Assembly: GCA_000381585.1 (NCBI GenBank)
Contig: KB906734.1
Coordinates: forward strand, 868,001-932,000
Direction of reading: 5' to 3'
DNA: 64,000 nucleotides
From: Acidobacteriaceae bacterium KBS 83
GTDB taxonomy: Bacteria; Acidobacteriota; Terriglobia; Terriglobales; Acidobacteriaceae
Made by a program: the position numbers and the translations under genes. Below are positions 1 through 64,000 of this stretch, piece by piece (the first letter of the stretch is position 1; each line of letters opens with the position of its first letter). A model generated the notes under the pieces. It searched no databases, had not been told where the DNA came from, and worked only from the letters and a program-made list of their open reading frames with translations.

Positions 1-1
1 C

Positions 2-847
2 AAGCCGCTCCACCAGCCGGATGTGCCGATCCATTGCGACGTAAAGCTCTTCCTCGGCGAAATGGCGCGTCAACTTGAGAATGGATACAGACCGAAGCAC
101 GAGAAGTGGCTTGCGTTCGCGAAGCAGTGGAAGACGAAATATCCCGTCGTTCAGGAAAAGCATCGCGTCCCCGGCCCCCCACTGAATTCCTACGATTTCA
201 TCGACAAGCTCTTCGATATGCTCACCGGCGATGATGCCGTCGTCTGCGGAAATGCCACCGCCTGCATCGTCCCTTATCAGGCAGCGAAATTGAAGAAGGG
301 CGAGCGCCTCATCTCGAACTCCGGCTCCGCTTCCATGGGATACGACCTTCCCGCTGCCATCGGCGTCGCTGTAGCCAGCGGCAAGCGCGCCATCTGCCTA
401 GCCGGAGATGGTTCTCTCCAGATGAATGTGCAGGAACTGGCGACCGTTGTCGGAAACAATCTCCCGGTCAAAATCTTTGTATTGAACAACAACGGTTACC
501 TTTCCATTCGCCAGACGCAGACCGGCTTCTTCCAGGGCCGCAAAATCGGCGAAAGCAAAGACAGTGGTGTCACCATTCCCTGCATGTTCAAGGTAAGCCA
601 AGCCTACGGGCTGCCTGCATTCCGGGTCGCAACTGTTGCGGATCTCGAGACCGTGCGCCGCGAGTTGGACACTCCGGGTCCGGTTTTGTTTGACGTTCAC
701 CTCGACCCGGCCCAGGAGTTCGAGCCGCGCCTTCGCTCAAAGATCCTGTCCGACGGAAAAATCATGACTCCCAATCTCGAAGATATGTACCCTTTCCTCT
801 CACCCGAGGAATTGGCGGAAAACATGCTCGTCAGGGAGGAAAACTGA
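2..847 (+). CDS. Thiamine-pyrophosphate-dependent enzyme, C-terminal part (acetolactate-synthase-like); 5' end outside window
   Basis: The frame is open from base 2, so the gene begins upstream and a GTG at 23 is only an internal codon. The visible 280 or so residues are the TPP-binding C-terminal domain of the acetolactate synthase/pyruvate decarboxylase superfamily. The cofactor motif is LAGDGSLQMN, followed about 25 residues later by VLNNNGYLSI, the usual GDG...NN pattern that binds Mg-TPP. The N-terminal pyrimidine-binding domain must lie outside the window. The stop is followed at once by the HAD gene (TGA-GTG), which in turn overlaps a NeuB-type gene, so the three are probably co-transcribed. 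In such clusters TPP enzymes act on activated sugars or keto acids for surface polysaccharide. The substrate cannot be told from this part. Confidence 0.85.
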   Translation, partial: KPLHQPDVPIHCDVKLFLGEMARQLENGYRPKHEKWLAFAKQWKTKYPVVQEKHRVPGPPLNSYDFIDKLFDMLTGDDAVVCGNATACIVPYQAAKLKKGERLISNSGSASMGYDLPAAIGVAVASGKRAICLAGDGSLQMNVQELATVVGNNLPVKIFVLNNNGYLSIRQTQTGFFQGRKIGESKDSGVTIPCMFKVSQAYGLPAFRVATVADLETVRRELDTPGPVLFDVHLDPAQEFEPRLRSKILSDGKIMTPNLEDMYPFLSPEELAENMLVREEN

Positions 848-1510
848 GTGATCAAGCTTCCGCAATGCGTGCTCTTCGATCTGGATGGCACACTCCTGGA
901 CTCCATTCCCGGCATCGCCTACTCGATCAAGGCGGCATTTGATGCGGCGGGGTTGCCGGCACCTGCCTTCGATCTTCGCCGGATCATTGGGCCGCCGGTG
1001 CGAACCATCTTGTCGCGGGCAGCAGCTACAAACGATACTGCTCTCCTGGACGAGTTGGAACGGCACTTTCGCGCGAGCTACGATACCGAAGGCTGGCGAC
1101 TAACAGTCTGCTTTCCCGGCACGTCGGAACTGCTCGCAGCCATGAAAGCGGCCGGCCACAGGCTCTTCATTATTTCCAACAAGCCCCGACACATCGCTGC
1201 GACATGCCTCGAAGCCTTGGGCATAGCAGCTTATTTTGAACAGATGTATACGCGTGATTCGGTTGAGCCGCCATACGCCTCCAAGGGCGATATGCTGCGG
1301 GCCCTCCTCGCTGACCAGCCGCTGAGAGCCGTAGACTGCGTTATGGTCGGCGATACAATGGAAGATGCCAGCGCCGCCGCGCTGCACAAGATCAGTTTCA
1401 TCTTTATGGAGCACGGCTACGGAGATCTCTCTCTTGCTGAACCCGTCCTGCTCAAACTCGGCAACTTTTCTGAATTCATGCCATTTCTGGCAGTGGAGAA
1501 TGTCCAGTGA
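848..1510 (+). CDS. HAD-superfamily phosphatase (phosphoglycolate-phosphatase-like)
   Basis: A 220-residue HAD hydrolase. Motif I, LFDLDGTLLDS, is at residues 9-19 with both catalytic aspartates. Motif II is IISNKPR in the middle (Ser), and the C-terminal MVGDTMEDASAA matches motif IV, with the paired acids D and ED. The helical cap between motif I and motif II is of the Gph/PGP type. The GTG start lies 1 nt after the upstream stop, and its own stop overlaps the next gene by 4 nt (GTGA). Position between a TPP enzyme and a NeuB-family synthase suggests it dephosphorylates a sugar-phosphate intermediate of a nonulosonate-like pathway. That role is inferred from context only. Confidence 0.88.
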   Translation: MIKLPQCVLFDLDGTLLDSIPGIAYSIKAAFDAAGLPAPAFDLRRIIGPPVRTILSRAAATNDTALLDELERHFRASYDTEGWRLTVCFPGTSELLAAMKAAGHRLFIISNKPRHIAATCLEALGIAAYFEQMYTRDSVEPPYASKGDMLRALLADQPLRAVDCVMVGDTMEDASAAALHKISFIFMEHGYGDLSLAEPVLLKLGNFSEFMPFLAVENVQ

Positions 1511-2667
1511 TCGATAAAGACATCTTTGAAGACCTGTTTGTTCTCGAACTCGCGAACAATCACCTGGGCCGTGTCGAGCGCGGCCTCAGGATCATTCATG
1601 AGTTCGCTCAGGTCGTCCGTTTCAATAACGTGCGCGCCACCATCAAACTGCAGTTCCGGGATGTCGGCAGCTTCGTCCATAAGGACTACCTGCAGTCCAG
1701 CGAGCGCTACATCGCCAAGACACTCCGCACTGCTTTGACCGATGAGGAATATGCCGCGCTCGTGAAGGCCATTCGCCAGGCTGGGTGCATCCCGACCGCG
1801 ACCCCATTTGATGAGCGTTCCGTGGATCTATGCGTCGAGCTTGGATTGCCCATCATCAAGGTCGCCAGCTCTGACTTGAACGATTGGATCCTCCTCGAAA
1901 AGATCGCCAAGACGAAGAAGCCCGTCGTCATTTCCACCGGCGGCTCCTCGCTGAAGGACATGGACGATGTCGTCACCTTCTTCGCCAACCGCAACATTCC
2001 GCTGGGAATAAATCACTGCGTCTCGATCTACCCCTCAGAGGATTCCGAACTCGAGCTCAACCAGATCGATTTCCTCCGCAATCGCTATCCCAATAACACT
2101 ATCGGCCTTTCCACTCATGAATACTCCGACTGGAAAGATTCGATACTGATCGCCTACGCAAAGGGCGCGCGCACCTTTGAGCGGCACATCGACACCGATA
2201 GCGATGGCACGAAGGTCTCGCCTTACTGCAGCCTGCCGCATCAGGTCGATGAATGGTTCAAGGCGTTCCACAAGGCTAAGGCGATGTGTGGAGCCCCGGG
2301 GACGCAAAAGCGGATGCCGCCGAAGAAAGAGACCGAATATCTTGATGCGCTCGTGCGTGGCGTCTACGCAAAGCGGGATTTGCCTGAGGGCCACCAGTTA
2401 ACCGACGACGATGTCTACCTGGCCATCCCGCTGCATAAGGGGCAGCTCTCCTGCCGCGAGCTGATGAATGGAGAGTTGTTGCTCAATCCGGTCAAAGCTG
2501 ATCGGGCCATTCGCATCGACGATATCGAGAGCCCCTACTCCCAGATTCCGTCGCTCAGAAAGATCATCTATGCCCGGGGCATGGCCGCTCCAGTGGAGCC
2601 TCCTGTCGCCGGACTCGATAATGTGCACCTCATGCCTTCAGGTACGGAGGAGCCATCGAGGAAGTAG
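1507..2667 (+). CDS. NeuB-family N-acetylneuraminate/nonulosonate synthase-like protein
   Basis: A 386-residue protein with the NeuB TIM-barrel followed by a C-terminal SAF-like domain. N-terminal LELANNHLGR corresponds to the family's EIGxNHxG strand. TPFDERSVD, KVASSDLND, VISTGGSS and the later HEYSDW/FERHID stretch match barrel strands that bind PEP, metal and the sugar. About residues 280-345 (VRGVYAKRDLPEGHQLTDDDVYLAIPL) read as the antifreeze-like SAF domain. Family members condense PEP with a hexosamine-type aldose to make sialic, legionaminic or pseudaminic acid. The exact sugar is not determined. The gene overlaps the upstream HAD gene by 4 nt. It ends in a GC-rich hairpin at 2685-2710, so it is probably the last gene of the operon. 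Confidence 0.85.
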   Translation: MIDKDIFEDLFVLELANNHLGRVERGLRIIHEFAQVVRFNNVRATIKLQFRDVGSFVHKDYLQSSERYIAKTLRTALTDEEYAALVKAIRQAGCIPTATPFDERSVDLCVELGLPIIKVASSDLNDWILLEKIAKTKKPVVISTGGSSLKDMDDVVTFFANRNIPLGINHCVSIYPSEDSELELNQIDFLRNRYPNNTIGLSTHEYSDWKDSILIAYAKGARTFERHIDTDSDGTKVSPYCSLPHQVDEWFKAFHKAKAMCGAPGTQKRMPPKKETEYLDALVRGVYAKRDLPEGHQLTDDDVYLAIPLHKGQLSCRELMNGELLLNPVKADRAIRIDDIESPYSQIPSLRKIIYARGMAAPVEPPVAGLDNVHLMPSGTEEPSRK

Positions 2668-2684
2668 TCGCGAGGCCGATCTTT

Positions 2685-2710
2685 GGGCGGTACGCATATG
2701 CGTTCCGCCC
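2685..2710. terminator. GC hairpin after the NeuB-family gene
   Basis: The arms GGGCGG (2685-2690) and CCGCCC (2705-2710) enclose the palindrome ACGCATATGCGT, giving one long stem with a single T-T mismatch. It has no good T-run. It lies between the end of the plus-strand operon and a small minus-strand gene, so it may serve both. Confidence 0.5.
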
Positions 2711-2716
2711 GACTCA

Positions 2717-2878
2717 TCAGTGCCTGTCCACCACAACCGCAGTTGGGATCACCTCTGCCACCGCAGCGTGAGCTGAGCTCTGTTGCTGCGCCGCCTCGTG
2801 CGCAACGACGCTCTGCGCCGCCACGATCGCCAGCGGAATACTGACGTATAAAGCCAGAATGCCGAATGCTGCTTTCAT
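2717..2878 (-). CDS. Small secreted or membrane protein, unknown function
   Basis: A 53-residue protein from an ATG that has GGAG 7 nt upstream; a second ATG one codon earlier is also possible. A longer frame to 2920 lacks this support. The first 25 residues (MKAAFGILALYVSIPLAIVA) form a hydrophobic signal or anchor segment. They are followed by an Ala/Gln/His-rich tail ending AVVVDRH. No known domain is recognised. It stands alone on the minus strand between two plus-strand units. Confidence 0.45.
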   Translation of the reverse strand: MKAAFGILALYVSIPLAIVAAQSVVAHEAAQQQSSAHAAVAEVIPTAVVVDRH

Positions 2879-3094
2879 CATCGTTCTCCGCAGCTGGATG
2901 CCGCAAAACGATCCTCCCACTGTCAGCTTCCTGCCATCCCTCCCACCTTCGGCGCACCACTATGACAAGCGTACTCATTTCCCGAAATGACCCGGCACAT
3001 TAGCACAATATTCGCGGCAGAACTCCACCTTCGTATAACTCGCCGTAACACTTGCAAGGTTGCGCCCGCATGGGTTCACCTTTTGATCCCGCAA

Positions 3095-3117
3095 ATAACA
3101 GGCATGTATCCTGTTAT
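3095..3117. promoter_or_regulatory. Inverted repeat upstream of the GT39-like gene
   Basis: ATAACAGG (3095-3102) and CCTGTTAT (3110-3117) form a perfect 8-bp inverted repeat with a 7-nt spacer, about 100 nt before the next start codon. No T-run follows. It could be an operator or an mRNA hairpin in the leader. Confidence 0.3.
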
Positions 3118-3218
3118 CACTTAGGTGAATAGACGTCATCGGTATATACTCGCCCCCTAAGTCAGATTCTCTGTTTCCCGAATTTTGGAGCGCGCGGAAC
3201 GGTCAACTTTTGGCTCAG

Positions 3219-5129
3219 ATGATTGTCATAGATCCCCTCCCAACCAAGATGGCTGCATCGCGCCCGCTGATCAGCGATGGAAACCGCCCATGCGACAAAG
3301 GCATGGCGGAAGACCCGTCTTCGATCTTTAGCGGAGTGGCCTGCGCACTGATCGCGGGGGTCGCCGTTCTTCTTTGCCTGCCATTCGCGGATATGGGGTT
3401 TATCGACGACTGGTCCTATGTGCGGACAGCCTATGACTTCGCGCAAACCGGCCACTTCGTCTACAACGGCTGGGCAACGGCGATGCTGGGCTGGCAGATA
3501 GTATGGTCGGCCCCATTTCTGAAGCTGTTCGGATATTCCTTTACGGTGGCCCGCCTCTCCATGCTGCCCTTCGCCATGGCCTGCGGATGGCTCCTGCATG
3601 CGATCCTGCGGCACAGCGGAATCTCCAACCGGAATGCTGTCTTTGGATCACTCGTTGTTTGTGTCTCTCCGCTCTTCCTCCCTCTGGCCGCGAGCTATAT
3701 GTCGGATGTGGGCGGACTTTCTCTCATTCTGCTTTGCATGTATCTATGCCAGCGCGCCCTGGAGGCAAAGAGCGATCGCGCTGCCGTGCTATGGCTCTGC
3801 GGCGCCGGCCTGACAAACATCGTGGGCGGGACGGAGCGCCAGGTCATCTGGCTCGGCACCCTCGTCCTCATTCCCTCAGCTGCTTGGCTCATGCGGAAAA
3901 GGCGAGGAGTTGTCGTTGCCACGACCGTGCTTTGGCTGATCGGCGTCGCCTTCATTCTGGTTGCCATTCATTGGTTCTATAGTCATCCATACTCGGTCCC
4001 GGAAAAGCTCTTTTATCCTTCCCCTGATCATCCGGGCAAGTCGGCTTTCGACCCTCTGCTGGAACGGATGAAGCCTTCCAACATCATTTTCAAAGCTCGG
4101 GTCCTTTCCGTCGTTTTCGTGCAGACGTTGTTCTGCCTGGAACTGATTCTTCTTCCTCTGCTTGTTGCGTGGTTTATGACCATCCGCACACTCGGGCGCC
4201 GCGTCTGGTTAACTCTGGGCAGTCTCGCTGCGATGCTCGGCGTTGCCACATGGCTTCTGGACAAAAGCCACCAGTTGGAAGGCTGGCTGATGCCATGGAT
4301 TTATCACGTTCTGGGAACAGAGGCCATTTCCAAAAGCACCTGGGATATGCTTGGCAATCGGCCGGTATCTATCCCGATGCCTCTGAGAATCGCCATATCC
4401 ATGCTCGTTGTGATGAGCGGGGCAGTCTTCGTAGTGTGGCTCATCGTCTCGAAGCGCCGGAAGCCTGAGACGTCTACCTCCATGACAAGCAGATGGCAGA
4501 CACTTTTCATCCTCTATCTTCCATTCTGCGCTGCTTATCTAGTGCTCCTGATACCGCGCGGGTTCCGCCTTTTTCTCTTTGATCGATATCTGCTCTACAT
4601 TGCGCCGGTTGCGATTCTCTATCTCCTCAAGCTGCATCAGGAAAGGGTTCGCAATTCGCTTCCGTTCGTTTCCTATCTCACGCTGGCTGTCTTCGCTATC
4701 TACGGCATCTTCGCAACTCACGATCTCTTCGCTCTCAATCGCGCCCGTGTCGTGGCCGTTCACGCGATCCGAAGTACCGGCGTCCCGGAAGACGCAGCAC
4801 AGGCTGGCTTCGAATACGACGGCTGGAGCGAAATCGATGTAGCGCAATACATCAACGAATCTAAGATCGACTTTCCGGCTGACGCCTATCACCCGAACCT
4901 GCAAGACCGGTATCGTCCCCCCGACTGCAGACTGGGCTTCGATCCATACACTCCTGCACTTCACCCCACGTTCATCGTCGTTCTGTCCCCCATGTGGTGT
5001 CTGGAGCAGAGCGCCTTCCCACCCGTCATCTATCACGCGTGGCTGCCGCCCTTCACTCGCAGCATTTACATACAGCACGTGCCCGACATGATGCAGAACC
5101 TGGTTCCTTCTCAAGCTCAGCCGAACTAA
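3219..5129 (+). CDS. Polytopic membrane protein, GT39/ArnT-like glycosyltransferase family
   Basis: About 636 residues from ATG 3219. A TTG at 3210 and ATGs at 3249 and 3303 are alternative starts, and none has a clear Shine-Dalgarno. The protein has many hydrophobic segments (for example FSGVACALIAGVAVLLCLPF near residue 45) spread over the first 500 residues, then a soluble C-terminal part. After the first membrane segment comes IDDWSYVRTAYDFAQTGHF, the acidic loop typical of GT-C enzymes that use polyprenyl-phosphate sugars (the family has a conserved Asp pair here). By family these transfer a sugar to lipid A, protein or glycan at the outer face of the inner membrane. Acceptor and donor are unknown. 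It lies next to the surface-sugar operon. Confidence 0.7.
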   Translation: MIVIDPLPTKMAASRPLISDGNRPCDKGMAEDPSSIFSGVACALIAGVAVLLCLPFADMGFIDDWSYVRTAYDFAQTGHFVYNGWATAMLGWQIVWSAPFLKLFGYSFTVARLSMLPFAMACGWLLHAILRHSGISNRNAVFGSLVVCVSPLFLPLAASYMSDVGGLSLILLCMYLCQRALEAKSDRAAVLWLCGAGLTNIVGGTERQVIWLGTLVLIPSAAWLMRKRRGVVVATTVLWLIGVAFILVAIHWFYSHPYSVPEKLFYPSPDHPGKSAFDPLLERMKPSNIIFKARVLSVVFVQTLFCLELILLPLLVAWFMTIRTLGRRVWLTLGSLAAMLGVATWLLDKSHQLEGWLMPWIYHVLGTEAISKSTWDMLGNRPVSIPMPLRIAISMLVVMSGAVFVVWLIVSKRRKPETSTSMTSRWQTLFILYLPFCAAYLVLLIPRGFRLFLFDRYLLYIAPVAILYLLKLHQERVRNSLPFVSYLTLAVFAIYGIFATHDLFALNRARVVAVHAIRSTGVPEDAAQAGFEYDGWSEIDVAQYINESKIDFPADAYHPNLQDRYRPPDCRLGFDPYTPALHPTFIVVLSPMWCLEQSAFPPVIYHAWLPPFTRSIYIQHVPDMMQNLVPSQAQPN

Positions 5130-5189
5130 CTATTCGTCCGCGCGGTTGCATCCCTTTTTGCTTCGAAGACCTCCCACTCTTATCAAGTT

Positions 5190-5750
5190 ATGTCGAAAAA
5201 GCAGAAGCCTTCCTTAGCCGACCCAACCTCTCTCAACCCGCGAAGCGATGACTGCTTCCAGGTCATCATCGAGACGCCCAAAGGTTACCGGAACAAATAC
5301 GGTTACGATCCGGAGCAGGGAATCTTTACCCTCAGAAAAGTTCTCCCGGAAGGCATGGTGTTTCCCCACGATTTTGGTTTCCTTCCACGGACCCTCGCGG
5401 CCGATGGCGATCCCATCGACGTTCTCCTGCTGATGGATGTCCCGGCGTTTCCGGGCTGTCTCGTACCCTCCCGTCTCATCGGTGTCATGGAGGGGGAACA
5501 GCTCGACGGAAAGAAGAAGGTCCGCAACGACCGTCTGATCGCCGTCGCGACTTTGAGCCATGCCTATAAGAATTTGGGAAAGCTCCAGGACCTACCCGGT
5601 CAATTTGTGAAGGAGCTCGAGGCTTTCTTCGTGAACTACCACAATCTCGAAGGCAAGAAATATAAGCTCCTGGGCTGCAAGGACACGAAAACAGCGCTGA
5701 ATCTGGTCAAGAAATCGCAGAAAGCCGCTAGCCGCGCCAAGCAAAAATGA
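5190..5750 (+). CDS. ppa: Inorganic pyrophosphatase, family I
   Basis: A 186-residue cytoplasmic enzyme that hydrolyses PPi to phosphate and so drives biosynthetic reactions. The family I signature is present as DGDPIDVLL, with the metal-binding aspartates. Upstream are the conserved IETPKGYRNKYGYD substrate-binding segment and VFPHDFGFLPRT. A Lys/Arg-rich tail (SQKAASRAKQK) closes the protein. Length and order of motifs fit the monofunctional soluble enzyme. The start is ATG 5190. Confidence 0.93.
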   Translation: MSKKQKPSLADPTSLNPRSDDCFQVIIETPKGYRNKYGYDPEQGIFTLRKVLPEGMVFPHDFGFLPRTLAADGDPIDVLLLMDVPAFPGCLVPSRLIGVMEGEQLDGKKKVRNDRLIAVATLSHAYKNLGKLQDLPGQFVKELEAFFVNYHNLEGKKYKLLGCKDTKTALNLVKKSQKAASRAKQK

Positions 5751-5884
5751 CAAGTCGGAAACAATTGATTCGTGCCAGTCCTGGGCTCGCAGGACTATAC
5801 TCGACTCGCCTTCGCAGGGCAAGTTCCCGGGCCGGCGCCAGCTGCCGCTGGGCCACTCCCTGCCAGGAGAGATGGGGCACCATC

Positions 5885-7555
5885 ATGACAAACTCTCTCT
5901 TTTCCTCGGCGGCCTTTCTGGCAGTCGTTCTTTGTGGCGCACCACTTCTCGCTCAGCAGTCCACCGACACCGCCACTCCCGCCACTTCACCTGAGTCCAG
6001 CGCCCCCGCGGTTGCTTCACCCGCCGCGCCCCCGGACGCCGCTGTCACTGCGCCTGTCACGCCCCCAGACGCCACTGCGCCCGCCACGCCGCCGGATTCC
6101 GCTGCCACTGCGCCGACCGCGCCCGCCGCTCCACCGGATTCCGCTGCAATCTCGCAGCCTGCCACCGCCTCTCCCGGAGTCCGCATCGTGCGCCTCAGTC
6201 AGGTCATCGGCGAGGGAGTGCAACTGGACCGGCAAACCGGCCGCGGTTTTGAAGCAGCCTTCGCCAACCTGCCCATCACGCAGGGCGGGGTGCTGCGCAC
6301 CGGTAACGGCGTCGCGGAAGTGGAGTTCGAGGACAACAGTAGCCTTCGCTTGACCCCACAGAGCATCGTCGCGTTTCCTGTCCTCTCCCTCGGTCCAGAT
6401 GGCACCCGCTCCTCGACCGTCCACGTCCTGAAGGGTGCGGTATACGCCAGCCTGACAAAGGGCAAGCAGAACAACGTTAGCCTCACCTTTGGACATGAAA
6501 CGCTCGTACTCGGTCCCGGCTCTCATGTCGATCTCGACCTGAATGGCACTCAGCCGCGGCTGGATGTGATGGATGGCACAGTACAGGCCGTCAACGGCGC
6601 AACCACCACCACCGTTGGCCGCAAGAAGGGCCTGCTCTTCGACCCGGCAAGCTCTGCGGCACCAACCCTAGTCAGCAATAACGAGAAAAGTCAGTACGAC
6701 GCCTGGGACAAGCAGGCAGTCGAGTACCACGAGCGCCTCGTGCCCAGCGGCGGCAACTATGCCGGCACCCCGTATGCCTACGGCCTCGCCGACATGAACT
6801 ACTACGGGAACTTCGCTCAGATAGGCAGCTGCGGCACGATGTGGCGTCCGTATCTCGCCAGCTCCAACTGGAGCCCCTACGACAACGGCGTCTGGGCCTG
6901 GTATCCCACCGCCGGCTACTCCTGGGTCTCCCCCTATCCCTGGGGCTGGACGGCCTTTCACTCCGGTAGCTGGAATTACTGCCCGGGATCCGGTTGGGGC
7001 TGGCAGCCAGGGAATCAGTGGAACGGCCTGCAGAACACAGCACTTGTGCAACGGCCAAATGTCCCGAGCACCCTCAAGCCCCCAATAGCCAGGCCACACC
7101 CAGCCGGCTCGACCATGATTCCTGTGAATCAAAAGCCGCTCGTAGTCTCCACCCTCAATGACAAGGACGCCTTCACCTTCCGCAAGGACTCGGCCGGTCT
7201 GGGCGTGCCACGTAGTACATTTGGCAAGCTTGACCACATCTCGAACGACGTAGCACACCACGGAATGGTCGAAAAGCCAGCGTTCGTCGCTTCTTCATTC
7301 AACGGCAGCAACGGCAGGCCGGAGGGGAACCAGGCACCGAACTCGGCAAATCGCGGAGCCACAGCCACCCATACCATGCCCGCAAACGGTCGCGGATCCA
7401 TGTCCACGCACACATCCCCGTCCGCCGGCAGCAGCTCAATGGGCGGTAGACAATCCGTCTCCGCCGGCTCAATGGGCGGTCCCAGCTCATCCATGGGCGG
7501 ATCGATGGGTTCCGCGAGCGCCGGTGGCCACGCCGCTGGCAGCGGCCACCACTAG
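5885..7555 (+). CDS. Secreted FecR-domain protein with Pro/Ala-rich linker and Trp-rich region
   Basis: The start is taken at ATG 5885 because it opens a clear signal peptide (MTNSLFSSAAFLAVVLCGAP, then LLAQQ); the frame extends upstream to 5747 without such features. The mature 530 or so residues hold, in order, a repetitive Pro/Ala/Thr linker (about 25-100), a FecR-type beta domain (about 105-230, SLRLTPQSIVAFPVL, VHVLKGAVYASL), and a Trp/Tyr/Gly-rich block (about 320-400, with WRPYLASSNWSPYDNGVWAW). The C-terminus is Ser/Gly/His-rich and low-complexity, ending SAGGHAAGSGHH. FecR modules in Acidobacteria commonly occur in exported proteins not tied to a sigma factor, and none is adjacent here. 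Function is unknown; a cell-surface role is likely. Confidence 0.8.
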   Translation: MTNSLFSSAAFLAVVLCGAPLLAQQSTDTATPATSPESSAPAVASPAAPPDAAVTAPVTPPDATAPATPPDSAATAPTAPAAPPDSAAISQPATASPGVRIVRLSQVIGEGVQLDRQTGRGFEAAFANLPITQGGVLRTGNGVAEVEFEDNSSLRLTPQSIVAFPVLSLGPDGTRSSTVHVLKGAVYASLTKGKQNNVSLTFGHETLVLGPGSHVDLDLNGTQPRLDVMDGTVQAVNGATTTTVGRKKGLLFDPASSAAPTLVSNNEKSQYDAWDKQAVEYHERLVPSGGNYAGTPYAYGLADMNYYGNFAQIGSCGTMWRPYLASSNWSPYDNGVWAWYPTAGYSWVSPYPWGWTAFHSGSWNYCPGSGWGWQPGNQWNGLQNTALVQRPNVPSTLKPPIARPHPAGSTMIPVNQKPLVVSTLNDKDAFTFRKDSAGLGVPRSTFGKLDHISNDVAHHGMVEKPAFVASSFNGSNGRPEGNQAPNSANRGATATHTMPANGRGSMSTHTSPSAGSSSMGGRQSVSAGSMGGPSSSMGGSMGSASAGGHAAGSGHH

Positions 7556-7572
7556 AGCAGATCACCCTGAAC

Positions 7573-7615
7573 GAAGCCGGCGGCATGCTGTACTCTGGCG
7601 CAGCCCGCCGGCTTC
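7573..7615 (+). terminator. Hairpin after the FecR-domain gene
   Basis: GAAGCCGGCGG (7573-7583) and CCGCCGGCTTC (7605-7615) form a perfect 11-bp stem with a 21-nt loop. It begins 18 nt after the stop codon. Only a weak T-stretch (ATTTG) follows. Confidence 0.55.
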
Positions 7616-7779
7616 ATTTGCCGATGCCAAGGGTCGAAAGCTCAGTAGATGCAATCTCAGTAAATGCAATGCAGTACGGCGCATTCGGACGCCGGAGACT
7701 TGTTGGAGACCTGTGCCGGCGTCGCAACAAACTACACCCGCCCTTCTAATATCTATCGCTTAGGCAAATGCCGAGTGCG

Positions 7780-8379
7780 CTACTCTAACTGGCTGCTACC
7801 TGCCGGCCGCCCGGCGGCCTCAAACGCATTCTCAGCGTCCTGGAGAGACGTCCAGCCGGACCATTGCGTACCGCTGCCGGTGCACTCAGCCTTTACCGCG
7901 ACGTGAGTCACCTGGCGAGCTAAATTATCGGGGATGTCGACAGACGCGCTTCTACGGATGATGCCCGTATCGCCGCCGCGGCTCCTGCCGCCGATGCCAA
8001 CCTCATCTGTTTCGACGGTGTAGAGATCCACCAAAGGATCGTGCACTACATCGCAGGCGCCACGTACCGGATGTAGGCAGCCCTTGCTGAGCGTGACGTA
8101 AAGCCGCCCTTTTGGGCCTGCCTGCGGCGAATCTGTCTCCAGTTCCAAGGTCAAGCTGAGCCAGCCCAGACTCAATGCGGCGGAGCCGCGCACCCAGCTC
8201 TCGGGACTGGCGCCGCAATAGGTCGCCGCCTGCAGGCCATGGTCCTGCCCATCGTGGCGACCGTCGTGCGGCGCAACATAGGTTCCCCATCCAAGGATGG
8301 GCGGCGTGCGTTCCTGCGCACCGGCAGAGAGGCAGCAGAGCCCCAGCAGTATGGCAAAACGGGAGGACATGCATCGCAT
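7780..8379 (-). CDS. Secreted protein of unknown function
   Basis: A 199-residue protein with an N-terminal signal peptide (MSSRFAILLGLCCLSAGAQE after an alternative Met four codons in). The body is beta-rich by appearance. It includes four cysteines in the stretch GCLHPVRGACDVVHDP and elsewhere (YCGAS, AECTGSG) that could form disulphides. No catalytic motif or known domain is recognised. The gene is isolated, convergent with the FecR-domain gene and with about 350 bp of empty sequence upstream. Sense-strand composition and the signal sequence make it a credible gene rather than a shadow. Confidence 0.6.
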   Translation of the reverse strand: MRCMSSRFAILLGLCCLSAGAQERTPPILGWGTYVAPHDGRHDGQDHGLQAATYCGASPESWVRGSAALSLGWLSLTLELETDSPQAGPKGRLYVTLSKGCLHPVRGACDVVHDPLVDLYTVETDEVGIGGRSRGGDTGIIRRSASVDIPDNLARQVTHVAVKAECTGSGTQWSGWTSLQDAENAFEAAGRPAGSSQLE

Positions 8380-8731
8380 GGTACCGACAGACCCCAGCAG
8401 CCCCCAATCCCGCTTTCCGGTGAGACTCGAGCTTCATCCCACGTAAAGTCCCGCGCTATCTTCCACCACACGAGTCTATTCCGGCTACCAAGCGCGGCGG
8501 CAATGCTAATGGCACTGTCTCAGTTACGAACGCCGGGGCTCCGGAACCGAACATCGAATTGAAACATCTGGAGACCCACGGGAGACTTGCGTTGGGTTGG
8601 AACTCAAGGCATGTCTTGGAAATTATACGTAACTGGGCCTAATGCATTTTGCAAGGATCGTTCCCGCCCCGACTTGCCTTTGCGGGAACATCGCACATTG
8701 CAATTAACTGCGGATCTTCACGCTCCCGGAC
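8380..8731. other. Intergenic, 352 bp, nothing recognised
   Basis: This lies between the upstream side of the secreted protein gene and the stop of the alpha/beta hydrolase gene. Short frames here have no ribosome binding site or recognisable product. It must contain the promoter for the minus-strand gene at 8379, but no convincing -35/-10 pair stands out. Confidence 0.5.
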
Positions 8732-9715
8732 TTAGCCTTGCAAGAATGTGAGCAACGCACGGAAGTCGTTCTGTTGATCGTCATACATCGCGAAGTGGCT
8801 TCCGGTTTCGGAAATCCACGACTGTCCATGTCCTATAAGCGTTGCCATGTTTCGCATGTCTTCTGGATCCAACTCATCGTAGCGTGCACCAATAGTTAGG
8901 GTTCGAACTTTGATTTTCGGCAGATCGGCCCACCGATCCCAACCTTTCATGCGGCCAGTGGCTTCGAATTCGCTTCGTCCCTGCAGAACGTTATAGACAT
9001 GTTGATTCCACCGATCCAAACTGCGCTGCACTGGATCAGGCCATGGATCGAGTCGGCAGATGAAGAACTTGTACAGCCTCTCGAAGAGCAGCTTCTGATA
9101 TGCAGGATCGTCGGTCTTATTGGCGTCTTCATAATGTTCCAGTTCAGCGCGCACACTTTCCGGGAACTGCGCCCGGATTTTCGATACATGCTTGACGAAT
9201 GACTCGGTGCTCGCGGCCATGTTCGAAATCACGAGCCCCTTTAAATACTGTTGATATTTCAATGCGTACTCAATCGCAAGAAGGCCACCCCAGGAATGCC
9301 CGAGCAAATAGAACTGATCCAGACCAAGGCCTCGACGTACTGCTTCTACCTCATCCGTGTACCGTTCGATCGTCCAAAGACTGGGGTTGTTGGTCTTCTG
9401 TGAATTGGTGGAGTCAAGCTGATCGTAGTAGTAGAACTCAATTCCGTTGAGTGGAAGAAAGTCTTCGAATCCCTCGAAGTACCTATGATCCGCACCGAGC
9501 CCGCCATGCAGAAGCAATACCTTGATGCGCCCAGCGCCCACCTTGTTGGTCCAGATCCAATGACCACCGCCAATTTCGATTCGTCTTGAGCCGCCTACGT
9601 GCACCGTATTCTGCGATGGTAGCTCTATGTCTTTTGCTGTCGCAGATGCTACATGCGGTCTGAGAGTCGCTGCTGCAGTCATTGCTCCAAGTGAGAGGAA
9701 ATTCCTGCGCTTCAT
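8732..9715 (-). CDS. Tat-exported alpha/beta hydrolase, proline-iminopeptidase family
   Basis: A 327-residue protein. The N-terminus MKRRNFLSLGAMTAAATL carries an RR-N-F-L twin-arginine signal, so export of the folded enzyme is expected. The alpha/beta hydrolase core shows the oxyanion loop LLLHGGLGADHRYF, the nucleophile elbow GHSWGG (Ser), an acidic residue in GARYDELDP and a late His in SETGSHFAMYDD, completing a Ser-Asp-His triad. GHSWGG and the HGGxG loop are typical of proline iminopeptidases and related amidases/esterases. Actual substrate is uncertain. It is the last intact gene before the genomic island, transcribed away from it. Confidence 0.82.
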   Translation of the reverse strand: MKRRNFLSLGAMTAAATLRPHVASATAKDIELPSQNTVHVGGSRRIEIGGGHWIWTNKVGAGRIKVLLLHGGLGADHRYFEGFEDFLPLNGIEFYYYDQLDSTNSQKTNNPSLWTIERYTDEVEAVRRGLGLDQFYLLGHSWGGLLAIEYALKYQQYLKGLVISNMAASTESFVKHVSKIRAQFPESVRAELEHYEDANKTDDPAYQKLLFERLYKFFICRLDPWPDPVQRSLDRWNQHVYNVLQGRSEFEATGRMKGWDRWADLPKIKVRTLTIGARYDELDPEDMRNMATLIGHGQSWISETGSHFAMYDDQQNDFRALLTFLQG

Positions 9716-10375
9716 AGATCAATGATTCCTTAATTTCACACGGGCGGTTGATCGTTGTTCGTTGAAGCGCTTTGATAACGGCGGCGTTCTCGATAGGCGG
9801 CGACCAGTCCCGATTTCAGCGAGCAGAACTGCTCCTGCCTCGGCTATCGGTATCAAAACAGCCTCGGGCGCGTCTCTTGCCCCAGTTGAATCGATGGTCA
9901 GCGAATGCGGCTTCTTCCATACGAACCGGGATGGTCCTGCGCGTGCCTTAGGAAGTTGCTGAGCACCGAAGGATCACCGCGGCGCCCAGCCCTTTCGCTT
10001 CTCCATAAATGAGCGGATGTTCTGGCGAATAGGGGTAGACGTCACGCCACTGCAACCGAAATGCCAAAAAGGAGCGCCTCTCTTCGAGACCAGCTATCGA
10101 GCTAAGTTGTTTCCCTGTAGCAGGATCTCTTCGCATGATCGAGCGAATCTCAATCGCCAGCTGACCAATTTGCGACGGATGTCTAACTCTGACGGGAATT
10201 GGTCGCGACCTTTGTCGCTGCATGTGGTTTTCCGCTATGCCGACCGAGGTTCACTTGTCGCATCGCTAACTATCAAATCGAGCCGTTTCACGGTGGAACC
10301 GTGGATCGCCCTGAAGTCGTACTTCCATGGAACGGACCTGTTCTCGGAACAACAGCGACGCACCAGAACCTTAGA
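9716..10375. other. Gene-poor stretch outside the left island end
   Basis: About 660 bp without a convincing gene. A minus-strand frame at 9948-10223 (91 codons) has protein-like composition (SSIAGLEERRSFLAFRLQWR) but no ribosome binding site and no recognised family, so it may be a decayed fragment. In an unoccupied chromosome this sequence would lie directly downstream of mnmE. Confidence 0.45.
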
Positions 10376-10393
10376 TCACTTGCCGATGCAGAA
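10376..10393 (-). repeat. Left attachment site: 18-bp copy of the mnmE 3' end
   Basis: On the minus strand the 18 bp read TTCTGCATCGGCAAGTGA, encoding F-C-I-G-K-stop, exactly the invariant C-terminus of MnmE. The true mnmE end at 31748-31765 reads TTCTGCATCGGAAAGTAA, so 16 of 18 bases match. There is no mnmE gene attached to this copy; a stretch reading I-L-E-I-V-A-F-S-T precedes it and only loosely resembles the MnmE sequence I-L-N-R-I-F-S-S. This is the expected product of site-specific integration into the end of mnmE. Confidence 0.8.
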
Positions 10394-10451
10394 GGTGGAG
10401 AACGCAACAATCTCCAATATCCATAATGCTTTCATATAGTGATACCGATTT

Positions 10452-10471
10452 GGAGACATACAGGAGACATA
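10452..10471 (+). repeat. Paired GGAGACATA repeats inside the left island end (probable integrase arm sites)
   Basis: GGAGACATA occurs at 10452-10460 and again at 10463-10471, the starts 11 bp apart (one helical turn), about 58 bp inside the left 18-bp att core. The same pair with the same 11-bp spacing occurs at the other end of the island. Tyrosine integrases with an N-terminal arm-binding domain bind such short direct repeats. Confidence 0.7.
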
Positions 10472-11464
10472 AACTGCACCCGTGCCCGTTCGCAAAAGTC
10501 GGCGTCCAGTCTTGGACGTTGGCTGGTGCTGATCTCAGAGCCGAAGTCGGAGCAATACGCGAGACTGTAGACGGATGACAGATCGCGCGTATAAACCCGC
10601 TTTACTAAATTGCTACGACATTCTCTGCAATTCTGGTTCTGACCAGTATTTTCGCTGTGATGGAGCCGTGCCAAGCCGCTCCAGAACGCGCCAGGAGCCC
10701 CTCAGCTGAGAGGATAAGCACTCATCAAGCTCTCAATCAGTCGGATTGAAACGTCCGACCTTGGATGACTCGCGAAATTGGTATTCCTGGACGGGATTAT
10801 CGCCGGAGACTTCCGAGGCATAATCCTTCTTCATACTCGCTCTCTTGTTCATACTCTTCAAACGCTCGGTCTCTCGCAAAAGAAGCGCACTTTAGGCGAA
10901 GCTAACTGACAGTCCTCTTCATTGTCCGGGACAGCGCGTTTCGACACACGATCGACGCTTTGAGCTCTTTCGATTGGAAAAAAAAAATCCAAAAAAGATG
11001 CCGAGGCGCAATTTAGACGCAAAGTGCTGTTTGCGAATTTTCGATACGCGATTTCGGCCATTCATCAATCTAAACAGCGGCACGAGCGGCCATGGTCGTT
11101 AGGAAGCAAAGATGGAATACCAAGGAGGTCCGGGCCCGAGTCGAACATCATTCTCTATGCGTTCCATGTGCTCGTGAGGCGTACCAAGTACGGGGAGGCA
11201 ATTGGTTGTCGACCAGAAGCGCTCGCTCCACCAACGTCCAATCTTGGACTTGTGCGTTGATTCGGAATGATGGGCGGTCTCGTCTCCGCAGCATCATCGG
11301 GTTTCGCTCGACTTTGGCCATTCCCTGAGACCGGCTTAGGAAAAGAACGACTCCGGGTCAAACCATAAAGGTTATTGGGTCTTGCGCCCAGTAGAGCCGG
11401 CGGTGTTTCCTATAGTCGGCGGGACGATTCCGATTAGCGCTTGACCATTCTTTGATGGATTCCG
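10472..11464. other. Gene-poor left end of the island
   Basis: About 1 kb in which I find no supportable gene on either strand. Frames of 60-80 codons lack ribosome binding sites and resemble no known protein. A run of A residues near 10979-10987 is the only low-complexity tract. GC content is visibly lower than in flanking chromosome. Confidence 0.5.
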
Positions 11465-12022
11465 ATGGCTCAATATCCTGAACTCATTAGGCTGACGTGC
11501 TCAGTCGATTTGAACTGCCCCGAGCAAAGCTACATTGAAAAAATCGTCCCTTATCTTGTCGGAGTATGGATTGATGATTACACCGGAAACAATAGGAGCG
11601 CCGATATCATCGAGACGAGGGTCTCCGAATTTTCTTACCTATTTGATGTCGGGGCTGAGCGATTGATTGCTGCCTGGGGAATAAGTAAGGGCAAGAACCC
11701 AGAGGTGCGGCCCAAAGATCGGATGAAGGGGCATCCTTTAGGCGCTGGCCCTCTTTACCACCGAGGGCACGCGATACCTCATACACTCGGTGGGCCAACC
11801 GATATCAACCTTGTTCCTCAGCTCGGGAAGATAAATATTGGCCCATTTCGGGCGCTCGAAAAGAAGGCTGTTGCCAGCCCAGGATCTTTCTATTTTACGT
11901 ACTGGAAGTATCAAGGCTCTGCCCCTACTCGCAGTGGCCATCCGGTGCAGACGCCAACAGGCGTTGACCAAGGCTTAATGGTCCCGGGCAAACCCCCAGT
12001 GGTCACACACTATGGCAACTGA
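11465..12022 (+). CDS. DNA/RNA non-specific endonuclease-like protein (His-Me finger)
   Basis: A 185-residue protein. The C-terminal half contains YHRGHAIPHTLGGPTDINLV, then PQLGKINIGPFRALE. This matches the RGH...GG..DxNLxPQ...N...E layout of the DNA/RNA non-specific endonuclease family. In that family the His is the general base and the later Asn binds the metal. The N-terminal 80 residues (about 1-80) show no known domain and no signal peptide. Proteins with this fold act as defence nucleases or as toxin tips. It is a lone gene 1.4 kb upstream of the BREX operon and on the same strand. No immunity protein is seen next to it. Assignment of the fold is fairly secure; the role is open. Confidence 0.65.
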   Translation: MAQYPELIRLTCSVDLNCPEQSYIEKIVPYLVGVWIDDYTGNNRSADIIETRVSEFSYLFDVGAERLIAAWGISKGKNPEVRPKDRMKGHPLGAGPLYHRGHAIPHTLGGPTDINLVPQLGKINIGPFRALEKKAVASPGSFYFTYWKYQGSAPTRSGHPVQTPTGVDQGLMVPGKPPVVTHYGN

Positions 12023-13433
12023 TCGAGTTATTGATAACCTATTGTCATTTTGTCAATGTCGTGCCTTGAGGAGAGCGGTGAAACCGGACAGAGAAATCTG
12101 GCAATCGACATCGCCTGCTCGGCTTTGGGAGTAATTGAACTATCGTTTTGGAGCGAGAGTCGAATGCAAGACTCGACCGGAGGGTCAGCCTACAATTACT
12201 TTTGGACTGGTTCGTTTGAGCCATAATGCCGTTTGTGAGACTCGGCGTGATAGAACCGACACATGTTCTTTGTATGGCCTGGCAAATTGTGGTTGGCAGC
12301 GAGAGGGATTGCGATCTCCTTCGCAACGATGGTCCTGACCTGCACCGGGATGGGATGGTTATTGGGCAAGCGGCGTCGAGGGCGAAAGAACATGTTGCTT
12401 TATGGGCATCCCACACCTCCAACGAACAAGAATTTGCTACATCATATGGGCGATATATGGAATTTCTTTTCCGGCCGTCCCAAGAGCTGGTAACCATAGG
12501 TGTCCGCCTTCAGACCGGCCAATTCATCCCGTTGACTCCTCCTGCGTACGTTTCGCGTACTCTGGTTCGATTTGCTTTCGCGTAAGCGTCGCGGGGTGGG
12601 AGCTGCGAGTGTTCCTGATTTAGTCATTTAGAAATCCTCCAGTTGCGCTTACAATGCTTCGCCGATAGCGTGAGATCGGCCTTGATCGCCTCCTGCTGGT
12701 TAAATAGGCCGTCGATCACATCACGAAATACCGCTAATTTCCTTGGTCTCCAACTCCGCCATCCGGGCTGCAAAGCCTCTCGGTTCTCGCGCAAGATGGC
12801 AACTGTCTGCGGATCGCCTGCCCATTGTCACAATGGGGTCTCAAGGTCACGGATTATAGTGCCTGAAATTTTTCAGAAGAAGGTTGAGATCTCATCAACG
12901 ACTGGATAGAGAGGAGGTTCGAGCGACTTCATTGGGACGCCACAGTAACCAGCATGCTACTGGTGTGACTGCCAATGAACGTTTTCGAAAGTCGCGATCG
13001 CACCAGGGGGAGTCGGGACTGACGAACATCCCGGGATAGCTCCAGAAGAGTTTGCTATCCACTACAACAACTGTGTTAGAGACCGGTCATTCGGCCCCCG
13101 AATGGTCGCAGGCGTAATAGATGGCGGATGCTTCTGGCCCGTTCTCCAACCGGGTCGAAGTCGCCCGTGCACTTCGCCTACAGTTTATTGGCCATGTCCG
13201 TCTTTGGTGTGATTCCGACATTCGGGGAGTGTGGTGCACCATGCGGTCATGAAGAAATGGGACGGACAGGTCTATCGCCCTAACTTATGAAGCCATCGGT
13301 TGGGAGATGCCCCAATGGAGCACGCTCTGGAACCGCCTGATCGAGATCCAGCCCGAGAAGTGTGGCAATCACTTCATGGGTTTCTTGTTTCCGTGCCTGG
13401 ACTTGCTCAGCCCGGCAACCTATAAACGCCTAT
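12023..13433. other. Region upstream of the BREX operon; degraded minus-strand fragments, no regulator gene
   Basis: About 1.4 kb with no intact gene. On the minus strand a 61-codon frame (12442-12627, beginning MTKSGTLAAPTPRRLRESKS) has GGAGG at a good distance. Its ATG overlaps the TGA of another open stretch (upstream, to about 12830) that reads as protein-like but has no usable start codon, so a decayed two-gene unit is possible. The promoter of the BREX operon should lie near 13.2-13.4 kb but no clear signal is visible. A BrxR/WYL-type repressor gene, common ahead of BREX loci, is absent. Confidence 0.45.
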
Positions 13434-14261
13434 ATGAACCTGCCCGAAGGTCACGGGTCTGTCGTCGGCTACATCTCACCCCTCGGCCTTCCTGCTGCCT
13501 CGCAATCGCTAGAGGCATTTGGCGTGAAGTTCTCGCCCGGCGGGGCGCACATAAGCCGGACCCTGATGCTGGCTGAACTTTGTGCAGTCCTAACCAAGGT
13601 GCCACGATTGTCTGACCCCGCTGCTTACCGTGAGGCAATTCTCCAGAGGAACGTTCTGGGGAAAGCGACGGACAGCAACCGCCACAAGACACTGCGACAC
13701 TTGCGAGAACTGTATGCGCTTGATGAGGGCACCCCCATCTTTGCGGTGCTTCGCAAGCTTCACCAAATGGATGCCACGAGCCTTCCGCTACTGGCCTTGC
13801 AAGTGGCCTGGGCCAGAGATCCACTCTTGAGAGCCTCAACTCCGCCGGTAATCGATGCAGCAGAAGGCGACCGAATCGAAACGGCCAGCCTCGCGAAAGC
13901 GGTGGAAACTGCATTTCCTAATCTATATTCGGTCTTGAACCAAAATAAGATTGCCCGGAATGCCGCCTCGTCGTGGACCCAATCAGGGCACCTCACAGGT
14001 CGTGGGAGGAAGACTCGTCAAAAGATCAAGCCGACAGCTACAGCGGTCACCATGGCGCTGATTTTCGGAGAAATCGCCGGATACCATGGCGCGGAGGTCT
14101 TTTCGAATCCATGGTGCCGCCTCCTCGATTTACTCCCAGGTCGGGCCAAGGCAATGGGCTTCGAGGCCCATCGGATTGGGCTGCTGAACCTGCGCGCCAT
14201 TGGTGAGGTCGTTGAATTGACGTTTCCACTCTTCGCCGAATTCGCGAGTAAGCAACTATGA
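13434..14261 (+). CDS. brxA: BrxA-like protein (DUF1819), first gene of the BREX operon
   Basis: A 275-residue frame from ATG 13434. The frame extends to a GTG at 13362, and a GTG at 13524 just before KFSPGGAHISRTLMLAEL is also possible. That last segment looks like the start of the conserved domain (compare the family's GG..xxxS..LAEL opening). The rest is helical and Leu/Arg-rich (RHKTLRHLRELYALDEGTPI) with a basic stretch TGRGRKTRQKIKPT consistent with DNA binding. BrxA is a small DNA-binding protein of BREX; in type 1 it precedes BrxB, as here. The stop overlaps the brxB start by 4 nt (ATGA). The identification rests strongly on gene order; sequence similarity by eye is moderate. Confidence 0.68.
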   Translation: MNLPEGHGSVVGYISPLGLPAASQSLEAFGVKFSPGGAHISRTLMLAELCAVLTKVPRLSDPAAYREAILQRNVLGKATDSNRHKTLRHLRELYALDEGTPIFAVLRKLHQMDATSLPLLALQVAWARDPLLRASTPPVIDAAEGDRIETASLAKAVETAFPNLYSVLNQNKIARNAASSWTQSGHLTGRGRKTRQKIKPTATAVTMALIFGEIAGYHGAEVFSNPWCRLLDLLPGRAKAMGFEAHRIGLLNLRAIGEVVELTFPLFAEFASKQL

Positions 14262-14815
14262 GCGCTGTAGACCATCTGTTCTCAAACTACTCCCGCCAGG
14301 TGCGTCTGCCTTGGTCAAGCAGCATGTCGGGCAAACAGAGGGTCTGGTTTGCGGTATACCCGCCGTGGGAAGAGAGGCGCGTGCGCGCACGTCTTCCACA
14401 GTTCGAAGCCGTGACCCTTGCCGCGAGTCACGGGTGGACGACCGTTGACCTCACCCGTCTTGTTCCCGACTTCCTGGCCGCTCACCCATACCGGGAGCAA
14501 GTCTTTCAACAACCCCAACATTTACGTGCGGGAAACGCTCTCGAAAAGCGCGCCGCAGCTCTGGTTAGAGAGGCATGCTCTGCCGAAGAGGCGACAGCCA
14601 GTAGTGTTGTTGCGGTTACAGGCCTTGCTTCTCTGTTCGACTTTATGCGGGTGTCCAGCCTGATTGAAGCCGCCGAAGACAGCATTTCCGGACGTTTACT
14701 TGTATTTTTCCCCGGTGAATATGCCGGAAATGTCTATCGCTTTATGGACGCGCGCGATGGATTTAACTACATGGCTGTTCCCATCACCTCAACGGAGAGC
14801 TTCATCAATCCATGA
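14258..14815 (+). CDS. brxB: BrxB, BREX protein (DUF1788)
   Basis: A 185-residue protein. The C-terminal segment GRLLVFFPGEYAGNVYRF, then DARDGFNYMAVPI, is the characteristic DUF1788 signature, in which a short nucleotide-binding-like strand is followed by PGxYxGNxYRxxDxxDGxNYxAxPI. BrxB is required for defence in type 1 BREX systems but its biochemical role is not settled; it is cytoplasmic. The gene overlaps both neighbours by 4 nt (ATGA), pointing to translational coupling with brxA and brxC. Confidence 0.85.
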   Translation: MSAVDHLFSNYSRQVRLPWSSSMSGKQRVWFAVYPPWEERRVRARLPQFEAVTLAASHGWTTVDLTRLVPDFLAAHPYREQVFQQPQHLRAGNALEKRAAALVREACSAEEATASSVVAVTGLASLFDFMRVSSLIEAAEDSISGRLLVFFPGEYAGNVYRFMDARDGFNYMAVPITSTESFINP

Positions 14816-17800
14816 TTAATCGTGACCTTTACTCCCGCGACCCTACTACCATCGAGCTTCTCAATAACGGCGTATCAAAGGTCTCGGAGTTCGGGGATGA
14901 TGAACGTCAACTTCGTACCCTGAGGTTCGAACTTGAGTCCTTTGTCTGCGACGGTGAATACGCCCGTGGAATGGAGCGGATCCTCAAAGCATATCTCGAC
15001 GGACTCGGGCGAGAAGAACAGAAGGCCGTATGGGTCAGCGGTTTCTTTGGCAGCGGCAAGTCGCATCTCGTCAAGGTGCTCCGATATCTCTGGACGGACT
15101 ATCGTTTCCCAGACGGAGCCGCCGCACGGTCGCTCGTAAAAGTGCCGGCTGAGATTGCTGACCTCCTGAAGGAACTGTCGACGCGAAGCAAGCCATTGGG
15201 AGGTCTGCGCGCGGCCGCGGGGACTCTTGGTGCAGGCTCCATGGACAACGTCCGGCTTGCTTTCGTGCAGCTCATCCTACGGTCTGCAGATCTTCCAGAA
15301 GATCTAGCCCATGCGAAATTCGTCCTCTGGCTGAAATCGTCTGGGCTTGAGGCAACGGTCGTTGAGGCGCTGAAAAAAAGGAATTGCGACTTGCTGGAAG
15401 AGGTAGTGCACCTCAACTACTCTGTGTCACTCGCTGAGGCGATCCTCGAAGCCGAACCTAAATACGGAACTGTAGCCAACGTCCAGGAGTGGATGCGCGT
15501 CGGCTTTCCCGAGATTACATCTCCTACCATTGCGCAAGCACTGGACTTCATCAAACAGATCTTCGGTGAGAAAAACAACCTCGCATGCACACTGCTGGTG
15601 GTCGACGAGGTTCAGCAGTTCATTGGGGAGAAAATCCAGCGCGCGATGGATGTGCAGGAGATCGCCGAGCATTGCTGCACGGAGTTGAAGCAGCGTCTTC
15701 TATTGATCGGCACTGGTCAGTCTGCTTTGAATACCACGCCCAGCCTACAACGGCTCCAGGCACGCTTTACCGTTCCCGTTCAACTCTCAGACACTGATGT
15801 AGAGAGTGTGATCCGCAAGACGGTTCTCCGCAAGAAGCCCGAGCGTGAATCAGTCATCTCTGAGAAGTTGCTCGCCAGCCAAGGAGAACTTGCTCGGCAC
15901 CTTCAGAACACTCGCTTTGCGGCCACACATCAAGATGATGAGTTCCTCGTCCCTGATTACCCACTTTTGCCCACCCGGCGCCGCTTTTGGGAGAAGGTGC
16001 TTCGCAATACCGACCATTCAGGCACTAAAGCGCAGCTCCGCTCGCAATTGCAGATCGTCTTCGAAGCCACGAGACAGACCGCCAAAGAATCCGTGGGAAC
16101 CGTTGTACCGGCTGATTTTATCTACGATCAAATCTCCACGGACCTGCTCAACTCCGGTGAATTAGAACGCGAGTACGACGAAATCATCCGCAAGCAACGT
16201 GATGGTTCCAAGGAAGGAGACCTCCGCTCCAGCTTATGCGCGCTGATATTTTTGATCGGCAAACTTCCCCGCACGCCAGGAGCTGACGATGGGGTTCGCG
16301 CCAATCTTGAGACGCTTGTAGACCTGCTTGTCAGCGATCTGAAAACCGATCGACCGAAGCTGGAGCAGGAAGTTCCTTCCCTGCTTAAGCAGCTCGTCGA
16401 TGCCGGCAACCTTATGGCAGTGGAATCCGAGTATCGCCTTCAAACCCGCGAAGGCGTGCTTTGGACTCACGATTTCAATCGCCGCCGCGCAGCAGTCCTG
16501 AACGATGACCAACGCATCAATTCGAAGCGTGCGGAACTGCTGCGGGATGGGGTGAAGCAGGCATTGAAGCCAGTGTCTTTACAGCAAGGCACCTCTCGGC
16601 AACCACGAAAACTGACTATTGAGCTGTCATCAAGCCGTCCACCATCTAACGGCGACGAGGTCACGCTCTGGATGCGCGAAGGATGGAGCGATGACGACAA
16701 GGCAGTCTTGAATGATGCCCGCGCCGCAGGAGTGAACAGCCCTTTACTTTTCGGTTTCCTGCCGCGGCTCCAGCACGAGGAACTGCGACAAGCAATCTCA
16801 GCTCAGGTGGCAGCACAGGAGACGCTAGACGCACAGGGTCCGGCCGCGACCTCCGAGGCTATTGAGGCCCGCAAGGCGATTGAGACGCATTTCGAAGTTG
16901 CGCGCCACCGGGCTCAAGAGTTACTTGGCCACATTATGGGGGCAGCCAAGGTCTTTTTGGGTGGCGGCCAGGAGGCAGAGGGAATCGAGTTGGCTGATAA
17001 GGTTCAGACTTCGGCCAACAGCGCCCTTGAGCGGCTGTTTCCTCAATTCTCCGAAGCAGACCATGCCAACTGGGGCCAGGTCGTCGCCCGCGCCAGGGCT
17101 GGAGACGTGGGCGCGCTCTCGCAAGTGAACTACCCCGGCGATGTCACAAAGCACCCCGTCTGCCGTCGTGTGCTCGATCAAATTGGGGCTGGAAAGAAAG
17201 GCAAGGATTTACGGGAATACTTTGGATCTGCGCCGTTTGGCTGGCCCAAGGACGCGATCGATGGTGCGCTGTACGTGATGCTGGTCGCCGGCAATCTCCG
17301 TGCGACAAACAACGGCCAGCCCGTCAACGCAACACTCCCGCAGAACCAGGTGGGTGTCGCCAACTTCTACGTGGATGTGCCGCCGCTTAATGTGCAACAA
17401 AGGCTCGATCTGAAAGCGCTCTTTCAGAAGGCCGGAATCACCACCCAGAACGGCAAGGAGTCAGAGGGGGCTGGGCAGTTCCTGCAAAAGCTCCTCTCAC
17501 TAGCGGAGTCCGCAGGCGGCGCTGCGCCGCGTCCAGAGTCCCCGAAAACGCAGGATGTGCGTGCGCTCCAGACCCAGAGCGGCAATGCGCAGTTGCTCAA
17601 GATCCACGAGCAGAAGGACACACTCGCCGCCGAGCTTGCCGTGTGGAAGAAAAACGCGGACGCCATCGCAAAACGCTGGCCCGTTTGGGAACGGCTAGTG
17701 CAGCTTCGCGACTTCGCGAAAGGTCTTCCGGAAGCCGAGGCCTGTGCGGCATCCATCGACGCAGTCACCGTCAGCCGAACGCTGCTTGCAGACCCCGACC

Positions 17801-18246
17801 CGGCACCCGACCTAACCAAGCAGCTCGTAGCGGCTCTGCGGACGGCGTTAGGAAAGTTGCAGAGCGACCTTGCCGCAGCCTTTAAGGCCGGGGAGGGGAA
17901 GCTCGCAGCCGCGCAGGGCTGGTGCAGCCTTAGTGACCAACAGCGCGCTTCCCTCACAACAGCGCATCAGCTTAACATGCCCGCCAAAGAGGCAATCGGC
18001 ACGGATGAAGAGGTCTTGTCTGCGCTCTATACAAGAACATTGGCCGACCGTCGTAACCTCCTGGACGCTGTTCCTCAGCGGTTCGCTCGTGCCCTCGAGG
18101 AGGCAAGTCGCCTCATCGAGCCCAAGGCGCAGCGCGTTGTGCTGCCTTCTGCGACTATCCACAACGCAGCCGAACTGGACGAGTGGCTCGCAGACGTGCG
18201 TAAGCAAGTGGAAGAGAAGCTGAAAGAGGGCACTGTCATTCTATGA
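14812..18246 (+). CDS. brxC: BrxC, large P-loop ATPase of BREX
   Basis: A 1144-residue protein, in the normal BrxC range of about 1200. The N-terminal INRDLYSRDPTTIELLNNGV is typical. Walker A is GFFGSGKS at residues 77-84, followed by HLVKVLRYLW. Walker B is LLVVDEVQQF near residue 262. The central part has an AAA-like arrangement including a sensor-like LLIGTGQSAL. The C-terminal third (about 840-1130) is helical and coiled-coil-like (LAAELAVWKKNADAIAKRW). BrxC is the AAA-type motor of BREX and is thought to work with PglX and PglZ. Overlaps with brxB and pglX are 4 nt each. Confidence 0.93.
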   Translation: MINRDLYSRDPTTIELLNNGVSKVSEFGDDERQLRTLRFELESFVCDGEYARGMERILKAYLDGLGREEQKAVWVSGFFGSGKSHLVKVLRYLWTDYRFPDGAAARSLVKVPAEIADLLKELSTRSKPLGGLRAAAGTLGAGSMDNVRLAFVQLILRSADLPEDLAHAKFVLWLKSSGLEATVVEALKKRNCDLLEEVVHLNYSVSLAEAILEAEPKYGTVANVQEWMRVGFPEITSPTIAQALDFIKQIFGEKNNLACTLLVVDEVQQFIGEKIQRAMDVQEIAEHCCTELKQRLLLIGTGQSALNTTPSLQRLQARFTVPVQLSDTDVESVIRKTVLRKKPERESVISEKLLASQGELARHLQNTRFAATHQDDEFLVPDYPLLPTRRRFWEKVLRNTDHSGTKAQLRSQLQIVFEATRQTAKESVGTVVPADFIYDQISTDLLNSGELEREYDEIIRKQRDGSKEGDLRSSLCALIFLIGKLPRTPGADDGVRANLETLVDLLVSDLKTDRPKLEQEVPSLLKQLVDAGNLMAVESEYRLQTREGVLWTHDFNRRRAAVLNDDQRINSKRAELLRDGVKQALKPVSLQQGTSRQPRKLTIELSSSRPPSNGDEVTLWMREGWSDDDKAVLNDARAAGVNSPLLFGFLPRLQHEELRQAISAQVAAQETLDAQGPAATSEAIEARKAIETHFEVARHRAQELLGHIMGAAKVFLGGGQEAEGIELADKVQTSANSALERLFPQFSEADHANWGQVVARARAGDVGALSQVNYPGDVTKHPVCRRVLDQIGAGKKGKDLREYFGSAPFGWPKDAIDGALYVMLVAGNLRATNNGQPVNATLPQNQVGVANFYVDVPPLNVQQRLDLKALFQKAGITTQNGKESEGAGQFLQKLLSLAESAGGAAPRPESPKTQDVRALQTQSGNAQLLKIHEQKDTLAAELAVWKKNADAIAKRWPVWERLVQLRDFAKGLPEAEACAASIDAVTVSRTLLADPDPAPDLTKQLVAALRTALGKLQSDLAAAFKAGEGKLAAAQGWCSLSDQQRASLTTAHQLNMPAKEAIGTDEEVLSALYTRTLADRRNLLDAVPQRFARALEEASRLIEPKAQRVVLPSATIHNAAELDEWLADVRKQVEEKLKEGTVIL

Positions 18247-21200
18247 GCAGTCTTCCCACCGCGCTCCGCCGACAACTAGAAAACACAGTAAAGCAGGCCC
18301 GCAAGGTGGCGACGGAGGGCGCTCGAAAGGCGCTCGAAGCGCTCGCGGTGCACGAGCCTCAACCATATGCGTATATGGATGAGGCGCGAATCGAACTGCG
18401 GCGCAAACTTCGCGCGCAGGCCAAGCAGCTTGGCGATCGGGAGACCCCGGCGCAGCCGGGCTCATGCGGAATCGAGCACCTGATCGAAAAGCTGGGCTAC
18501 GACCAATGGCATCGAGTGCTCTTTGCTCGTTTTCTCGTTGAGAACAACCTTCTCATCTCGCCCGAGCACGGAGTGCCTGTCTCGCTGGACGATTGCGAGG
18601 AGCTCGCCCCATCGCTCGGGTTGAAGGACGCGTGGGCGGTGGCGGCTCGTTTCGCCGCGAAGGAACTGCCCGAAATATTCCGCGCAGACGACCCCGCAGG
18701 GGCGGTGGAACTTCCCGCCGAAAATCGCAAGCCGCTCATCCAGCTTGTCACCGGGCTTCCGGCGGCGGTCTTCACGGCTGGCGACAGCCTGGGATGGTGC
18801 TATCAATTCTGGCAGGCGGAGCGGAAAGATGAGGTCAACGCCGCCGGCAACAAGATTGGCGCGGACGAGCTGCCGGCGGTCACGCAGTTGTTCACCGAAG
18901 ACTACATGGTGGACTTCCTGCTCGATAACACGCTGGGCGCGTGGCACGCCGGCAAGTGGCTGGCCGCGAATCCATCCGTTGCTGAGACGGCACAAAGCGA
19001 GAATGAGCTTCGTGCGGCGGTAGGGCTACCCGGATCCCCGTGGAGCTATCTGCGGTTCGTGAAGGGGGGCGACGGCAAGTGGGCACCCGCAGCAGGAATC
19101 TTCGCTGGATGGCCTAAGAGCGCTAAGGAGATAACGTGCCTCGACCCGTGCATGGGCAGCGGACACTTCGTTATAGCAATTTTTGAGCGGATGGTCGCGC
19201 TACGTATGGCGGAAGAAGCGCTGGATGAATCCGCCACGGTTGCCGCAGTCGTTCGCGACAATGTGTTCGGGCTGGAGATCGACCCGCGTTGCACCCAGAT
19301 TGCTGCGTTCAACCTGGCACTCGCGGCTTGGCGGCGCTTAGGGCATAGCCCGCTGCCCGCGATGAATCTCGCTTGCTCAGGATTGGCGCCGAATGCGAAG
19401 CCGGAGGATTGGCTGAAGCTCACGGGGGATAACGACCGCCTACGGAATGGAATGGATCGGCTCTATAGGCTATTTGAAAACGCACCGACATTAGGAAGTT
19501 TGGGCGACCCTCGAGTGTCGTCGGATCGCCTTCTAGTCGCGCCTTTTTCTGAAGTCTATCCGCTACTTGTTGACGCCCTGTCCCGTGAGACGGTGAATGG
19601 AGCCGAGCATGAATTGTCAGTTGCGGCTCGCGGATTGGCAAAGGCCGCTGCGATCATCTCGCAGCGCTTTACATTGGTCGCGACCAATGTGCCTTACCTC
19701 GGACGAAATAGACAAGATGACTCACTTAAGGAGTATTGCGAGCGAGCTCATCCGCGTGCTGCTGCCGATTTGGCCACTTGTTTCGTCGAACGTTGCGTTT
19801 GCTTCTGTGCTGCACAGGGTACCACCGTTCTTGTCACACCGCAGAACTGGCTCTTCCTGTCCTCATACCGAAGGCTTCGGGAATGGTTACTTGAGACGGT
19901 TGAGTGGAATGGGGTAGTCCGACTTGGATCAGGCGCCTTCGAAACCATAGGAGGAGAAGTCGTGAATGTCGCCTTGATTGGCCTAACTAATCGAAAGGCG
20001 TCAACGGCCAACTCCTATCTGGGTATCGATTGCGCAACCTCCCCCAGTCCAACGGCTAAAGCATCGGCGTTATCGGTCGGTCCAACTTTGCAGTTATCGC
20101 AATCCGAGCAGAGGAGAAACCCCGACAGTCGCGTAGGCCTATCAGAAGTTTCAAGTTTGCCCCTGTTAGGCATGTATGCCGACAGCTACTGGGGGCTTGG
20201 GTCTGGGGACGGAGAGCGATTCTGCTATCAATTTTGGGAAATACCAGCAGTCTCTGAGAAATGGGAAGTTCTCCAAGTCACCTTTGCTCCAGGTGGGGTC
20301 GCGGTCGGTAAAGAGCAGGTGGTGTTTTGGGAGAGAGGAAGGGGTAGCCTGTACCGGCTCGCTGAAGATTCAAAGGAGAAGCTGAAGAACATTTGGCGAA
20401 GAGGGCATGAGGCATGGGGTAAGCAGGGCGTGGCGATAAGCCAGATGGGAGGCTTGCCGGCAACCCTTTATCATGGCGAAATTTTTCAAAACGGCGTCGC
20501 TGCCATAGTTCCCAAAAATCCAGAAGATTTGGCTGCAATTTGGGCCTTCTGCTCGTCTCCAACCTTTGTTGCTGAAGTTAGGAAGATCGACCAAAAACTC
20601 GCGGTCACAAATGCAACTCTTGTGAAAATTCCATTTGATTTGGGGCACTGGCGAGAAGTCGCCAAAAGGCTAAACCCTGCAGGGCTCCCGAAGCCATTTT
20701 CCAAAGATAGCCGTCAGTGGCTCTTCAACGGCTTTCCCAAAGCTTCAGATCAACCGCTGCATGTGGCCCTGGCACGCCTGCTCGGCTACCAGTGGCCGCG
20801 CCAAAGAGGTTCAAGTTTCCCCGATTGTCCAGCGCTCGGTCCGGACGGTCTGGAAGAGCTAGCAGATCCTGACGGGATCGTCTGCCTCTCCGCTACCAAG
20901 CGCGAAGAGCCCGCTGCCGAACGTCTGCGCGGACTTCTGGCACTCGCCTGGGGCGCGGATTGGAGCGCCAGCGTGCAGCAGGAGTTGCTCACGCAGGCGG
21001 GCTACGCCGGAAAGGCGCTGGACGACTGGCTCCGTGATGGATTCTTCGAACAGCATTGCGCGCTATTCCACCAACGGCCATTCATCTGGCAAATCTGGGA
21101 CGGCCATAAGAATGGCTTCAGCGCGCTGGTGAACTACCATCAACTTACCTACGCCAATCTTGAAAAGCTCACCTACGCTTATCTCGGCGACTGGCTCCGT

Positions 21201-21617
21201 CGCCAGCAAGCATCCGTGGACGCAGGTGAGGCTGGTAGCGACGCCCGTCTTCAGGCCGCCAAACAATTGCAAGCCAAGCTTAAGCTCATCCTCGAAGGCG
21301 AACCGCCTCACGACATCTTCGTCAGGTGGAAACCGCTCGCGAAACAAGCGATCGGCTGGCATCCCGACCTCAACGACGGAGTGCGTATGAACATCCGGCC
21401 TTTCGCCAATGCCAATATTCTGCGAAAGAGAGTCAAGATCAAGTGGGACAAAGATCGCGGAAAAGAACCGATGCGACCGAAGGAAGAGTTCCCCTGGTTC
21501 TGGGGCTGGGATGGAAGAACCGAAGACTTCGCGGGAGTTGGCCAGAACCCGGACGGCAATCGCTGGAACGACTGCCACTACACCAATGAGTTCAAACGGA
21601 AGTCGAGGAACGCGTAA
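18243..21617 (+). CDS. pglX: PglX, BREX adenine-specific DNA methyltransferase
   Basis: A 1124-residue N6-adenine methyltransferase that marks host DNA in BREX. SAM-binding motif I is DPCMGSGHF at about residues 300-308. The catalytic motif IV is NVPY at 482-485, in the place where many amino-methylases have NPPY. The N-terminal 300 residues are helical and specific to PglX. The segment after motif IV, about residues 560-820, should hold the target-recognition part; it is encoded by visibly more A/T-rich sequence than either flank, as if exchanged. The C-terminus (about 860-1120) is again GC-rich and PglX-typical. It overlaps brxC by 4 nt and is followed 3 nt later by an unusual DUF932 gene. 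No homopolymer tract suggesting phase variation is seen in the frame. Confidence 0.93.
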   Translation: MSSLPTALRRQLENTVKQARKVATEGARKALEALAVHEPQPYAYMDEARIELRRKLRAQAKQLGDRETPAQPGSCGIEHLIEKLGYDQWHRVLFARFLVENNLLISPEHGVPVSLDDCEELAPSLGLKDAWAVAARFAAKELPEIFRADDPAGAVELPAENRKPLIQLVTGLPAAVFTAGDSLGWCYQFWQAERKDEVNAAGNKIGADELPAVTQLFTEDYMVDFLLDNTLGAWHAGKWLAANPSVAETAQSENELRAAVGLPGSPWSYLRFVKGGDGKWAPAAGIFAGWPKSAKEITCLDPCMGSGHFVIAIFERMVALRMAEEALDESATVAAVVRDNVFGLEIDPRCTQIAAFNLALAAWRRLGHSPLPAMNLACSGLAPNAKPEDWLKLTGDNDRLRNGMDRLYRLFENAPTLGSLGDPRVSSDRLLVAPFSEVYPLLVDALSRETVNGAEHELSVAARGLAKAAAIISQRFTLVATNVPYLGRNRQDDSLKEYCERAHPRAAADLATCFVERCVCFCAAQGTTVLVTPQNWLFLSSYRRLREWLLETVEWNGVVRLGSGAFETIGGEVVNVALIGLTNRKASTANSYLGIDCATSPSPTAKASALSVGPTLQLSQSEQRRNPDSRVGLSEVSSLPLLGMYADSYWGLGSGDGERFCYQFWEIPAVSEKWEVLQVTFAPGGVAVGKEQVVFWERGRGSLYRLAEDSKEKLKNIWRRGHEAWGKQGVAISQMGGLPATLYHGEIFQNGVAAIVPKNPEDLAAIWAFCSSPTFVAEVRKIDQKLAVTNATLVKIPFDLGHWREVAKRLNPAGLPKPFSKDSRQWLFNGFPKASDQPLHVALARLLGYQWPRQRGSSFPDCPALGPDGLEELADPDGIVCLSATKREEPAAERLRGLLALAWGADWSASVQQELLTQAGYAGKALDDWLRDGFFEQHCALFHQRPFIWQIWDGHKNGFSALVNYHQLTYANLEKLTYAYLGDWLRRQQASVDAGEAGSDARLQAAKQLQAKLKLILEGEPPHDIFVRWKPLAKQAIGWHPDLNDGVRMNIRPFANANILRKRVKIKWDKDRGKEPMRPKEEFPWFWGWDGRTEDFAGVGQNPDGNRWNDCHYTNEFKRKSRNA

Positions 21618-21620
21618 CCG

Positions 21621-22601
21621 ATGCCCGCCAACGTACAAACAATGGCCTTTTACGGTGACGTTCCCTGGCACGAGATCGGTACCCAGGTACCGCAGGATGT
21701 GACGGCAGAAGAGATGATCCGCGCAGCGGGGATGGATTGGTACGTCGAAGTCCGGCCAGCTCGAGGCGCGAAGCAGATTAATCGTCAGGGTGAGTATTCC
21801 CGGTATGAGGTCGTTCGCGTGCCTCGACCGCAGACTGAGGAGTCGGAAGTGCTGCTCGGTGTGGTCGGTCGTAGGTATCAACCCCTACAGAACGTCGATG
21901 CGTTCGATTTCTTTGATCCTATAGTCGGCCAACACAAGGCCCACTTCGAGACCGCAGGTGTGCTCGGACAAGGCGAGCGAATCTGGGTGATGGCTCGGAT
22001 GCCGGGAGCCATGGAAGTGGTGAAGGGTGATGACTGTCTGAAATATCTTCTCCTCTCCAACACGCATACGGGAGAGGGTTCAGTGATCGCGAAGTTCACC
22101 TCAATACGTGTGGTGTGCCAGAACACCTTGATGATGGCGATGGACGACGGGCAGAAGGTGTACCGCGTCCGACACAGCAAGAAGATGCAATTCAAGCTGG
22201 ACGAACTCTCCGACTTCCTGGCGATCACGCAGAAGGTGTTCCTGAAGGCTGAGGAGAGCTTCCGCCGCCTCGCCAAGACCGAGATGAATGAGAAGCGCCT
22301 GGAGACATATCTTGAAGCAGTGTTTCCGCGCAGCGAGGCACAGAAGAAAAAAGGTGAGGAACCGGCGCGCTGGAAGTCTTTGCGAGAGCTATTCGACGGA
22401 ACACCCGATCTCCAAGTACCAGGCGTTCGAGGGACGATGTGGGCCGCCTACAACGCCGTTACGCGTTTTGAGGATTACAAGCAACCGCAGCAGGACGAAC
22501 AGCCAGACCAACGTTTAGAGCGGATGTGGTTTGGCGGAGGAGCTGAAATCAAGTTGGTCGCCCTTATGAAAGCAACAGAGCTATCTGCAAGCTGGAACTG
22601 A
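21621..22601 (+). CDS. DUF932 (phage/plasmid-like) protein embedded in the BREX operon
   Basis: A 326-residue protein of the DUF932/TIGR03299 type. The hallmarks are DVPWHEIGTQVPQDVTAEEM near the N-terminus, VVGRRYQPLQNVDAFDFFDP, and SIRVVCQNTLMMAM in the middle. Members are widespread on phages and plasmids and have no settled biochemical function. Here the gene lies 3 nt after pglX and about 48 nt before pglZ on the same strand, so it is surely co-transcribed with BREX. That position is not part of the textbook six-gene type 1 set. It could be an accessory factor (for example a modulator of modification or a DNA-binding helper) or a hitch-hiker. A Lys/Glu-rich stretch (SEAQKKKGEEPARWK) near residue 240 may be a flexible linker. 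Confidence 0.85.
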   Translation: MPANVQTMAFYGDVPWHEIGTQVPQDVTAEEMIRAAGMDWYVEVRPARGAKQINRQGEYSRYEVVRVPRPQTEESEVLLGVVGRRYQPLQNVDAFDFFDPIVGQHKAHFETAGVLGQGERIWVMARMPGAMEVVKGDDCLKYLLLSNTHTGEGSVIAKFTSIRVVCQNTLMMAMDDGQKVYRVRHSKKMQFKLDELSDFLAITQKVFLKAEESFRRLAKTEMNEKRLETYLEAVFPRSEAQKKKGEEPARWKSLRELFDGTPDLQVPGVRGTMWAAYNAVTRFEDYKQPQQDEQPDQRLERMWFGGGAEIKLVALMKATELSASWN

Positions 22602-22648
22602 AGCGCAGCGAGAGACGAGCCGTGTATCACTTCGGTCGGGAAAGTGTC

Positions 22649-24973
22649 ATGAGTCAGACCTTCGGAGAATCACTATCTGCCACACTCAGAGCTGCCGCAC
22701 AGGCGTACGCTATCGGTGACCAGGTTGCGCCTTGTGCGGTCCTGTGGGTCGATCCCGAGCGGCAATGGGAAAGCCTCGTGCCGGAATTACAGCCGATGCT
22801 GCCGGAGTTGTTCACCCTCGGCAGTTATGCACCTGAGCAGCGAAGAGGGCCGGCGTTGTGGCTGCGTTGCATCGAGGCGCGAGTTGTAGCAGGTGCGCCG
22901 CCCAACGGATGCGCTCCGATCTTCTACTTACCCGGCGTCAGCCAAGAGAAGCTGCGGGTCGCGGAGGATTGCCCGCCGGAACTAACGCCCCTTGTTGAGC
23001 TACAGTACCGGGGCATGATGTGGTTGCATGCATCTGGCAAGGAGTGGACGCCCTATTCCTTTTTGGTTTCGAAACAGGACGGACTGGGGCTAGACGTGGC
23101 CAAAAACCAGGCGACGCGTGACGCGCTGCTCGGTGCTCTCCCGTCACTCATGACGGAACAGCTCTCCTACTTGCAGGGCCGGCGTTTGGATTCAGAGTTC
23201 TTCAACGGGCTCGTGGCGCCGGATGCTACTGGCTTACTGCTGCGCTGGCTCACCGATCCAGAGACTTTCAAACAGCGCCGCTCAGACGCGGAATGGAAGG
23301 CTTTTTGCGGGGAATGCAAGGCGGACTTCCGCTTCGATCCGTCGAGCGAAGGTCCCCTGGAGGCGGCGAGGCAATTAGCTAGCCGAGGCGCATCCTGGAA
23401 TTTGGTATGGAAGCGTTTTGCCGAATCTCCAGCCACCTATCCAGGCGTTGTTGAATGGCTGAAAAGGGCTGCACCGAAAAAGCCAACGATGTTCGATTCC
23501 GCTGAGGTGTGGCCAACTCTCAACGAACGCGAAGAGAGGGAGTTGCAGCAGGCTCTGGAGTCACTCGTCGATAGTCCGCAGGATGAGGTTATCGGACGAG
23601 TCAACGAACTCGAAGCGCAACACGCAAGCCGGCGCTCCTACCCATGGCAAAAGATAGGACTCAGTCCATTTGCGACAGCGCTTGAGCCGCTAGCGCAACT
23701 TGCCAGCTTATGCGGGATTACTCCTGGCGCACCGACAGCCGATGCGTATGGAGCATTCTATGCCAGCGACGGTTGGCGCGCGGACGCCGCCGCCCTTGAC
23801 ACAATGGCGGCGTGCGAGGCGTTAGAGCACCATGGTGCCGTGTTGGCGACTATACGGGCTGTCTATCTCCCCTGGCTCGAAAGCACCTCTCGTCAGCTTC
23901 AACAGCTTGTCAGTAACGATCAAATTTCTATTTCCAAACGCGCGAAGCCGATAGCAACCACTCCGGGGCGGATCATCTTGTTTGCCGACGGACTGCGAAT
24001 GGACGTTGCCCAGAAGTTAGCGAAGAAGCTTGCGGGCGCCGCGCTTGAATGCACCCAGGACTGGCAGTGGTCCACTATTCCTTCGGTGACCGCGACGGCC
24101 AAGCCGGCGATGTCTCCGATTGCTGATAAGGTGGAGGGCGGTCAAACAGGGGAGGATTTTTCGACAAGGCTTACTTCGACGGGCCAGACCCTCACACAGG
24201 ACCGTTTTTTGAACGTATTAGAAGGACTCGGATGGCAATATCTAAGGGCTAGCGAAATTGGGGATGCGTCACTTCCGGCCTGGACGGAGGGCGGAACGAT
24301 CGATAGGCGTGGACACAACGAAGGCTGGAAGCTTGCCCTTAGCGTAGAGGCCGAGGTGCGAGAACTTTGCAGTCGAATTAGCGCCCTCTTGAGAGGCGGC
24401 TGGAACGAGGTGATTGTTGTAACTGATCACGGGTGGCTACTTATCCCGGATGGTCTTGAGAAAGTCGAGCTCAAACACTTCTTAGCGGTCAATCGTTGGG
24501 GGCGATGTGCGGTTCTGAGAGCTGGTGCGCAAACCGATCTGCCCACATACAAGTGGCAGTGGAACGCGGAGGTCGCGATCTCAACTCCGCCGGGCGCGGG
24601 ATGCTTCCGTGCATCGACAGAGTATTCTCATGGTGGAATTTCGCTTCAGGAGATGGTGATTCCCGTCCTTCGGGTGACCGCAGTGGCTTCCAAAGGCGGC
24701 TTGGCTTCGATTGCCGAAGCGAAGTGGACGGGAGCGCGATGCAGGATTCTTGTATCTGGCGAGTACAGTGGAACTCGTGTGGATGTTCGCAGAGAGTCTT
24801 CCGATGCGACGAGCTCATTGCTGGCGGACAGGCAAACGCGCGAGATTACAGACGACGGCAGAGTCACGGTCTTCCTGGAAGATGATTCTGATATTGGCAA
24901 ACAGGCGGTCATCGTTCTGCTTGACACATCGGGGCAGGTCATCGATGCCCTGCAGACGAGAATCGGAGATTGA
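22649..24973 (+). CDS. pglZ: PglZ, BREX alkaline-phosphatase-superfamily protein
   Basis: The start at ATG 22649 is preferred over GTG 22622 because GGGA lies 7 nt before it; this gives 774 residues. The PglZ domain is in the C-terminal half. FADGLRMDVAQKL (Asp 447) is the metal-binding/nucleophile strand, and VTDHGWLL (Asp 593, His 594) is the second metal motif of the alkaline phosphatase fold. A late His (STEYSHGGISLQEMVIPVL) is the third. PglZ has been shown in other systems to have nuclease or phosphodiesterase-like activity and is essential for BREX defence. The N-terminal half is more variable. It resembles the PglZ variant annotated as type B more than the Streptomyces one, but I cannot be sure by eye. 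Confidence 0.9.
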   Translation: MSQTFGESLSATLRAAAQAYAIGDQVAPCAVLWVDPERQWESLVPELQPMLPELFTLGSYAPEQRRGPALWLRCIEARVVAGAPPNGCAPIFYLPGVSQEKLRVAEDCPPELTPLVELQYRGMMWLHASGKEWTPYSFLVSKQDGLGLDVAKNQATRDALLGALPSLMTEQLSYLQGRRLDSEFFNGLVAPDATGLLLRWLTDPETFKQRRSDAEWKAFCGECKADFRFDPSSEGPLEAARQLASRGASWNLVWKRFAESPATYPGVVEWLKRAAPKKPTMFDSAEVWPTLNEREERELQQALESLVDSPQDEVIGRVNELEAQHASRRSYPWQKIGLSPFATALEPLAQLASLCGITPGAPTADAYGAFYASDGWRADAAALDTMAACEALEHHGAVLATIRAVYLPWLESTSRQLQQLVSNDQISISKRAKPIATTPGRIILFADGLRMDVAQKLAKKLAGAALECTQDWQWSTIPSVTATAKPAMSPIADKVEGGQTGEDFSTRLTSTGQTLTQDRFLNVLEGLGWQYLRASEIGDASLPAWTEGGTIDRRGHNEGWKLALSVEAEVRELCSRISALLRGGWNEVIVVTDHGWLLIPDGLEKVELKHFLAVNRWGRCAVLRAGAQTDLPTYKWQWNAEVAISTPPGAGCFRASTEYSHGGISLQEMVIPVLRVTAVASKGGLASIAEAKWTGARCRILVSGEYSGTRVDVRRESSDATSSLLADRQTREITDDGRVTVFLEDDSDIGKQAVIVLLDTSGQVIDALQTRIGD

Positions 24974-24977
24974 CTGA

Positions 24978-27029
24978 ATGGGCGAGGAGATGGATGCAAT
25001 CGACCAGATTGCGACCAGGGCTTTTGAAGGGTACGTCGTACGCAAGGACCTCGTCCGTAAGTTTAAAGGTCAGTACCCGGTGCCTACTTATGTCGCTGAG
25101 TTCCTTCTGGGTCGCTACTGCGCCTCTGTGGATGATGAGGAGATCTCTGATGGACTGAAGATCGTCGAACGTCAGTTAAGCGAGAAGACAGTTCGGGCAG
25201 GAGAGCACGAGTTATTTAAGGCGCGCGCTAAAGATAAGGGGCACGTCAAGCTCATCGACGTCATTACTGCGCGGCTTGACGCTGGGAGCGATTCGTTTCT
25301 GGCGACGCTGCCGAGTCTGCAACTCAAAGACGTTCGTATCGATGAAAAGTTGGTTCATGCAAATGAGCGAATGCTTACAGGCGGCTTTTATGCCGAAGTG
25401 GAGCTCGCCTACGATCCCATGATCGCAGCCGAGAAGAACGGACGTCCATTTGGCATCGAATCACTTCGCGAAATTCAGCTTTCGAAGCGGGAGGTATTGC
25501 CCGCGCTATATCAGGGGCGCGAGGCATTTTCAGTACAGGAGTGGAAGCTCTTTCTTATACGGAGCGTCGGCATCGAGCCGGAGCAGCTATCCGCCCGTGC
25601 GCGCGACATGATGTTGCTACGAATGGTTCCGTTTGTAGAACGCAATTACAACCTGGTAGAACTCGGACCGCGAGGGACAGGCAAGAGCCACCTTTTTCAG
25701 CAGGTCTCGCCTTACGCCCACCTAATCTCCGGCGGGAAAGCCACGGTCGCGCGGATGTTCGTCAACAATGCGAACGGGCAACGCGGGCTGGTATGTCAAT
25801 ACGATGTTGTCTGCTTCGACGAAATCTCCGGCGTCTCCTTTGATCAGAAGGATGGCGTGAACATCATGAAGGGCTATATGGAGTCGGGTGAGTTCAGCCG
25901 GGGGAAAGAGAGCATTCGCGCCGATGGCGGGATCGTTATGGTGGGGAACTTCGACATTGACGTGCAACATCAACAGCGAGTGGGCCATCTGTTCGGCCCG
26001 CTGCCGCCCGAAATGCGTGACGACACTGCTTTAATGGACCGCATTCATGTGTATTTGCCCGGATGGGATCTGCCGAAAGTCAGGCGCGAGTTCCTCACTG
26101 ATCATTTCGGGCTGGTGAGCGATTTCCTCTCTGAATGCTGGAACCAATTACGGCGCCAGAGCCGGCAAGGCGTCCTTCAGGGGAGGGCGCACTTGGGCGG
26201 CGCGCTGAGTGGCCGCGACACCACGGCAGTCCAGAAAACCGTGAGCGGGCTCATCAAACTTGTATCCCCAAACTTGGAAATGCAGGTTTCTGACGAGGTG
26301 TTGGAGTGGGCGCTTCGCATCGCCCTGGAGTGCCGCAGACGGGTAAAGGAACAGCAGAAAAGAATCGGGTCCGCGGAATTCCGGAATACTCAATTCAGTT
26401 ACTCGCTGGGTGAGGACGGCGTGGAGAAGTTCGTCGCTACACCTGAGCTCTACAGTGAGAACAGCATCGGCAGCGATCCGCTGCCCCCAGGACAAGCCTG
26501 GATCATTTCGCCTGGTGGCGGAGACGAAAATCCGGGACTGTATCAGGTAAACATCACGGAAGGACCGGGCAACGGCGTGAAGATCCTCAACCAGCCGGCT
26601 CCCGCATCCTTTAAAGAGAGTGTGCGGTGCGCGGAGCAGAACCTTTATGCGCGGTCTGTGGAACTCATCGGCGATCGTGATCCGCGTCAGCATGAGTTCT
26701 CGGTACAGTTAAGAGCTTTCGATAGCCCGAAAGGGGGATCGGCAACAGGTGTGGGTGTGCTGATTGCTCTGTGCTCTTCACTGTTGCAGAAAAGCATCCG
26801 AGGAGGTCTTGCCATTGCGGGAGGCCTAAACTTGGGAGGGTCGATAGAACCGATATTCAGCCCCGTGCACGTCGTGGAGATTGCGATCGAGAAGGGTGCA
26901 GGGAGCATTCTGATGCCGATCAACAGCCGGCGTCAATTGAACGATCTGCCAGATGACTTGGCAGCGAAGATTACCATCCACTACTACCTCGATACGCGCG
27001 ATGCTTTATTAAAGGCCCTTATGGTCTAA
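24978..27029 (+). CDS. brxL: BrxL, AAA+ / Lon-like protein of BREX
   Basis: A 683-residue protein, last gene of the operon. Walker A is GPRGTGKS at 230-237 and Walker B is VVCFDEI near residue 278-284. Arginine-finger-type residues follow around DRIHVYLPGWDLPKVR. The C-terminal domain (about 540-683) is Lon-protease-like: DSPKGGSATGVGVLIALCSS has Ser 588 where Lon has its nucleophile, followed by GGLAIAGGLNLGGSIEPIF. I do not see a Lys in the place of the Lon catalytic Lys, so protease activity is doubtful. BrxL assembles as a DNA-bound AAA+ ring and is needed for phage defence in type 1 BREX. The start 4 nt after pglZ has a GGAG 9 nt upstream. Confidence 0.92.
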   Translation: MGEEMDAIDQIATRAFEGYVVRKDLVRKFKGQYPVPTYVAEFLLGRYCASVDDEEISDGLKIVERQLSEKTVRAGEHELFKARAKDKGHVKLIDVITARLDAGSDSFLATLPSLQLKDVRIDEKLVHANERMLTGGFYAEVELAYDPMIAAEKNGRPFGIESLREIQLSKREVLPALYQGREAFSVQEWKLFLIRSVGIEPEQLSARARDMMLLRMVPFVERNYNLVELGPRGTGKSHLFQQVSPYAHLISGGKATVARMFVNNANGQRGLVCQYDVVCFDEISGVSFDQKDGVNIMKGYMESGEFSRGKESIRADGGIVMVGNFDIDVQHQQRVGHLFGPLPPEMRDDTALMDRIHVYLPGWDLPKVRREFLTDHFGLVSDFLSECWNQLRRQSRQGVLQGRAHLGGALSGRDTTAVQKTVSGLIKLVSPNLEMQVSDEVLEWALRIALECRRRVKEQQKRIGSAEFRNTQFSYSLGEDGVEKFVATPELYSENSIGSDPLPPGQAWIISPGGGDENPGLYQVNITEGPGNGVKILNQPAPASFKESVRCAEQNLYARSVELIGDRDPRQHEFSVQLRAFDSPKGGSATGVGVLIALCSSLLQKSIRGGLAIAGGLNLGGSIEPIFSPVHVVEIAIEKGAGSILMPINSRRQLNDLPDDLAAKITIHYYLDTRDALLKALMV

Positions 27030-27432
27030 CTCGGGTGACAAGTCTAAGAGAGCCTGAGGGGGGAATCAAGCTGTGGGGGATTCCGTGGGGATACGCCCTC
27101 GCAGATGGCTGTTACCCGATCGCGCACCTAGTCGAGGCCTTCGGGGGATCGGCCATGTCGTCTTCACATCGTCCGCCTGATTGGGCAGGTCATTCACGTC
27201 TCCCTCGAAACCGTAAAGCGCACCCGCGAGCTAGGAAGCTTGGCATTGTTAGCCGAGGAAGTAGCGAATAAGTGATGGGCAACTCGACGTTTTACTGAGA
27301 GGGAGTTGCGATGCTTTGCGGACTCAAGGCAGCTTTTCCTCATCGCGTCCGAAATATCGGGGGACCATTTTGCATCTTCAGCTTGCCTGTAGCGTGAGAT
27401 TCGGAGGAGAGAACACGGGACAATTTCGAGGC
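27030..27432. other. Intergenic between convergent BREX and mobility modules
   Basis: About 400 bp. A GGAATC/GATTCC hairpin-like pair near 27063-27086 might end the BREX transcript, but its stem is short. Small frames on both strands have no ribosome binding site or recognisable product. Confidence 0.4.
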
Positions 27433-27864
27433 TCAATTCGGCACTCCCATGGGAATCGCGTGGTCGAGTTTGGGCTTGAGCAGCATACCGTAGACAAGCC
27501 CATCCGCGAAGAAGAAGCCAGCCTCCTTGAGTAGTGCCTCGAATGTCCGCAGTGTGCATGGGACTTCATCACGCGATACCTGGAACTCGCAGAAGTCGCG
27601 CCACAACGCACCGATGCCGCCGAAGCAGCGGTCTCTGAAGACACAGCGCGAGAGCGCCCAGCGGTGGAAGTCTTCCGCCCATGCCGTCGAGTCATGGATT
27701 GCCATGCCAGAGGCGGCGCACGAAATAATGGGAAGCTGCCCCGAGTGCGAACCGACAAAACTGACAGAACTCGGTTTTGTCGGTTTTGTCGGTTCTGCTT
27801 TTGGGTGTTCCTCCATTATTTCTTTGCCGGGAGTCCAATTGCGCCAATAGTCAATGCTTCGCAT
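27433..27864 (-). CDS. Small island protein with TKP repeats and conserved Cys/Phe-rich core
   Basis: A 143-residue frame that overlaps the end of the upstream DUF3987 gene by 14 nt. Residues 20-40 are low-complexity (EPTKPTKPSSVSFVGSHSG). Residues about 60-135 form the core, with WALSRCVFRDRCFGGIGALW, then DFCEFQVSRDEVPC and EALLKEAGFFFADGLVYGML. The pairing of a P-T-K-P/F-V-G linker with this core, directly after a DUF3987 gene, is something I associate with acidobacterial integrative elements. I know of no assigned function. The start is uncertain (residue 17 or 54 are other Met choices). It is the last gene of the minus-strand module. Confidence 0.65.
   Translation of the reverse strand: MRSIDYWRNWTPGKEIMEEHPKAEPTKPTKPSSVSFVGSHSGQLPIISCAASGMAIHDSTAWAEDFHRWALSRCVFRDRCFGGIGALWRDFCEFQVSRDEVPCTLRTFEALLKEAGFFFADGLVYGMLLKPKLDHAIPMGVPN
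27749..27795. repeat. One arm pairing with two tandem copies (alternative hairpins)
   Basis: ACCGACAAAAC (27751-27761) is the perfect complement of GTTTTGTCGGT at 27774-27784. The longer GAACCGACAAAAC (27749-27761) is the perfect complement of a second copy, GTTTTGTCGGTTC, at 27783-27795. Two exclusive hairpins are therefore possible. The sequence lies inside the coding part for the TKP linker, so it may be just a coding repeat. Confidence 0.4.
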
Positions 27865-29443
27865 GCGTGGCCTCCTTTAGGCGCGGATTGATGCTGAAAC
27901 TTTCGGATGGTCTACCCGGCACCGGGTCATGTCCCTCACGCCGTATCCAAGCCGCCTCCTCCAGCAATAAAAGGGCGGCGCGGGACTCTTCCGGAGTGCC
28001 GAGACCTGTCCAACCGTTGCGGTAGACGTCCCGCAGAGCGAAGTGTCCTTCGTCACGCTTCCAGCCGGTGACCAGCTTGCGTGACAGCGTGATGGCGGCC
28101 AACTGTGCAGGGTTGATACGGGAGGCATATATCCGATTTGCGTGAGCTTCCAGATACCCACACCAGTCGGCGGCAAGCTGCGCGTGGTGCAGATCGACGG
28201 CGTGAAGCACACCATCGGCCAGAGAGAACAACAGCGCGAGCGAGGGCATCAGGCTCCTGAACTTCGCAAGATGAGCTTTCATAACGGGCGGAAGATCGTC
28301 ACCGCAGAGACGAGCCTCAAGTAAACGGAGCCACCCTTGAAACAGTGCTTGTGCATCAGGCGTGAATTTAAGGATCAACGGGCATTCAGAATCCATCTGC
28401 GCGATCGTTCGGTACACCCTGTTCACCCGCTCGATAGCTTTATGGTTGGGAAGCCTGTCGATATACCGCCAATCCCGGGTAGAGTCCGGGTAAATAAGCA
28501 ACTGAAATCGCTGCATTAGCCCATCGTTACCGGGGCCGTCCTTCAGTACATCGGCGAGATAAGAGCGAAGCCGCGCGGGCGGGATGCCGCCGAGAATCGA
28601 CACGCAACACGCCGGCACGTGGACGCTACCGCGCCCGATGCGGTCAATCGTGTGGCCTGTATCGCCGTTCCACGCCGAAAGGAAAAACTCGCGCTCACCT
28701 TCTCGACCTTGTTTTTCTAAGGTGGAGAACCACCCTGAAAGCTCATCCCGAATCACAAGGACGCCGGCAGGATTATTATGCAGAATTTCGTGCAACTTCT
28801 CCGGTGTTGCATCCTGGGTAATCAGACGGCAAAGTTTCGGCTGGGCGATCGAGTCGTCAGGGCGCAACGGCGGCTCGATGCCCTTCTTGACGGCTGCCGT
28901 ATAGAGTTGCTTCCACGCTCCTTCCCTCAGCTCCTGCTGCTCTTTCTCCGATTTGTAGCTAGCAAGCGCACTTTCGTACTCGACCCGCCAGAGGCCCTCG
29001 ATCATCGCTAGCGGCTTGGTCATAGCCGCAATCAGCGGCGACTTAAGGCAACCCGGCTCCGCAACAATGCCGCCCCATAGGTTAGGAACAACGGTCCAAG
29101 TGGTATCAGCTTCTTTCGGCTGGATCCGCGCCCTGCGACCGGTCACTCCGGCCAACGAAAGGACAGAGACGACGGCGGCAAAGTCAAGGGGCGTCTGCAT
29201 TCGCTCGCTCACGTCCTCCACGAGTAGGCGAAGGACTTCCGGCAGCAGCCCCGCGTCGAACGCTGGAACGTTAGGAAGCTCCGTACCGAGTGATTCCGGC
29301 ACCGGCCAGCCTTGGTATATGTCTTCTCCAGCGAGGATGCGTGGCGCATCCTGCACCAGACTGACAAGGTCATCGACCGTGGTATTGGCGTATGGATTGG
29401 ACTGCGGCGGGTAGCAATCGACAATGGCGCGTGGTTCACTCAT
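27851..29443 (-). CDS. DUF3987 ATPase/helicase-like protein
   Basis: A 530-residue protein of the DUF3987 family, found in phages, satellites and integrative elements next to primase genes. A Walker-A-like loop AEPGCLKS is at residues 128-135, following VVPNLWGGIV. Later VLVIRDELSGWFSTLEKQGR supplies the Walker-B-like acid (RDE). NGDTGHTIDRIGRGSVHVPA, then VSILGGIPPARL, follows, all typical of the family. It is thought to act as a replicative helicase-like partner of the element's primase. The start overlaps the primase-like gene by 4 nt (ATGA), and the end overlaps the small TKP protein gene. Confidence 0.85.
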   Translation of the reverse strand: MSEPRAIVDCYPPQSNPYANTTVDDLVSLVQDAPRILAGEDIYQGWPVPESLGTELPNVPAFDAGLLPEVLRLLVEDVSERMQTPLDFAAVVSVLSLAGVTGRRARIQPKEADTTWTVVPNLWGGIVAEPGCLKSPLIAAMTKPLAMIEGLWRVEYESALASYKSEKEQQELREGAWKQLYTAAVKKGIEPPLRPDDSIAQPKLCRLITQDATPEKLHEILHNNPAGVLVIRDELSGWFSTLEKQGREGEREFFLSAWNGDTGHTIDRIGRGSVHVPACCVSILGGIPPARLRSYLADVLKDGPGNDGLMQRFQLLIYPDSTRDWRYIDRLPNHKAIERVNRVYRTIAQMDSECPLILKFTPDAQALFQGWLRLLEARLCGDDLPPVMKAHLAKFRSLMPSLALLFSLADGVLHAVDLHHAQLAADWCGYLEAHANRIYASRINPAQLAAITLSRKLVTGWKRDEGHFALRDVYRNGWTGLGTPEESRAALLLLEEAAWIRREGHDPVPGRPSESFSINPRLKEATHAKH

Positions 29444-29898
29444 CGGGTCACCTTCGCTTCCGTTTGCCGGATCTTGTTCAATGCCTCGTGGAGGAGTTGC
29501 GCAACCGCATCGGCATCCGGACCATCTGGATCGTTCGCAAGCCGTGAACCTAACTCATCCGTGATGGCGTGAAGCTCGCGAAGTCGATCAAACGACGCCC
29601 GCTCAACTGCACGCAGCCGTTGCTGGCGTAGCTCTCGCTCTTGGCATTCCACCGCGGCTTTCCGAGCCTGTTCCGGCGTCATTGGCGAGCCGCAGATGTC
29701 TGTCCATCTGAGTCCGAGCGTGTGCAACACATCTGCTGTTTCGCAGCCGGCAAAGCAAGTCAAGAGAACTCTTCCATCTCTACCAGTGCCGATGGAGAGC
29801 GACGGCGAGCGGTCAGGGTGCGCCGGACACTTCGCCAGCCATCGAGCATCGCCGATGCGCCTCGCGTGGAGCACGTCGGCGATTTGCTCCGCGGTCAT
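29440..29898 (-). CDS. Primase-like protein with CHC2-type zinc finger
   Basis: A 152-residue protein. Zinc ligands are Cys 24, His 27, Cys 48 and Cys 52 (CPAHPDRSPSLSI and LLTCFAGC), the pattern of the DnaG/P4-alpha primase zinc ribbon that reads the template. The TOPRIM catalytic domain is missing. Residues 75-150 are instead a charged helix (RKAAVECQERELRQQRLRAV). It is therefore only the recognition half of a primase, or works with the DUF3987 partner encoded immediately downstream (4-nt overlap). Such split primases are common in acidobacterial and actinobacterial elements. Confidence 0.8.
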   Translation of the reverse strand: MTAEQIADVLHARRIGDARWLAKCPAHPDRSPSLSIGTGRDGRVLLTCFAGCETADVLHTLGLRWTDICGSPMTPEQARKAAVECQERELRQQRLRAVERASFDRLRELHAITDELGSRLANDPDGPDADAVAQLLHEALNKIRQTEAKVTR

Positions 29899-30110
29899 TG
29901 CGCACCGCCCCGAGATGCATCCACGCGCTCACTAATCCAGTCCGCAACTTCGCTATCGAGCCACGCGACAGCACGCGCTCCCAGGCTGATTGGTGCGGGG
30001 AATTCGCCGCGCTGAATTTTCGCGTAGAGAGAGGAGCGCGAAAGACCGACGCGCTGTTTGACTTCGGGGAGGCGGAGGAGATGAGTGGGATTTTCGGACG
30101 TTGCGGCCAT
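29895..30110 (-). CDS. AlpA-family helix-turn-helix regulator/excisionase-like protein
   Basis: A 71-residue protein. HLLRLPEVKQRVGLSRSSLY, then AKIQRGEFPAPISLGARAVAW, is the MerR-like winged HTH of AlpA/excisionase proteins, ending with the typical DSEVADWISERV helix. In P4-type elements AlpA controls integrase expression and excision. It opens the minus-strand operon with the primase-like gene (4-nt overlap) and lies 250 bp from the integrase stop, on the same strand. The intergenic stretch 30111-30359 should hold its promoter. Confidence 0.85.
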   Translation of the reverse strand: MAATSENPTHLLRLPEVKQRVGLSRSSLYAKIQRGEFPAPISLGARAVAWLDSEVADWISERVDASRGGAQ

Positions 30111-30359
30111 AGGCCCTCCAACGATTCAGCAAAAGGAAGCTGAACTCATGTTGTCGGGCGGACACCGAATCGCCTCAAGCGAGGGCCGATGTCCAAATCC
30201 TACGCGCCTAGATTGTCCGGATCACGTTCGCGCCTTGTCGCTAGTTCCCGCGAATATTTACGGGGGGCCGGCATTCGAAGATCGGAGCAGTCACTTCGAA
30301 GACGATTCTGAAAGTTCTTATCGGATATGTCAAGCTGTCACCGTCTCTCCTCGGAAGGT

Positions 30360-31562
30360 CTATGCCGCGCCGAACTGACCTACGATGATTTTGGATTCGT
30401 TTACGATGCTGTCCACGTAATCGCCCCACCACTGGAGCATCTTCTTCCGCTGGTCTGCGAACTCTGCAACGATGTACACGGCTCGGATCCCTGCGGCTTC
30501 ATGGCTCAGGGCTTTCTCGATCACGTCTCGGTTGAACCCGTGCTCTGTTAGCAGCGTCGCGCCCGTCCTGCGTAAATCGTGAATGGTCAGCGGGTCCATA
30601 TCAAACGTGAGTCCTTCGAGCGCCTTATTAAGCGCATTGTGCGCGAAAGGCTTGCGAATGCTGCTTCGTCCCGGCAGCACCAACTCCGAGTCACCAGCGA
30701 GCGCCCGAAGCTCACGGAATAATCCGATCACTTGCGATGACATGTAGACGATATGCGGCTTTCCGTTCTTGGCGTTCTCTGCCGGTACCAGCCATTCGCC
30801 ACTTTCGAAGTTGACATGCTCCCATCGCGCCAGCAGCAGTTGTGATTTGCGCGAGAGCGTAAGCAGAAGAATGTGCAGCGCCAGCTTGAATTGACTCCGG
30901 ATGTTGGACATATATATAGTCCGCAGGTACAAGCGAATTTCCTTGGCTGTCAGCACGCGGGAGCGTTTGCGGGCCTTGCCGATGTAGCGCGTCGCCACCA
31001 TCGCGGCAGGGTTGAGCGTCACCAGTTGCAGTTCCAGGGCATAGTCGAACATCTGCTTTAGTACCATGCGAATCCGCATTGCCGACGCGGGGTGGCCATT
31101 ATCCCGCTTGCGGTAGACCAGCGCTTGCACGTCCAAGGCGTTTACGTCTTTGAGGGTCGTGTCTCCCAGAGTGGGGAAAATTTCATTGTTCAGGTAGCGG
31201 CGAATGTCCTTGGGGTCTTTCCAGTTCTTCACCGCTTGCTCTTGGAAGTACCGCTCTCCAAACTGTCTGACGGTGGGATTGATGGCCAGCCCGGCTCGCC
31301 TTTGCTTCACCTCCAAGGCGGGAGACTTGCCGCTGGCCACTTGCGCTGCCAGCCTGTCCCGCTCCGCCCGCGCCGCCCTCAAGGTCAGATCGGGATAGTG
31401 GCCTAGATTCACCTTGCCGTACTTGCCTTCCAAGCGATACCGAAACAGCCAAGACATTTTTCCGCTCGGGAGTACGTCCAAGGAAAGTCCCTGGCCATCG
31501 CTGACCAAGTACCGTGCTGCCCTTGGCTTCAAAGCCTTGATTCCTGCGTCTGTGAGTGCCAT
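30360..31562 (-). CDS. Tyrosine integrase with N-terminal arm-binding domain (P4/DUF4102 type)
   Basis: The start at 31562 (MALTDAGIKALKPRAARYLV) is chosen because this is the typical beginning of the arm-binding domain; a frame to 31622 lacks it. This gives 400 residues. Arm domain about 1-85, SAM-like core-binding domain about 105-195, catalytic domain about 205-390. Catalytic residues visible are Arg 238 (LSRKSQL), His 331 and Arg 334 (HDLRRT), a His in LSHEAAG and the nucleophile Tyr 363 (AVYIVAEF). The set is complete, so the enzyme is probably active. It faces the mnmE-end att site with about 185 bp between, in which GGAGACATA repeats occur on both strands, so it may also repress itself. 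Confidence 0.92.
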   Translation of the reverse strand: MALTDAGIKALKPRAARYLVSDGQGLSLDVLPSGKMSWLFRYRLEGKYGKVNLGHYPDLTLRAARAERDRLAAQVASGKSPALEVKQRRAGLAINPTVRQFGERYFQEQAVKNWKDPKDIRRYLNNEIFPTLGDTTLKDVNALDVQALVYRKRDNGHPASAMRIRMVLKQMFDYALELQLVTLNPAAMVATRYIGKARKRSRVLTAKEIRLYLRTIYMSNIRSQFKLALHILLLTLSRKSQLLLARWEHVNFESGEWLVPAENAKNGKPHIVYMSSQVIGLFRELRALAGDSELVLPGRSSIRKPFAHNALNKALEGLTFDMDPLTIHDLRRTGATLLTEHGFNRDVIEKALSHEAAGIRAVYIVAEFADQRKKMLQWWGDYVDSIVNESKIIVGQFGAA

Positions 31563-31576
31563 TCTGTCCCTTCTCG

Positions 31577-31659
31577 TATGTCTCCAGACCCAACTGTGGG
31601 CGGATTTCACCACTGGAGACATGCAGGAGACATATTGCCTGTCGGCTATCTATGTCTCC
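31577..31659. repeat. GGAGACATA repeats at the right island end (probable arm sites and integrase promoter)
   Basis: On the plus strand GGAGACAT occurs at 31615-31622 and GGAGACATA at 31626-31634, starts 11 bp apart as at the left island end. Inverted copies (TATGTCTCC) lie at 31577-31585 and 31651-31659. All lie between the integrase start and the att core at 31748. Confidence 0.7.
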
Positions 31660-31747
31660 TCCTGTACACTCTAGGACAGGAAGATACGTTTTTGCAAGCG
31701 CTTATGCCAGGCTTTCTAGATTCCTTTGGACCCTGCTGGAATCAGTC

Positions 31748-31765
31748 TTACTTTCCGATGCAGAA
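31748..31765 (-). repeat. Right attachment site within the mnmE 3' end
   Basis: The last 18 bp of mnmE, TTCTGCATCGGAAAGTAA on the minus strand (F-C-I-G-K-stop). Its partner is at 10376-10393. The coding frame of mnmE is intact, as in SGI1-type insertions. Confidence 0.8.
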
Positions 31766-33118
31766 ACTCGAAAAGATCCGGTTCAAAATATCGTCCGCCG
31801 TCGTAGCTCCCGTAAGCTGATCAAGCTGCTGAAGCGCCGCATAGAGATCAAGCAGCAGCATCTCGTGCGGTACCTGCCCGGCCAGCCCAACGCGTGCGCG
31901 ATCAAGCGCCTGGGTACATCCCTCGAGCGCTTCATAGTGTCGCAGGGTGGTCAGCATGCCCCCCTCTGAATCATTTGCGGACCCTCGCACCCGCTCCAGC
32001 AGCCGCGCGCGCAACTCCGCCACACCTTCGCCGGTCAGCGCAGAGACTTGCGCCACCTCGCGTTCCGCACTTTCCGGCCGCGCGAGATCGACCTTGTTCA
32101 GCACCACCACGGGTGAACGTCCCTCCAGCGAAGCGAGAAGCCACTTATCCTCATCCGGCAGCCGCAGTACGCCCTCGGCATCGACAGCCGCAGTCGCATC
32201 CAGCAGCAGCAGCACCAGGTCGGCATCCGCCATCGCGGTTTCAGTCCGCGCGATCCCGTGCGACTCCGCCTCATCCTCCGTCTCCCGCAACCCTGCTGTG
32301 TCCACCAGTTCCACCGGAATCCCGCCGAGGGAGATGCGCTCCGTCACCAGGTCGCGCGTCGTGCCCGGCATCGCCGTCACAATCGCACGTTCGCGCTCCA
32401 CCAGCTGGTTGAACAGCGATGACTTGCCCGCGTTCGGGCGGCCCACAATCGCCATCGTTAGACCGCTGTGAACCAGGCGGCCCTCGCGAAAGCTCCCGGC
32501 AATCGGCCCCAGTGCATGATCGAGCGCATCCAACCGCCGCAGAATCTCGGCATCCGCCGTCACGTCGATGTCGTCTTCCGCGAAGTCGATGCCCGCCTCG
32601 AGCAGCGTCACCAGGGCGACGAGTTGCTCCTTCACTGGCGCGACTCGCCGGCTCAGCGCGCCGCCCAGTTGTTCTGCGGCCACGCGCACCTGGTAAATCG
32701 TCTCGGCCGCAATCAGGTCGCGCACCGCCTCAGCCTGCGTCAGGTCGATGCGTCCATTCAGAAAAGCACGCTCGGTAAACTCGCCGGGTCGCGCCAGCCG
32801 CGCGCCCGCTTCGAGCGCCCGCCGCACCAGCACGTCCAGAATCACCGGCGACCCATGCGCAGCAATCTCGAGCACATCCTCGCCCGTATACGAGTTCGGC
32901 GCGGCAAAGTACGTCACCACACCCTCATCCAGCCGCGCGCCGTCATCAACAATCGCACAGTAGCGCGCTCGTCCTGGCAACAGGGAAGATCGTAACTCCA
33001 GATGTGGCAAGAGAAGACGCGGCGCATCCGGTCCGGAGAGCCGCACGATGCCGATGCCACCCCGTCCGGGCGGCGTGGCAATCGCAACAATGGTGTCTTC
33101 GGTAAGGCTCCCGGTCAT
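31748..33118 (-). CDS. mnmE: tRNA uridine-5-carboxymethylaminomethyl modification GTPase MnmE
   Basis: A 456-residue protein of normal length. The N-terminal formyl-THF-binding domain starts DTIVAIATPPGRGGIGIVRL. The G domain shows GRPNAGKSS (G1), PGTTRD (G2), DTAGLRE (G3) and NKVD (G4). The C-terminus ends in the invariant FCIGK, whose Cys is important for the reaction. With MnmG it makes the cmnm5/nm5 group on U34 of certain tRNAs. It is the last gene of the origin block on the minus strand. Its final 18 bp serve as the insertion site of the genomic island. Confidence 0.97.
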   Translation of the reverse strand: MTGSLTEDTIVAIATPPGRGGIGIVRLSGPDAPRLLLPHLELRSSLLPGRARYCAIVDDGARLDEGVVTYFAAPNSYTGEDVLEIAAHGSPVILDVLVRRALEAGARLARPGEFTERAFLNGRIDLTQAEAVRDLIAAETIYQVRVAAEQLGGALSRRVAPVKEQLVALVTLLEAGIDFAEDDIDVTADAEILRRLDALDHALGPIAGSFREGRLVHSGLTMAIVGRPNAGKSSLFNQLVERERAIVTAMPGTTRDLVTERISLGGIPVELVDTAGLRETEDEAESHGIARTETAMADADLVLLLLDATAAVDAEGVLRLPDEDKWLLASLEGRSPVVVLNKVDLARPESAEREVAQVSALTGEGVAELRARLLERVRGSANDSEGGMLTTLRHYEALEGCTQALDRARVGLAGQVPHEMLLLDLYAALQQLDQLTGATTADDILNRIFSSFCIGK

Positions 33119-33189
33119 ATCGTCGTAGCCGTGACAGGCGCCGCGGTGCGCGTCAGCGCGCCACTTGGATCGAGGTCAGCGACTTGAAG

Positions 33190-33840
33190 TCAACGGCGTG
33201 GGCCACCGGGACCGCGCCGGTCGCCTCGTCCACCGCCCCGCCGATCATTCCGGCGTCCAGGACCACGGCCGCCGCCGCGTGAATCCCGTCCGCCGCGGCC
33301 GCCTCGCTGAAACGACGGCGCTGCCGCTGGCGGCACATGCTTGTCGCCCTTCCGGTAGACCACAACAAAGCGCCGCAGGCCCTCGCCGCTGGACTCCGTC
33401 TCCAGGTCGTCGAATTGGCGAAACGCCAGGTGCAGCATGCGCCGCTCACGCGAGCTCATCGGTTGAAAGCTGTAAGGTGCTCCACTGCGCCGCACGCGTT
33501 CCGCTGCTGCATCGGCAGCCATCTTCATCTCCCGCGCGCGCATGGCCTTGAAGTTGCCGCTGTCAAAGGAGATGCGATCATGTTCCTCCGGCTCCAGCCG
33601 CACCATCTTGGCCGCAACGTGTTCCAGTGCCCGAAGCAGCTCGCCATTGCGTTGAGTCACCAGCCCGGCGTCCGGGCCGGCGATCTCCACGTAAATCTCG
33701 CGCGCTTCGAGGCCATCCGGATCTGCGGCGCCTTCGCCCGCCGTGATGCGGTACTTCAGCCGCAGCCCCCCGGTTGTGGTGAGCAGCTTCAGGAAATCGG
33801 AAATGGTGGTGGCCGCAGCGCGGTAGTCTTCGATCGGCAT
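33190..33840 (-). CDS. jag: Jag/KhpB-type KH-R3H RNA-binding protein with an RGG-rich tail
   Basis: A 216-residue protein. A KH-like domain (about 45-90) includes IYVEIAGPDAGLVTQRNGEL. The R3H domain (about 95-165) includes SGNFKAMRAREMKMAADAAA, then PMSSRERRMLHLAFRQFDDL with the R-x3-H-type core (RRMLH). From about 174 the protein is Gly/Arg-rich (GGRGGRDSRGGGRGPGRRND), an extension the classical Jag proteins lack. Jag/KhpB binds RNA together with KhpA and influences cell shape and sporulation-linked functions. Its position between yidC and mnmE is the canonical one. The short N-terminus lacks the long Jag-N domain. Confidence 0.9.
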   Translation of the reverse strand: MPIEDYRAAATTISDFLKLLTTTGGLRLKYRITAGEGAADPDGLEAREIYVEIAGPDAGLVTQRNGELLRALEHVAAKMVRLEPEEHDRISFDSGNFKAMRAREMKMAADAAAERVRRSGAPYSFQPMSSRERRMLHLAFRQFDDLETESSGEGLRRFVVVYRKGDKHVPPAAAPSFQRGGRGGRDSRGGGRGPGRRNDRRGGGRGDRRGPGGPRR

Positions 33841-33883
33841 AGCTCCCTATCCTATATCTACGGCTTGCGTGTTGCGTCGCCTC

Positions 33884-35677
33884 TTACGCAGTACGTCGCC
33901 CGCTGCGCGGCAATTTCTTTGCGGCGCGCTTGGCCGCAATCTCCCGCATCTGCTTGCCCATCCCGGTCCGGTTCATGATGACCTGCACGATGGTGGTGAT
34001 CAGGTTGCCCGCCGCCCAGTACAGCGCGACCCCCGACCCGATATTCAGCATGATGAAGCCGAACATCAGCGGCATCATGAACGCCATCATCTTCTGCTGC
34101 GCCGGATCCACGCCCGGCGAGGGCGACAGATACGATGTCGTAAACATGGTCAGGATCACGAAGATCGGCAGGATGTGCAGTGGATCCGGTGCGGCCAGGT
34201 CGTGCAGCCAGTACCAGTGCGCCTGCCTCAGCTCGATCACGTTCATCAGCATCTCGTAGAAGCCGTAGAGCAGTGGATACTGAATCAGCATGGGCAGGCA
34301 GCCGCCGAACATGTTCACGCCCTCGCGCCGCTGCAGTTCCATGATTTCCTTGTTCATGTCCTGGCGCCGCGGATCGGTAGCCTTGTACTTCTTGTATTTC
34401 TCCTTGATCTGCTGCATCTCCGGCTGAATGCGTTGCATTTTCAGCGCGGACTTCATCATGGTGATGCGCGTCGGAAGCATCAACAGATTGATCACCAGCG
34501 TCAGGATCAGGATCGACCAGCCCCAATTCGGGACAATGTGATCGTAGGTAAAGCGCAGGGCGGCAAAGAGCGGTTTCGCAACCCAGCCAAACCAGCCGAA
34601 ATTGAGGATCGGTTCGAGATTCGGCCCCGTCTCGGTGGCGCTCGCCGACATCGCCTTCACACCAGTCAGCACGGAGATGACCTTCGGCCCGGCGAAGACA
34701 CGCAGCGACACGGGAGTACTCATAGACCCCACCGCTGCACCCAACAGCGGCACAGACTCGGTTGCACCCTTCGGCTGCTTGGGATCCTTTGGGATGCTCC
34801 ACCCATTGTTCAGCGAAATTACGGAAGTCTGTTCCGGTTGGTCAGGCAGGAAGATCGCACCGAAATACAGATCGCTGATGCCCGCATAGTCGAACGGCCC
34901 GTTCAGCGTCGCGCCGCCGCTCACCTTCTTCGAATCGGTTTTCTGGAATTTGCCGTTCTGCGAGATATCGAATTGCGCTTTGGAGAAGGACGCCAGAGTG
35001 CTCTGGTCGCCAATGCCCGCCGGCCACGCCACCAGCGTAGGCAATGCGCTTCCGTTATTCGTTACCGACGCTGTGACGCGAATCACATAGCTGGCGTCAA
35101 AGCGGAAAGTCTTCTTCACCACCAGCCCGCCGCTCGCGTAATCAAACGTCAGCTCGCCCGGAGCGGTCAGACTCCCTGTGGCTGAGGGCACATAAAGCGC
35201 GTCGGCAAGCTGCTGCCGCAGACCCGCGTCATAGCTGTAAAGCGAAAGCGGATAACCGAACTTCGCCGCTGTCTCCGGATTCACCAGGTCCAGCGGTTTG
35301 CCGTTGTCGTCCTGGTACCGCTTCAGCACCCAGTTCTTCACCTGCGCGCCGCGATTGCTGAAGACGATTCGGTAGTTCTCGTTCTCCACCGTTGTCGTCT
35401 GCTCAGCCGCCCCTGCCACGGAAGCAGCAGCAACCGCTGCCGGCTTTTGCTTGGAATCGTGCGGATTGGTGCCCGCGGCAGGCGCAATCGGAGCCGGTGC
35501 GGACGCCGCACTCTGCTGCTGCTTTTGCTCCGTCGGCTGGGGTGCCGGCTTCTTCGGCCGGAAGTACTGCAGCGCCAGCAACATGACCAGGAACACCAGC
35601 GCGAAGACCAGGAACGAGCGGGAGTCCTGCTGCTTGCCGCCACCGCCCTGTTGGTTGGGATTGCGTATCTCTGCCAA
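33884..35677 (-). CDS. yidC: Membrane protein insertase YidC
   Basis: The start is chosen at TTG 35677 (reading L/M-AEIRNPNQQ, as in relatives); a GTG at 35734 would add 19 residues. This gives about 597 residues with the Gram-negative architecture. TM1 (FLVFALVFLVMLLALQYF) is followed by a Pro/Gln/Ala linker, a large periplasmic beta-supersandwich (about 100-370) and the five-TM insertase core. The core includes TYDHIVPNWGWSILILTLVI, LLMLPTRITMMKSALKMQRI with the conserved hydrophilic-groove Arg, and FVILTMFTTSYLSPSPGVDP. It inserts and folds inner-membrane proteins with or without SecYEG. It lies 125 bp after yidD. Confidence 0.95.
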   Translation of the reverse strand: MAEIRNPNQQGGGGKQQDSRSFLVFALVFLVMLLALQYFRPKKPAPQPTEQKQQQSAASAPAPIAPAAGTNPHDSKQKPAAVAAASVAGAAEQTTTVENENYRIVFSNRGAQVKNWVLKRYQDDNGKPLDLVNPETAAKFGYPLSLYSYDAGLRQQLADALYVPSATGSLTAPGELTFDYASGGLVVKKTFRFDASYVIRVTASVTNNGSALPTLVAWPAGIGDQSTLASFSKAQFDISQNGKFQKTDSKKVSGGATLNGPFDYAGISDLYFGAIFLPDQPEQTSVISLNNGWSIPKDPKQPKGATESVPLLGAAVGSMSTPVSLRVFAGPKVISVLTGVKAMSASATETGPNLEPILNFGWFGWVAKPLFAALRFTYDHIVPNWGWSILILTLVINLLMLPTRITMMKSALKMQRIQPEMQQIKEKYKKYKATDPRRQDMNKEIMELQRREGVNMFGGCLPMLIQYPLLYGFYEMLMNVIELRQAHWYWLHDLAAPDPLHILPIFVILTMFTTSYLSPSPGVDPAQQKMMAFMMPLMFGFIMLNIGSGVALYWAAGNLITTIVQVIMNRTGMGKQMREIAAKRAAKKLPRSGRRTA

Positions 35678-35802
35678 GGAACTCTCTGCTCGCTTCTTTC
35701 TCTTTGTCGATCGGAAAATCGGTTGAGGGCGCACAAACGGGAATCAGCCGGTTCAGGGCCTCCCCTGCCAGAGGCGTCGCCTCTCTCATCATGGTAAATG
35801 CA

Positions 35803-36102
35803 TCAGGTCATACGGCCGCGGCTCGTCAGACGGTTCACTGACTCTCCCGCTCGCTCTCCCGCCTTCACGCCGTCGTAACCAGTTCCCGGCACAGGGTCAA
35901 ATCCGCCCCGGCAGAACGGATGGCAGCGCAGCAGTCGACCCGCCGCCAGCCAGCTCCCACGCACCGGCCCGTACGTAGCAATCGCTAGCGCCGCATACTC
36001 CGAGCACGTCGGCTGAAAGCGGCACGCCCCGGTCATCCCGGCTGCAGCATGAAGCACAGGCGACACGCCGCGCTTGTAAAACCAGAGCAGCCGTCGCGTC
36101 AT
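35803..36102 (-). CDS. yidD: Membrane protein insertion efficiency factor YidD
   Basis: A 99-residue protein. [29 protein letters not shown] and [17 protein letters not shown] are the family's hallmark segments with the conserved cysteines. YidD assists YidC-dependent insertion at the inner membrane. The ATG overlaps the rnpA stop by 4 nt, the usual coupling in this block. The C-terminal 25 residues are a variable polar tail. Confidence 0.95.
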
Positions 36103-36545
36103 GCCGTACGCTCCGGGCCGCTGCGCTCTGGCATGTGATTCCTTTGGCTCTCTTCAATCTTTACGAAAACACGCCGCACTTCGTTCCGCAGTGCGTGCCA
36201 CTCCGCGGTCAACACGCTCCGCTTCGGATGCAGCACCACGTCGACTTGAGCATCCAGCGCGTCCAGATTGCTCACTATCGCCGCGCGCATACGGCGCTTG
36301 ATGCGGTTGCGTTCCACCGCCTTGCCCAGCACCTTGCCGGCGGTAATCCCTACACGCGGTCCGATGCCCGCGTACACAGCCGGCTGTGTCGCCACGAAGT
36401 AGGTCATCGATGTCGAGAACTGCTTGCGGCTCGCCTGGTAAACACGCTGATAATCGGCGTGGTTATGGAGTCGCCAGTCACGCGAGGCAACGTCGTGACA
36501 CGACGAGTCACAGCCCTCCGCAGAGGGCGCAACCGGCGCAAACAC
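36099..36545 (-). CDS. rnpA: Ribonuclease P protein component RnpA
   Basis: The conserved protein runs from [20 protein letters not shown] through [20 protein letters not shown] to [11 protein letters not shown] (the RNR-type motif NRIKRRxR) and [14 protein letters not shown]. It binds 5' leader and RNase P RNA to help tRNA maturation. The start is uncertain. The frame is open to a GTG at 36716, but that would overlap rpmH. GTG 36545 is the nearest plausible start downstream of rpmH and gives 148 residues, still some 20 longer at the N-terminus than the minimal family. The end overlaps yidD by 4 nt. Confidence 0.88.
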
Positions 36546-36666
36546 TGATTTTCTTTGTAGCGGTTTCGCTGACAACGGAGCGGCAGTGGAAAGAGGCACT
36601 GCGGTAGGAGTTTTGCGTGACTCGCGCCCTGCCGGTCTTTGACCGAAGGACGCGATCCTTTTCTGG

Positions 36667-36822
36667 TTAGTCGCGGTAGCCCGGCGACACGGAGACACGG
36701 TGCCGTCCCTTGGCACGACGGCGTGATAGCACAGCCGCCCCGGCCTTGGTCTTCATACGCGTGCGGAAGCCGTGTGTCTTGGAGCGATGGCGGCGGTTAG
36801 GTTGGAAGGTGCGCTTGGGCAT
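36667..36822 (-). CDS. rpmH: 50S ribosomal protein L34
   Basis: Read directly on the minus strand: ATG at 36822-36820 and TAA at 36669-36667, 51 residues beginning [20 protein letters not shown]. The highly basic sequence with [20 protein letters not shown] is unmistakable L34, a component of the large ribosomal subunit. It extends slightly beyond the usual 44-46 residues (tail [11 protein letters not shown]). It leads the rnpA-yidD-yidC-jag-mnmE block and is divergent from dnaA. Confidence 0.96.
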
Positions 36823-37414
36823 CGAACTGTCCTGATAAGAGAATCACTGCCTTACGGGCAAGTTCTGAGTATAGCTGATCCTGTGCAAATCAGGCAAAGT
36901 CCCGTTATGGTTCCGTCCCTTCAGCAGCGGATACTCTGCTATGCCGGCACCTTCGACTACCGTTCGCTCACGCATGCGCAACGTCTCGCCCCGCGGCATA
37001 GACTTCTCTTAGCGAATCTTCATCTTCCCTGGTAACACTTCTTCGCATGCATCGCGTCTCAGTCGCCATCTTGTCGTCAACTCACAACAAAACGTGAGCG
37101 TCCGCTGACCATGCGCTGCGCGTCTTCACAAGCGATGGTGCAATAAATTTTTTTGGTGACAATGCCGCTCACTCGATGCTTCTGTCTGTGCTAGTATCGG
37201 CTCCGTTCACAACTGAATTTTCTGGCGTCACCCCCAACCTTGGATCGGACAGCGTCTGCGTACAGATTCCCCGTCACCGGGCGCGATTCTGGTAGAGGAG
37301 CCTAAGAAGCGAACCCGCTACACCTGCCGCGCCTCCTGCAGAGAGGCGCGCTGTTGCTTCTTTTCTCTCGTCTGCCGTCGTCCAAACGGAAAACGCGCCA
37401 GTTGAAGGAAGCGT
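36823..37414. other. Divergent intergenic region between rpmH and dnaA
   Basis: 592 bp holding promoters for both directions. I find no close match to the DnaA box TTATCCACA here. The only AT-rich tract is AATAAATTTTTTTGG near 37142-37156. Upstream of dnaA, GAAGCGAACCCGC at 37306-37318 is repeated exactly in the leader of dnaN (46295-46307). In many bacteria oriC lies next to dnaA, but sequence support at this site is weak. Confidence 0.5.
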
Positions 37415-38851
<1,437 letters not shown>

Positions 38852-38879
38852 CAACGCGCGGCTCTCGCACAAACGCACG

Positions 38880-38907
38880 ACGGCCGGAGCCATCTCGCTC
38901 CGGCCGT
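38880..38907. terminator. Strong hairpin between convergent dnaA and the OYE gene
   Basis: ACGGCCGGAGC (38880-38890) and GCTCCGGCCGT (38897-38907) form a perfect 11-bp GC-rich stem with a 6-nt loop (CATCTC). It begins 28 nt after the dnaA stop and ends 25 nt before the stop of the converging gene, so it can serve both. Confidence 0.8.
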
Positions 38908-38932
38908 TTGCTGCGATGCAAACAGTCTCTCT

Positions 38933-40057
38933 CTACCGGTCGGCCGTCTCCAGCGATGGATAGTCGGTATATCCAACCTCGGTGCCGCCATAGAAGCTCG
39001 CGCGGTCCGGCCACTTCAGCGGCGCTCCACTGCGGAAGCGCTCCGGCAGGTCGGGGTTGGCGATGAACAGCCGGCCGAACGCGACAGCATCCGCGTAACC
39101 GCCGGCTATGGTCCTCTCCGCCTCTTCGGCGGCATAGCCGCCCGCAGAGATGAGAACACCTGCAAAGGCATCGCGGAAGATCCGCGCAGTGCGCTTCGCC
39201 GTCTCATCAATCGGCACGTCCGCTCCCGCGTTGCCCACGCGCGGCTCTACAAGGTGCGCATAGGCGACGCTGCGTGCGCTCAACTGCTGCAACACATAGC
39301 CGAACAACGCGACCGGGTCCGAGTCTTGCATGTCGCCGAAGTGTCCGTACGGCGACAGGCGGACGCCGACACGCTCCGCTCCCCACACGCCAATGACAGC
39401 GTCCATCACCTGCAGCAACAGACGCGCGCGATTCTCGATCGGGCCCCCGTACGCATCTGTGCGGTGATTCGTGCCGTCTTCGAGGAACTGGTCCAGCAGA
39501 TACCCGTTCGCGCCGTGGATCTCCACACCGTCGAAGCCCGCCGCCTGCGCGCGTATCGCGGCAGCGCGGTACTGCTCGACGATCCCCGGAAGCTCCGTCA
39601 GTTCCAGAGCGCGCGGCGTCTCGTAGTCCGCCTGCTGGAAGTCCGCTGTCAGTGCTTTGCCGATCCTGGGGGCAATTGCAGAAGGTGCAACTGGCAGCCC
39701 ATCGTCCGGATGCAGCGAACTATGCGAGTTGCGCCCCACATGCCAGAGCTGCAACAGGATTTGCCCGCCCTTGGCGTGCACTGCTTCCGTGACTGCCTGC
39801 CAGCCTTCCACCTGTGCATCCGTGTGAATACCAGGCGCTCCCGGGTAGCCTTTGCCCTGCAGAGAGATCTGCGTGGCCTCGCTCACAATCAATCCGCCCT
39901 CGGAGGCACGCTGCCGGTAGTACTCCACGTTCAGCGCACGCGGCACATCACCCGGCAGTGCCGAGCGCATTCGGGTAAGTGGTGCCATGATGACCCGATG
40001 CTTCAGAGAGAACGCGCCGGCCTGCAACGGGGAGAAAAGGTTGGGATACTCAGTCAT
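38933..40057 (-). CDS. Old-yellow-enzyme family FMN reductase (NemA-like)
   Basis: The start is set at ATG 40057 (MTEYPNLFSPLQAGAFSLKH), as in the family, giving about 374 residues; the frame runs on to 40126 without support. FMN-binding strands are visible: HRVIMAPLTRMRS, LQLWHVGRNS (Trp/His), DGVEIHGANGYLLDQFLEDG with the conserved HGANGYL, NRAR and AFGRLFIANPDL (phosphate-binding). These enzymes reduce activated C=C bonds or nitro compounds with NAD(P)H in the cytoplasm. The nearest described type is N-ethylmaleimide reductase. It sits between dnaA and dnaN, convergent with dnaA. Confidence 0.9.
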   Translation of the reverse strand: MTEYPNLFSPLQAGAFSLKHRVIMAPLTRMRSALPGDVPRALNVEYYRQRASEGGLIVSEATQISLQGKGYPGAPGIHTDAQVEGWQAVTEAVHAKGGQILLQLWHVGRNSHSSLHPDDGLPVAPSAIAPRIGKALTADFQQADYETPRALELTELPGIVEQYRAAAIRAQAAGFDGVEIHGANGYLLDQFLEDGTNHRTDAYGGPIENRARLLLQVMDAVIGVWGAERVGVRLSPYGHFGDMQDSDPVALFGYVLQQLSARSVAYAHLVEPRVGNAGADVPIDETAKRTARIFRDAFAGVLISAGGYAAEEAERTIAGGYADAVAFGRLFIANPDLPERFRSGAPLKWPDRASFYGGTEVGYTDYPSLETADR

Positions 40058-40227
40058 GCTCGTAGAGATGACCGTGTTTCGACCAAGGATTCGATCAAGG
40101 TCGCAGGATCGAAATCGCTCTGTCAAAACGATGGGCCTCCCGCCCGTCGGGCCGGCCCATCCTCATGATGCTCCCATCCCGCGTCTTGAGATATGGGTTC
40201 TTGGTGCCGTACGATATCCTTCCCCCA

Positions 40228-41454
40228 ATGCGTCGCCACCGTCATCTGGCCAGCATTCTGCTCGCCGCACTCGTCATCACACCCCTTGCAGCGCAGGCCA
40301 ACCCACCTGCCGGTGCGCAAGCCATAGGCCATGCCAACCCTGGCGCAGCCGCTCACCCGCCGGACCACCCTGCCGTGCTGCCTGCCCGCGAGCCCCAGCA
40401 TCCCGCCCCGTCCGTCCGCCCGCAGGACACAGGCTTCCTCAACCGCGTTATCGTCCTCAACGGTACCAGCTACCGTTACGTCGTCTATCTGCCCATCGAG
40501 TACGATCCGCACCGCGCATGGCCCGTCATCCTCTTCCTCCACGGCTCCGGCGAGCGCGGCTCCGACGGCATGGATGAAACCCAGGTCGGCCTGCCCAACG
40601 CCATCCGCGCGCATCCGGAACGCTGGCCTTTCATCGTCGTCATGCCCCAGGTCCCCTACAGCCATCACCATTGGACCGATCCCGACATGATGCAGATGGC
40701 GCTCGCCGCGCTCGACGCCGAGATGAAGGAGTTTCACGGCGATCCAGAGCGCGTTTATCTCACCGGGCTCTCGCTTGGCGGCTACGGCGTCTGGGAGATC
40801 GCGAAAGACTATCCCGGCCGTTTCGCCGCCATCGTCCCCGTCTCCGGCGGCATCTTCTGGTCGTATGAGCCGCAGCGCTGGAAGCAGTCGAACATCCTGC
40901 CCGAAGGCTACGTGCACGCCGTCGGCAAAACGCCAGTCTGGATGTTCCACGGCACCCTCGATCCCGTAGTTCCACCCAAAGAATCACAGATCATGTACCA
41001 GGCGTTCTCGGCATCGGGCGGCGATGTGCGCCTCTGGCTCTATGAAGGCTGGCACCACAACTCTTGGGACAAGGCCTACGCGGAGCGCTCCCTTCCGCAA
41101 TGGCTCCTCGCGCATCGTCTCTCTGACATTGCGACCGCGCACGCCGAAGCGCAAATGCTCACCGTGCCGCTTCACCCAGTCCCTGCCAAGGTCGACCCCG
41201 ACATCTACGACGACTATGTGGGCGACTACTACGACGGCGAAGTCCGCCAGGTCACTATCCTGGTCGAAGGCGACAAGCTCTTCTCCCGCAACCGCACCAA
41301 CGACCTCAACGAGTTGTTGCCGGAAAACCCAACCACCTACTTCTACCCCAGCGGCAGCCCAACGAGGATCATCTTCCAGAAAGACTCCAGCGGCCGCGTC
41401 ACCGGCATCCTCTACCACGACGACCGGCATGAAGAGCACTGGGAGCGGCGGTAG
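40228..41454 (+). CDS. Secreted alpha/beta-hydrolase esterase (PHB-depolymerase/carboxylesterase-like)
   Basis: The start is ATG 40228, which opens a signal peptide (MRRHRHLASILLAALVITPL, then AAQAN); upstream frame to 40165 has none. About 408 residues. The catalytic domain shows the HGSGERGSDG oxyanion loop, GLSLGGYGVW nucleophile elbow (Ser), a later Asp in HGTLDPVVPP and His in YEGWHHNSWDKAY. A C-terminal beta module of about 90 residues (DDYVGDYYDGEVRQVTILVE ... DRHEEHWERR) resembles the small domain at the end of many exported Acidobacteria hydrolases. It probably cleaves plant or polymer esters outside the inner membrane; the natural substrate is unknown. Confidence 0.82.
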   Translation: MRRHRHLASILLAALVITPLAAQANPPAGAQAIGHANPGAAAHPPDHPAVLPAREPQHPAPSVRPQDTGFLNRVIVLNGTSYRYVVYLPIEYDPHRAWPVILFLHGSGERGSDGMDETQVGLPNAIRAHPERWPFIVVMPQVPYSHHHWTDPDMMQMALAALDAEMKEFHGDPERVYLTGLSLGGYGVWEIAKDYPGRFAAIVPVSGGIFWSYEPQRWKQSNILPEGYVHAVGKTPVWMFHGTLDPVVPPKESQIMYQAFSASGGDVRLWLYEGWHHNSWDKAYAERSLPQWLLAHRLSDIATAHAEAQMLTVPLHPVPAKVDPDIYDDYVGDYYDGEVRQVTILVEGDKLFSRNRTNDLNELLPENPTTYFYPSGSPTRIIFQKDSSGRVTGILYHDDRHEEHWERR

Positions 41455-41504
41455 TAGTCGCGTTCGATTGCGCTGAGGACTGACCACCAACACCGGGAGA
41501 ACTG

Positions 41505-41924
41505 ATGCGCAAGGTGCCAATCTACTTGGAAGCCTTGTTGGAAAAGGTCGCAATAATTGGTTTCGCTTTTCTCCTGTTCTACCTTGCAATTCGATTTGTC
41601 CCCGTTGCGCACCTTAATCCGAAAATCTCCGATCAAATTCCATTTGTCTCTCTTTTCACTGGCTTAGTTTTCGGCTACTTCATTTGGGAGAGCCGCGACT
41701 GGTGGACGCGAGGATCGTTTTGGGCATTCACAGTTCTTATGACTCTGGCGCACCTGCTTGCTTTCCTAAATATTCTCCTTAGGCATGCATTGAACCCTGG
41801 ACGATGGACATTCGTTGCCGGAGCCCTTCTCGAAGTCGGATTGCTGATGCTCCTAAGAAACTGGCTATTGCCGAAAAACGGACAAGGCGGAAAGCGAGTT
41901 ACCATGGCCACGCTGGAGGAATAG
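41505..41924 (+). CDS. Small membrane protein of unknown function, about four TM segments
   Basis: A 139-residue protein. Hydrophobic segments are VAIIGFAFLLFYLAIRF, FVSLFTGLVFGYFIW, FTVLMTLAHLLAFLNILL and FVAGALLEVGLLMLL, with a basic end. GC is lower than in the neighbours. The last codons (MATLEE-stop) lie inside a sequence duplicated from the leader of the oxidoreductase gene at 42711, so the 3' end of this reading frame is probably not original. No family is recognised. Confidence 0.6.
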   Translation: MRKVPIYLEALLEKVAIIGFAFLLFYLAIRFVPVAHLNPKISDQIPFVSLFTGLVFGYFIWESRDWWTRGSFWAFTVLMTLAHLLAFLNILLRHALNPGRWTFVAGALLEVGLLMLLRNWLLPKNGQGGKRVTMATLEE

Positions 41925-42050
41925 TCTCAGCGTGCCCCAACCGGCCTCACCAACCGCAAAAAAGCTAGGCTAACTCGGCATCCCCGCGTTCATCCCCGAG
42001 CTTGCCGCCAATCCATGGGAAGCCATCATCGTAGACGCCGGCCACAACGG
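41901..42050 (+). repeat. 150-bp gapless duplicate of 42711-42860
   Basis: Counted by eye, 126 of 150 positions match with a constant offset of 810 bp. The block includes the ribosome binding site (GGAGGA), the start codon and about 40 codons of the oxidoreductase gene. Similarity falls away after about 42055. Confidence 0.85.
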
Positions 42051-42058
42051 TCTCTCCC
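41932..42058 (+). pseudogene. Remnant 5' end of a second phytoene-dehydrogenase-like gene
   Basis: The copy starts GTG at 41932 and reads V/M-PQPASPTAKKLG and then TAA. Past the stop, in frame, it continues LGIPAFIPELAANPWEAIIV and DAGHNGLS. That is the FAD-binding start of the intact gene at 42742 with conservative changes. In it the GAGHNG motif has become DAGHNG. The rest of the gene is missing, replaced by the DUF4136 gene. Confidence 0.75.
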
Positions 42059-42142
42059 TTACAAAATCTCGTGAAAGAAAACACTAGCGTGGCCCACCCA
42101 CCTTCGGCTCTACTGTGGAGCACCCGGCTTCGGAGGGTTTCT

Positions 42143-42676
42143 ATGAAATGCCTTGCGCTCTCGCTCCTGACGGTAACTCTCGCCCTGCCTGCATTCGCCT
42201 ACAAAGTGCAGACCGACTACGACCACAGCGTGAATTTCGAGCAGTTTCATACCTATTGCTGGGGTCGCGTCAAGACCTCCGATCCTTTCTACGTAGACCG
42301 CATTCGCGAGGCCGTCAATCGGAATCTGCAGGCGAAAGGCTGGCAGCTTGTCACTTCCCATTGCGACGCCACTGTCTTCGCGGCCGACAACGTGCGTAAC
42401 CAGAAACAGGTAGAAACCTTCTATAGCGGCAATGGTGGTGGATGGGGATGGAGAGGATTTGGAGGCGGGACGGCCACGACGACCACCTATGATGAAAAAA
42501 TCGGCCATGTTGTCCTTGATATCTTCGCGACCAAGAACAAGCATCTCCTGTGGCGCAGCATGACGGAGCGCGACCTCTCCACAAACAGCGACAAGAACAC
42601 CAAGGAGCTCAACAGCGACATCGACAAGATGTTGAAGAACTTCCCGCCCAAGGGATCACCCACAAGCGGGGAGTAA
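42143..42676 (+). CDS. Exported DUF4136 protein
   Basis: The start is ATG 42143, with GGAGGG 6 nt upstream and a signal peptide (MKCLALSLLTVTLALPAFAY) following; upstream frame to 42071 lacks both. The 177 residues fit DUF4136: VQTDYDHSVNFEQFHTYCWG near the N-terminus, IREAVNRNLQAKGWQLV in the middle and VLDIFATKNKHLLWRSMTE toward the end. A Gly/Trp loop (SGNGGGWGWRGFGGG) sits between the last two. Such proteins are periplasmic or lipoproteins of unknown role; a lipobox Cys is not present here. Confidence 0.75.
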   Translation: MKCLALSLLTVTLALPAFAYKVQTDYDHSVNFEQFHTYCWGRVKTSDPFYVDRIREAVNRNLQAKGWQLVTSHCDATVFAADNVRNQKQVETFYSGNGGGWGWRGFGGGTATTTTYDEKIGHVVLDIFATKNKHLLWRSMTERDLSTNSDKNTKELNSDIDKMLKNFPPKGSPTSGE

Positions 42677-42741
42677 CAGAGCGGCCAACCACGGCAGGCA
42701 GACCGGCGTTACCATAACCACGCCGGAGGAATCTTCTCAGC

Positions 42742-44433
42742 GTGTCCCAACCCACCTCACCCACCGCAAAAAAACTCGGCGAACTCGGCCTCCCCGCACC
42801 CATCCGCGAACTCGCCGCAAAGCCATGGGACGCCATCATCGTCGGCGCCGGCCACAACGGGCTCGCTTGCGCCGCCTATCTCTCGCGCGCGGGCCAACGT
42901 GTGCTCGTCCTCGAAGCGCGCGAGCGCATCGGCGGTGCCTGCACCATCGAAGAGCCGTTCTCGAACGTCAGGATGTCGCCCTGCGCCTATCTCGCCGGCT
43001 TGCTGCATCCGCTCGTCGTCGAAGAGCTCTCACTCCCCGCGCGCGGCTTCCACTGGACGCCCGCCGTCAACGGCCTCTTCGTCCCATTCCTCGACGGCAC
43101 AAGCATCCAGCTCTGGGACGATGACGACAAATGCGAGGCCGAAGTCCGCCGCTTCGCGCCCGGCGATGTCGAAGGCTGGAAGGCGATGAACGACACCCTG
43201 ATGCGTTTGCGTAACGCGTTGCGTCCGGCGCGCAACGGCGCCGGACCAGCGAATGGGAGCCGTGATTTTTGGGTCGGTGATGCGCCCACACCTTACGAAA
43301 TCGATGAACGCCTCGGCGACGATCAGGAAGCCCGTCATCTCCTCTACGACTGGTCCATGGCCGAGTTCGTCGAGCATTATCTCCGCGATCCGCGCCTCCA
43401 ATGCGCCTACCTCGGCCAGGGCGTCATTGGCACCAACGCCAGCCCCTTCGACCCAGGCACGGCCTCCATCCGCTTCCACCACGCCTCCGGCCGCCTCGGC
43501 GGGATGCCCGGCATGTGGGGCTACGTCGCCGGCGGTATGGGCATGGTCTCCTTCTACATCGCAGACGCCGCGCAGGAGGCCGGCGCCGTCATCGCTGCAG
43601 GCGTACCCGTCGCCGAGATCCTTCCCGGCGAAGGTGTCCTGCTCGAATCCGGCGAGCGCATCCCCGCGCCTGTCGTGATCTCAAACGCCGATCCCATCCG
43701 TACCCTCGCCATGCTTGGCGCAAACGCCGACAGCACATGGCGCAAACGCATCGAACAAGTCCCCATACAGGGCTGCACCGTCAAGCTCAACGTTCTGCTC
43801 TCCGCGCTTCCCGAGTTCCTCGCGCGCCCCGGCCAAAATCAGCCGCATCACTACGGCCAGATCAACGCACCGCTCACCCACGCGGAATGGCAATCCGGAT
43901 TCGACGCCGCAAAACGCGGCTACCTGCCCCAGCATCTCTGGTGCGAGCTCTACTTCCAGAGCGCGCACGATGACACCGTCGCGCCACGCGGTCAGCACAC
44001 CATGTCGGTCTTCGCGCAGTACGTCCCCTACACCTTCAAAGACGGCACCTGGGACTCGCGCCGCGACGAAGTCCGCGCCCTGGCGCTTCGTTCCATCGGC
44101 CGCTTCTGCTCCAACGTCGAAGGCCCAAACTCCGCAGTGATCGACGTCCAGGTCCTCGGCCCACCGGACATCGAACAGAAGGTCGGCCTCACCGGCGGCC
44201 ACATCTTCCAGGGCGAGTGCCTCCCGGCCTACATGTGGTCGAATCGCCTCAGCGCGCGAACCCCCATGCCCGGCGTCTACATGTGCGGGGCCTGCACGCA
44301 CCCCGGCGGCTCAGTGATCGCCATCAACGGCCGCAACGCCGCCATGGCTGTGCTTGCCGACAGCGGCCGCCGCACCACAACTGCGTTGTCCTCCCCCGAT
44401 CGCAACCTGCGAACGGCGGACACGCTTGGCTGA
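42742..44433 (+). CDS. FAD-dependent phytoene-dehydrogenase/CrtO-like oxidoreductase
   Basis: A 563-residue protein. The N-terminal dinucleotide fold is AIIVGAGHNGLACAAYLSRA (GxGxxG), with the ADP-ribose acid in VLVLEARERIGGACTIEEP. The C-terminal FAD end is GVYMCGACTHPGGSVIAING. The overall shape matches the amine-oxidase/phytoene desaturase superfamily, in particular PYROXD2/CrtO-like members; no carotenoid genes are near. The start is GTG 42742, with GGAGGA about 15 nt before. An older duplicate of its beginning lies at 41901. It overlaps the APC permease gene downstream by 8 nt, so the pair may act together. Confidence 0.85.
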   Translation: MSQPTSPTAKKLGELGLPAPIRELAAKPWDAIIVGAGHNGLACAAYLSRAGQRVLVLEARERIGGACTIEEPFSNVRMSPCAYLAGLLHPLVVEELSLPARGFHWTPAVNGLFVPFLDGTSIQLWDDDDKCEAEVRRFAPGDVEGWKAMNDTLMRLRNALRPARNGAGPANGSRDFWVGDAPTPYEIDERLGDDQEARHLLYDWSMAEFVEHYLRDPRLQCAYLGQGVIGTNASPFDPGTASIRFHHASGRLGGMPGMWGYVAGGMGMVSFYIADAAQEAGAVIAAGVPVAEILPGEGVLLESGERIPAPVVISNADPIRTLAMLGANADSTWRKRIEQVPIQGCTVKLNVLLSALPEFLARPGQNQPHHYGQINAPLTHAEWQSGFDAAKRGYLPQHLWCELYFQSAHDDTVAPRGQHTMSVFAQYVPYTFKDGTWDSRRDEVRALALRSIGRFCSNVEGPNSAVIDVQVLGPPDIEQKVGLTGGHIFQGECLPAYMWSNRLSARTPMPGVYMCGACTHPGGSVIAINGRNAAMAVLADSGRRTTTALSSPDRNLRTADTLG

Positions 44434-45865
44434 CCTGGCCGCTCCGCCTGTTCCGTCGCCGACAGGTGGCGCGGCTGCCGCCCCCACGCTTAAGCGCTCC
44501 CTGCGCTTTCGCGATCTCACCCTCTTCTACGTCGTCACCATCCTCAGCGTGCGCTGGGTCGCTACTGCCGCCGCCGCCGGTCCCGGCACGCTTCTCGTCT
44601 GGATCTTCGCGCTTGTCGGCCTCTTCCTGCCGCTCGGCGCCAGCGTCATCGCGCTCGCCACCCGCTATCCCAACGAAGGTGGCCTTTACGTGTGGACACG
44701 CGAAGCCTTTGGCGATCGCGCCGCCTTCCTCGCCGCCTGGACCTACTGGATGTCGAATCTGCCTTACTTCCCGGCCATCCTCTACTTCGGCGCTGGCTCC
44801 GCGCTGGTTGCCTTCGGCCGTCACGGTCGCGGCCTCGCCGCGAGTCCCGCGTACTACATAGGCTTTGCTGTCTTCTGGCTGGTCGTCATCATAGCGCTCA
44901 ACGTCCGCGGCATCGAAGCCGGCAAGTGGCTCAACAATATCTGCTCCATAGGCGGCTGGCTCCCCATCTCCATCCTCATCGTGCTCGCGATCGTCGTGGC
45001 GTCACATCACGGTTCGGCAACCCGCTTCACCATCGCCACCCTGACGCCGCACCTCTCGCTCCAGAACGCCATCTTCTGGTCCACCATCTTCTTTGCCTTC
45101 TCCGGCTGCGAGTGCGCCTCGTTCATGGGTGAAGAGATCGAGAATACGCAGCGCACTCTCCCGCGCGCATTGTTCCTTGCCGGCGGCCTGATTACCGTTG
45201 CCTACATCGCCGGCACTGCTGCAATGCTCATCGCGCTGCCCAGCGAAGCCGTTTCCGGCGTAGACGGCTTCATGCGCGGCATCGAGCAGCTCACTGGCCG
45301 CCTCGGCATCCCGTGGCTCATTCCGCTCATGGCGATCCTCGTCACCCTCAGCGCGGTTGGCGGAGCCGCCGGCTACCTCTCCTCCACCTCACGCCTGCCC
45401 TTCGTCGCCGGCATCGATCACTACCTTCCCGCCGTCTTCGGAAGCATTCATCCGCGCTTCCGTACCCCGTGGATCGCCCTCATGCTCTACGGAGCCGCCG
45501 GCATCGTCACGGCCATCCTCGGCCAGGCTGGTACCTCCGTGCGCGGCGCCTACGATGTCCTGGTCAGCATGGCGCTCATCACACTCTTCATCCCCTACCT
45601 GTTCCTCTTCGCTGCCCTCATCCGCCTGGTCCGCCGCCGCGCCATCACACAGTTGCCATTTCCAGGCGGTCCACCCATGGCTATCGCGCTCGCCATCCTC
45701 GGGTTTCTTTCAACCGTCCTCACCATCGTCCTCTCCACCATTCCCGCGCCTGACGATGCCAATCCGCCCCTCGCCGTGGCCAAGATTCTGCTCTCCACTC
45801 TCGCCGTCATCATCGCCGGCCTCGCCGTATTTGCCATCGGCCGTCGACGCAAGATCGCTCACTGA
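44426..45865 (+). CDS. APC-family amino-acid/polyamine permease
   Basis: About 479 residues from TTG 44426; an upstream TTG at 44354 would overlap the previous gene by 80 nt and is less likely. About 12 membrane segments are visible, starting [20 protein letters not shown], with the APC motif [20 protein letters not shown] in TM1-2. The unusual ending RRRKIAH is cytoplasmic and basic. The IEAGKWLNN and [20 protein letters not shown] segments are also typical of the APC superfamily (TM6 glutamate). The substrate is probably an amino acid or amine. Operonic coupling to the FAD oxidoreductase suggests uptake of that enzyme's substrate, which is inference. Confidence 0.85.
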
Positions 45866-46523
45866 CGCACCATTCCTCCACATCCCACCGCATTCTGTGG
45901 ATTCGCTGCAAACTTTGCCCCCAATTGGCCCACCGTGGAAAACCGGCCAACTCCATCGCCGCTGCAGTAGCGCTCAGCGCAGCAATTTCCACCCATCCAC
46001 CAAAGGGGCATTGCGTATAGCGCGTCCGCGCCTGTGGACGCCGTTGGAGATCTGGACGGCTCCCACCGCACTATCCACCGTTTCTCCAGCACTCCCACAT
46101 TCCAGCCGTCCCGATTTAGAAATCTCGAACCGTCCCCATGCCCAACAGGCATGCGGTTTTGCCGAGCATTCCCACTTCCCCACAGCAAACGACTACGGCG
46201 GCTATATATACATACCTGTTGAGATACTTCGTAGTAGCCGTCGTTCCAGCGCGTTCGTCTATCGCCCCACAAACCCGTGTGTGGTCAACCAGAGGAAGCG
46301 AACCCGCAACGGCGCCATTGCCCATGGCCGGTCCCGATTTCCCGCGAAAACGCCCAACTTTCCACGCACCCTATGCTCGTAAAATGGTGCCATTCGGATT
46401 CCTGCACTCCAGCCATGCGTCTGGTGTAGAGTGTGGGCAATCCATCCCAGCACGCATTCCAGGGAGCCGCACATGCCCGGCGTAGGACTCGAAGCAGACA
46501 AGCACACCGTTCAGGGATTCGCC
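45866..46523. other. Non-coding leader of dnaN; candidate replication origin
   Basis: 658 bp with no plausible gene. It contains six 9-mers that match TTATCCACA or its complement at 7/9 positions: 45874, 45896, 45934, 46071, 46176 and 46432, plus several 6/9. An AT-rich tract (GGCTATATATACATACC) lies at 46200. The 13-mer GAAGCGAACCCGC (46295-46307) also occurs ahead of dnaA. Together these suggest oriC or a DnaA-controlled promoter, but no perfect box is present. Confidence 0.5.
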
Positions 46524-47654
46524 ATGGAGATCTCCGTCAGCAAACAGGAACTACTCCGCGAGCTCACCGCCACCCAGTCCGTCGTCGAGCGCAAGACCAC
46601 CATCCCCATCCTGTCGAACTTCCTGCTCGAAGCCGACGAAGCCGAAGGCCGTCTCACCATCACGGCCACGGACCTTGACCAGTCCATCAAGACCTCCTGC
46701 AGCGCGAAGGTGAAGAAGCCCGGATCCTGCACCATTCCCGCGCGCAAGCTCTACGACTACATCAAGCTGCTCCCGGACGGCGACATCTCCATCAAGCTCC
46801 AGGACAACCACTGGGTGCAGCTCCGCAGCGGCCGCTCCAACACCAAGATGGTCGGCATGGCCCGCGCCAACTTCCCCCAGGTGCCGGAGTTCCCCTCCGT
46901 CTCCTCCGTCTCACTGCCGGTTGCCACCTTCCGCAATCTCATCTCGAAGACCATCTTCGCCATCTCGAACGAGGAGTCCCGCTACACCCTCAACGGCGCG
47001 CTGCTCATCCTCAAGCCTGAATCGCTGGCCATGGTAGCCACCGATGGCCACCGCCTCGCCCACATCGAGAAGCAGGGCGAAAATCTCGGCACCGTCCCCG
47101 GCGGCGAGAAGAAGACCCTCATCCCACGCAAGGCGCTCGCTGAATTGCAATCGCTGCTTTCGAACACAGACGCCGAGCAGGTCGAGTTTGCTGACGATGA
47201 GAACCAGCTCTTCTTCCGCATCGGCAAGCGCGTCCTCACCTCGCGCAAGCTCACCGGCCAGTTCCCCAACTACGAGGCTGTCCTGCCGCGCGACAACAAC
47301 AAGTTCATCATCATCCGTTCGGAAGATCTCTCCGGCTCCATCCAGCGCGTCGCGCAGTTCGCCGACGAGCGCTCTGGCGCCATCAAGCTTCGGCTTGAGC
47401 AGAACGAGCTCCGCATCTCCAGCTCCTCCACCGAGTCCGGCGAATCCGAAGACACCATCGAGTCCCCCTACCAGTTCGACGCTCTCGTCGTCGGCTTCAA
47501 CTCCGCCTACATGCTCGACTTCCTCAAAGCCATCGGCAACGCCGGCGAGGTCCGCCTTGAATTCAAGGACGCACAATCGGCCGGCCAGATGCGCCCCGAA
47601 GATCCAAGCGACGACTACAAATACCGCTACATCATCATGCCCATGCGCATCTGA
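46524..47654 (+). CDS. dnaN: DNA polymerase III beta subunit (sliding clamp)
   Basis: The start is ATG 46524 (MEISVSKQELLRELTATQSV), preceded by AGGGA. The 376 residues have the three-domain clamp layout. ERKTTIPILSNFLLEA opens domain 1, ATDGHRLAHIEK closes domain 2, and the C-terminal LEFKDAQSAGQM...YRYIIMPMRI has the canonical MPMR end that helps form the protein-binding pocket. The clamp encircles DNA and tethers polymerase III. In most bacteria dnaN follows dnaA directly; here it is 7.7 kb away. Confidence 0.97.
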   Translation: MEISVSKQELLRELTATQSVVERKTTIPILSNFLLEADEAEGRLTITATDLDQSIKTSCSAKVKKPGSCTIPARKLYDYIKLLPDGDISIKLQDNHWVQLRSGRSNTKMVGMARANFPQVPEFPSVSSVSLPVATFRNLISKTIFAISNEESRYTLNGALLILKPESLAMVATDGHRLAHIEKQGENLGTVPGGEKKTLIPRKALAELQSLLSNTDAEQVEFADDENQLFFRIGKRVLTSRKLTGQFPNYEAVLPRDNNKFIIIRSEDLSGSIQRVAQFADERSGAIKLRLEQNELRISSSSTESGESEDTIESPYQFDALVVGFNSAYMLDFLKAIGNAGEVRLEFKDAQSAGQMRPEDPSDDYKYRYIIMPMRI

Positions 47655-47657
47655 CGA

Positions 47658-48011
47658 ATGAAATCGGCCCCCCGAAACACTAGAAATCCAACATGGACAG
47701 AGGACGAGCTAGTCCTAGCGCTAGAGCTATTTTTTGAGCTTGATTCACCTTCATCTTTCTCCCCTTCAAATGAGAAGGTGATTGCTCTAAGCGATGAACT
47801 CAATGTCCGGAGGGCAGAACCGGCTTCAGACCATAAGTTTCGGAATGAAAATGGCGTTGCGATGAAGCTTCACAACTTCAGCCGATTCCGGAATGGTGGT
47901 CGTGGCCTGCAGCACGGGGGCAAACGTGAAGAACAGGTCTGGCTCACTTATTGCAATGATCGACCGGCTCTTCGTGCTCGAGTTGATGCAATTCGTGGGA
48001 ATTCACGCTGA
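47658..48011 (+). pseudogene. N-terminal fragment of an HNH-type endonuclease family protein
   Basis: A 117-residue frame starting 3 nt after dnaN. It reads RNPTWTEDELVLALELFFEL, then SDELN, FRNENGVAMKLHNFSRF and GGRGLQHGGKREEQVW. This matches the domain that precedes the HNH nuclease in a group of restriction-like proteins (the W-T-x2-E-L...FRNxNGVxMKLxNF pattern). The HNH part is absent, and no other frame downstream to 48039 restores it. Base composition is A/T-richer than its neighbours. It is a truncated remnant, or an independent small protein if that domain can stand alone. Confidence 0.6.
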
Positions 48012-48038
48012 ACTCAGCAGGCGCAAATCCCACAGCCG

Positions 48039-49706
48039 TCAACGTGTCTGTAACTCAATCGTTCCCTGCAGATGGTCATTGCCTCGCACATCCACCTGTC
48101 TGCTCTTCACGAGGAAAGGCGCGAGCACCGAAGGCTTCGCCCACTCGAGCTCCCAGCCGCGCTCGATAGCGATCACCCGGTAGTGGCCAGGAAGAATGCC
48201 GGGGAGAGTGAAGGTCCCATCGGAATCGCTTTGATCGCGGCGAAACAGGATGGTGTTCTCGCCTGGATGATCGGGCACCAGGAACACCATCGCAGCGCTT
48301 GCCGGGTGCCCGTCGTGCATCACCGTGCCATCGATCTGCCCATAACTGCTGCCGAGCAGGATCTGCAGCCGCGGAGCCGCTCCTGCCTTCACAGTAAGCA
48401 CCCGGCCCACCAGCGAGGCTCCGGTCGCCGAAACAGTTGCAAGGTAGTGGTGATTGATCTGCCCCAGCACCTCATAGCTCCCTGGAGGCACGCTGAACGT
48501 GAACTCACCTGCATCGTTCAATTGAGCAAAAGAACCATTCCGGGAGTGCCTTGCAACCAGCGCCATCCCCGAACCCGGAGGCAGCTTGCCTTCATTCGAG
48601 ATCACCCGTCCGGTGACCGTAACATTGGTCTTATTTTCTTCATCGGAAACCTGGGCAGAGTCACCTGTCACGTCGGCGAAAAAATGCGTTTCGCTCTGAC
48701 GGCCACCATCGTTCTTCGTCACAGTCACGTCGTAATGGCCGGGCAACAGGCCGTCGACCGTCGCACCGGATCCGTCGGAAGACATATTGACCGGCAGATT
48801 CTCCGGTTCGCCGAACACAGAATGGTTGACTGAGATGCCATAGCCACGCTTCATCTCCGCCTCTGTCATCGGGATGCGCAGGTGCACGGCGTGCTCGGCA
48901 TGAAAGATGAAGTCAGTCTGCAGCCGCTCCCCGCCCTTGATTGGGATAGGTGTCGCTACATCGGCATCCGTTACGTCCGGGTAGAACAGAGTCGGATACG
49001 CGACGTCCAGAGCGGCATCGTCCGGAGTGGAGCCGGTCATCCCCTGCACCTGCCTTGCGTACCAGGGCTGCGCAGAGGCTGACAGGAAGTATGCCCCCGG
49101 TCCAATATTCGCTATCTCGAAAGCACCGCGATCGTCCGTGTTGGTGATGGCTTGCTGTCGCGTGCTGCGAATACCATCCGCATCCTGATCGCGAAAGAGT
49201 TTCACCTGCGCCTGGCGTACCGGCTCGCCCGACTCATCCGTCACCGTCCCCGAGAGGATCGCGCCAGGCGTCAGCTTGAACATTAGATCTTCGGAGACCA
49301 GCCCCGGTCCGACAGCAATCGCTGTAGAGAATTCGTCATGCTGCTCATAGGACTCAGTCACAAAGCCATGCTTGCTTGCAGACAGCCGGTACTTGGAGGG
49401 CGAAACGCCTTCGAAGAGGAAGCGGCCATCTTCGCCCGTCAGCCCTGTACGAGAGCCAAACCCGTGCTTCACATCCACGATCTCCACAACGCAGCGTGCA
49501 AGCGGAGTGCCGCCCTGCGCATCTACGACGCGGCCGCTGATGCGATACGTCCCCACACCCTGCTGTGCAGAGGCCTGTGACGCCATGCTCGGCGCCTGTG
49601 CGGTCTGCTGTGCGCCGCCCGCATAGGCGCAGCACGCAGCCAGCACCAGGAACGTAAGCTCGCGGCAAGCAGAGCAGCGCGGTTGCTTCCGGCACCGAGC
49701 CATCAT
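48039..49706 (-). CDS. Secreted protein with carboxypeptidase-regulatory-like domains
   Basis: A 555-residue protein. A signal peptide (ELTFLVLAACCAYAGGAQQ) is followed by repeated beta-sandwich modules of the CarboxypepD_reg/SpaA type. YRISGRVVDAQGGTPLARCV opens the first, with GEDGRFLFEGVSPSKYRLSA, and VTDESGEPVRQAQVKLFRD the second. Later VTVTGRVISNEGKLPPGSGM and DGTVMHDGHPASAAMVFLVP give two more. These modules are thought to be surface or outer-membrane adhesion/scaffold units and are very abundant in Acidobacteria. The start overlaps the preceding paralogue's stop (ATGA), so the two are coupled. Confidence 0.8.
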   Translation of the reverse strand: MMARCRKQPRCSACRELTFLVLAACCAYAGGAQQTAQAPSMASQASAQQGVGTYRISGRVVDAQGGTPLARCVVEIVDVKHGFGSRTGLTGEDGRFLFEGVSPSKYRLSASKHGFVTESYEQHDEFSTAIAVGPGLVSEDLMFKLTPGAILSGTVTDESGEPVRQAQVKLFRDQDADGIRSTRQQAITNTDDRGAFEIANIGPGAYFLSASAQPWYARQVQGMTGSTPDDAALDVAYPTLFYPDVTDADVATPIPIKGGERLQTDFIFHAEHAVHLRIPMTEAEMKRGYGISVNHSVFGEPENLPVNMSSDGSGATVDGLLPGHYDVTVTKNDGGRQSETHFFADVTGDSAQVSDEENKTNVTVTGRVISNEGKLPPGSGMALVARHSRNGSFAQLNDAGEFTFSVPPGSYEVLGQINHHYLATVSATGASLVGRVLTVKAGAAPRLQILLGSSYGQIDGTVMHDGHPASAAMVFLVPDHPGENTILFRRDQSDSDGTFTLPGILPGHYRVIAIERGWELEWAKPSVLAPFLVKSRQVDVRGNDHLQGTIELQTR

Positions 49707-51367
49707 GGCTCCCCGCCGATGACATCGAGCCGGATTTCGGTCTTTTCGCCAGGCGATAGATCGATGCGCTTTCCTTCGGTCTCATAGCGACGCAGACTCT
49801 CTGCGTCCCGGAAGGCCAATTGTGTCCCCGCGGGCGTCGCCAGCAGCAGGTACTGTCCCGGTGCCACACCGTCCAGAGAAAGCTTGCCTGTTCCCGTCGG
49901 CAACATCTGCTCATCCCGCGTCAGGTTATTGAGCGGTACTACGTGCACGTATGCGGTTGTCGGCCGTCCATCGCCCGCATCGGATCCCGCATTGGACACC
50001 TGGATCTGCAGCGAGGCCGCGTCATTACGCAGGACGACGCGCATCGCGCAGCCGGCAGCGCTTCCCGCAATCGCGAACGGCTCACGTGTCAGATCCGTGC
50101 CCCCGCAAACAGCCGAAGCGATGTACCAGGGCTGTTGTCCGCCGCCCTGTAGAACGTACTGCCCGGGCGGAAGGTTGCGGATCACGAGCGGATCACCTGT
50201 TTGCAATCCCTGAGCAGGATGAGTAGGATCCATGCCTTCTGCGGGGTACGTCATTGCGCCGTCTGCTCCGGCTGACAGCAGGCTGAAGTTAAATTGCAAA
50301 GGGTTCGCGTCAGTCGACTGCGGCTTGGTGGTCTTCTCCAAAGCCACCTCCACAGGGACCGCCGCCATCGGCTCGAGTGTCATCCGCAGCCCACTCACTG
50401 GTCCCTCTGCAACAGTCACTGACTGTTGCGCCATGAACTGCTGTGGCATGCGGTTGATGTTTCCGCGTCCGCCCGCCCGGACGAGTTGTGGCAGCTCATA
50501 CCCAATCGCGCGCACTTCAAACGACCCGCTGGGAAGAAGCATCCGGAATATCCCGGTTTGTCGATCCATCTGGAGAGCGGGATTGATCTCCACGCCACCG
50601 GCTGTGCGCACGTTGAAGCTAGGAAAAGTGTTTTCAGATAAACCTTTCACCGTGACCGACACCGGATACAGCTTTTCCAGCCGCGTACTTATCTCGGCTT
50701 CCAGTTGATCGCCGGCATGCACCTGCAGCGCTCCCGCGCCGTTCGTTCCGAGTACTGGATAATCGGCGGGCGCGTACCCGGCAGCGGCGTCTCCCTCGGG
50801 CGGCCCGTCCAGCTTGAGCGCGGTCTGGATCGCATACTCGCCTGCCTGCAACTCCGCAATGCGGAACTCTCCTTCCGCATTTGTCGTGGTGCCGCCGCGC
50901 TGCTCCCAGTGCTTCAGCCCGTTGCTCACCGTCAGGGTCCGCAACATGACCGAAACTCCCTCGAGCGGAGCGCCGCTGGGGTCCGTGACATGACCCGACA
51001 GGATTGCCTCCGGCACCAGTCGGAGTTCAAGTGGCCTGGGCTTGTCCGGTACCGCCAAGGGCCACCCAGTCATCGCACCGGCATTTTCCCAAAAGTAGCC
51101 CGGTTTGTTAACAAACAGAGCATTGTCGGTGCTGTCCCGAAACTCGAAACGCCCGTCGCTATCCGTCAACATCGCGTGCTGTCCCGCCTGCACCAGCGCA
51201 CGCGCGATCGGTCGCCCTGTCACGCTGTTGACGACAACTCCGGATACCGTTCGAAGCGGTAAAGATGATTGTTGGATTCCGATCGAGACAGGCTGCGACC
51301 GCACCGCGGAAGCAGATCCCAAGAGCGCCCAAAGCAGAATAAGTGTCGCAAAACAACGAGAACCCAT
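49703..51367 (-). CDS. Secreted protein with carboxypeptidase-regulatory-like domains (paralogue)
   Basis: The start is ATG 51367 (MGSRCFATLILLWALLGSAS, signal peptide), with GAAGAGA upstream; longer frame to 51451 has no such support. 554 residues. The first module begins TVSGVVVNSVTGRPIARALV, with DSDGRFEFRDS. The second begins AILSGHVTDPSGAPLEGVSV. The end carries LDGVAPGQYLLLATPAGTQ, the Y-x-L-x-A strand common to these modules. It is the first gene of the pair and probably arose with its neighbour by duplication; both are likely exported beta-rich proteins without catalytic residues. Confidence 0.8.
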   Translation of the reverse strand: MGSRCFATLILLWALLGSASAVRSQPVSIGIQQSSLPLRTVSGVVVNSVTGRPIARALVQAGQHAMLTDSDGRFEFRDSTDNALFVNKPGYFWENAGAMTGWPLAVPDKPRPLELRLVPEAILSGHVTDPSGAPLEGVSVMLRTLTVSNGLKHWEQRGGTTTNAEGEFRIAELQAGEYAIQTALKLDGPPEGDAAAGYAPADYPVLGTNGAGALQVHAGDQLEAEISTRLEKLYPVSVTVKGLSENTFPSFNVRTAGGVEINPALQMDRQTGIFRMLLPSGSFEVRAIGYELPQLVRAGGRGNINRMPQQFMAQQSVTVAEGPVSGLRMTLEPMAAVPVEVALEKTTKPQSTDANPLQFNFSLLSAGADGAMTYPAEGMDPTHPAQGLQTGDPLVIRNLPPGQYVLQGGGQQPWYIASAVCGGTDLTREPFAIAGSAAGCAMRVVLRNDAASLQIQVSNAGSDAGDGRPTTAYVHVVPLNNLTRDEQMLPTGTGKLSLDGVAPGQYLLLATPAGTQLAFRDAESLRRYETEGKRIDLSPGEKTEIRLDVIGGEP

Positions 51368-51539
51368 AGTCTCTTCAGCCCGAACAAAAGAGGGTAGCCG
51401 CTCGCGCGCGGCTCTGACCAGATGAATCGCAACTCGGTCTCTGCGCGACATTCAGCACTGGCAAGATATAGACACCGTGACGATCAAAATAGTGCCAGAG
51501 TTTGCCGTGCGGATGGCGGCACAGCCGCTTCGCCGTGCG

Positions 51540-53768
51540 CTAGAGCGTCACGCTCACCGCGAAATGATCTGCTGGAATCGCCGCGAGACTCGGTCCCGAC
51601 ACGGTCATGTTCGACGAAGTGCAGAGTCGAATGATCGCAAGCGCCGTTGGCCGTATGAAGTCGACGCTGGTATCGTTCTTGACCGCGTCGGAAAGAGCAT
51701 CCATGAACGCAGCCCATGTGATTCCGGTGGAGCCCACATCGACGGCGCGCACAAGGTCATGCAGCGCCGCGCAGAAGTTCATGAACGACTGGCCGGCAAA
51801 GATCGAATAACCCAGGAGGGCCCGGCTCCCGGTGTCCACTTGCGGGAAATCTTCAGGCCACTGCGTGCGGTTGCCGAATTGTGTTCGGTCCGGCTTGTTC
51901 GAGCCGGTGCAACTCATATTCAGTTTTTCCCAGGCCCCATAGGTCTTCAGGAACAGCAGCGTTTGTGTAGGCACGGTAGCCATCTCTCGTAGCGGCCACG
52001 CGTTCAAGTCGTCGGCTGCCGTGGCAAAAGCTTTCCAGTTGGCAACATCAAACACTGAGCCTCCGCTGCCCGGAAGGTCGCGATTGATCAGTCGGATCGC
52101 CTGCATTGGAACGGTCACGTGCAGTTGCGCCGTCCCCTGCCCGGAGCCATTCGCAAAACCCTGCATCGCATGGGAAAGCCCATCGGCGGTGCTGCCAGCG
52201 TGCAGCACTCCCAGCAGCAAGGCGATCCGCGTTGCCTCTTTGGGCTGCTTTGTTGCAGTCAGGATGAAATGCATGTTGATGTCGAGCGCGGACAAAGCAC
52301 GTGTGGCGGAGGCATCCGCTTCGGCCGCAAAGTAGAGTTCGATGCTGCGCATCGTTCCCATGGAGTCTGTCTCGGTAGTGCGCCCGACATCGGCTGTCAG
52401 ATGAAAGATGTTATTGCCGGCGTAGACCAGCTTCATCTTGGAGCTGAATTCACTCCACGAATTCCAGTGCCATAGATTGAACACATTCAAATCGCATGAG
52501 GTCTTCTGCCGGTACTCCCGCTCAAGCCCGCTGCCCAGATCCAGGGCAACAGCATGTGTGGCGAATGCTGCAACAAAATCGCCATCGACGGCTGCCTTCC
52601 ACGCTTGTGCGAACGCGCCCGGATCGTTCATCGAGAAGGTGTAGGCAGCAAGGATCGTGCGCGCCCGCGTGTCTTCGATTGCGACCTGAAGGTTCGTCTG
52701 AATCCCGTTGGCTTTGTTCAGCCACGCCGTAAGCCTGTCATTCACCTCCGCAACGTACTTGCTGATCTCATCACTCGCCTCGACGAGCGCGCTCTGCAGG
52801 GCCGCCCCGCCTAAGGATGTTTCTCCTCCTGCCGCCTGCACCAGCGTGAATGCGAAGATGTTCTGGTGCCCGTTGATCGAAGCCGTTACATTGCTGTCGA
52901 ATTTCAATCCGGCGCTCAGTACCGTCTGCGCGGTGGATTTTGACGATCGGAAGAGGTGCAGACGCGCCGCGCCGTCGATCTTCGAGAGCAGGGCTTCGAA
53001 TCGGGCAGCGTATTCGTAACTGAAGTCCAGAGCGACATCAGCTCTCACCTCCGGGCTGGCTTGAACAGAGAAGGTCGCGAGCGGCGATTGCACGGTCTGC
53101 AGCACATCGGCAGAGGACTGGCCGGCATAGAGTACGCGGTCAAGGCCGACGTACGCGCCGAATGCGAGGTGCAGATTGCCATCGAACTCATGCTGCAGGA
53201 AGTCGCCGCTCTTCATCTGCGCCAGAGTGTCCTTATGGAATGGCAGCACGAATGACGTGAACGTCAGGCCAATGGCGTCACTCACCTTGGTAGACGGGGC
53301 AAACGCCTTACAGAAGGTGACGGCGTAGGTCACACCTGTATCAAGCGACGCCTTCACCCCGTAGGCTCCACTTGACCAGTTCGAGCTCGCATTGCCGGAC
53401 AGGTTGAAATTCAATGTGAGCTTCACATAGGCGGTGTTCGGAGGAAGAGGGATGGATTTGTGGCTCTGCGTCTCCAGCCCATCTGTATAAGCAATGAGGT
53501 CGCCAGCATTGACGACCTCGATGGTGCCGGCGGCTCCTGCTTGCAGGCCAAACGTCACCGGACCTGCGGGCTGCCAGGAGATCGCCGGACTCATGTAGGA
53601 GACCGACGACTTGGCCTTGTCGCTCGGAACCTGTGAGAGAGTTGCGTTCAGCAGCAGACTCAGCGTGGGATCGAGTTTGAACGCCAGGTTCAGATCATCT
53701 CGGAAACTCTTGAGCGTGGAGATATCTGTCGGAATTGCGGTGGTATCAACGGAGACATCAAAAGACAT
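51540..53768 (-). CDS. Large soluble protein of unknown family
   Basis: 742 residues, starting MSFDVSVDTTAIPTDISTLK, with no signal peptide and no TM segment. It is Ala/Ser/Thr-rich and beta-looking in the first 250 residues (NTAYVKLTLNFNLSGNASSN). A middle part follows with helix-like stretches around LQSALVEASDEISKYVAEVN, then a Trp-containing segment (VFNLWHWNSWSEFSSKMKLV). Near the end FAGQSFMNFCAALHDLVRAV is Cys/Phe-rich. I recognise no motif of a known enzyme. The gene has a start 234 bp from the divergent MFS gene and stands alone. Confidence 0.7.
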   Translation of the reverse strand: MSFDVSVDTTAIPTDISTLKSFRDDLNLAFKLDPTLSLLLNATLSQVPSDKAKSSVSYMSPAISWQPAGPVTFGLQAGAAGTIEVVNAGDLIAYTDGLETQSHKSIPLPPNTAYVKLTLNFNLSGNASSNWSSGAYGVKASLDTGVTYAVTFCKAFAPSTKVSDAIGLTFTSFVLPFHKDTLAQMKSGDFLQHEFDGNLHLAFGAYVGLDRVLYAGQSSADVLQTVQSPLATFSVQASPEVRADVALDFSYEYAARFEALLSKIDGAARLHLFRSSKSTAQTVLSAGLKFDSNVTASINGHQNIFAFTLVQAAGGETSLGGAALQSALVEASDEISKYVAEVNDRLTAWLNKANGIQTNLQVAIEDTRARTILAAYTFSMNDPGAFAQAWKAAVDGDFVAAFATHAVALDLGSGLEREYRQKTSCDLNVFNLWHWNSWSEFSSKMKLVYAGNNIFHLTADVGRTTETDSMGTMRSIELYFAAEADASATRALSALDINMHFILTATKQPKEATRIALLLGVLHAGSTADGLSHAMQGFANGSGQGTAQLHVTVPMQAIRLINRDLPGSGGSVFDVANWKAFATAADDLNAWPLREMATVPTQTLLFLKTYGAWEKLNMSCTGSNKPDRTQFGNRTQWPEDFPQVDTGSRALLGYSIFAGQSFMNFCAALHDLVRAVDVGSTGITWAAFMDALSDAVKNDTSVDFIRPTALAIIRLCTSSNMTVSGPSLAAIPADHFAVSVTL

Positions 53769-54002
53769 GGATTACCTCTTCATATGCTCGCGATGCCGGC
53801 GAGCTTACGCTTTGTAGTTAGTGATGCCACTGCAGCCGGTCAGAATGATAACGGCATCCGATACTAAACCAGTCAAGACCGAACAACAGACGCGACCACC
53901 TCCCGTCGCGGACCACAACGTGATGCGACTGAATACGGAGGTGGTGTCATTGCCGTTTCACCAGCAACCGAGAACTCGATGAGACGTCTATGATGCTTCT
54001 TC

Positions 54003-55274
54003 ATGCATATTCAAGAGGATTCACATACAACTGGCGTCGACGGTGAAAATGCCCGTTGGCGCTTGGCTGTTGCATCCGGCATACTCGGCTGGGTTCTCGA
54101 TGCATTCGACTTCTTTGTCGTCATCTTCCTGTTCGATACGTTGGCCGATCATCTGCTGGTTCAAAAAAGGGCGATCGTGTGGACCATCTCCATCACGCTC
54201 GCGATGCGGCCGGTGGGTGCCCTTCTCTTTGGGGCGTTGGCGGATCGCTTCGGCCGCCGCAAGCCCCTGATCGTCTGTGTGCTCTATTTCTCAACCATCA
54301 CCATTTTGACCGGTTTTGCGCCGAACTTTATGTTCTTTGCAGCAATGCGGGCGCTGTATGGAATCGGCATGGGCGGCTACTGGGGCGTTGGCGCCTCGTT
54401 TGCCATGGAGAATGCGCCCCGCAACCTGCGCGGCATTCTCTCCGGCATCATGCAGGGCGGGTACCCTTTCGGTTATCTGCTGGCCGCGGTCGCCATGCAG
54501 ACCATACGGCCCTGGTTGGGATGGCGTGCCTTGTTCCTGGTTGGCTCATTGCTGGCGGTGATCATTGTCGTGCTCACTGCGCTGTCACCTGAGTCAGAAG
54601 CATGGAAGCTGCATCGAATGGGATCGGTTGGAAACATCTTCCGCGTTCTCTTTCAACACAAGCGCAGCTTCGCCTATCTTCTCCTGGTTATGGTGGTGAT
54701 GAGTTGCCTCTCACACGGCACGCAGGACCTCTATCCTGATTTTCTGAAGAGCATGGCGTGGCTAAAGGCGAAGACGATCTTGGGTCTGGACCCGCTCTTC
54801 GGTATTCCAATCCTCTACAACATCGGCGCGATTGCAGGTGCGCTCTTCTTCGGCCATCTCTCGGAGCGATTTGGACGGCGCAGGGCCCTGATAGCCGCGC
54901 TCATTGTCTCGCTATTCTCAATACCGGCATGGGCCTTCGGTGGCTCTCTGCTGGTACTTGCTCTGGGCTCCTGTTTTATGCAGACCGGCGTGCAAGGCGC
55001 CTTCGGCGTCATTCCCGCACACTTGAACGAGCTCTCGCCCGACGCGGTGCGTAGTATCTTCCCGGGATTCGCCTATCAACTGGGTGTTCTGGTGGCTTCG
55101 CCCGCGGTAGGCTTCGAATATATCCTGCGCGACCATCTCGGCTATGCCCGGGCGCTGACTGCCTTCGAGTTAGTGGTCATCCTGTCTCTCGTCATCATCT
55201 TCGCCTTGGGACCTGAAAAACGCGGTAGAAGCTTCCTCGTGAAATCCGGCCAGCACTCTCTTCAGAGTGAATGA
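54003..55274 (+). CDS. MFS transporter (AAHS/SHS-like organic-acid symporter)
   Basis: A 423-residue, 12-TM transporter. TM1 contains the family's WVLDAFDFFVVIFLFD segment, which includes the D-x-F-D acids. The loop motif A is GALADRFGRRKPLIVC, repeated in the second half as GHLSERFGRRRALIAA. TM4-5 include MRALYGIGMGGYWGVGAS, the R-x-x-x-G-x-G-x-G pattern of aromatic-acid or sialate/lactate symporters. Substrate is unknown. It is convergent with a second MFS gene. Confidence 0.85.
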   Translation: MHIQEDSHTTGVDGENARWRLAVASGILGWVLDAFDFFVVIFLFDTLADHLLVQKRAIVWTISITLAMRPVGALLFGALADRFGRRKPLIVCVLYFSTITILTGFAPNFMFFAAMRALYGIGMGGYWGVGASFAMENAPRNLRGILSGIMQGGYPFGYLLAAVAMQTIRPWLGWRALFLVGSLLAVIIVVLTALSPESEAWKLHRMGSVGNIFRVLFQHKRSFAYLLLVMVVMSCLSHGTQDLYPDFLKSMAWLKAKTILGLDPLFGIPILYNIGAIAGALFFGHLSERFGRRRALIAALIVSLFSIPAWAFGGSLLVLALGSCFMQTGVQGAFGVIPAHLNELSPDAVRSIFPGFAYQLGVLVASPAVGFEYILRDHLGYARALTAFELVVILSLVIIFALGPEKRGRSFLVKSGQHSLQSE

Positions 55275-55329
55275 ATCCGCCTCGATCCACACACACTGAC
55301 ATTACGCGCAATCCGAAAGCGAGGACGTC

Positions 55330-56604
55330 TTACGCCTCCATCAATGCTGCACGCGGTCCCAACGGGCCCTTCGCAGGTCCGAATCGGTACGGTCCCAGCA
55401 ACGGCAGCAACGCAACTGCCAGAGTGGTCGCAATCGCCGCAGCTCCGAGCCCGGCGGAGTAAGAGTGGAAGTGATCGAAGAGGGCCCCCATCATTAAGGA
55501 TCCCAGCGCACCTGCAATCATGAACGCGCCGAAGGCGTATCCATAGACCGTCGCAAAGGAGCGCAGGCCGAAGTAGCGGCTCGCCAGGTAAGCCATCATG
55601 TCCACCTCGGCGCCTATGCCGAGCCCCAGAAAAAATGCCGCCAGGAATACAGAGGATCCGGCAGGCGCCATCCACAACAAGAACAGCCCCGCGGCCGAGC
55701 ACGCGTAGAACAGCATGCCCACGCGCGGCGCAAACAGGTGGTCCATCAGCCACCCGCAGCTGATTCTGGCGACAATGACCGCAACGCCCACGACAGAACT
55801 GCCAAAAGCCGCGCGTTGGGCCGTGAATCCCCGATCCATCAGTAGCGTAGGCAGATGCAGGATGCCCGCATGCAGGCTCGCACTGGCCAACACAAACGCG
55901 CTGATCATTACCCAGAAGGCGGAGCTGTGACGTACCTCAGCCCAGGATAGGCCCGTCGTCTCCTGAGCCGCCACGCTGATATCACGTGCAGAAGTACCGC
56001 CGTCCGGCAACAGACCCAACTCCGCCGGATTGTTGCGGAGAAAGGCAAAGACCACCGGCAAGGCGATCAACAGATTCGCTCCTCCGAAGATGGCGTAGGC
56101 AGCATGCCATCCGAAACGGGCGATCAGCCATCGCGACAACAGAGGAACTACAAAGGCGCCGATGCCTACACTGAGGGCCAGCAGACCCAGCGACAGCCCT
56201 CTTCTTCGGTCGAACCAGTGCGCAACCACAACCCCGAAACCCATGGGACCCGGCAGCATCCATCCCAGTACGGCGTAGAAGATGTAAAACGACCAGATGG
56301 TATGGACCAGCCACGGCGCGGATAGCAGCACGATCGCGAAGACCGATGTCATGGAAAGCAGAATCCGGCGAGCGCCGAAACGGTCGATCAGGTTGCCAAC
56401 CACCGGAAGCCAAAGCGCTCCGACGATATTGTGCAGCGTGAATCCGAAGGAGATAGCAGCGCGCGTTGCGTGGAACTCCTGGACCAGCGCGGGAAAGAAT
56501 ACAGCGAAGGAGTAGACGGTGACGGAAGGTCCAAAGAAAACGCCCACGGCGCTCACCAGAACGATCCACCACCCGTAAAACACTCGTGGCTGCGACTCGC
56601 TCAA
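55330..56604 (-). CDS. MFS transporter (oxalate/formate-antiporter or MCT-like)
   Basis: A 424-residue, 12-TM protein beginning RVFYGWWIVLVSAVGVFFGP, the opening typical of MCT/OFA-type MFS proteins. Motif A is NLIDRFGARRILL, and WFDRRRGLSLGLL is the loop before TM5. It probably exports or exchanges an organic acid; the substrate is not determined. The gene is convergent with the MFS gene at 54003, with only 55 bp between. Confidence 0.82.
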   Translation of the reverse strand: MSESQPRVFYGWWIVLVSAVGVFFGPSVTVYSFAVFFPALVQEFHATRAAISFGFTLHNIVGALWLPVVGNLIDRFGARRILLSMTSVFAIVLLSAPWLVHTIWSFYIFYAVLGWMLPGPMGFGVVVAHWFDRRRGLSLGLLALSVGIGAFVVPLLSRWLIARFGWHAAYAIFGGANLLIALPVVFAFLRNNPAELGLLPDGGTSARDISVAAQETTGLSWAEVRHSSAFWVMISAFVLASASLHAGILHLPTLLMDRGFTAQRAAFGSSVVGVAVIVARISCGWLMDHLFAPRVGMLFYACSAAGLFLLWMAPAGSSVFLAAFFLGLGIGAEVDMMAYLASRYFGLRSFATVYGYAFGAFMIAGALGSLMMGALFDHFHSYSAGLGAAAIATTLAVALLPLLGPYRFGPAKGPLGPRAALMEA

Positions 56605-56712
56605 AACCTGCTCCAGAAGCCGGCTTGCACTTGTGGCCCGGGAGAGAATGCGGCTGTCGCTAAACCTTAGAGCATTTTCCCTGTATGTGTATACCTCGGT
56701 GTCGGCGGTCTG

Positions 56713-57228
56713 CTACTTCGCTTTCTCCAAAGCCTTGGCATCGTCCAGATGCTTTTGGAGTGTCGGCAACGCCTGCTCCGCATAGGATTTCAACGCCGCA
56801 TTCTGCGCGTTTGCTGCTTCCTTCTTGTAGACCGCGATCGCTTTCGTATGTCCGGCAATCATGTCGTGAACATAGCGGTGGTCAAACGCTGCTCCATTCA
56901 ACTTCTGAAAGGGGTCGATCATCGCTTTGTTGTGTTCTGGATCGATCGCATTCGGCATACTCAGACTCGCCTGGTGTGCGACGTCGTACAGTTGGTTGAA
57001 GTCCTTCGTGTGATCGGCGGCAAGCATCTGACCGTAGTCCTTTACCGGCTGCGCGGACGCCGCAGATCCCGCCAACTGCCCGAGGTTCGCTTCCACCATG
57101 TCGGTTTGCGCGGCGAAATCGACAAATTGCTGATCAGTCATAGCCGCGGCCTCCGCGGTCTTCTCCTTGGCCAGCATCGGCGTCGAGCAGATAGTGATGC
57201 AACAAACGGCTGAAAGAATGTGTTTCAT
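56713..57228 (-). CDS. Exported DUF4142 protein
   Basis: The start is ATG 57228, directly after a GGAGGAAG ribosome binding site. The 171 residues begin with a signal peptide (MKHILSAVCCITICSTPMLA). DUF4142 features follow: MTDQQFVDFAAQTDMVEANL, the D-x3-L-Y-D-V-A-H helix, and the helical end QALPTLQKHLDDAKALEKAK. These ferritin-like four-helix periplasmic proteins have no established role; some are linked to stress. It stands alone and is transcribed away from the cytochrome operon. Confidence 0.85.
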   Translation of the reverse strand: MKHILSAVCCITICSTPMLAKEKTAEAAAMTDQQFVDFAAQTDMVEANLGQLAGSAASAQPVKDYGQMLAADHTKDFNQLYDVAHQASLSMPNAIDPEHNKAMIDPFQKLNGAAFDHRYVHDMIAGHTKAIAVYKKEAANAQNAALKSYAEQALPTLQKHLDDAKALEKAK

Positions 57229-57339
57229 CTCTTCTTCCTCCAATCGAAAGCTATATGCCCATAGTTAGATGCCAGCTTTTTGAACCTGCCACGCGCCGGT
57301 GCAAAGGGGTTTTCATGGCAGCAGGAGCAACCGGAGCCG

Positions 57340-58965
57340 CTACTGATAGTTCCCATCCGCACTCGCCAGCACCACCGCAGAGCGGCGCGCCTCCGATTCG
57401 TAATACTGAACAAACCGCTGCGGCTCGGTTGCGCTGTATGGCGCAAGGTTGTGCGCCCATCGAAAACCAATGGGCTGATACCACAGCTCTGCGCGCACGC
57501 TGAACGGACCAGGCGCCGAGGCGGTGTTAACCACGTAGCGGGTCACGCTTCCACGATCGGTGAAATTCGGATCATCCAGTGCGTCGCCAACCACCGCAAT
57601 GTCTCTCGCGGCGGAATGCTTCTCGAAGCCGCTGGGCAGCAACCGGTTGTCCTTCAGATAGCCAACCGCGGATAGCAGTCCGGTAGTTACATTTCCGTGC
57701 GTATCTCCCAGTATGGGCTCAAAGATCTCTACCTGTTGTGGGCTGGTGATCTCCCGATAATGCGGCTCATATCGGTGTGGATCCGCATCATTCACATTGC
57801 CTGCGATCGAGCCGTCAGCATTCAGCGCGCCGGACTCGAAGATGCTTCGCCCGTCGCGGTCCTGGACCACCACATGCAGCCATGCTCTGCGCGATGGATA
57901 CGCCGTCGGTAGTTTGTGTCCGGTCAGATTCTCAACGTGAACTTCGAGTGAGAGCTTGCCGGATCGATCACCTGCATCCACCAGTGTGACCCGCGCAGAC
58001 TCCGACTTGAGAAAGTCGACAGTGTGGTTCGCCGCGGCAACCAGTTCCTGCGGCAGCGCAGCCGTGTGCAGATCGCCGCGGTAATCATTGAGCATCTGCA
58101 GCATCAGAAAATTCCCACCGACAAATTCGTGGCGGTGCATCCCTTGGCGCAGCGGCCCATAAACTGCCGTGACGGCGACCGGCTCATGAACCTCGGGCAT
58201 GTGGCACGACTGGCAGGTCTGGCGCTTCGGATAGTCGCTGTGCAGCCATTCCAGATACGGCATCTGCTCCGGAAAGGTGCCAATCGGCTCGCCCTGCGGT
58301 CCCAGAGCTTTCGTGTACAGCGTGTGGCAACTCCCGCAAAGCGCGGAGTCGCGAATATGCTCGCTGTTCTGCGGCACCATGCCGTCGGTGGAGGATTGCA
58401 TCACGCGCTGATGGCCCTTATCGATGACGAACGGGCCATACTCCGGACGCTCGTGTATGTTGTCGAGGCTTGCGAACGCGACGTTGCCGTTGAAGGACTC
58501 TGGCGTGCCCAGTCGCGTCTTCGCCATCTGGTGACAGACCGAGCAGGAGACGCCATCCGCCGCCGCCCCATCCTTGCTCGGCGGGGACGAGAGTGGCAGG
58601 TGCGAAAAGACCTGCGCCTGCCGCCCCTCCGATCGCGCAGTGAAATGCGTCAGCGGCATGTGACATGTCGAGCATTCGTTTTCGATGGCCGCCTGCGAGC
58701 CAGGATGATCAATCGACTCGCGCCGCACGCTGCCCTGCCAGTAGGGGTCGCGCGAAGAGTTCGCCATGATGCTCGCCCGCCACGCGAAGCCGATGGAGAT
58801 GTCCTCGCCCGCTTTGGTTTTCAGCCCGTTGTGACAGGCCACGCATCGATCGGACGTGCGAAATTCCGTCTTGAAGTCCTTGTCCGAAGTGCGCACCTGC
58901 GCCAACAGCGGTCCCGCCGTGAACAACGTCAGCAATAGCGCTGGGCCACACCGCAGGCGTCTCAT
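57340..58965 (-). CDS. Exported pentaheme c-type cytochrome
   Basis: The start is ATG 58965, overlapping the upstream cytochrome gene by 4 nt, and it opens a signal peptide (MRRLRCGPALLLTLFTAGPL, then LAQ). 541 residues. Five heme-attachment motifs are visible in order: CVACH, CSTCH, CSVCH, CGSCH and CQSCH, all in the first 300 residues. The C-terminal 230 residues (LEVHVENLTGHKLPTAYPSR...) form a beta-type domain without hemes. The layout resembles multiheme cytochromes that handle electrons outside the inner membrane. Its partner upstream is a monoheme cytochrome fused to a barrel. Confidence 0.88.
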   Translation of the reverse strand: MRRLRCGPALLLTLFTAGPLLAQVRTSDKDFKTEFRTSDRCVACHNGLKTKAGEDISIGFAWRASIMANSSRDPYWQGSVRRESIDHPGSQAAIENECSTCHMPLTHFTARSEGRQAQVFSHLPLSSPPSKDGAAADGVSCSVCHQMAKTRLGTPESFNGNVAFASLDNIHERPEYGPFVIDKGHQRVMQSSTDGMVPQNSEHIRDSALCGSCHTLYTKALGPQGEPIGTFPEQMPYLEWLHSDYPKRQTCQSCHMPEVHEPVAVTAVYGPLRQGMHRHEFVGGNFLMLQMLNDYRGDLHTAALPQELVAAANHTVDFLKSESARVTLVDAGDRSGKLSLEVHVENLTGHKLPTAYPSRRAWLHVVVQDRDGRSIFESGALNADGSIAGNVNDADPHRYEPHYREITSPQQVEIFEPILGDTHGNVTTGLLSAVGYLKDNRLLPSGFEKHSAARDIAVVGDALDDPNFTDRGSVTRYVVNTASAPGPFSVRAELWYQPIGFRWAHNLAPYSATEPQRFVQYYESEARRSAVVLASADGNYQ

Positions 58966-60158
58966 CTCCAGCCTTTCCACAACTTCCCGTCTGCCCAGTC
59001 CCACAGAACATAGACAACCAACTGCGGAGCGCGCCCGCGCGTATCGGTAAACGGAGTGCGCACGCCAATGTCCGCTCGAACATGTTGCCGACGGCTGATA
59101 GTCACCTGCATCTCCGGCAGCACATCCCAGTCCGTCTTCGCGCCATCCATCAGGTTCCGGTTGGCAAGGAACTCCACCATCGGGCTCCACATGCGCCCCA
59201 GCAAATGGTCCGATGCGAAGGTTTGGCCGACAGCAGTGCGATAGAAGATGGATTGCGGAGTAATGTCCGGATGCCGTGGCAGATCGGCCCCCATCTGAAA
59301 CTGAACAAATGTATTAGAGGGGAAGAGCTGATCGAAGGCCACGAAGGGTTCGAAGGTTGTCGTTCCGTTTCCAAAACCGCGCTTGCTGTCGCCCGTGGGC
59401 GGCAGAATCCCTCCCTGCAGGCTCAGGATGGAGCCGGTGCGCAGGTTGGAATACATCACCCGCTTCACCCCAAACGTGATGTCCCCAATGCCGTTTTGCC
59501 ATTGGTGATTTTGGTCCTGGTTATAGACCGGAAGATCGACTTCGAGCTGGTTCTTTACTCCGAAGCGCTGCTCATGAATGTAGTCAGTGACGAAGCCGGG
59601 CGCGCCGCTCACGTTCGCTGCAGTGGAAACGACGAACTCATCCTCCGGATAAGCCTTCTCGGTGACTAGCGCCCGTGGCAGATTCAGCTCCCCACGAGGC
59701 CAGTGTGGATTCGGGCAGAATCCACGCATGTACGCAATCACGTCATCGATATCCTGCGAAGAAAGCAATTCGCCAAACGCCGGCATGATGGTCGAGAAAC
59801 CCCGCGACGGGCCGCCGTGCACGATGACAGCCTTCCACGCCGCGTTTGGTTCCGCGGTCGTCGCGGAGCACTGCGTGAAGTCGGGAAACGTGGACGGGCG
59901 TTTGAACTCTGTGCTGGTCTGCGGAGCGCCTTTTCCCAGCTCCCCATGACAGGCGTTGCACCCCGTCTTGTAAATACGCTCTCCATTCTTCGCGTCCGCA
60001 GGTTTCGGGGACTTGAGCGTTTGGGAGCGAAGAATCAGCGTGCTCACCGACAGGCCCATGACAGTGCAAACCACAAAAGCAAATGAGGCCAGCAAAACTT
60101 GTCGGGAGGTGATTCGCGAGACGCCTCGGCTCCAGCCGAAACGGACCTTATTCCACAT
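58962..60158 (-). CDS. Monoheme cytochrome c fused to a probable outer-membrane beta-barrel
   Basis: The start is ATG 60158 (MWNKVRFGWSRGVSRITSRQ), with a TM anchor VLLASFAFVVCTVMGLSVST. About 398 residues. The cytochrome domain (about 60-150) has CNACH and a candidate axial Met in STIMPAFGE. After a short link, residues about 170-398 have the amphipathic beta strands of a porin-like barrel: QLEVDLPVYNQDQNHQWQNG, DITFGVKRVMYSNL and the terminal VRADIGVRTPFTDTRGRAPQ and VVYVLWDWADGKLWKGWR. The 4-nt overlap with the pentaheme gene points to a joint electron-transfer role at the envelope. Confidence 0.75.
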   Translation of the reverse strand: MWNKVRFGWSRGVSRITSRQVLLASFAFVVCTVMGLSVSTLILRSQTLKSPKPADAKNGERIYKTGCNACHGELGKGAPQTSTEFKRPSTFPDFTQCSATTAEPNAAWKAVIVHGGPSRGFSTIMPAFGELLSSQDIDDVIAYMRGFCPNPHWPRGELNLPRALVTEKAYPEDEFVVSTAANVSGAPGFVTDYIHEQRFGVKNQLEVDLPVYNQDQNHQWQNGIGDITFGVKRVMYSNLRTGSILSLQGGILPPTGDSKRGFGNGTTTFEPFVAFDQLFPSNTFVQFQMGADLPRHPDITPQSIFYRTAVGQTFASDHLLGRMWSPMVEFLANRNLMDGAKTDWDVLPEMQVTISRRQHVRADIGVRTPFTDTRGRAPQLVVYVLWDWADGKLWKGWR

Positions 60159-60592
60159 CAGGTCTTCGGCCTCCACATCAGCGGTCGCGGATACAAATCC
60201 TGGTTCCTTGAAGAGATGGCAGCTTGCACTTTCAACCTATACGCTCGAGCCTTAACTTTGGATGAACGTCGACCAGAAAAGGTCGACACGAATCGTTGAC
60301 TTGCGGACCAATACAGGACCATAACGGTCGCCAAAACGGCAAAGTCGGCACCGTCCAAACGTGAAAACGTCACCATGCTAGTGGCATTTCTGTGATTCCT
60401 GACATCGCAACCGGCCCTCAATTTCTCTCGACGCGAGGAGACTCTGCTCCCGCTCCTCGCCGATCCTGCGCTTCTCACTGCACGGTTCTCCCTGCACAGG
60501 AAAAGAGCGCTCACACATTCCCGCTTTGGCCACAAACGCGACCACGAAAGTCGTATTCGAATCTTGCGATCAGACTCGTACGCTCTTGAGCC
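60159..60592. other. Intergenic, 434 bp, nothing recognised
   Basis: This lies upstream of the divergent cytochrome operon and a small plus-strand gene. Frames here lack ribosome binding sites. It should contain promoters for both directions, but no clear elements stand out. Confidence 0.4.
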
Positions 60593-60799
60593 ATGGAGAC
60601 TCTCCTCAGAATTCGTGAATCGTCCCCGTCCGAGCTCTTTGCCGATCGCCTGGAGCGCGAAGCCCAAATTGCTGACGCCAACAATCCCGAGCAGGCAAAG
60701 GACTACCGCCGCCAGGCTGAAATGCTGCGCGCCATGATCGCCACCGAGAAGCTCACCACGCGCAACATGTTCGCCGACAACTTTCTCACCAACCACTGA
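60593..60799 (+). CDS. Small soluble helical protein, unknown function
   Basis: A 68-residue protein, Glu/Arg/Ala-rich (METLLRIRESSPSELFADRL, then EREAQIADANNPEQAKDYRR), probably helical throughout. Codon use fits a real acidobacterial gene. No domain is recognised, and there is no strong Shine-Dalgarno. It stands alone before the GH43 gene. Confidence 0.5.
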   Translation: METLLRIRESSPSELFADRLEREAQIADANNPEQAKDYRRQAEMLRAMIATEKLTTRNMFADNFLTNH

Positions 60800-61030
60800 G
60801 TGCTGCCTGGCGAGCCCGTACGCCGCTGAAAGCGAGCACTCTAGCGATAGCTTCATCCGTCCCGCGTTGGTGATGCGTTTCCGACGCTAAGCGATCAGTT
60901 GCACTTCTCTCATCGCAATTCGCTGTGTTAGCACCCGCGCAGCACTAGTTGGAATGGACCATTGTCGGTCCTTTTGTAAAGCGCTTACACTCGCTCCCCG
61001 GCTGGATACTTCCACCCTCCCCGGAGCCCT

Positions 61031-62863
61031 ATGCCACTCCTCCGCCTCCGCACGCGGCTCATTCCTGCCTTCGCGTGTCTCGCGCCCACGCTCGTCTTCG
61101 CGCAAACGCAAACCACCGCTGTTCCCACCAACTACAACTTCCCCCACACCTACACCAACCCGCTCACCTTGCAGCTCGCCAACGGTCAGCCCGCTGTCAG
61201 TTGTCCGGATCCCGCCTTCTATCACCAGCAGCAGCGTGGCGGCGACATCTGGTATCTCTACTGCACCGGCGATCCGCTCAATGCGCAGGACCTCGACGCC
61301 AACGGCAACCCGCGTCCGCACCTCATCACTCAGTTCCGTTCCTTCGATCTCATTCACTGGACCTACATCGGCGATGCCTTCTCGCAGACGCCCGCGTGGG
61401 TCGGAAACGCCACCGTGCAGTTCTGGGCGCCGGCCGTAAAGTTTCTCAACGGCAAGTACTACATGTACTACGTCGCCCCGAACACGCTCGCGGGCGGTGC
61501 GGCCATCGGCGTTGCGACTGCTTCCTCACCCTCCGGTCCGTGGACCGACGCCGGCGCGCCCGTAGTTCCCAATGAGCCCGCCTTCTGCTGCGCCGGCTCC
61601 CAGCGCGCCGTCATCGATCCCGACGTCATCGCCGACGACTCCGGCCAGCTCTACATCTCTTACGGCTCTTTCTTCGGCGGCATCAGCGTGCGCAAGCTTT
61701 CCGCTGATGGCCTCACCTCCGACCTGTCCTCTGAGAAGCTCATCGGCATCGACAACTTCGGCGAGGGGGGAAGCTTCTGGAAGCACGATGGCTGGTTCTA
61801 CTTCTTCTTCTCCACGTCGAACTGTTGCGATGGCCCGCTCACCGGCTACACCGTCATGGTCGGCCGCGCCCGCACGCCAATGGGCCCCTTCCTCGATAAG
61901 AACGGCATCGACCTCACCAGCTTCGCGCCCGGCGGCACCTTCTCCATTGCTGCCAACGGCAACTCCTTTGTCGGTCCCGGCGGTAACGTCGTCTTCACTG
62001 ACGACGCGGGTCAGGACTACATGCTCTACCACGCCGTCAGCGCCGTAACTCCCTACCTCGCCGGCTTCCCCGGCGTCACCACTCGGCCTGCGCTCATCGA
62101 TCCCATCGACTGGATCGATGAGTGGCCGGTGGTCCGCGGGGGCTTCGGTCCGTCGGACACTCCGCAGCCTGCACCGGCCGCGCAGCCCTGGCAATACAAC
62201 GCCTACCGCACGCGCGTGCTCCAGTCTGACCAGCCCGGCAAACTCATCAAGTCACTCTCGGACGAATTCAACTCCACCACGCTCTCCAGCCAGTGGCACT
62301 TCCTCCACCCCGGCGCGGACAACACCTATCTCCTTACTGGGTCCAGCTATCAGGTGGATACGCACGGTCCTGATGAGAACAGTTCTCCGCAGCAGGTCTC
62401 CATCCTCGCTGAGCCCGCGCCGCCCGGCGACTGGATGGTTGAGACCAAAATGACCACCAGCGTTCCTTTTGATAACAGTTGCTGTTACAACTTTGCGCAG
62501 GGTGCGCTCTTCATCTACGGCAACGACCAGAACTCCATCAAGCTCGACGTCTTTCCTAACTTCGACGTCCGCGCCACCGAGTTCGGCAAGCAGGTCGGTC
62601 CCGTCCCGGCGTCCTACCCTACGTACGATCACCAATACGTCGGCCAGGCTGGCCCCACCACCTGGCTGCGCATCGCGAAACACTCGAACGGAGCCAAGGC
62701 TGAGCTCTACACCGCCTACACCTCGACCGATGGTCAGAACTGGATCCGCGGCGGCACCTGGCAGCACGCGCTCGGCTCCGGCGCCCAGATCGGCATTGCC
62801 GCTGAAAACACCCCCGGCTTCACCATCAACTTCGACTACGTCCGCGTCTACACGCTGAAGTAG
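61031..62863 (+). CDS. Secreted GH43-family glycosidase (arabinan endo-1,5-alpha-L-arabinosidase-like)
   Basis: A 610-residue protein with a signal peptide (LIPAFACLAPTLVFAQTQ). The five-bladed propeller (about 40-370) shows CPDPAFYH with the general-base Asp, FWAPAVKFLNGKYYMYYV, VIDPDVIADDSGQLYISYGS with the pKa-tuning Asp, and GEGGSFWKHDGWFYFFFS with the acid Glu. The remaining 220 residues form a concanavalin-like beta domain (LSDEFNSTTLSSQWHFLHPG to INFDYVRVYTLK) that may bind carbohydrate. It should act on arabinan side chains of plant pectin outside the cell. The gene is followed by a strong hairpin terminator. Confidence 0.88.
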   Translation: MPLLRLRTRLIPAFACLAPTLVFAQTQTTAVPTNYNFPHTYTNPLTLQLANGQPAVSCPDPAFYHQQQRGGDIWYLYCTGDPLNAQDLDANGNPRPHLITQFRSFDLIHWTYIGDAFSQTPAWVGNATVQFWAPAVKFLNGKYYMYYVAPNTLAGGAAIGVATASSPSGPWTDAGAPVVPNEPAFCCAGSQRAVIDPDVIADDSGQLYISYGSFFGGISVRKLSADGLTSDLSSEKLIGIDNFGEGGSFWKHDGWFYFFFSTSNCCDGPLTGYTVMVGRARTPMGPFLDKNGIDLTSFAPGGTFSIAANGNSFVGPGGNVVFTDDAGQDYMLYHAVSAVTPYLAGFPGVTTRPALIDPIDWIDEWPVVRGGFGPSDTPQPAPAAQPWQYNAYRTRVLQSDQPGKLIKSLSDEFNSTTLSSQWHFLHPGADNTYLLTGSSYQVDTHGPDENSSPQQVSILAEPAPPGDWMVETKMTTSVPFDNSCCYNFAQGALFIYGNDQNSIKLDVFPNFDVRATEFGKQVGPVPASYPTYDHQYVGQAGPTTWLRIAKHSNGAKAELYTAYTSTDGQNWIRGGTWQHALGSGAQIGIAAENTPGFTINFDYVRVYTLK

Positions 62864-62879
62864 CTGACAGACTCTCCCG

Positions 62880-62908
62880 ACGGCCCGGCGCAGTCGTTGC
62901 CGGGCCGT
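62880..62908 (+). terminator. Rho-independent terminator after the GH43 gene
   Basis: ACGGCCCGGC (62880-62889) and GCCGGGCCGT (62899-62908) form a perfect 10-bp stem with a 9-nt loop, followed by TTCTTTGTC. The stop of the converging GNAT gene is 10 nt further on. Confidence 0.8.
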
Positions 62909-62917
62909 TTCTTTGTC

Positions 62918-63424
62918 TCATGACAATTGCTTTGTCATCAGGATGAAGTAGCCCGGAATCGCCATCTTTTCCACCAGCGCCGCTGCATACTCCTCGGTTC
63001 CCGTCTCCACATAACCCAACTTTCGATACACCGGCAGCAGTTGCTCCGCACGCGGGCTCACCACCCGCAGGTCCATCCAGCGGCATCCCTGCTCGCGCGC
63101 ATACTGCTCCGCCGCATGGTTCAACTCCTTTCCCAGCCCCGCGCCCTGCCGCGCTGGCACAATCGACAGCAGCCCCAGGTAGGCGCGCTCCTCGCGTGGT
63201 TCCACATACACGCAGCCCGCCAGTGCCTCATCCTCTTCCTTCACCAGAAACGTCCCGCGCTCCCACAGCTCTTCAAATTCGCCATCGCCCTGCAGCCGGT
63301 CTCCGCCGCCCTTCTTCAGAAAGCGCTCCACATCAAACGCCGCGTTCACCAGCTGCCGAATTCCCTCGCGATCGGTGCCCGTGGCCACCCGAATCGTTCC
63401 TTCACCAACGCGCATCTCGTTCAT
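62918..63424 (-). CDS. GNAT-family acetyltransferase
   Basis: About 168 residues from ATG 63424; starts at 63445 or 63415 are also possible. The core has TIRVATGTDREGIRQLVNAA at the start and the acetyl-CoA loop SIVPARQGAGLGKELNHAAE (R/Q-x-x-G-x-G/A pattern). Further on are WMDLRVVSPRAEQLLPVYRK and LGYVETGTEE. It transfers an acetyl group from acetyl-CoA to an unknown amine; no neighbour helps define the substrate. Confidence 0.85.
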   Translation of the reverse strand: MNEMRVGEGTIRVATGTDREGIRQLVNAAFDVERFLKKGGGDRLQGDGEFEELWERGTFLVKEEDEALAGCVYVEPREERAYLGLLSIVPARQGAGLGKELNHAAEQYAREQGCRWMDLRVVSPRAEQLLPVYRKLGYVETGTEEYAAALVEKMAIPGYFILMTKQLS

Positions 63425-63543
63425 ACTCCATAGATTCTCCAACATCACGCATGGCTTGTGTAACTTCTGTCGCGCCGAGCCGTCCCATTCATACCGGAGC
63501 ATCCGATGCTTTCAGCGCCGCGTACTTCAGGTGAGGATCCTTC

Positions 63544-64000
63544 ATGCGTACTTCGCTCTTCCGTTCTCTGCTCCCCTTCGCAATCGCAGCCGCGCTCACA
63601 GGGTGCAACGTGAATGCGGCCACGCGCACTCCCATCCCGCCGGCCGCCTCCGATGCCGCTCTCGCGAAAACCAGCGGCAAACAGACCGCGGTCTTTGCCG
63701 GCGGCTGCTTCTGGGGAACGCAGGCCGTCTTTGAGCGTGTCAAGGGCGTGCTGAAAACCACGACTGGCTATTCCGGAGGCTCCGCTTCCACCGCAACCTA
63801 CGATCAGGTCACCACCGAAACCACAGGCCACGCCGAATCGGTCCAGGTTGTCTACGATCCCTCGAAGATCACGTATGGTGAGCTGCTGCGCATCTTCTTC
63901 TCCGTAGCGCACGATCCCACCGAGCTCAACCGTCAGGGCCCCGACGTGGGCACCTCGTACCGCTCCGCCATCTTCTACGCCAACGATGAACAGAAGCGCC
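63544..64000 (+). CDS. msrA: Peptide-methionine (S)-S-oxide reductase, lipoprotein, 3' end outside window
   Basis: The frame is open from ATG 63544 to the end of the window (152 codons). AGGTGAGG lies upstream of the start. The N-terminus MRTSLFRSLLPFAIAAALTG ends in a lipobox (LTGC), so the enzyme is probably anchored in the envelope. The catalytic motif is GGCFWGTQAVFERVKGV (GCFWG with the catalytic Cys). It is followed by GYSGGSASTATYDQV, GHAESVQVVYDPSKI and AHDPTELNRQGPDVGTSYRS, which are standard MsrA segments. It repairs oxidised methionine in proteins. The recycling cysteines near the C-terminus cannot be seen. Confidence 0.93.
   Translation, partial: MRTSLFRSLLPFAIAAALTGCNVNAATRTPIPPAASDAALAKTSGKQTAVFAGGCFWGTQAVFERVKGVLKTTTGYSGGSASTATYDQVTTETTGHAESVQVVYDPSKITYGELLRIFFSVAHDPTELNRQGPDVGTSYRSAIFYANDEQKR

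Follow-up and report, generated by a model that had tools for sequence, protein, structure and literature searches.

The StySA BREX locus of Salmonella has an indel between pglX and pglZ that carries an ATPase gene and a DUF4435 gene, and in the accessible part of the published account deletion of either gene left methylation unchanged (PMC9009780). Auxiliary effectors of BREX have been catalogued in a 2026 survey (PMC12839542); DUF932 is not among them in the accessible text of that survey, supplementary files aside. The same text counts Hma among the BREX-related systems that centre on DUF499 (PMC12839542). A literature search yielded no paper that names both DUF932 and BREX, 11 that mention DUF932, PF06067 or TIGR03299 though never in title or abstract, and no described function.

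A type-1 BREX operon, complete and with a PglZ of type B, occupies positions 13362-27029 of the window, a stretch of 64,000 nucleotides of contig KB906734.1 from Acidobacteriaceae bacterium KBS 83. All genes are on the plus strand with overlaps or short gaps, in the order BrxA, BrxB, BrxC, PglX, DUF932, PglZ and BrxL. BrxA (13362-14261; PADLOC BrxA, 1.5e-76) and BrxB (14258-14815; Pfam BrxB, 8.1e-8; PADLOC, 9.2e-60) are followed by the BrxC ATPase (14812-18246; NF033441, 729.6 bits) and by PglX, an adenine methyltransferase with an Eco57I methylase domain (18243-21617; PADLOC PglX, 1469.5 bits). At the distal end are PglZ (22649-24973), which scores 850.5 bits against the type-B model NF033450 (BREX_PglZ_1_B; cut-off 400), and BrxL (24978-27029; BrxL_ATPase, 5.7e-127; PADLOC, 953.1 bits). 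By these profile matches the system is BREX type 1B, with the six core genes together in one operon.

The gene between pglX and pglZ (21621-22601, plus strand) is an intact open reading frame of 326 amino acids, and the first-pass annotation, which had placed a DUF932 gene there within a BREX operon and on the same strand, is borne out. The protein matches PF06067 at 183.2 bits (cut-off 23; E 8.5e-54), TIGR03299 at 248.6 bits (cut-off 110.7) and phrog_1221 at E 6.2e-67; it belongs to the DUF932/TIGR03299 family, as the curated cut-offs are passed over most of the model length. A chance or mis-annotated reading frame is ruled out by the Pfam and TIGR03299 matches. No PADLOC family matched the protein, no other Pfam domain was found at E ≤ 0.001 and no nuclease domain was recognised; the Pfam domains of the known BREX auxiliary nucleases (GmrSD, TOPRIM/OLD, Schlafen, HEPN, PD-(D/E)XK) are absent from it. 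The operon copy is the single DUF932 match in the 6.25-Mb genome, and its G+C content (0.561) is similar to that of its neighbours (0.556-0.579).

Between the pglX stop codon, whose last base is 21617, and the DUF932 start codon (ATG at 21621) lie 3 nt, as previously given. The gap to pglZ is short, as had also been claimed, and measures 47 nt rather than 48. This figure takes ATG 22649 as the pglZ start and not the in-frame GTG 22622; the closest relative, at locus L123, starts at the equivalent ATG. A further claim was that the gene must be expressed with BREX. A simple scan of 21400-22900 found no promoter-like site (0.5 in shuffles), hence none between pglX and DUF932, and two terminator-like sites (shuffles 1.3, sd 1.3), a result that fits co-transcription with BREX rather than proving it.

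On the minus strand downstream, a gene for a DUF3987 protein (27851-29443; Pfam DUF3987, 8.7e-76) adjoins the operon, and a tyrosine integrase gene lies at 30360-31622 (Pfam Phage_integrase, 3.7e-17; Arm-DNA-bind_3, 6e-21). Both are possibly part of an element that carries the BREX operon. The same two gene kinds as at 27851-31622 are present in CP4-57 of Escherichia coli (yfjI, which is DUF3987, and intA), together with a DUF932 gene, yfjQ. Upstream of the operon, positions 11465-12022 encode a 185-amino-acid protein with a weak match to DNA/RNA non-specific endonucleases, under the Pfam cut-off.

The first-pass annotation had asked whether DUF932 recurs between pglX and pglZ across genomes, and it does. 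Type-B PglZ was sought in three phylum samples: 396 genomes for the phylum of the window, 395 for that of a Geobacter locus (L033) and 398 for that of locus L053, titled Betaproteobacteria. Matches over the cut-off numbered 13, 13 and 4, giving 30 loci; of the 1189 genomes, 27 have at least one. A DUF932 gene is found directly 5′ of pglZ in three of the 30: the window, L033 in Geobacter sp. UBA5735 (G396) and L205 in genome G784. The window and L033 had been selected for carrying DUF932; the rest of the survey gave L205 and, elsewhere than in the slot, genome G1173. Position and orientation are identical at the three loci, where the gaps to pglZ are 47 nt, about 7 nt and 3 nt, respectively. 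At L033 and L205, unlike the window, other genes stand between pglX and DUF932. The count rests on no less than 1.5 kb of sequence 5′ of each pglZ, or on the sequence to the contig end where that came sooner (about 0.8 kb at L165 and 1.2 kb at L204). Near weaker PglZ matches, of other types, no DUF932 was found in the loci fetched, with up to 1.5 kb read on each side and with a few matches lacking a locus.

The remaining 27 of the 30 type-1B loci have no DUF932 directly upstream of pglZ. At L123 (genome G062), whose PglZ is the closest to that of the window (64% identity), the pglX stop overlaps the pglZ start and no gene lies between them. Only the C-terminal part of pglX was found there (residues 621-1122 of the window's protein), with no match to the rest in the 1.2 kb to the contig start, so that this BREX copy may be incomplete. 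The slot is also empty at L124, L126 and L202. DUF932 is thus optional in type-1B BREX, which does not need it, since 27 of 30 loci do without it at that spot; a core component of BREX is ruled out on the same count. Of the fixed place in the operon suggested earlier, the recurrence stands, by separate recruitment as described below, and the fixedness does not, the closest relative being among the loci that lack the gene.

A further measure of association excludes the window's genome and G396. Among the eight other DUF932 genes in genomes with an over-cut-off type-1B PglZ, two have a pglZ no more than 20 kb away (P about 0.003, a value resting on an assumed 1% chance per gene). The other six are in G756, G482 and G905 or are the second copy of G784. 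PglZ-bearing genomes with DUF932 elsewhere are G756, G482, G905, G435, G443 and G1214.

The history of the slot was read from two trees. In a DUF932 tree of 98 rows, the genes of the window, L033 and L205 form one clade (support 100/96, with the bootstrap not fully settled); four sequences were left out, two for an internal stop (L062, L076) and two for a length below 250 amino acids (L092, L110). In the PglZ tree, which covers 29 of the 30 type-1B loci (at L132, PglZ was not recovered by ORF calling), the same three loci represent three separate lineages, each beside sisters that are free of DUF932 (L123; L122; L203 with L204). Forcing the three PglZ proteins into one clade costs 1022 log-likelihood units and is rejected (p-AU 2.9e-6). 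Pairwise identities among the three loci are 58-70% for DUF932, 38-39% for PglZ and 66-71% for BrxL; between the window and L033, PglX is 48% and BrxC 39% identical. One DUF932 clade against three PglZ lineages shows, at the level of these trees, that the slot directly upstream of pglZ took up one DUF932 lineage about three times by separate recruitment. A single ancestral insertion followed by losses is ruled out when the PglZ tree is set against the DUF932 tree.

The pglX-pglZ junction is a cargo site for varied genes. Where slot genes were scanned with Pfam and PADLOC, they include GmrSD (L033), a Schlafen-HATPase (L122, L125, L127, L128), a Ppl-like ATPase (L122, L125, L127) and Fic (L130); an AAA and DUF4276 pair, PADLOC HEC-01, occurs at the non-1B BREX locus L029. 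Weaker assignments, by blastp only, are Ppl-like at L131 (where pglX is outside the stretch), L132, L200 and L201, and AAA-like at L194 and L199. A Ppl-like ATPase adjoining a Schlafen-HATPase recurs in the type-1B slot, at L122, L125 and L127 by Pfam/PADLOC and at L200 and L201 by blastp only, and the two apparently constitute a two-gene cargo module. The slot of L205 (4190-9030, genome G784) holds, upstream of DUF932, genes for a metallophosphoesterase and a 1192-amino-acid AAA_27 ATPase, a pair that we take to resemble SbcCD.

DUF932 is also found in other defence settings. TIGR03299 is above its cut-off in eight of the 396 genomes of the window's phylum, i.e., the window, G349, two genomes with Hma operons and four others; at these last four, no BREX, Hma or GmrSD match was present in the stretches read. 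In the Hma operons (L149 and L151), DUF932 lies between hmaA and hmaB, on a tree branch distant from that of the BREX-1B genes. Both operons (L149, 5917-19899; L151, 736-12000), in two genomes of this phylum sample, contain a GmrSD_N gene in addition to DUF932. Downstream of the non-1B BREX of G349 (L029), a GmrSD_N gene is followed by DUF932. It is 2.3 kb upstream of brxA at L242 (G1173) and 1.9 kb upstream of brxA at L068, at a contig end. Gene calls were longest open reading frames, which are wrong in places, and brxA of L068 was placed by a tblastn match, the called frame being on the wrong strand. No small genes common to L068 and L242 were detected upstream of brxA at E 1e-3. GmrSD genes occur in or next to the system at L033, L029, L149, L151 and L242 (L149 and L242 by similarity only).

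At three further loci a methylase-like gene is followed by a helicase-like gene and then by DUF932. Two of these (L037 and L048) are in the same genome and the third (L047) is titled Chloroflexi. The three DUF932 proteins are 60-64% identical, and the methylase-like proteins of L037 and L048 are 26% alike over 364 amino acids, with neither matching that of L047. The helicase of L048 was called from a 42-amino-acid similarity to that of L037, and the methylases of L037 and L048 from a motif and their similarity to each other. Judged by these similarities, related DUF932 proteins are found beside different partner pairs, a pattern of swapping as in BREX. The DUF932 of G443, 69% identical to that of L037, has no methylase-helicase-like neighbours. 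At L036 (11068-12195; titled Verrucomicrobia), DUF932 is followed after about 108 nt by a DndC-like gene; no DndC adjoined DUF932 in the nine genomes first searched, and among 18 more that of L036 has DndC at the neighbour's place. Overall, DUF932 stands at recognisable defence genes in six of 80 named genome loci (L033 and L068, both BREX, and L037, L048, L047 and L036), a lower bound, as contigs are often short and non-1B BREX types were represented by one protein set only. Most of the DUF932 genes seen are not near recognisable defence genes.

The family at large was said to be usual on phages and plasmids, and this agrees with a tblastn search that found relatives in 507 of 50,697 phage records and 114 of 72,556 plasmid records. 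By tblastn, the phage and plasmid copies that rank best are about 33% identical to the window protein, and all are under 60%. In several Streptomyces plasmid records (H4, H21, H33, H35-H40), DUF932 is about 1-3 kb from the record end. Neighbours were taken as the 117 nearest same-strand reading frames less than 1 kb away and under 1300 amino acids, 94 of which were scanned; near-duplicate genomes and some others had been dropped by hand, and counts are per family and not traced to members. They include SSB (6), YqaJ (3), RadC (2), DNA ligase (2), ResIII (2) and RecT (1), as well as response regulators (3), radical-SAM proteins (2) and many single families; a neighbour at L035 resembles a beta clamp. 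Most of the named neighbours are DNA replication or recombination genes. Four phage neighbourhoods offered no clear partner, and a phmmer search of one neighbour from L048 and one from L092 against PDB found nothing.

Eight residues (W16, G20, G113, G118, T160, R163, C166 and N168) are invariant in 58 aligned DUF932 sequences, phage and BREX copies included. As copies from BREX, Hma, plasmids and viruses all retain these residues, a core activity is probably common to the family. The AlphaFold2 model of the window protein has a mean pLDDT of 90 and a pTM of 0.80. Foldseek found no match to it in PDB at E ≤ 0.001, and the best VIA Z score was 4.6, a level that unrelated folds also reach; these results apply equally to the comparison with recombination and annealing proteins (RecT, Erf, Rad52-like). 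A profile search of PDB sequences returned chance-level matches only. Many of the viral models matched at E ≤ 0.001 are unnamed; those with telling names are DUF932/TIGR03299, except for one DUF945 and one putative alpha/beta hydrolase. As no solved structure clearly resembles the fold, DNA binding is proposed through guilt by association.

Since the position recurs by separate recruitment, an accessory role of DUF932 in modification-based defence is likely. To a fuller proposal we give an even chance: that DUF932 is an optional accessory of type-1B BREX, acting on DNA and added as an extra layer to defence that works by modification. As the trees show, one lineage of this phage and plasmid family entered the cargo slot between pglX and pglZ about three times, each time immediately 5′ of pglZ. 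Its product would act on DNA, presumably with the core chemistry of its phage and plasmid relatives, to which the invariant residues point. It may work downstream of or beside BREX recognition, as a further layer of defence or in handling DNA from PglZ and other nucleases, while BREX methylation would proceed without need for it. Related DUF932 proteins could have a corresponding job in Hma and in other methylase-helicase systems.

Another account is that BREX and DUF932 both travel on mobile islands and that the gene came to rest where an insertion did no harm, with no joint work. DUF932 is a typical mobile-element gene, an integrase gene and a DUF3987 gene adjoin the window operon, and many different genes occupy the slot; such genes can be independent systems with nothing but a promoter in common, which counts against a working link to BREX. 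A mere passenger is nevertheless unlikely when one sub-lineage has been taken up three times at the same spot near pglZ and in the same orientation, with the frame intact and the core residues kept, and when separate recruitment into Hma operons is added. About equally doubtful is the idea of a tamed anti-restriction protein. Phage and plasmid DUF932 would shield entering DNA from methylase-helicase restriction, and the operon copy would be a brake on BREX self-damage or an aid to movement of the element. The relatives in 507 phage records, the location near record ends in Streptomyces plasmids and the core residues common to phage and BREX copies are consistent with this, as is CP4-57, where yfjQ is in the same element as the putative antirestriction gene lfgA, yet also with the anti-phage genes abpA and abpB. 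On the other hand, the identified slot occupants of other type-1B loci look like defence modules and not inhibitors, and 27 of the 30 systems do without DUF932 at that place.

The first-pass annotation had held that a fixed place would tie the family to BREX modification or to an accessory role, and of these it is the accessory role that is likely. A subunit of BREX modification, or a specificity helper, would suit a gene that starts 3 nt after pglX, and nothing else found links DUF932 to modification. It is absent at this place from most type-1B loci, the closest relative included, and is separated from pglX by other genes at L033 and L205; the Salmonella slot genes, in the accessible part of that account, were without effect on methylation (PMC9009780). 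A modification subunit is accordingly most improbable.

The tie of DUF932 is wider than BREX, because Hma and methylase-helicase-like operons carry it as well. A broad and quite tentative suggestion, which we hold to be a minority possibility, is that DUF932 serves as a general partner which moves among systems that defend by marking self DNA (BREX-1B, Hma, type-III-like methylase-helicase systems and possibly phosphorothioate or DndC-linked ones), sensing or holding the DNA state that these create, and that the phage copies interfere with that step or help the phage to survive it. DUF932 is present in hundreds of sequenced phages, and its recruitment to the BREX slot and to Hma and methylase-helicase-like operons provides a testable setting for it, i.e., interplay with self-marking defence.

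Compared with described BREX systems of type 1 with a type-B PglZ, the window has the same six core genes in one operon and differs by the DUF932 gene in the pglX-pglZ slot. BrxU (a GmrSD protein of pEFER) and the ATPase-DUF4435 genes of StySA are likewise accessory genes inside a BREX locus, as far as the accessible parts of the two accounts describe them (PMC8565348, PMC9009780), but they have no Pfam domain in common with DUF932. Hma likewise hosts DUF932, at L149 and L151, but its core genes differ and its DUF932 branch is distant. With respect to the phage and plasmid family TIGR03299/phrog_1221, the window protein is a full-length member with the core residues, but one that resides in a chromosomal defence operon.
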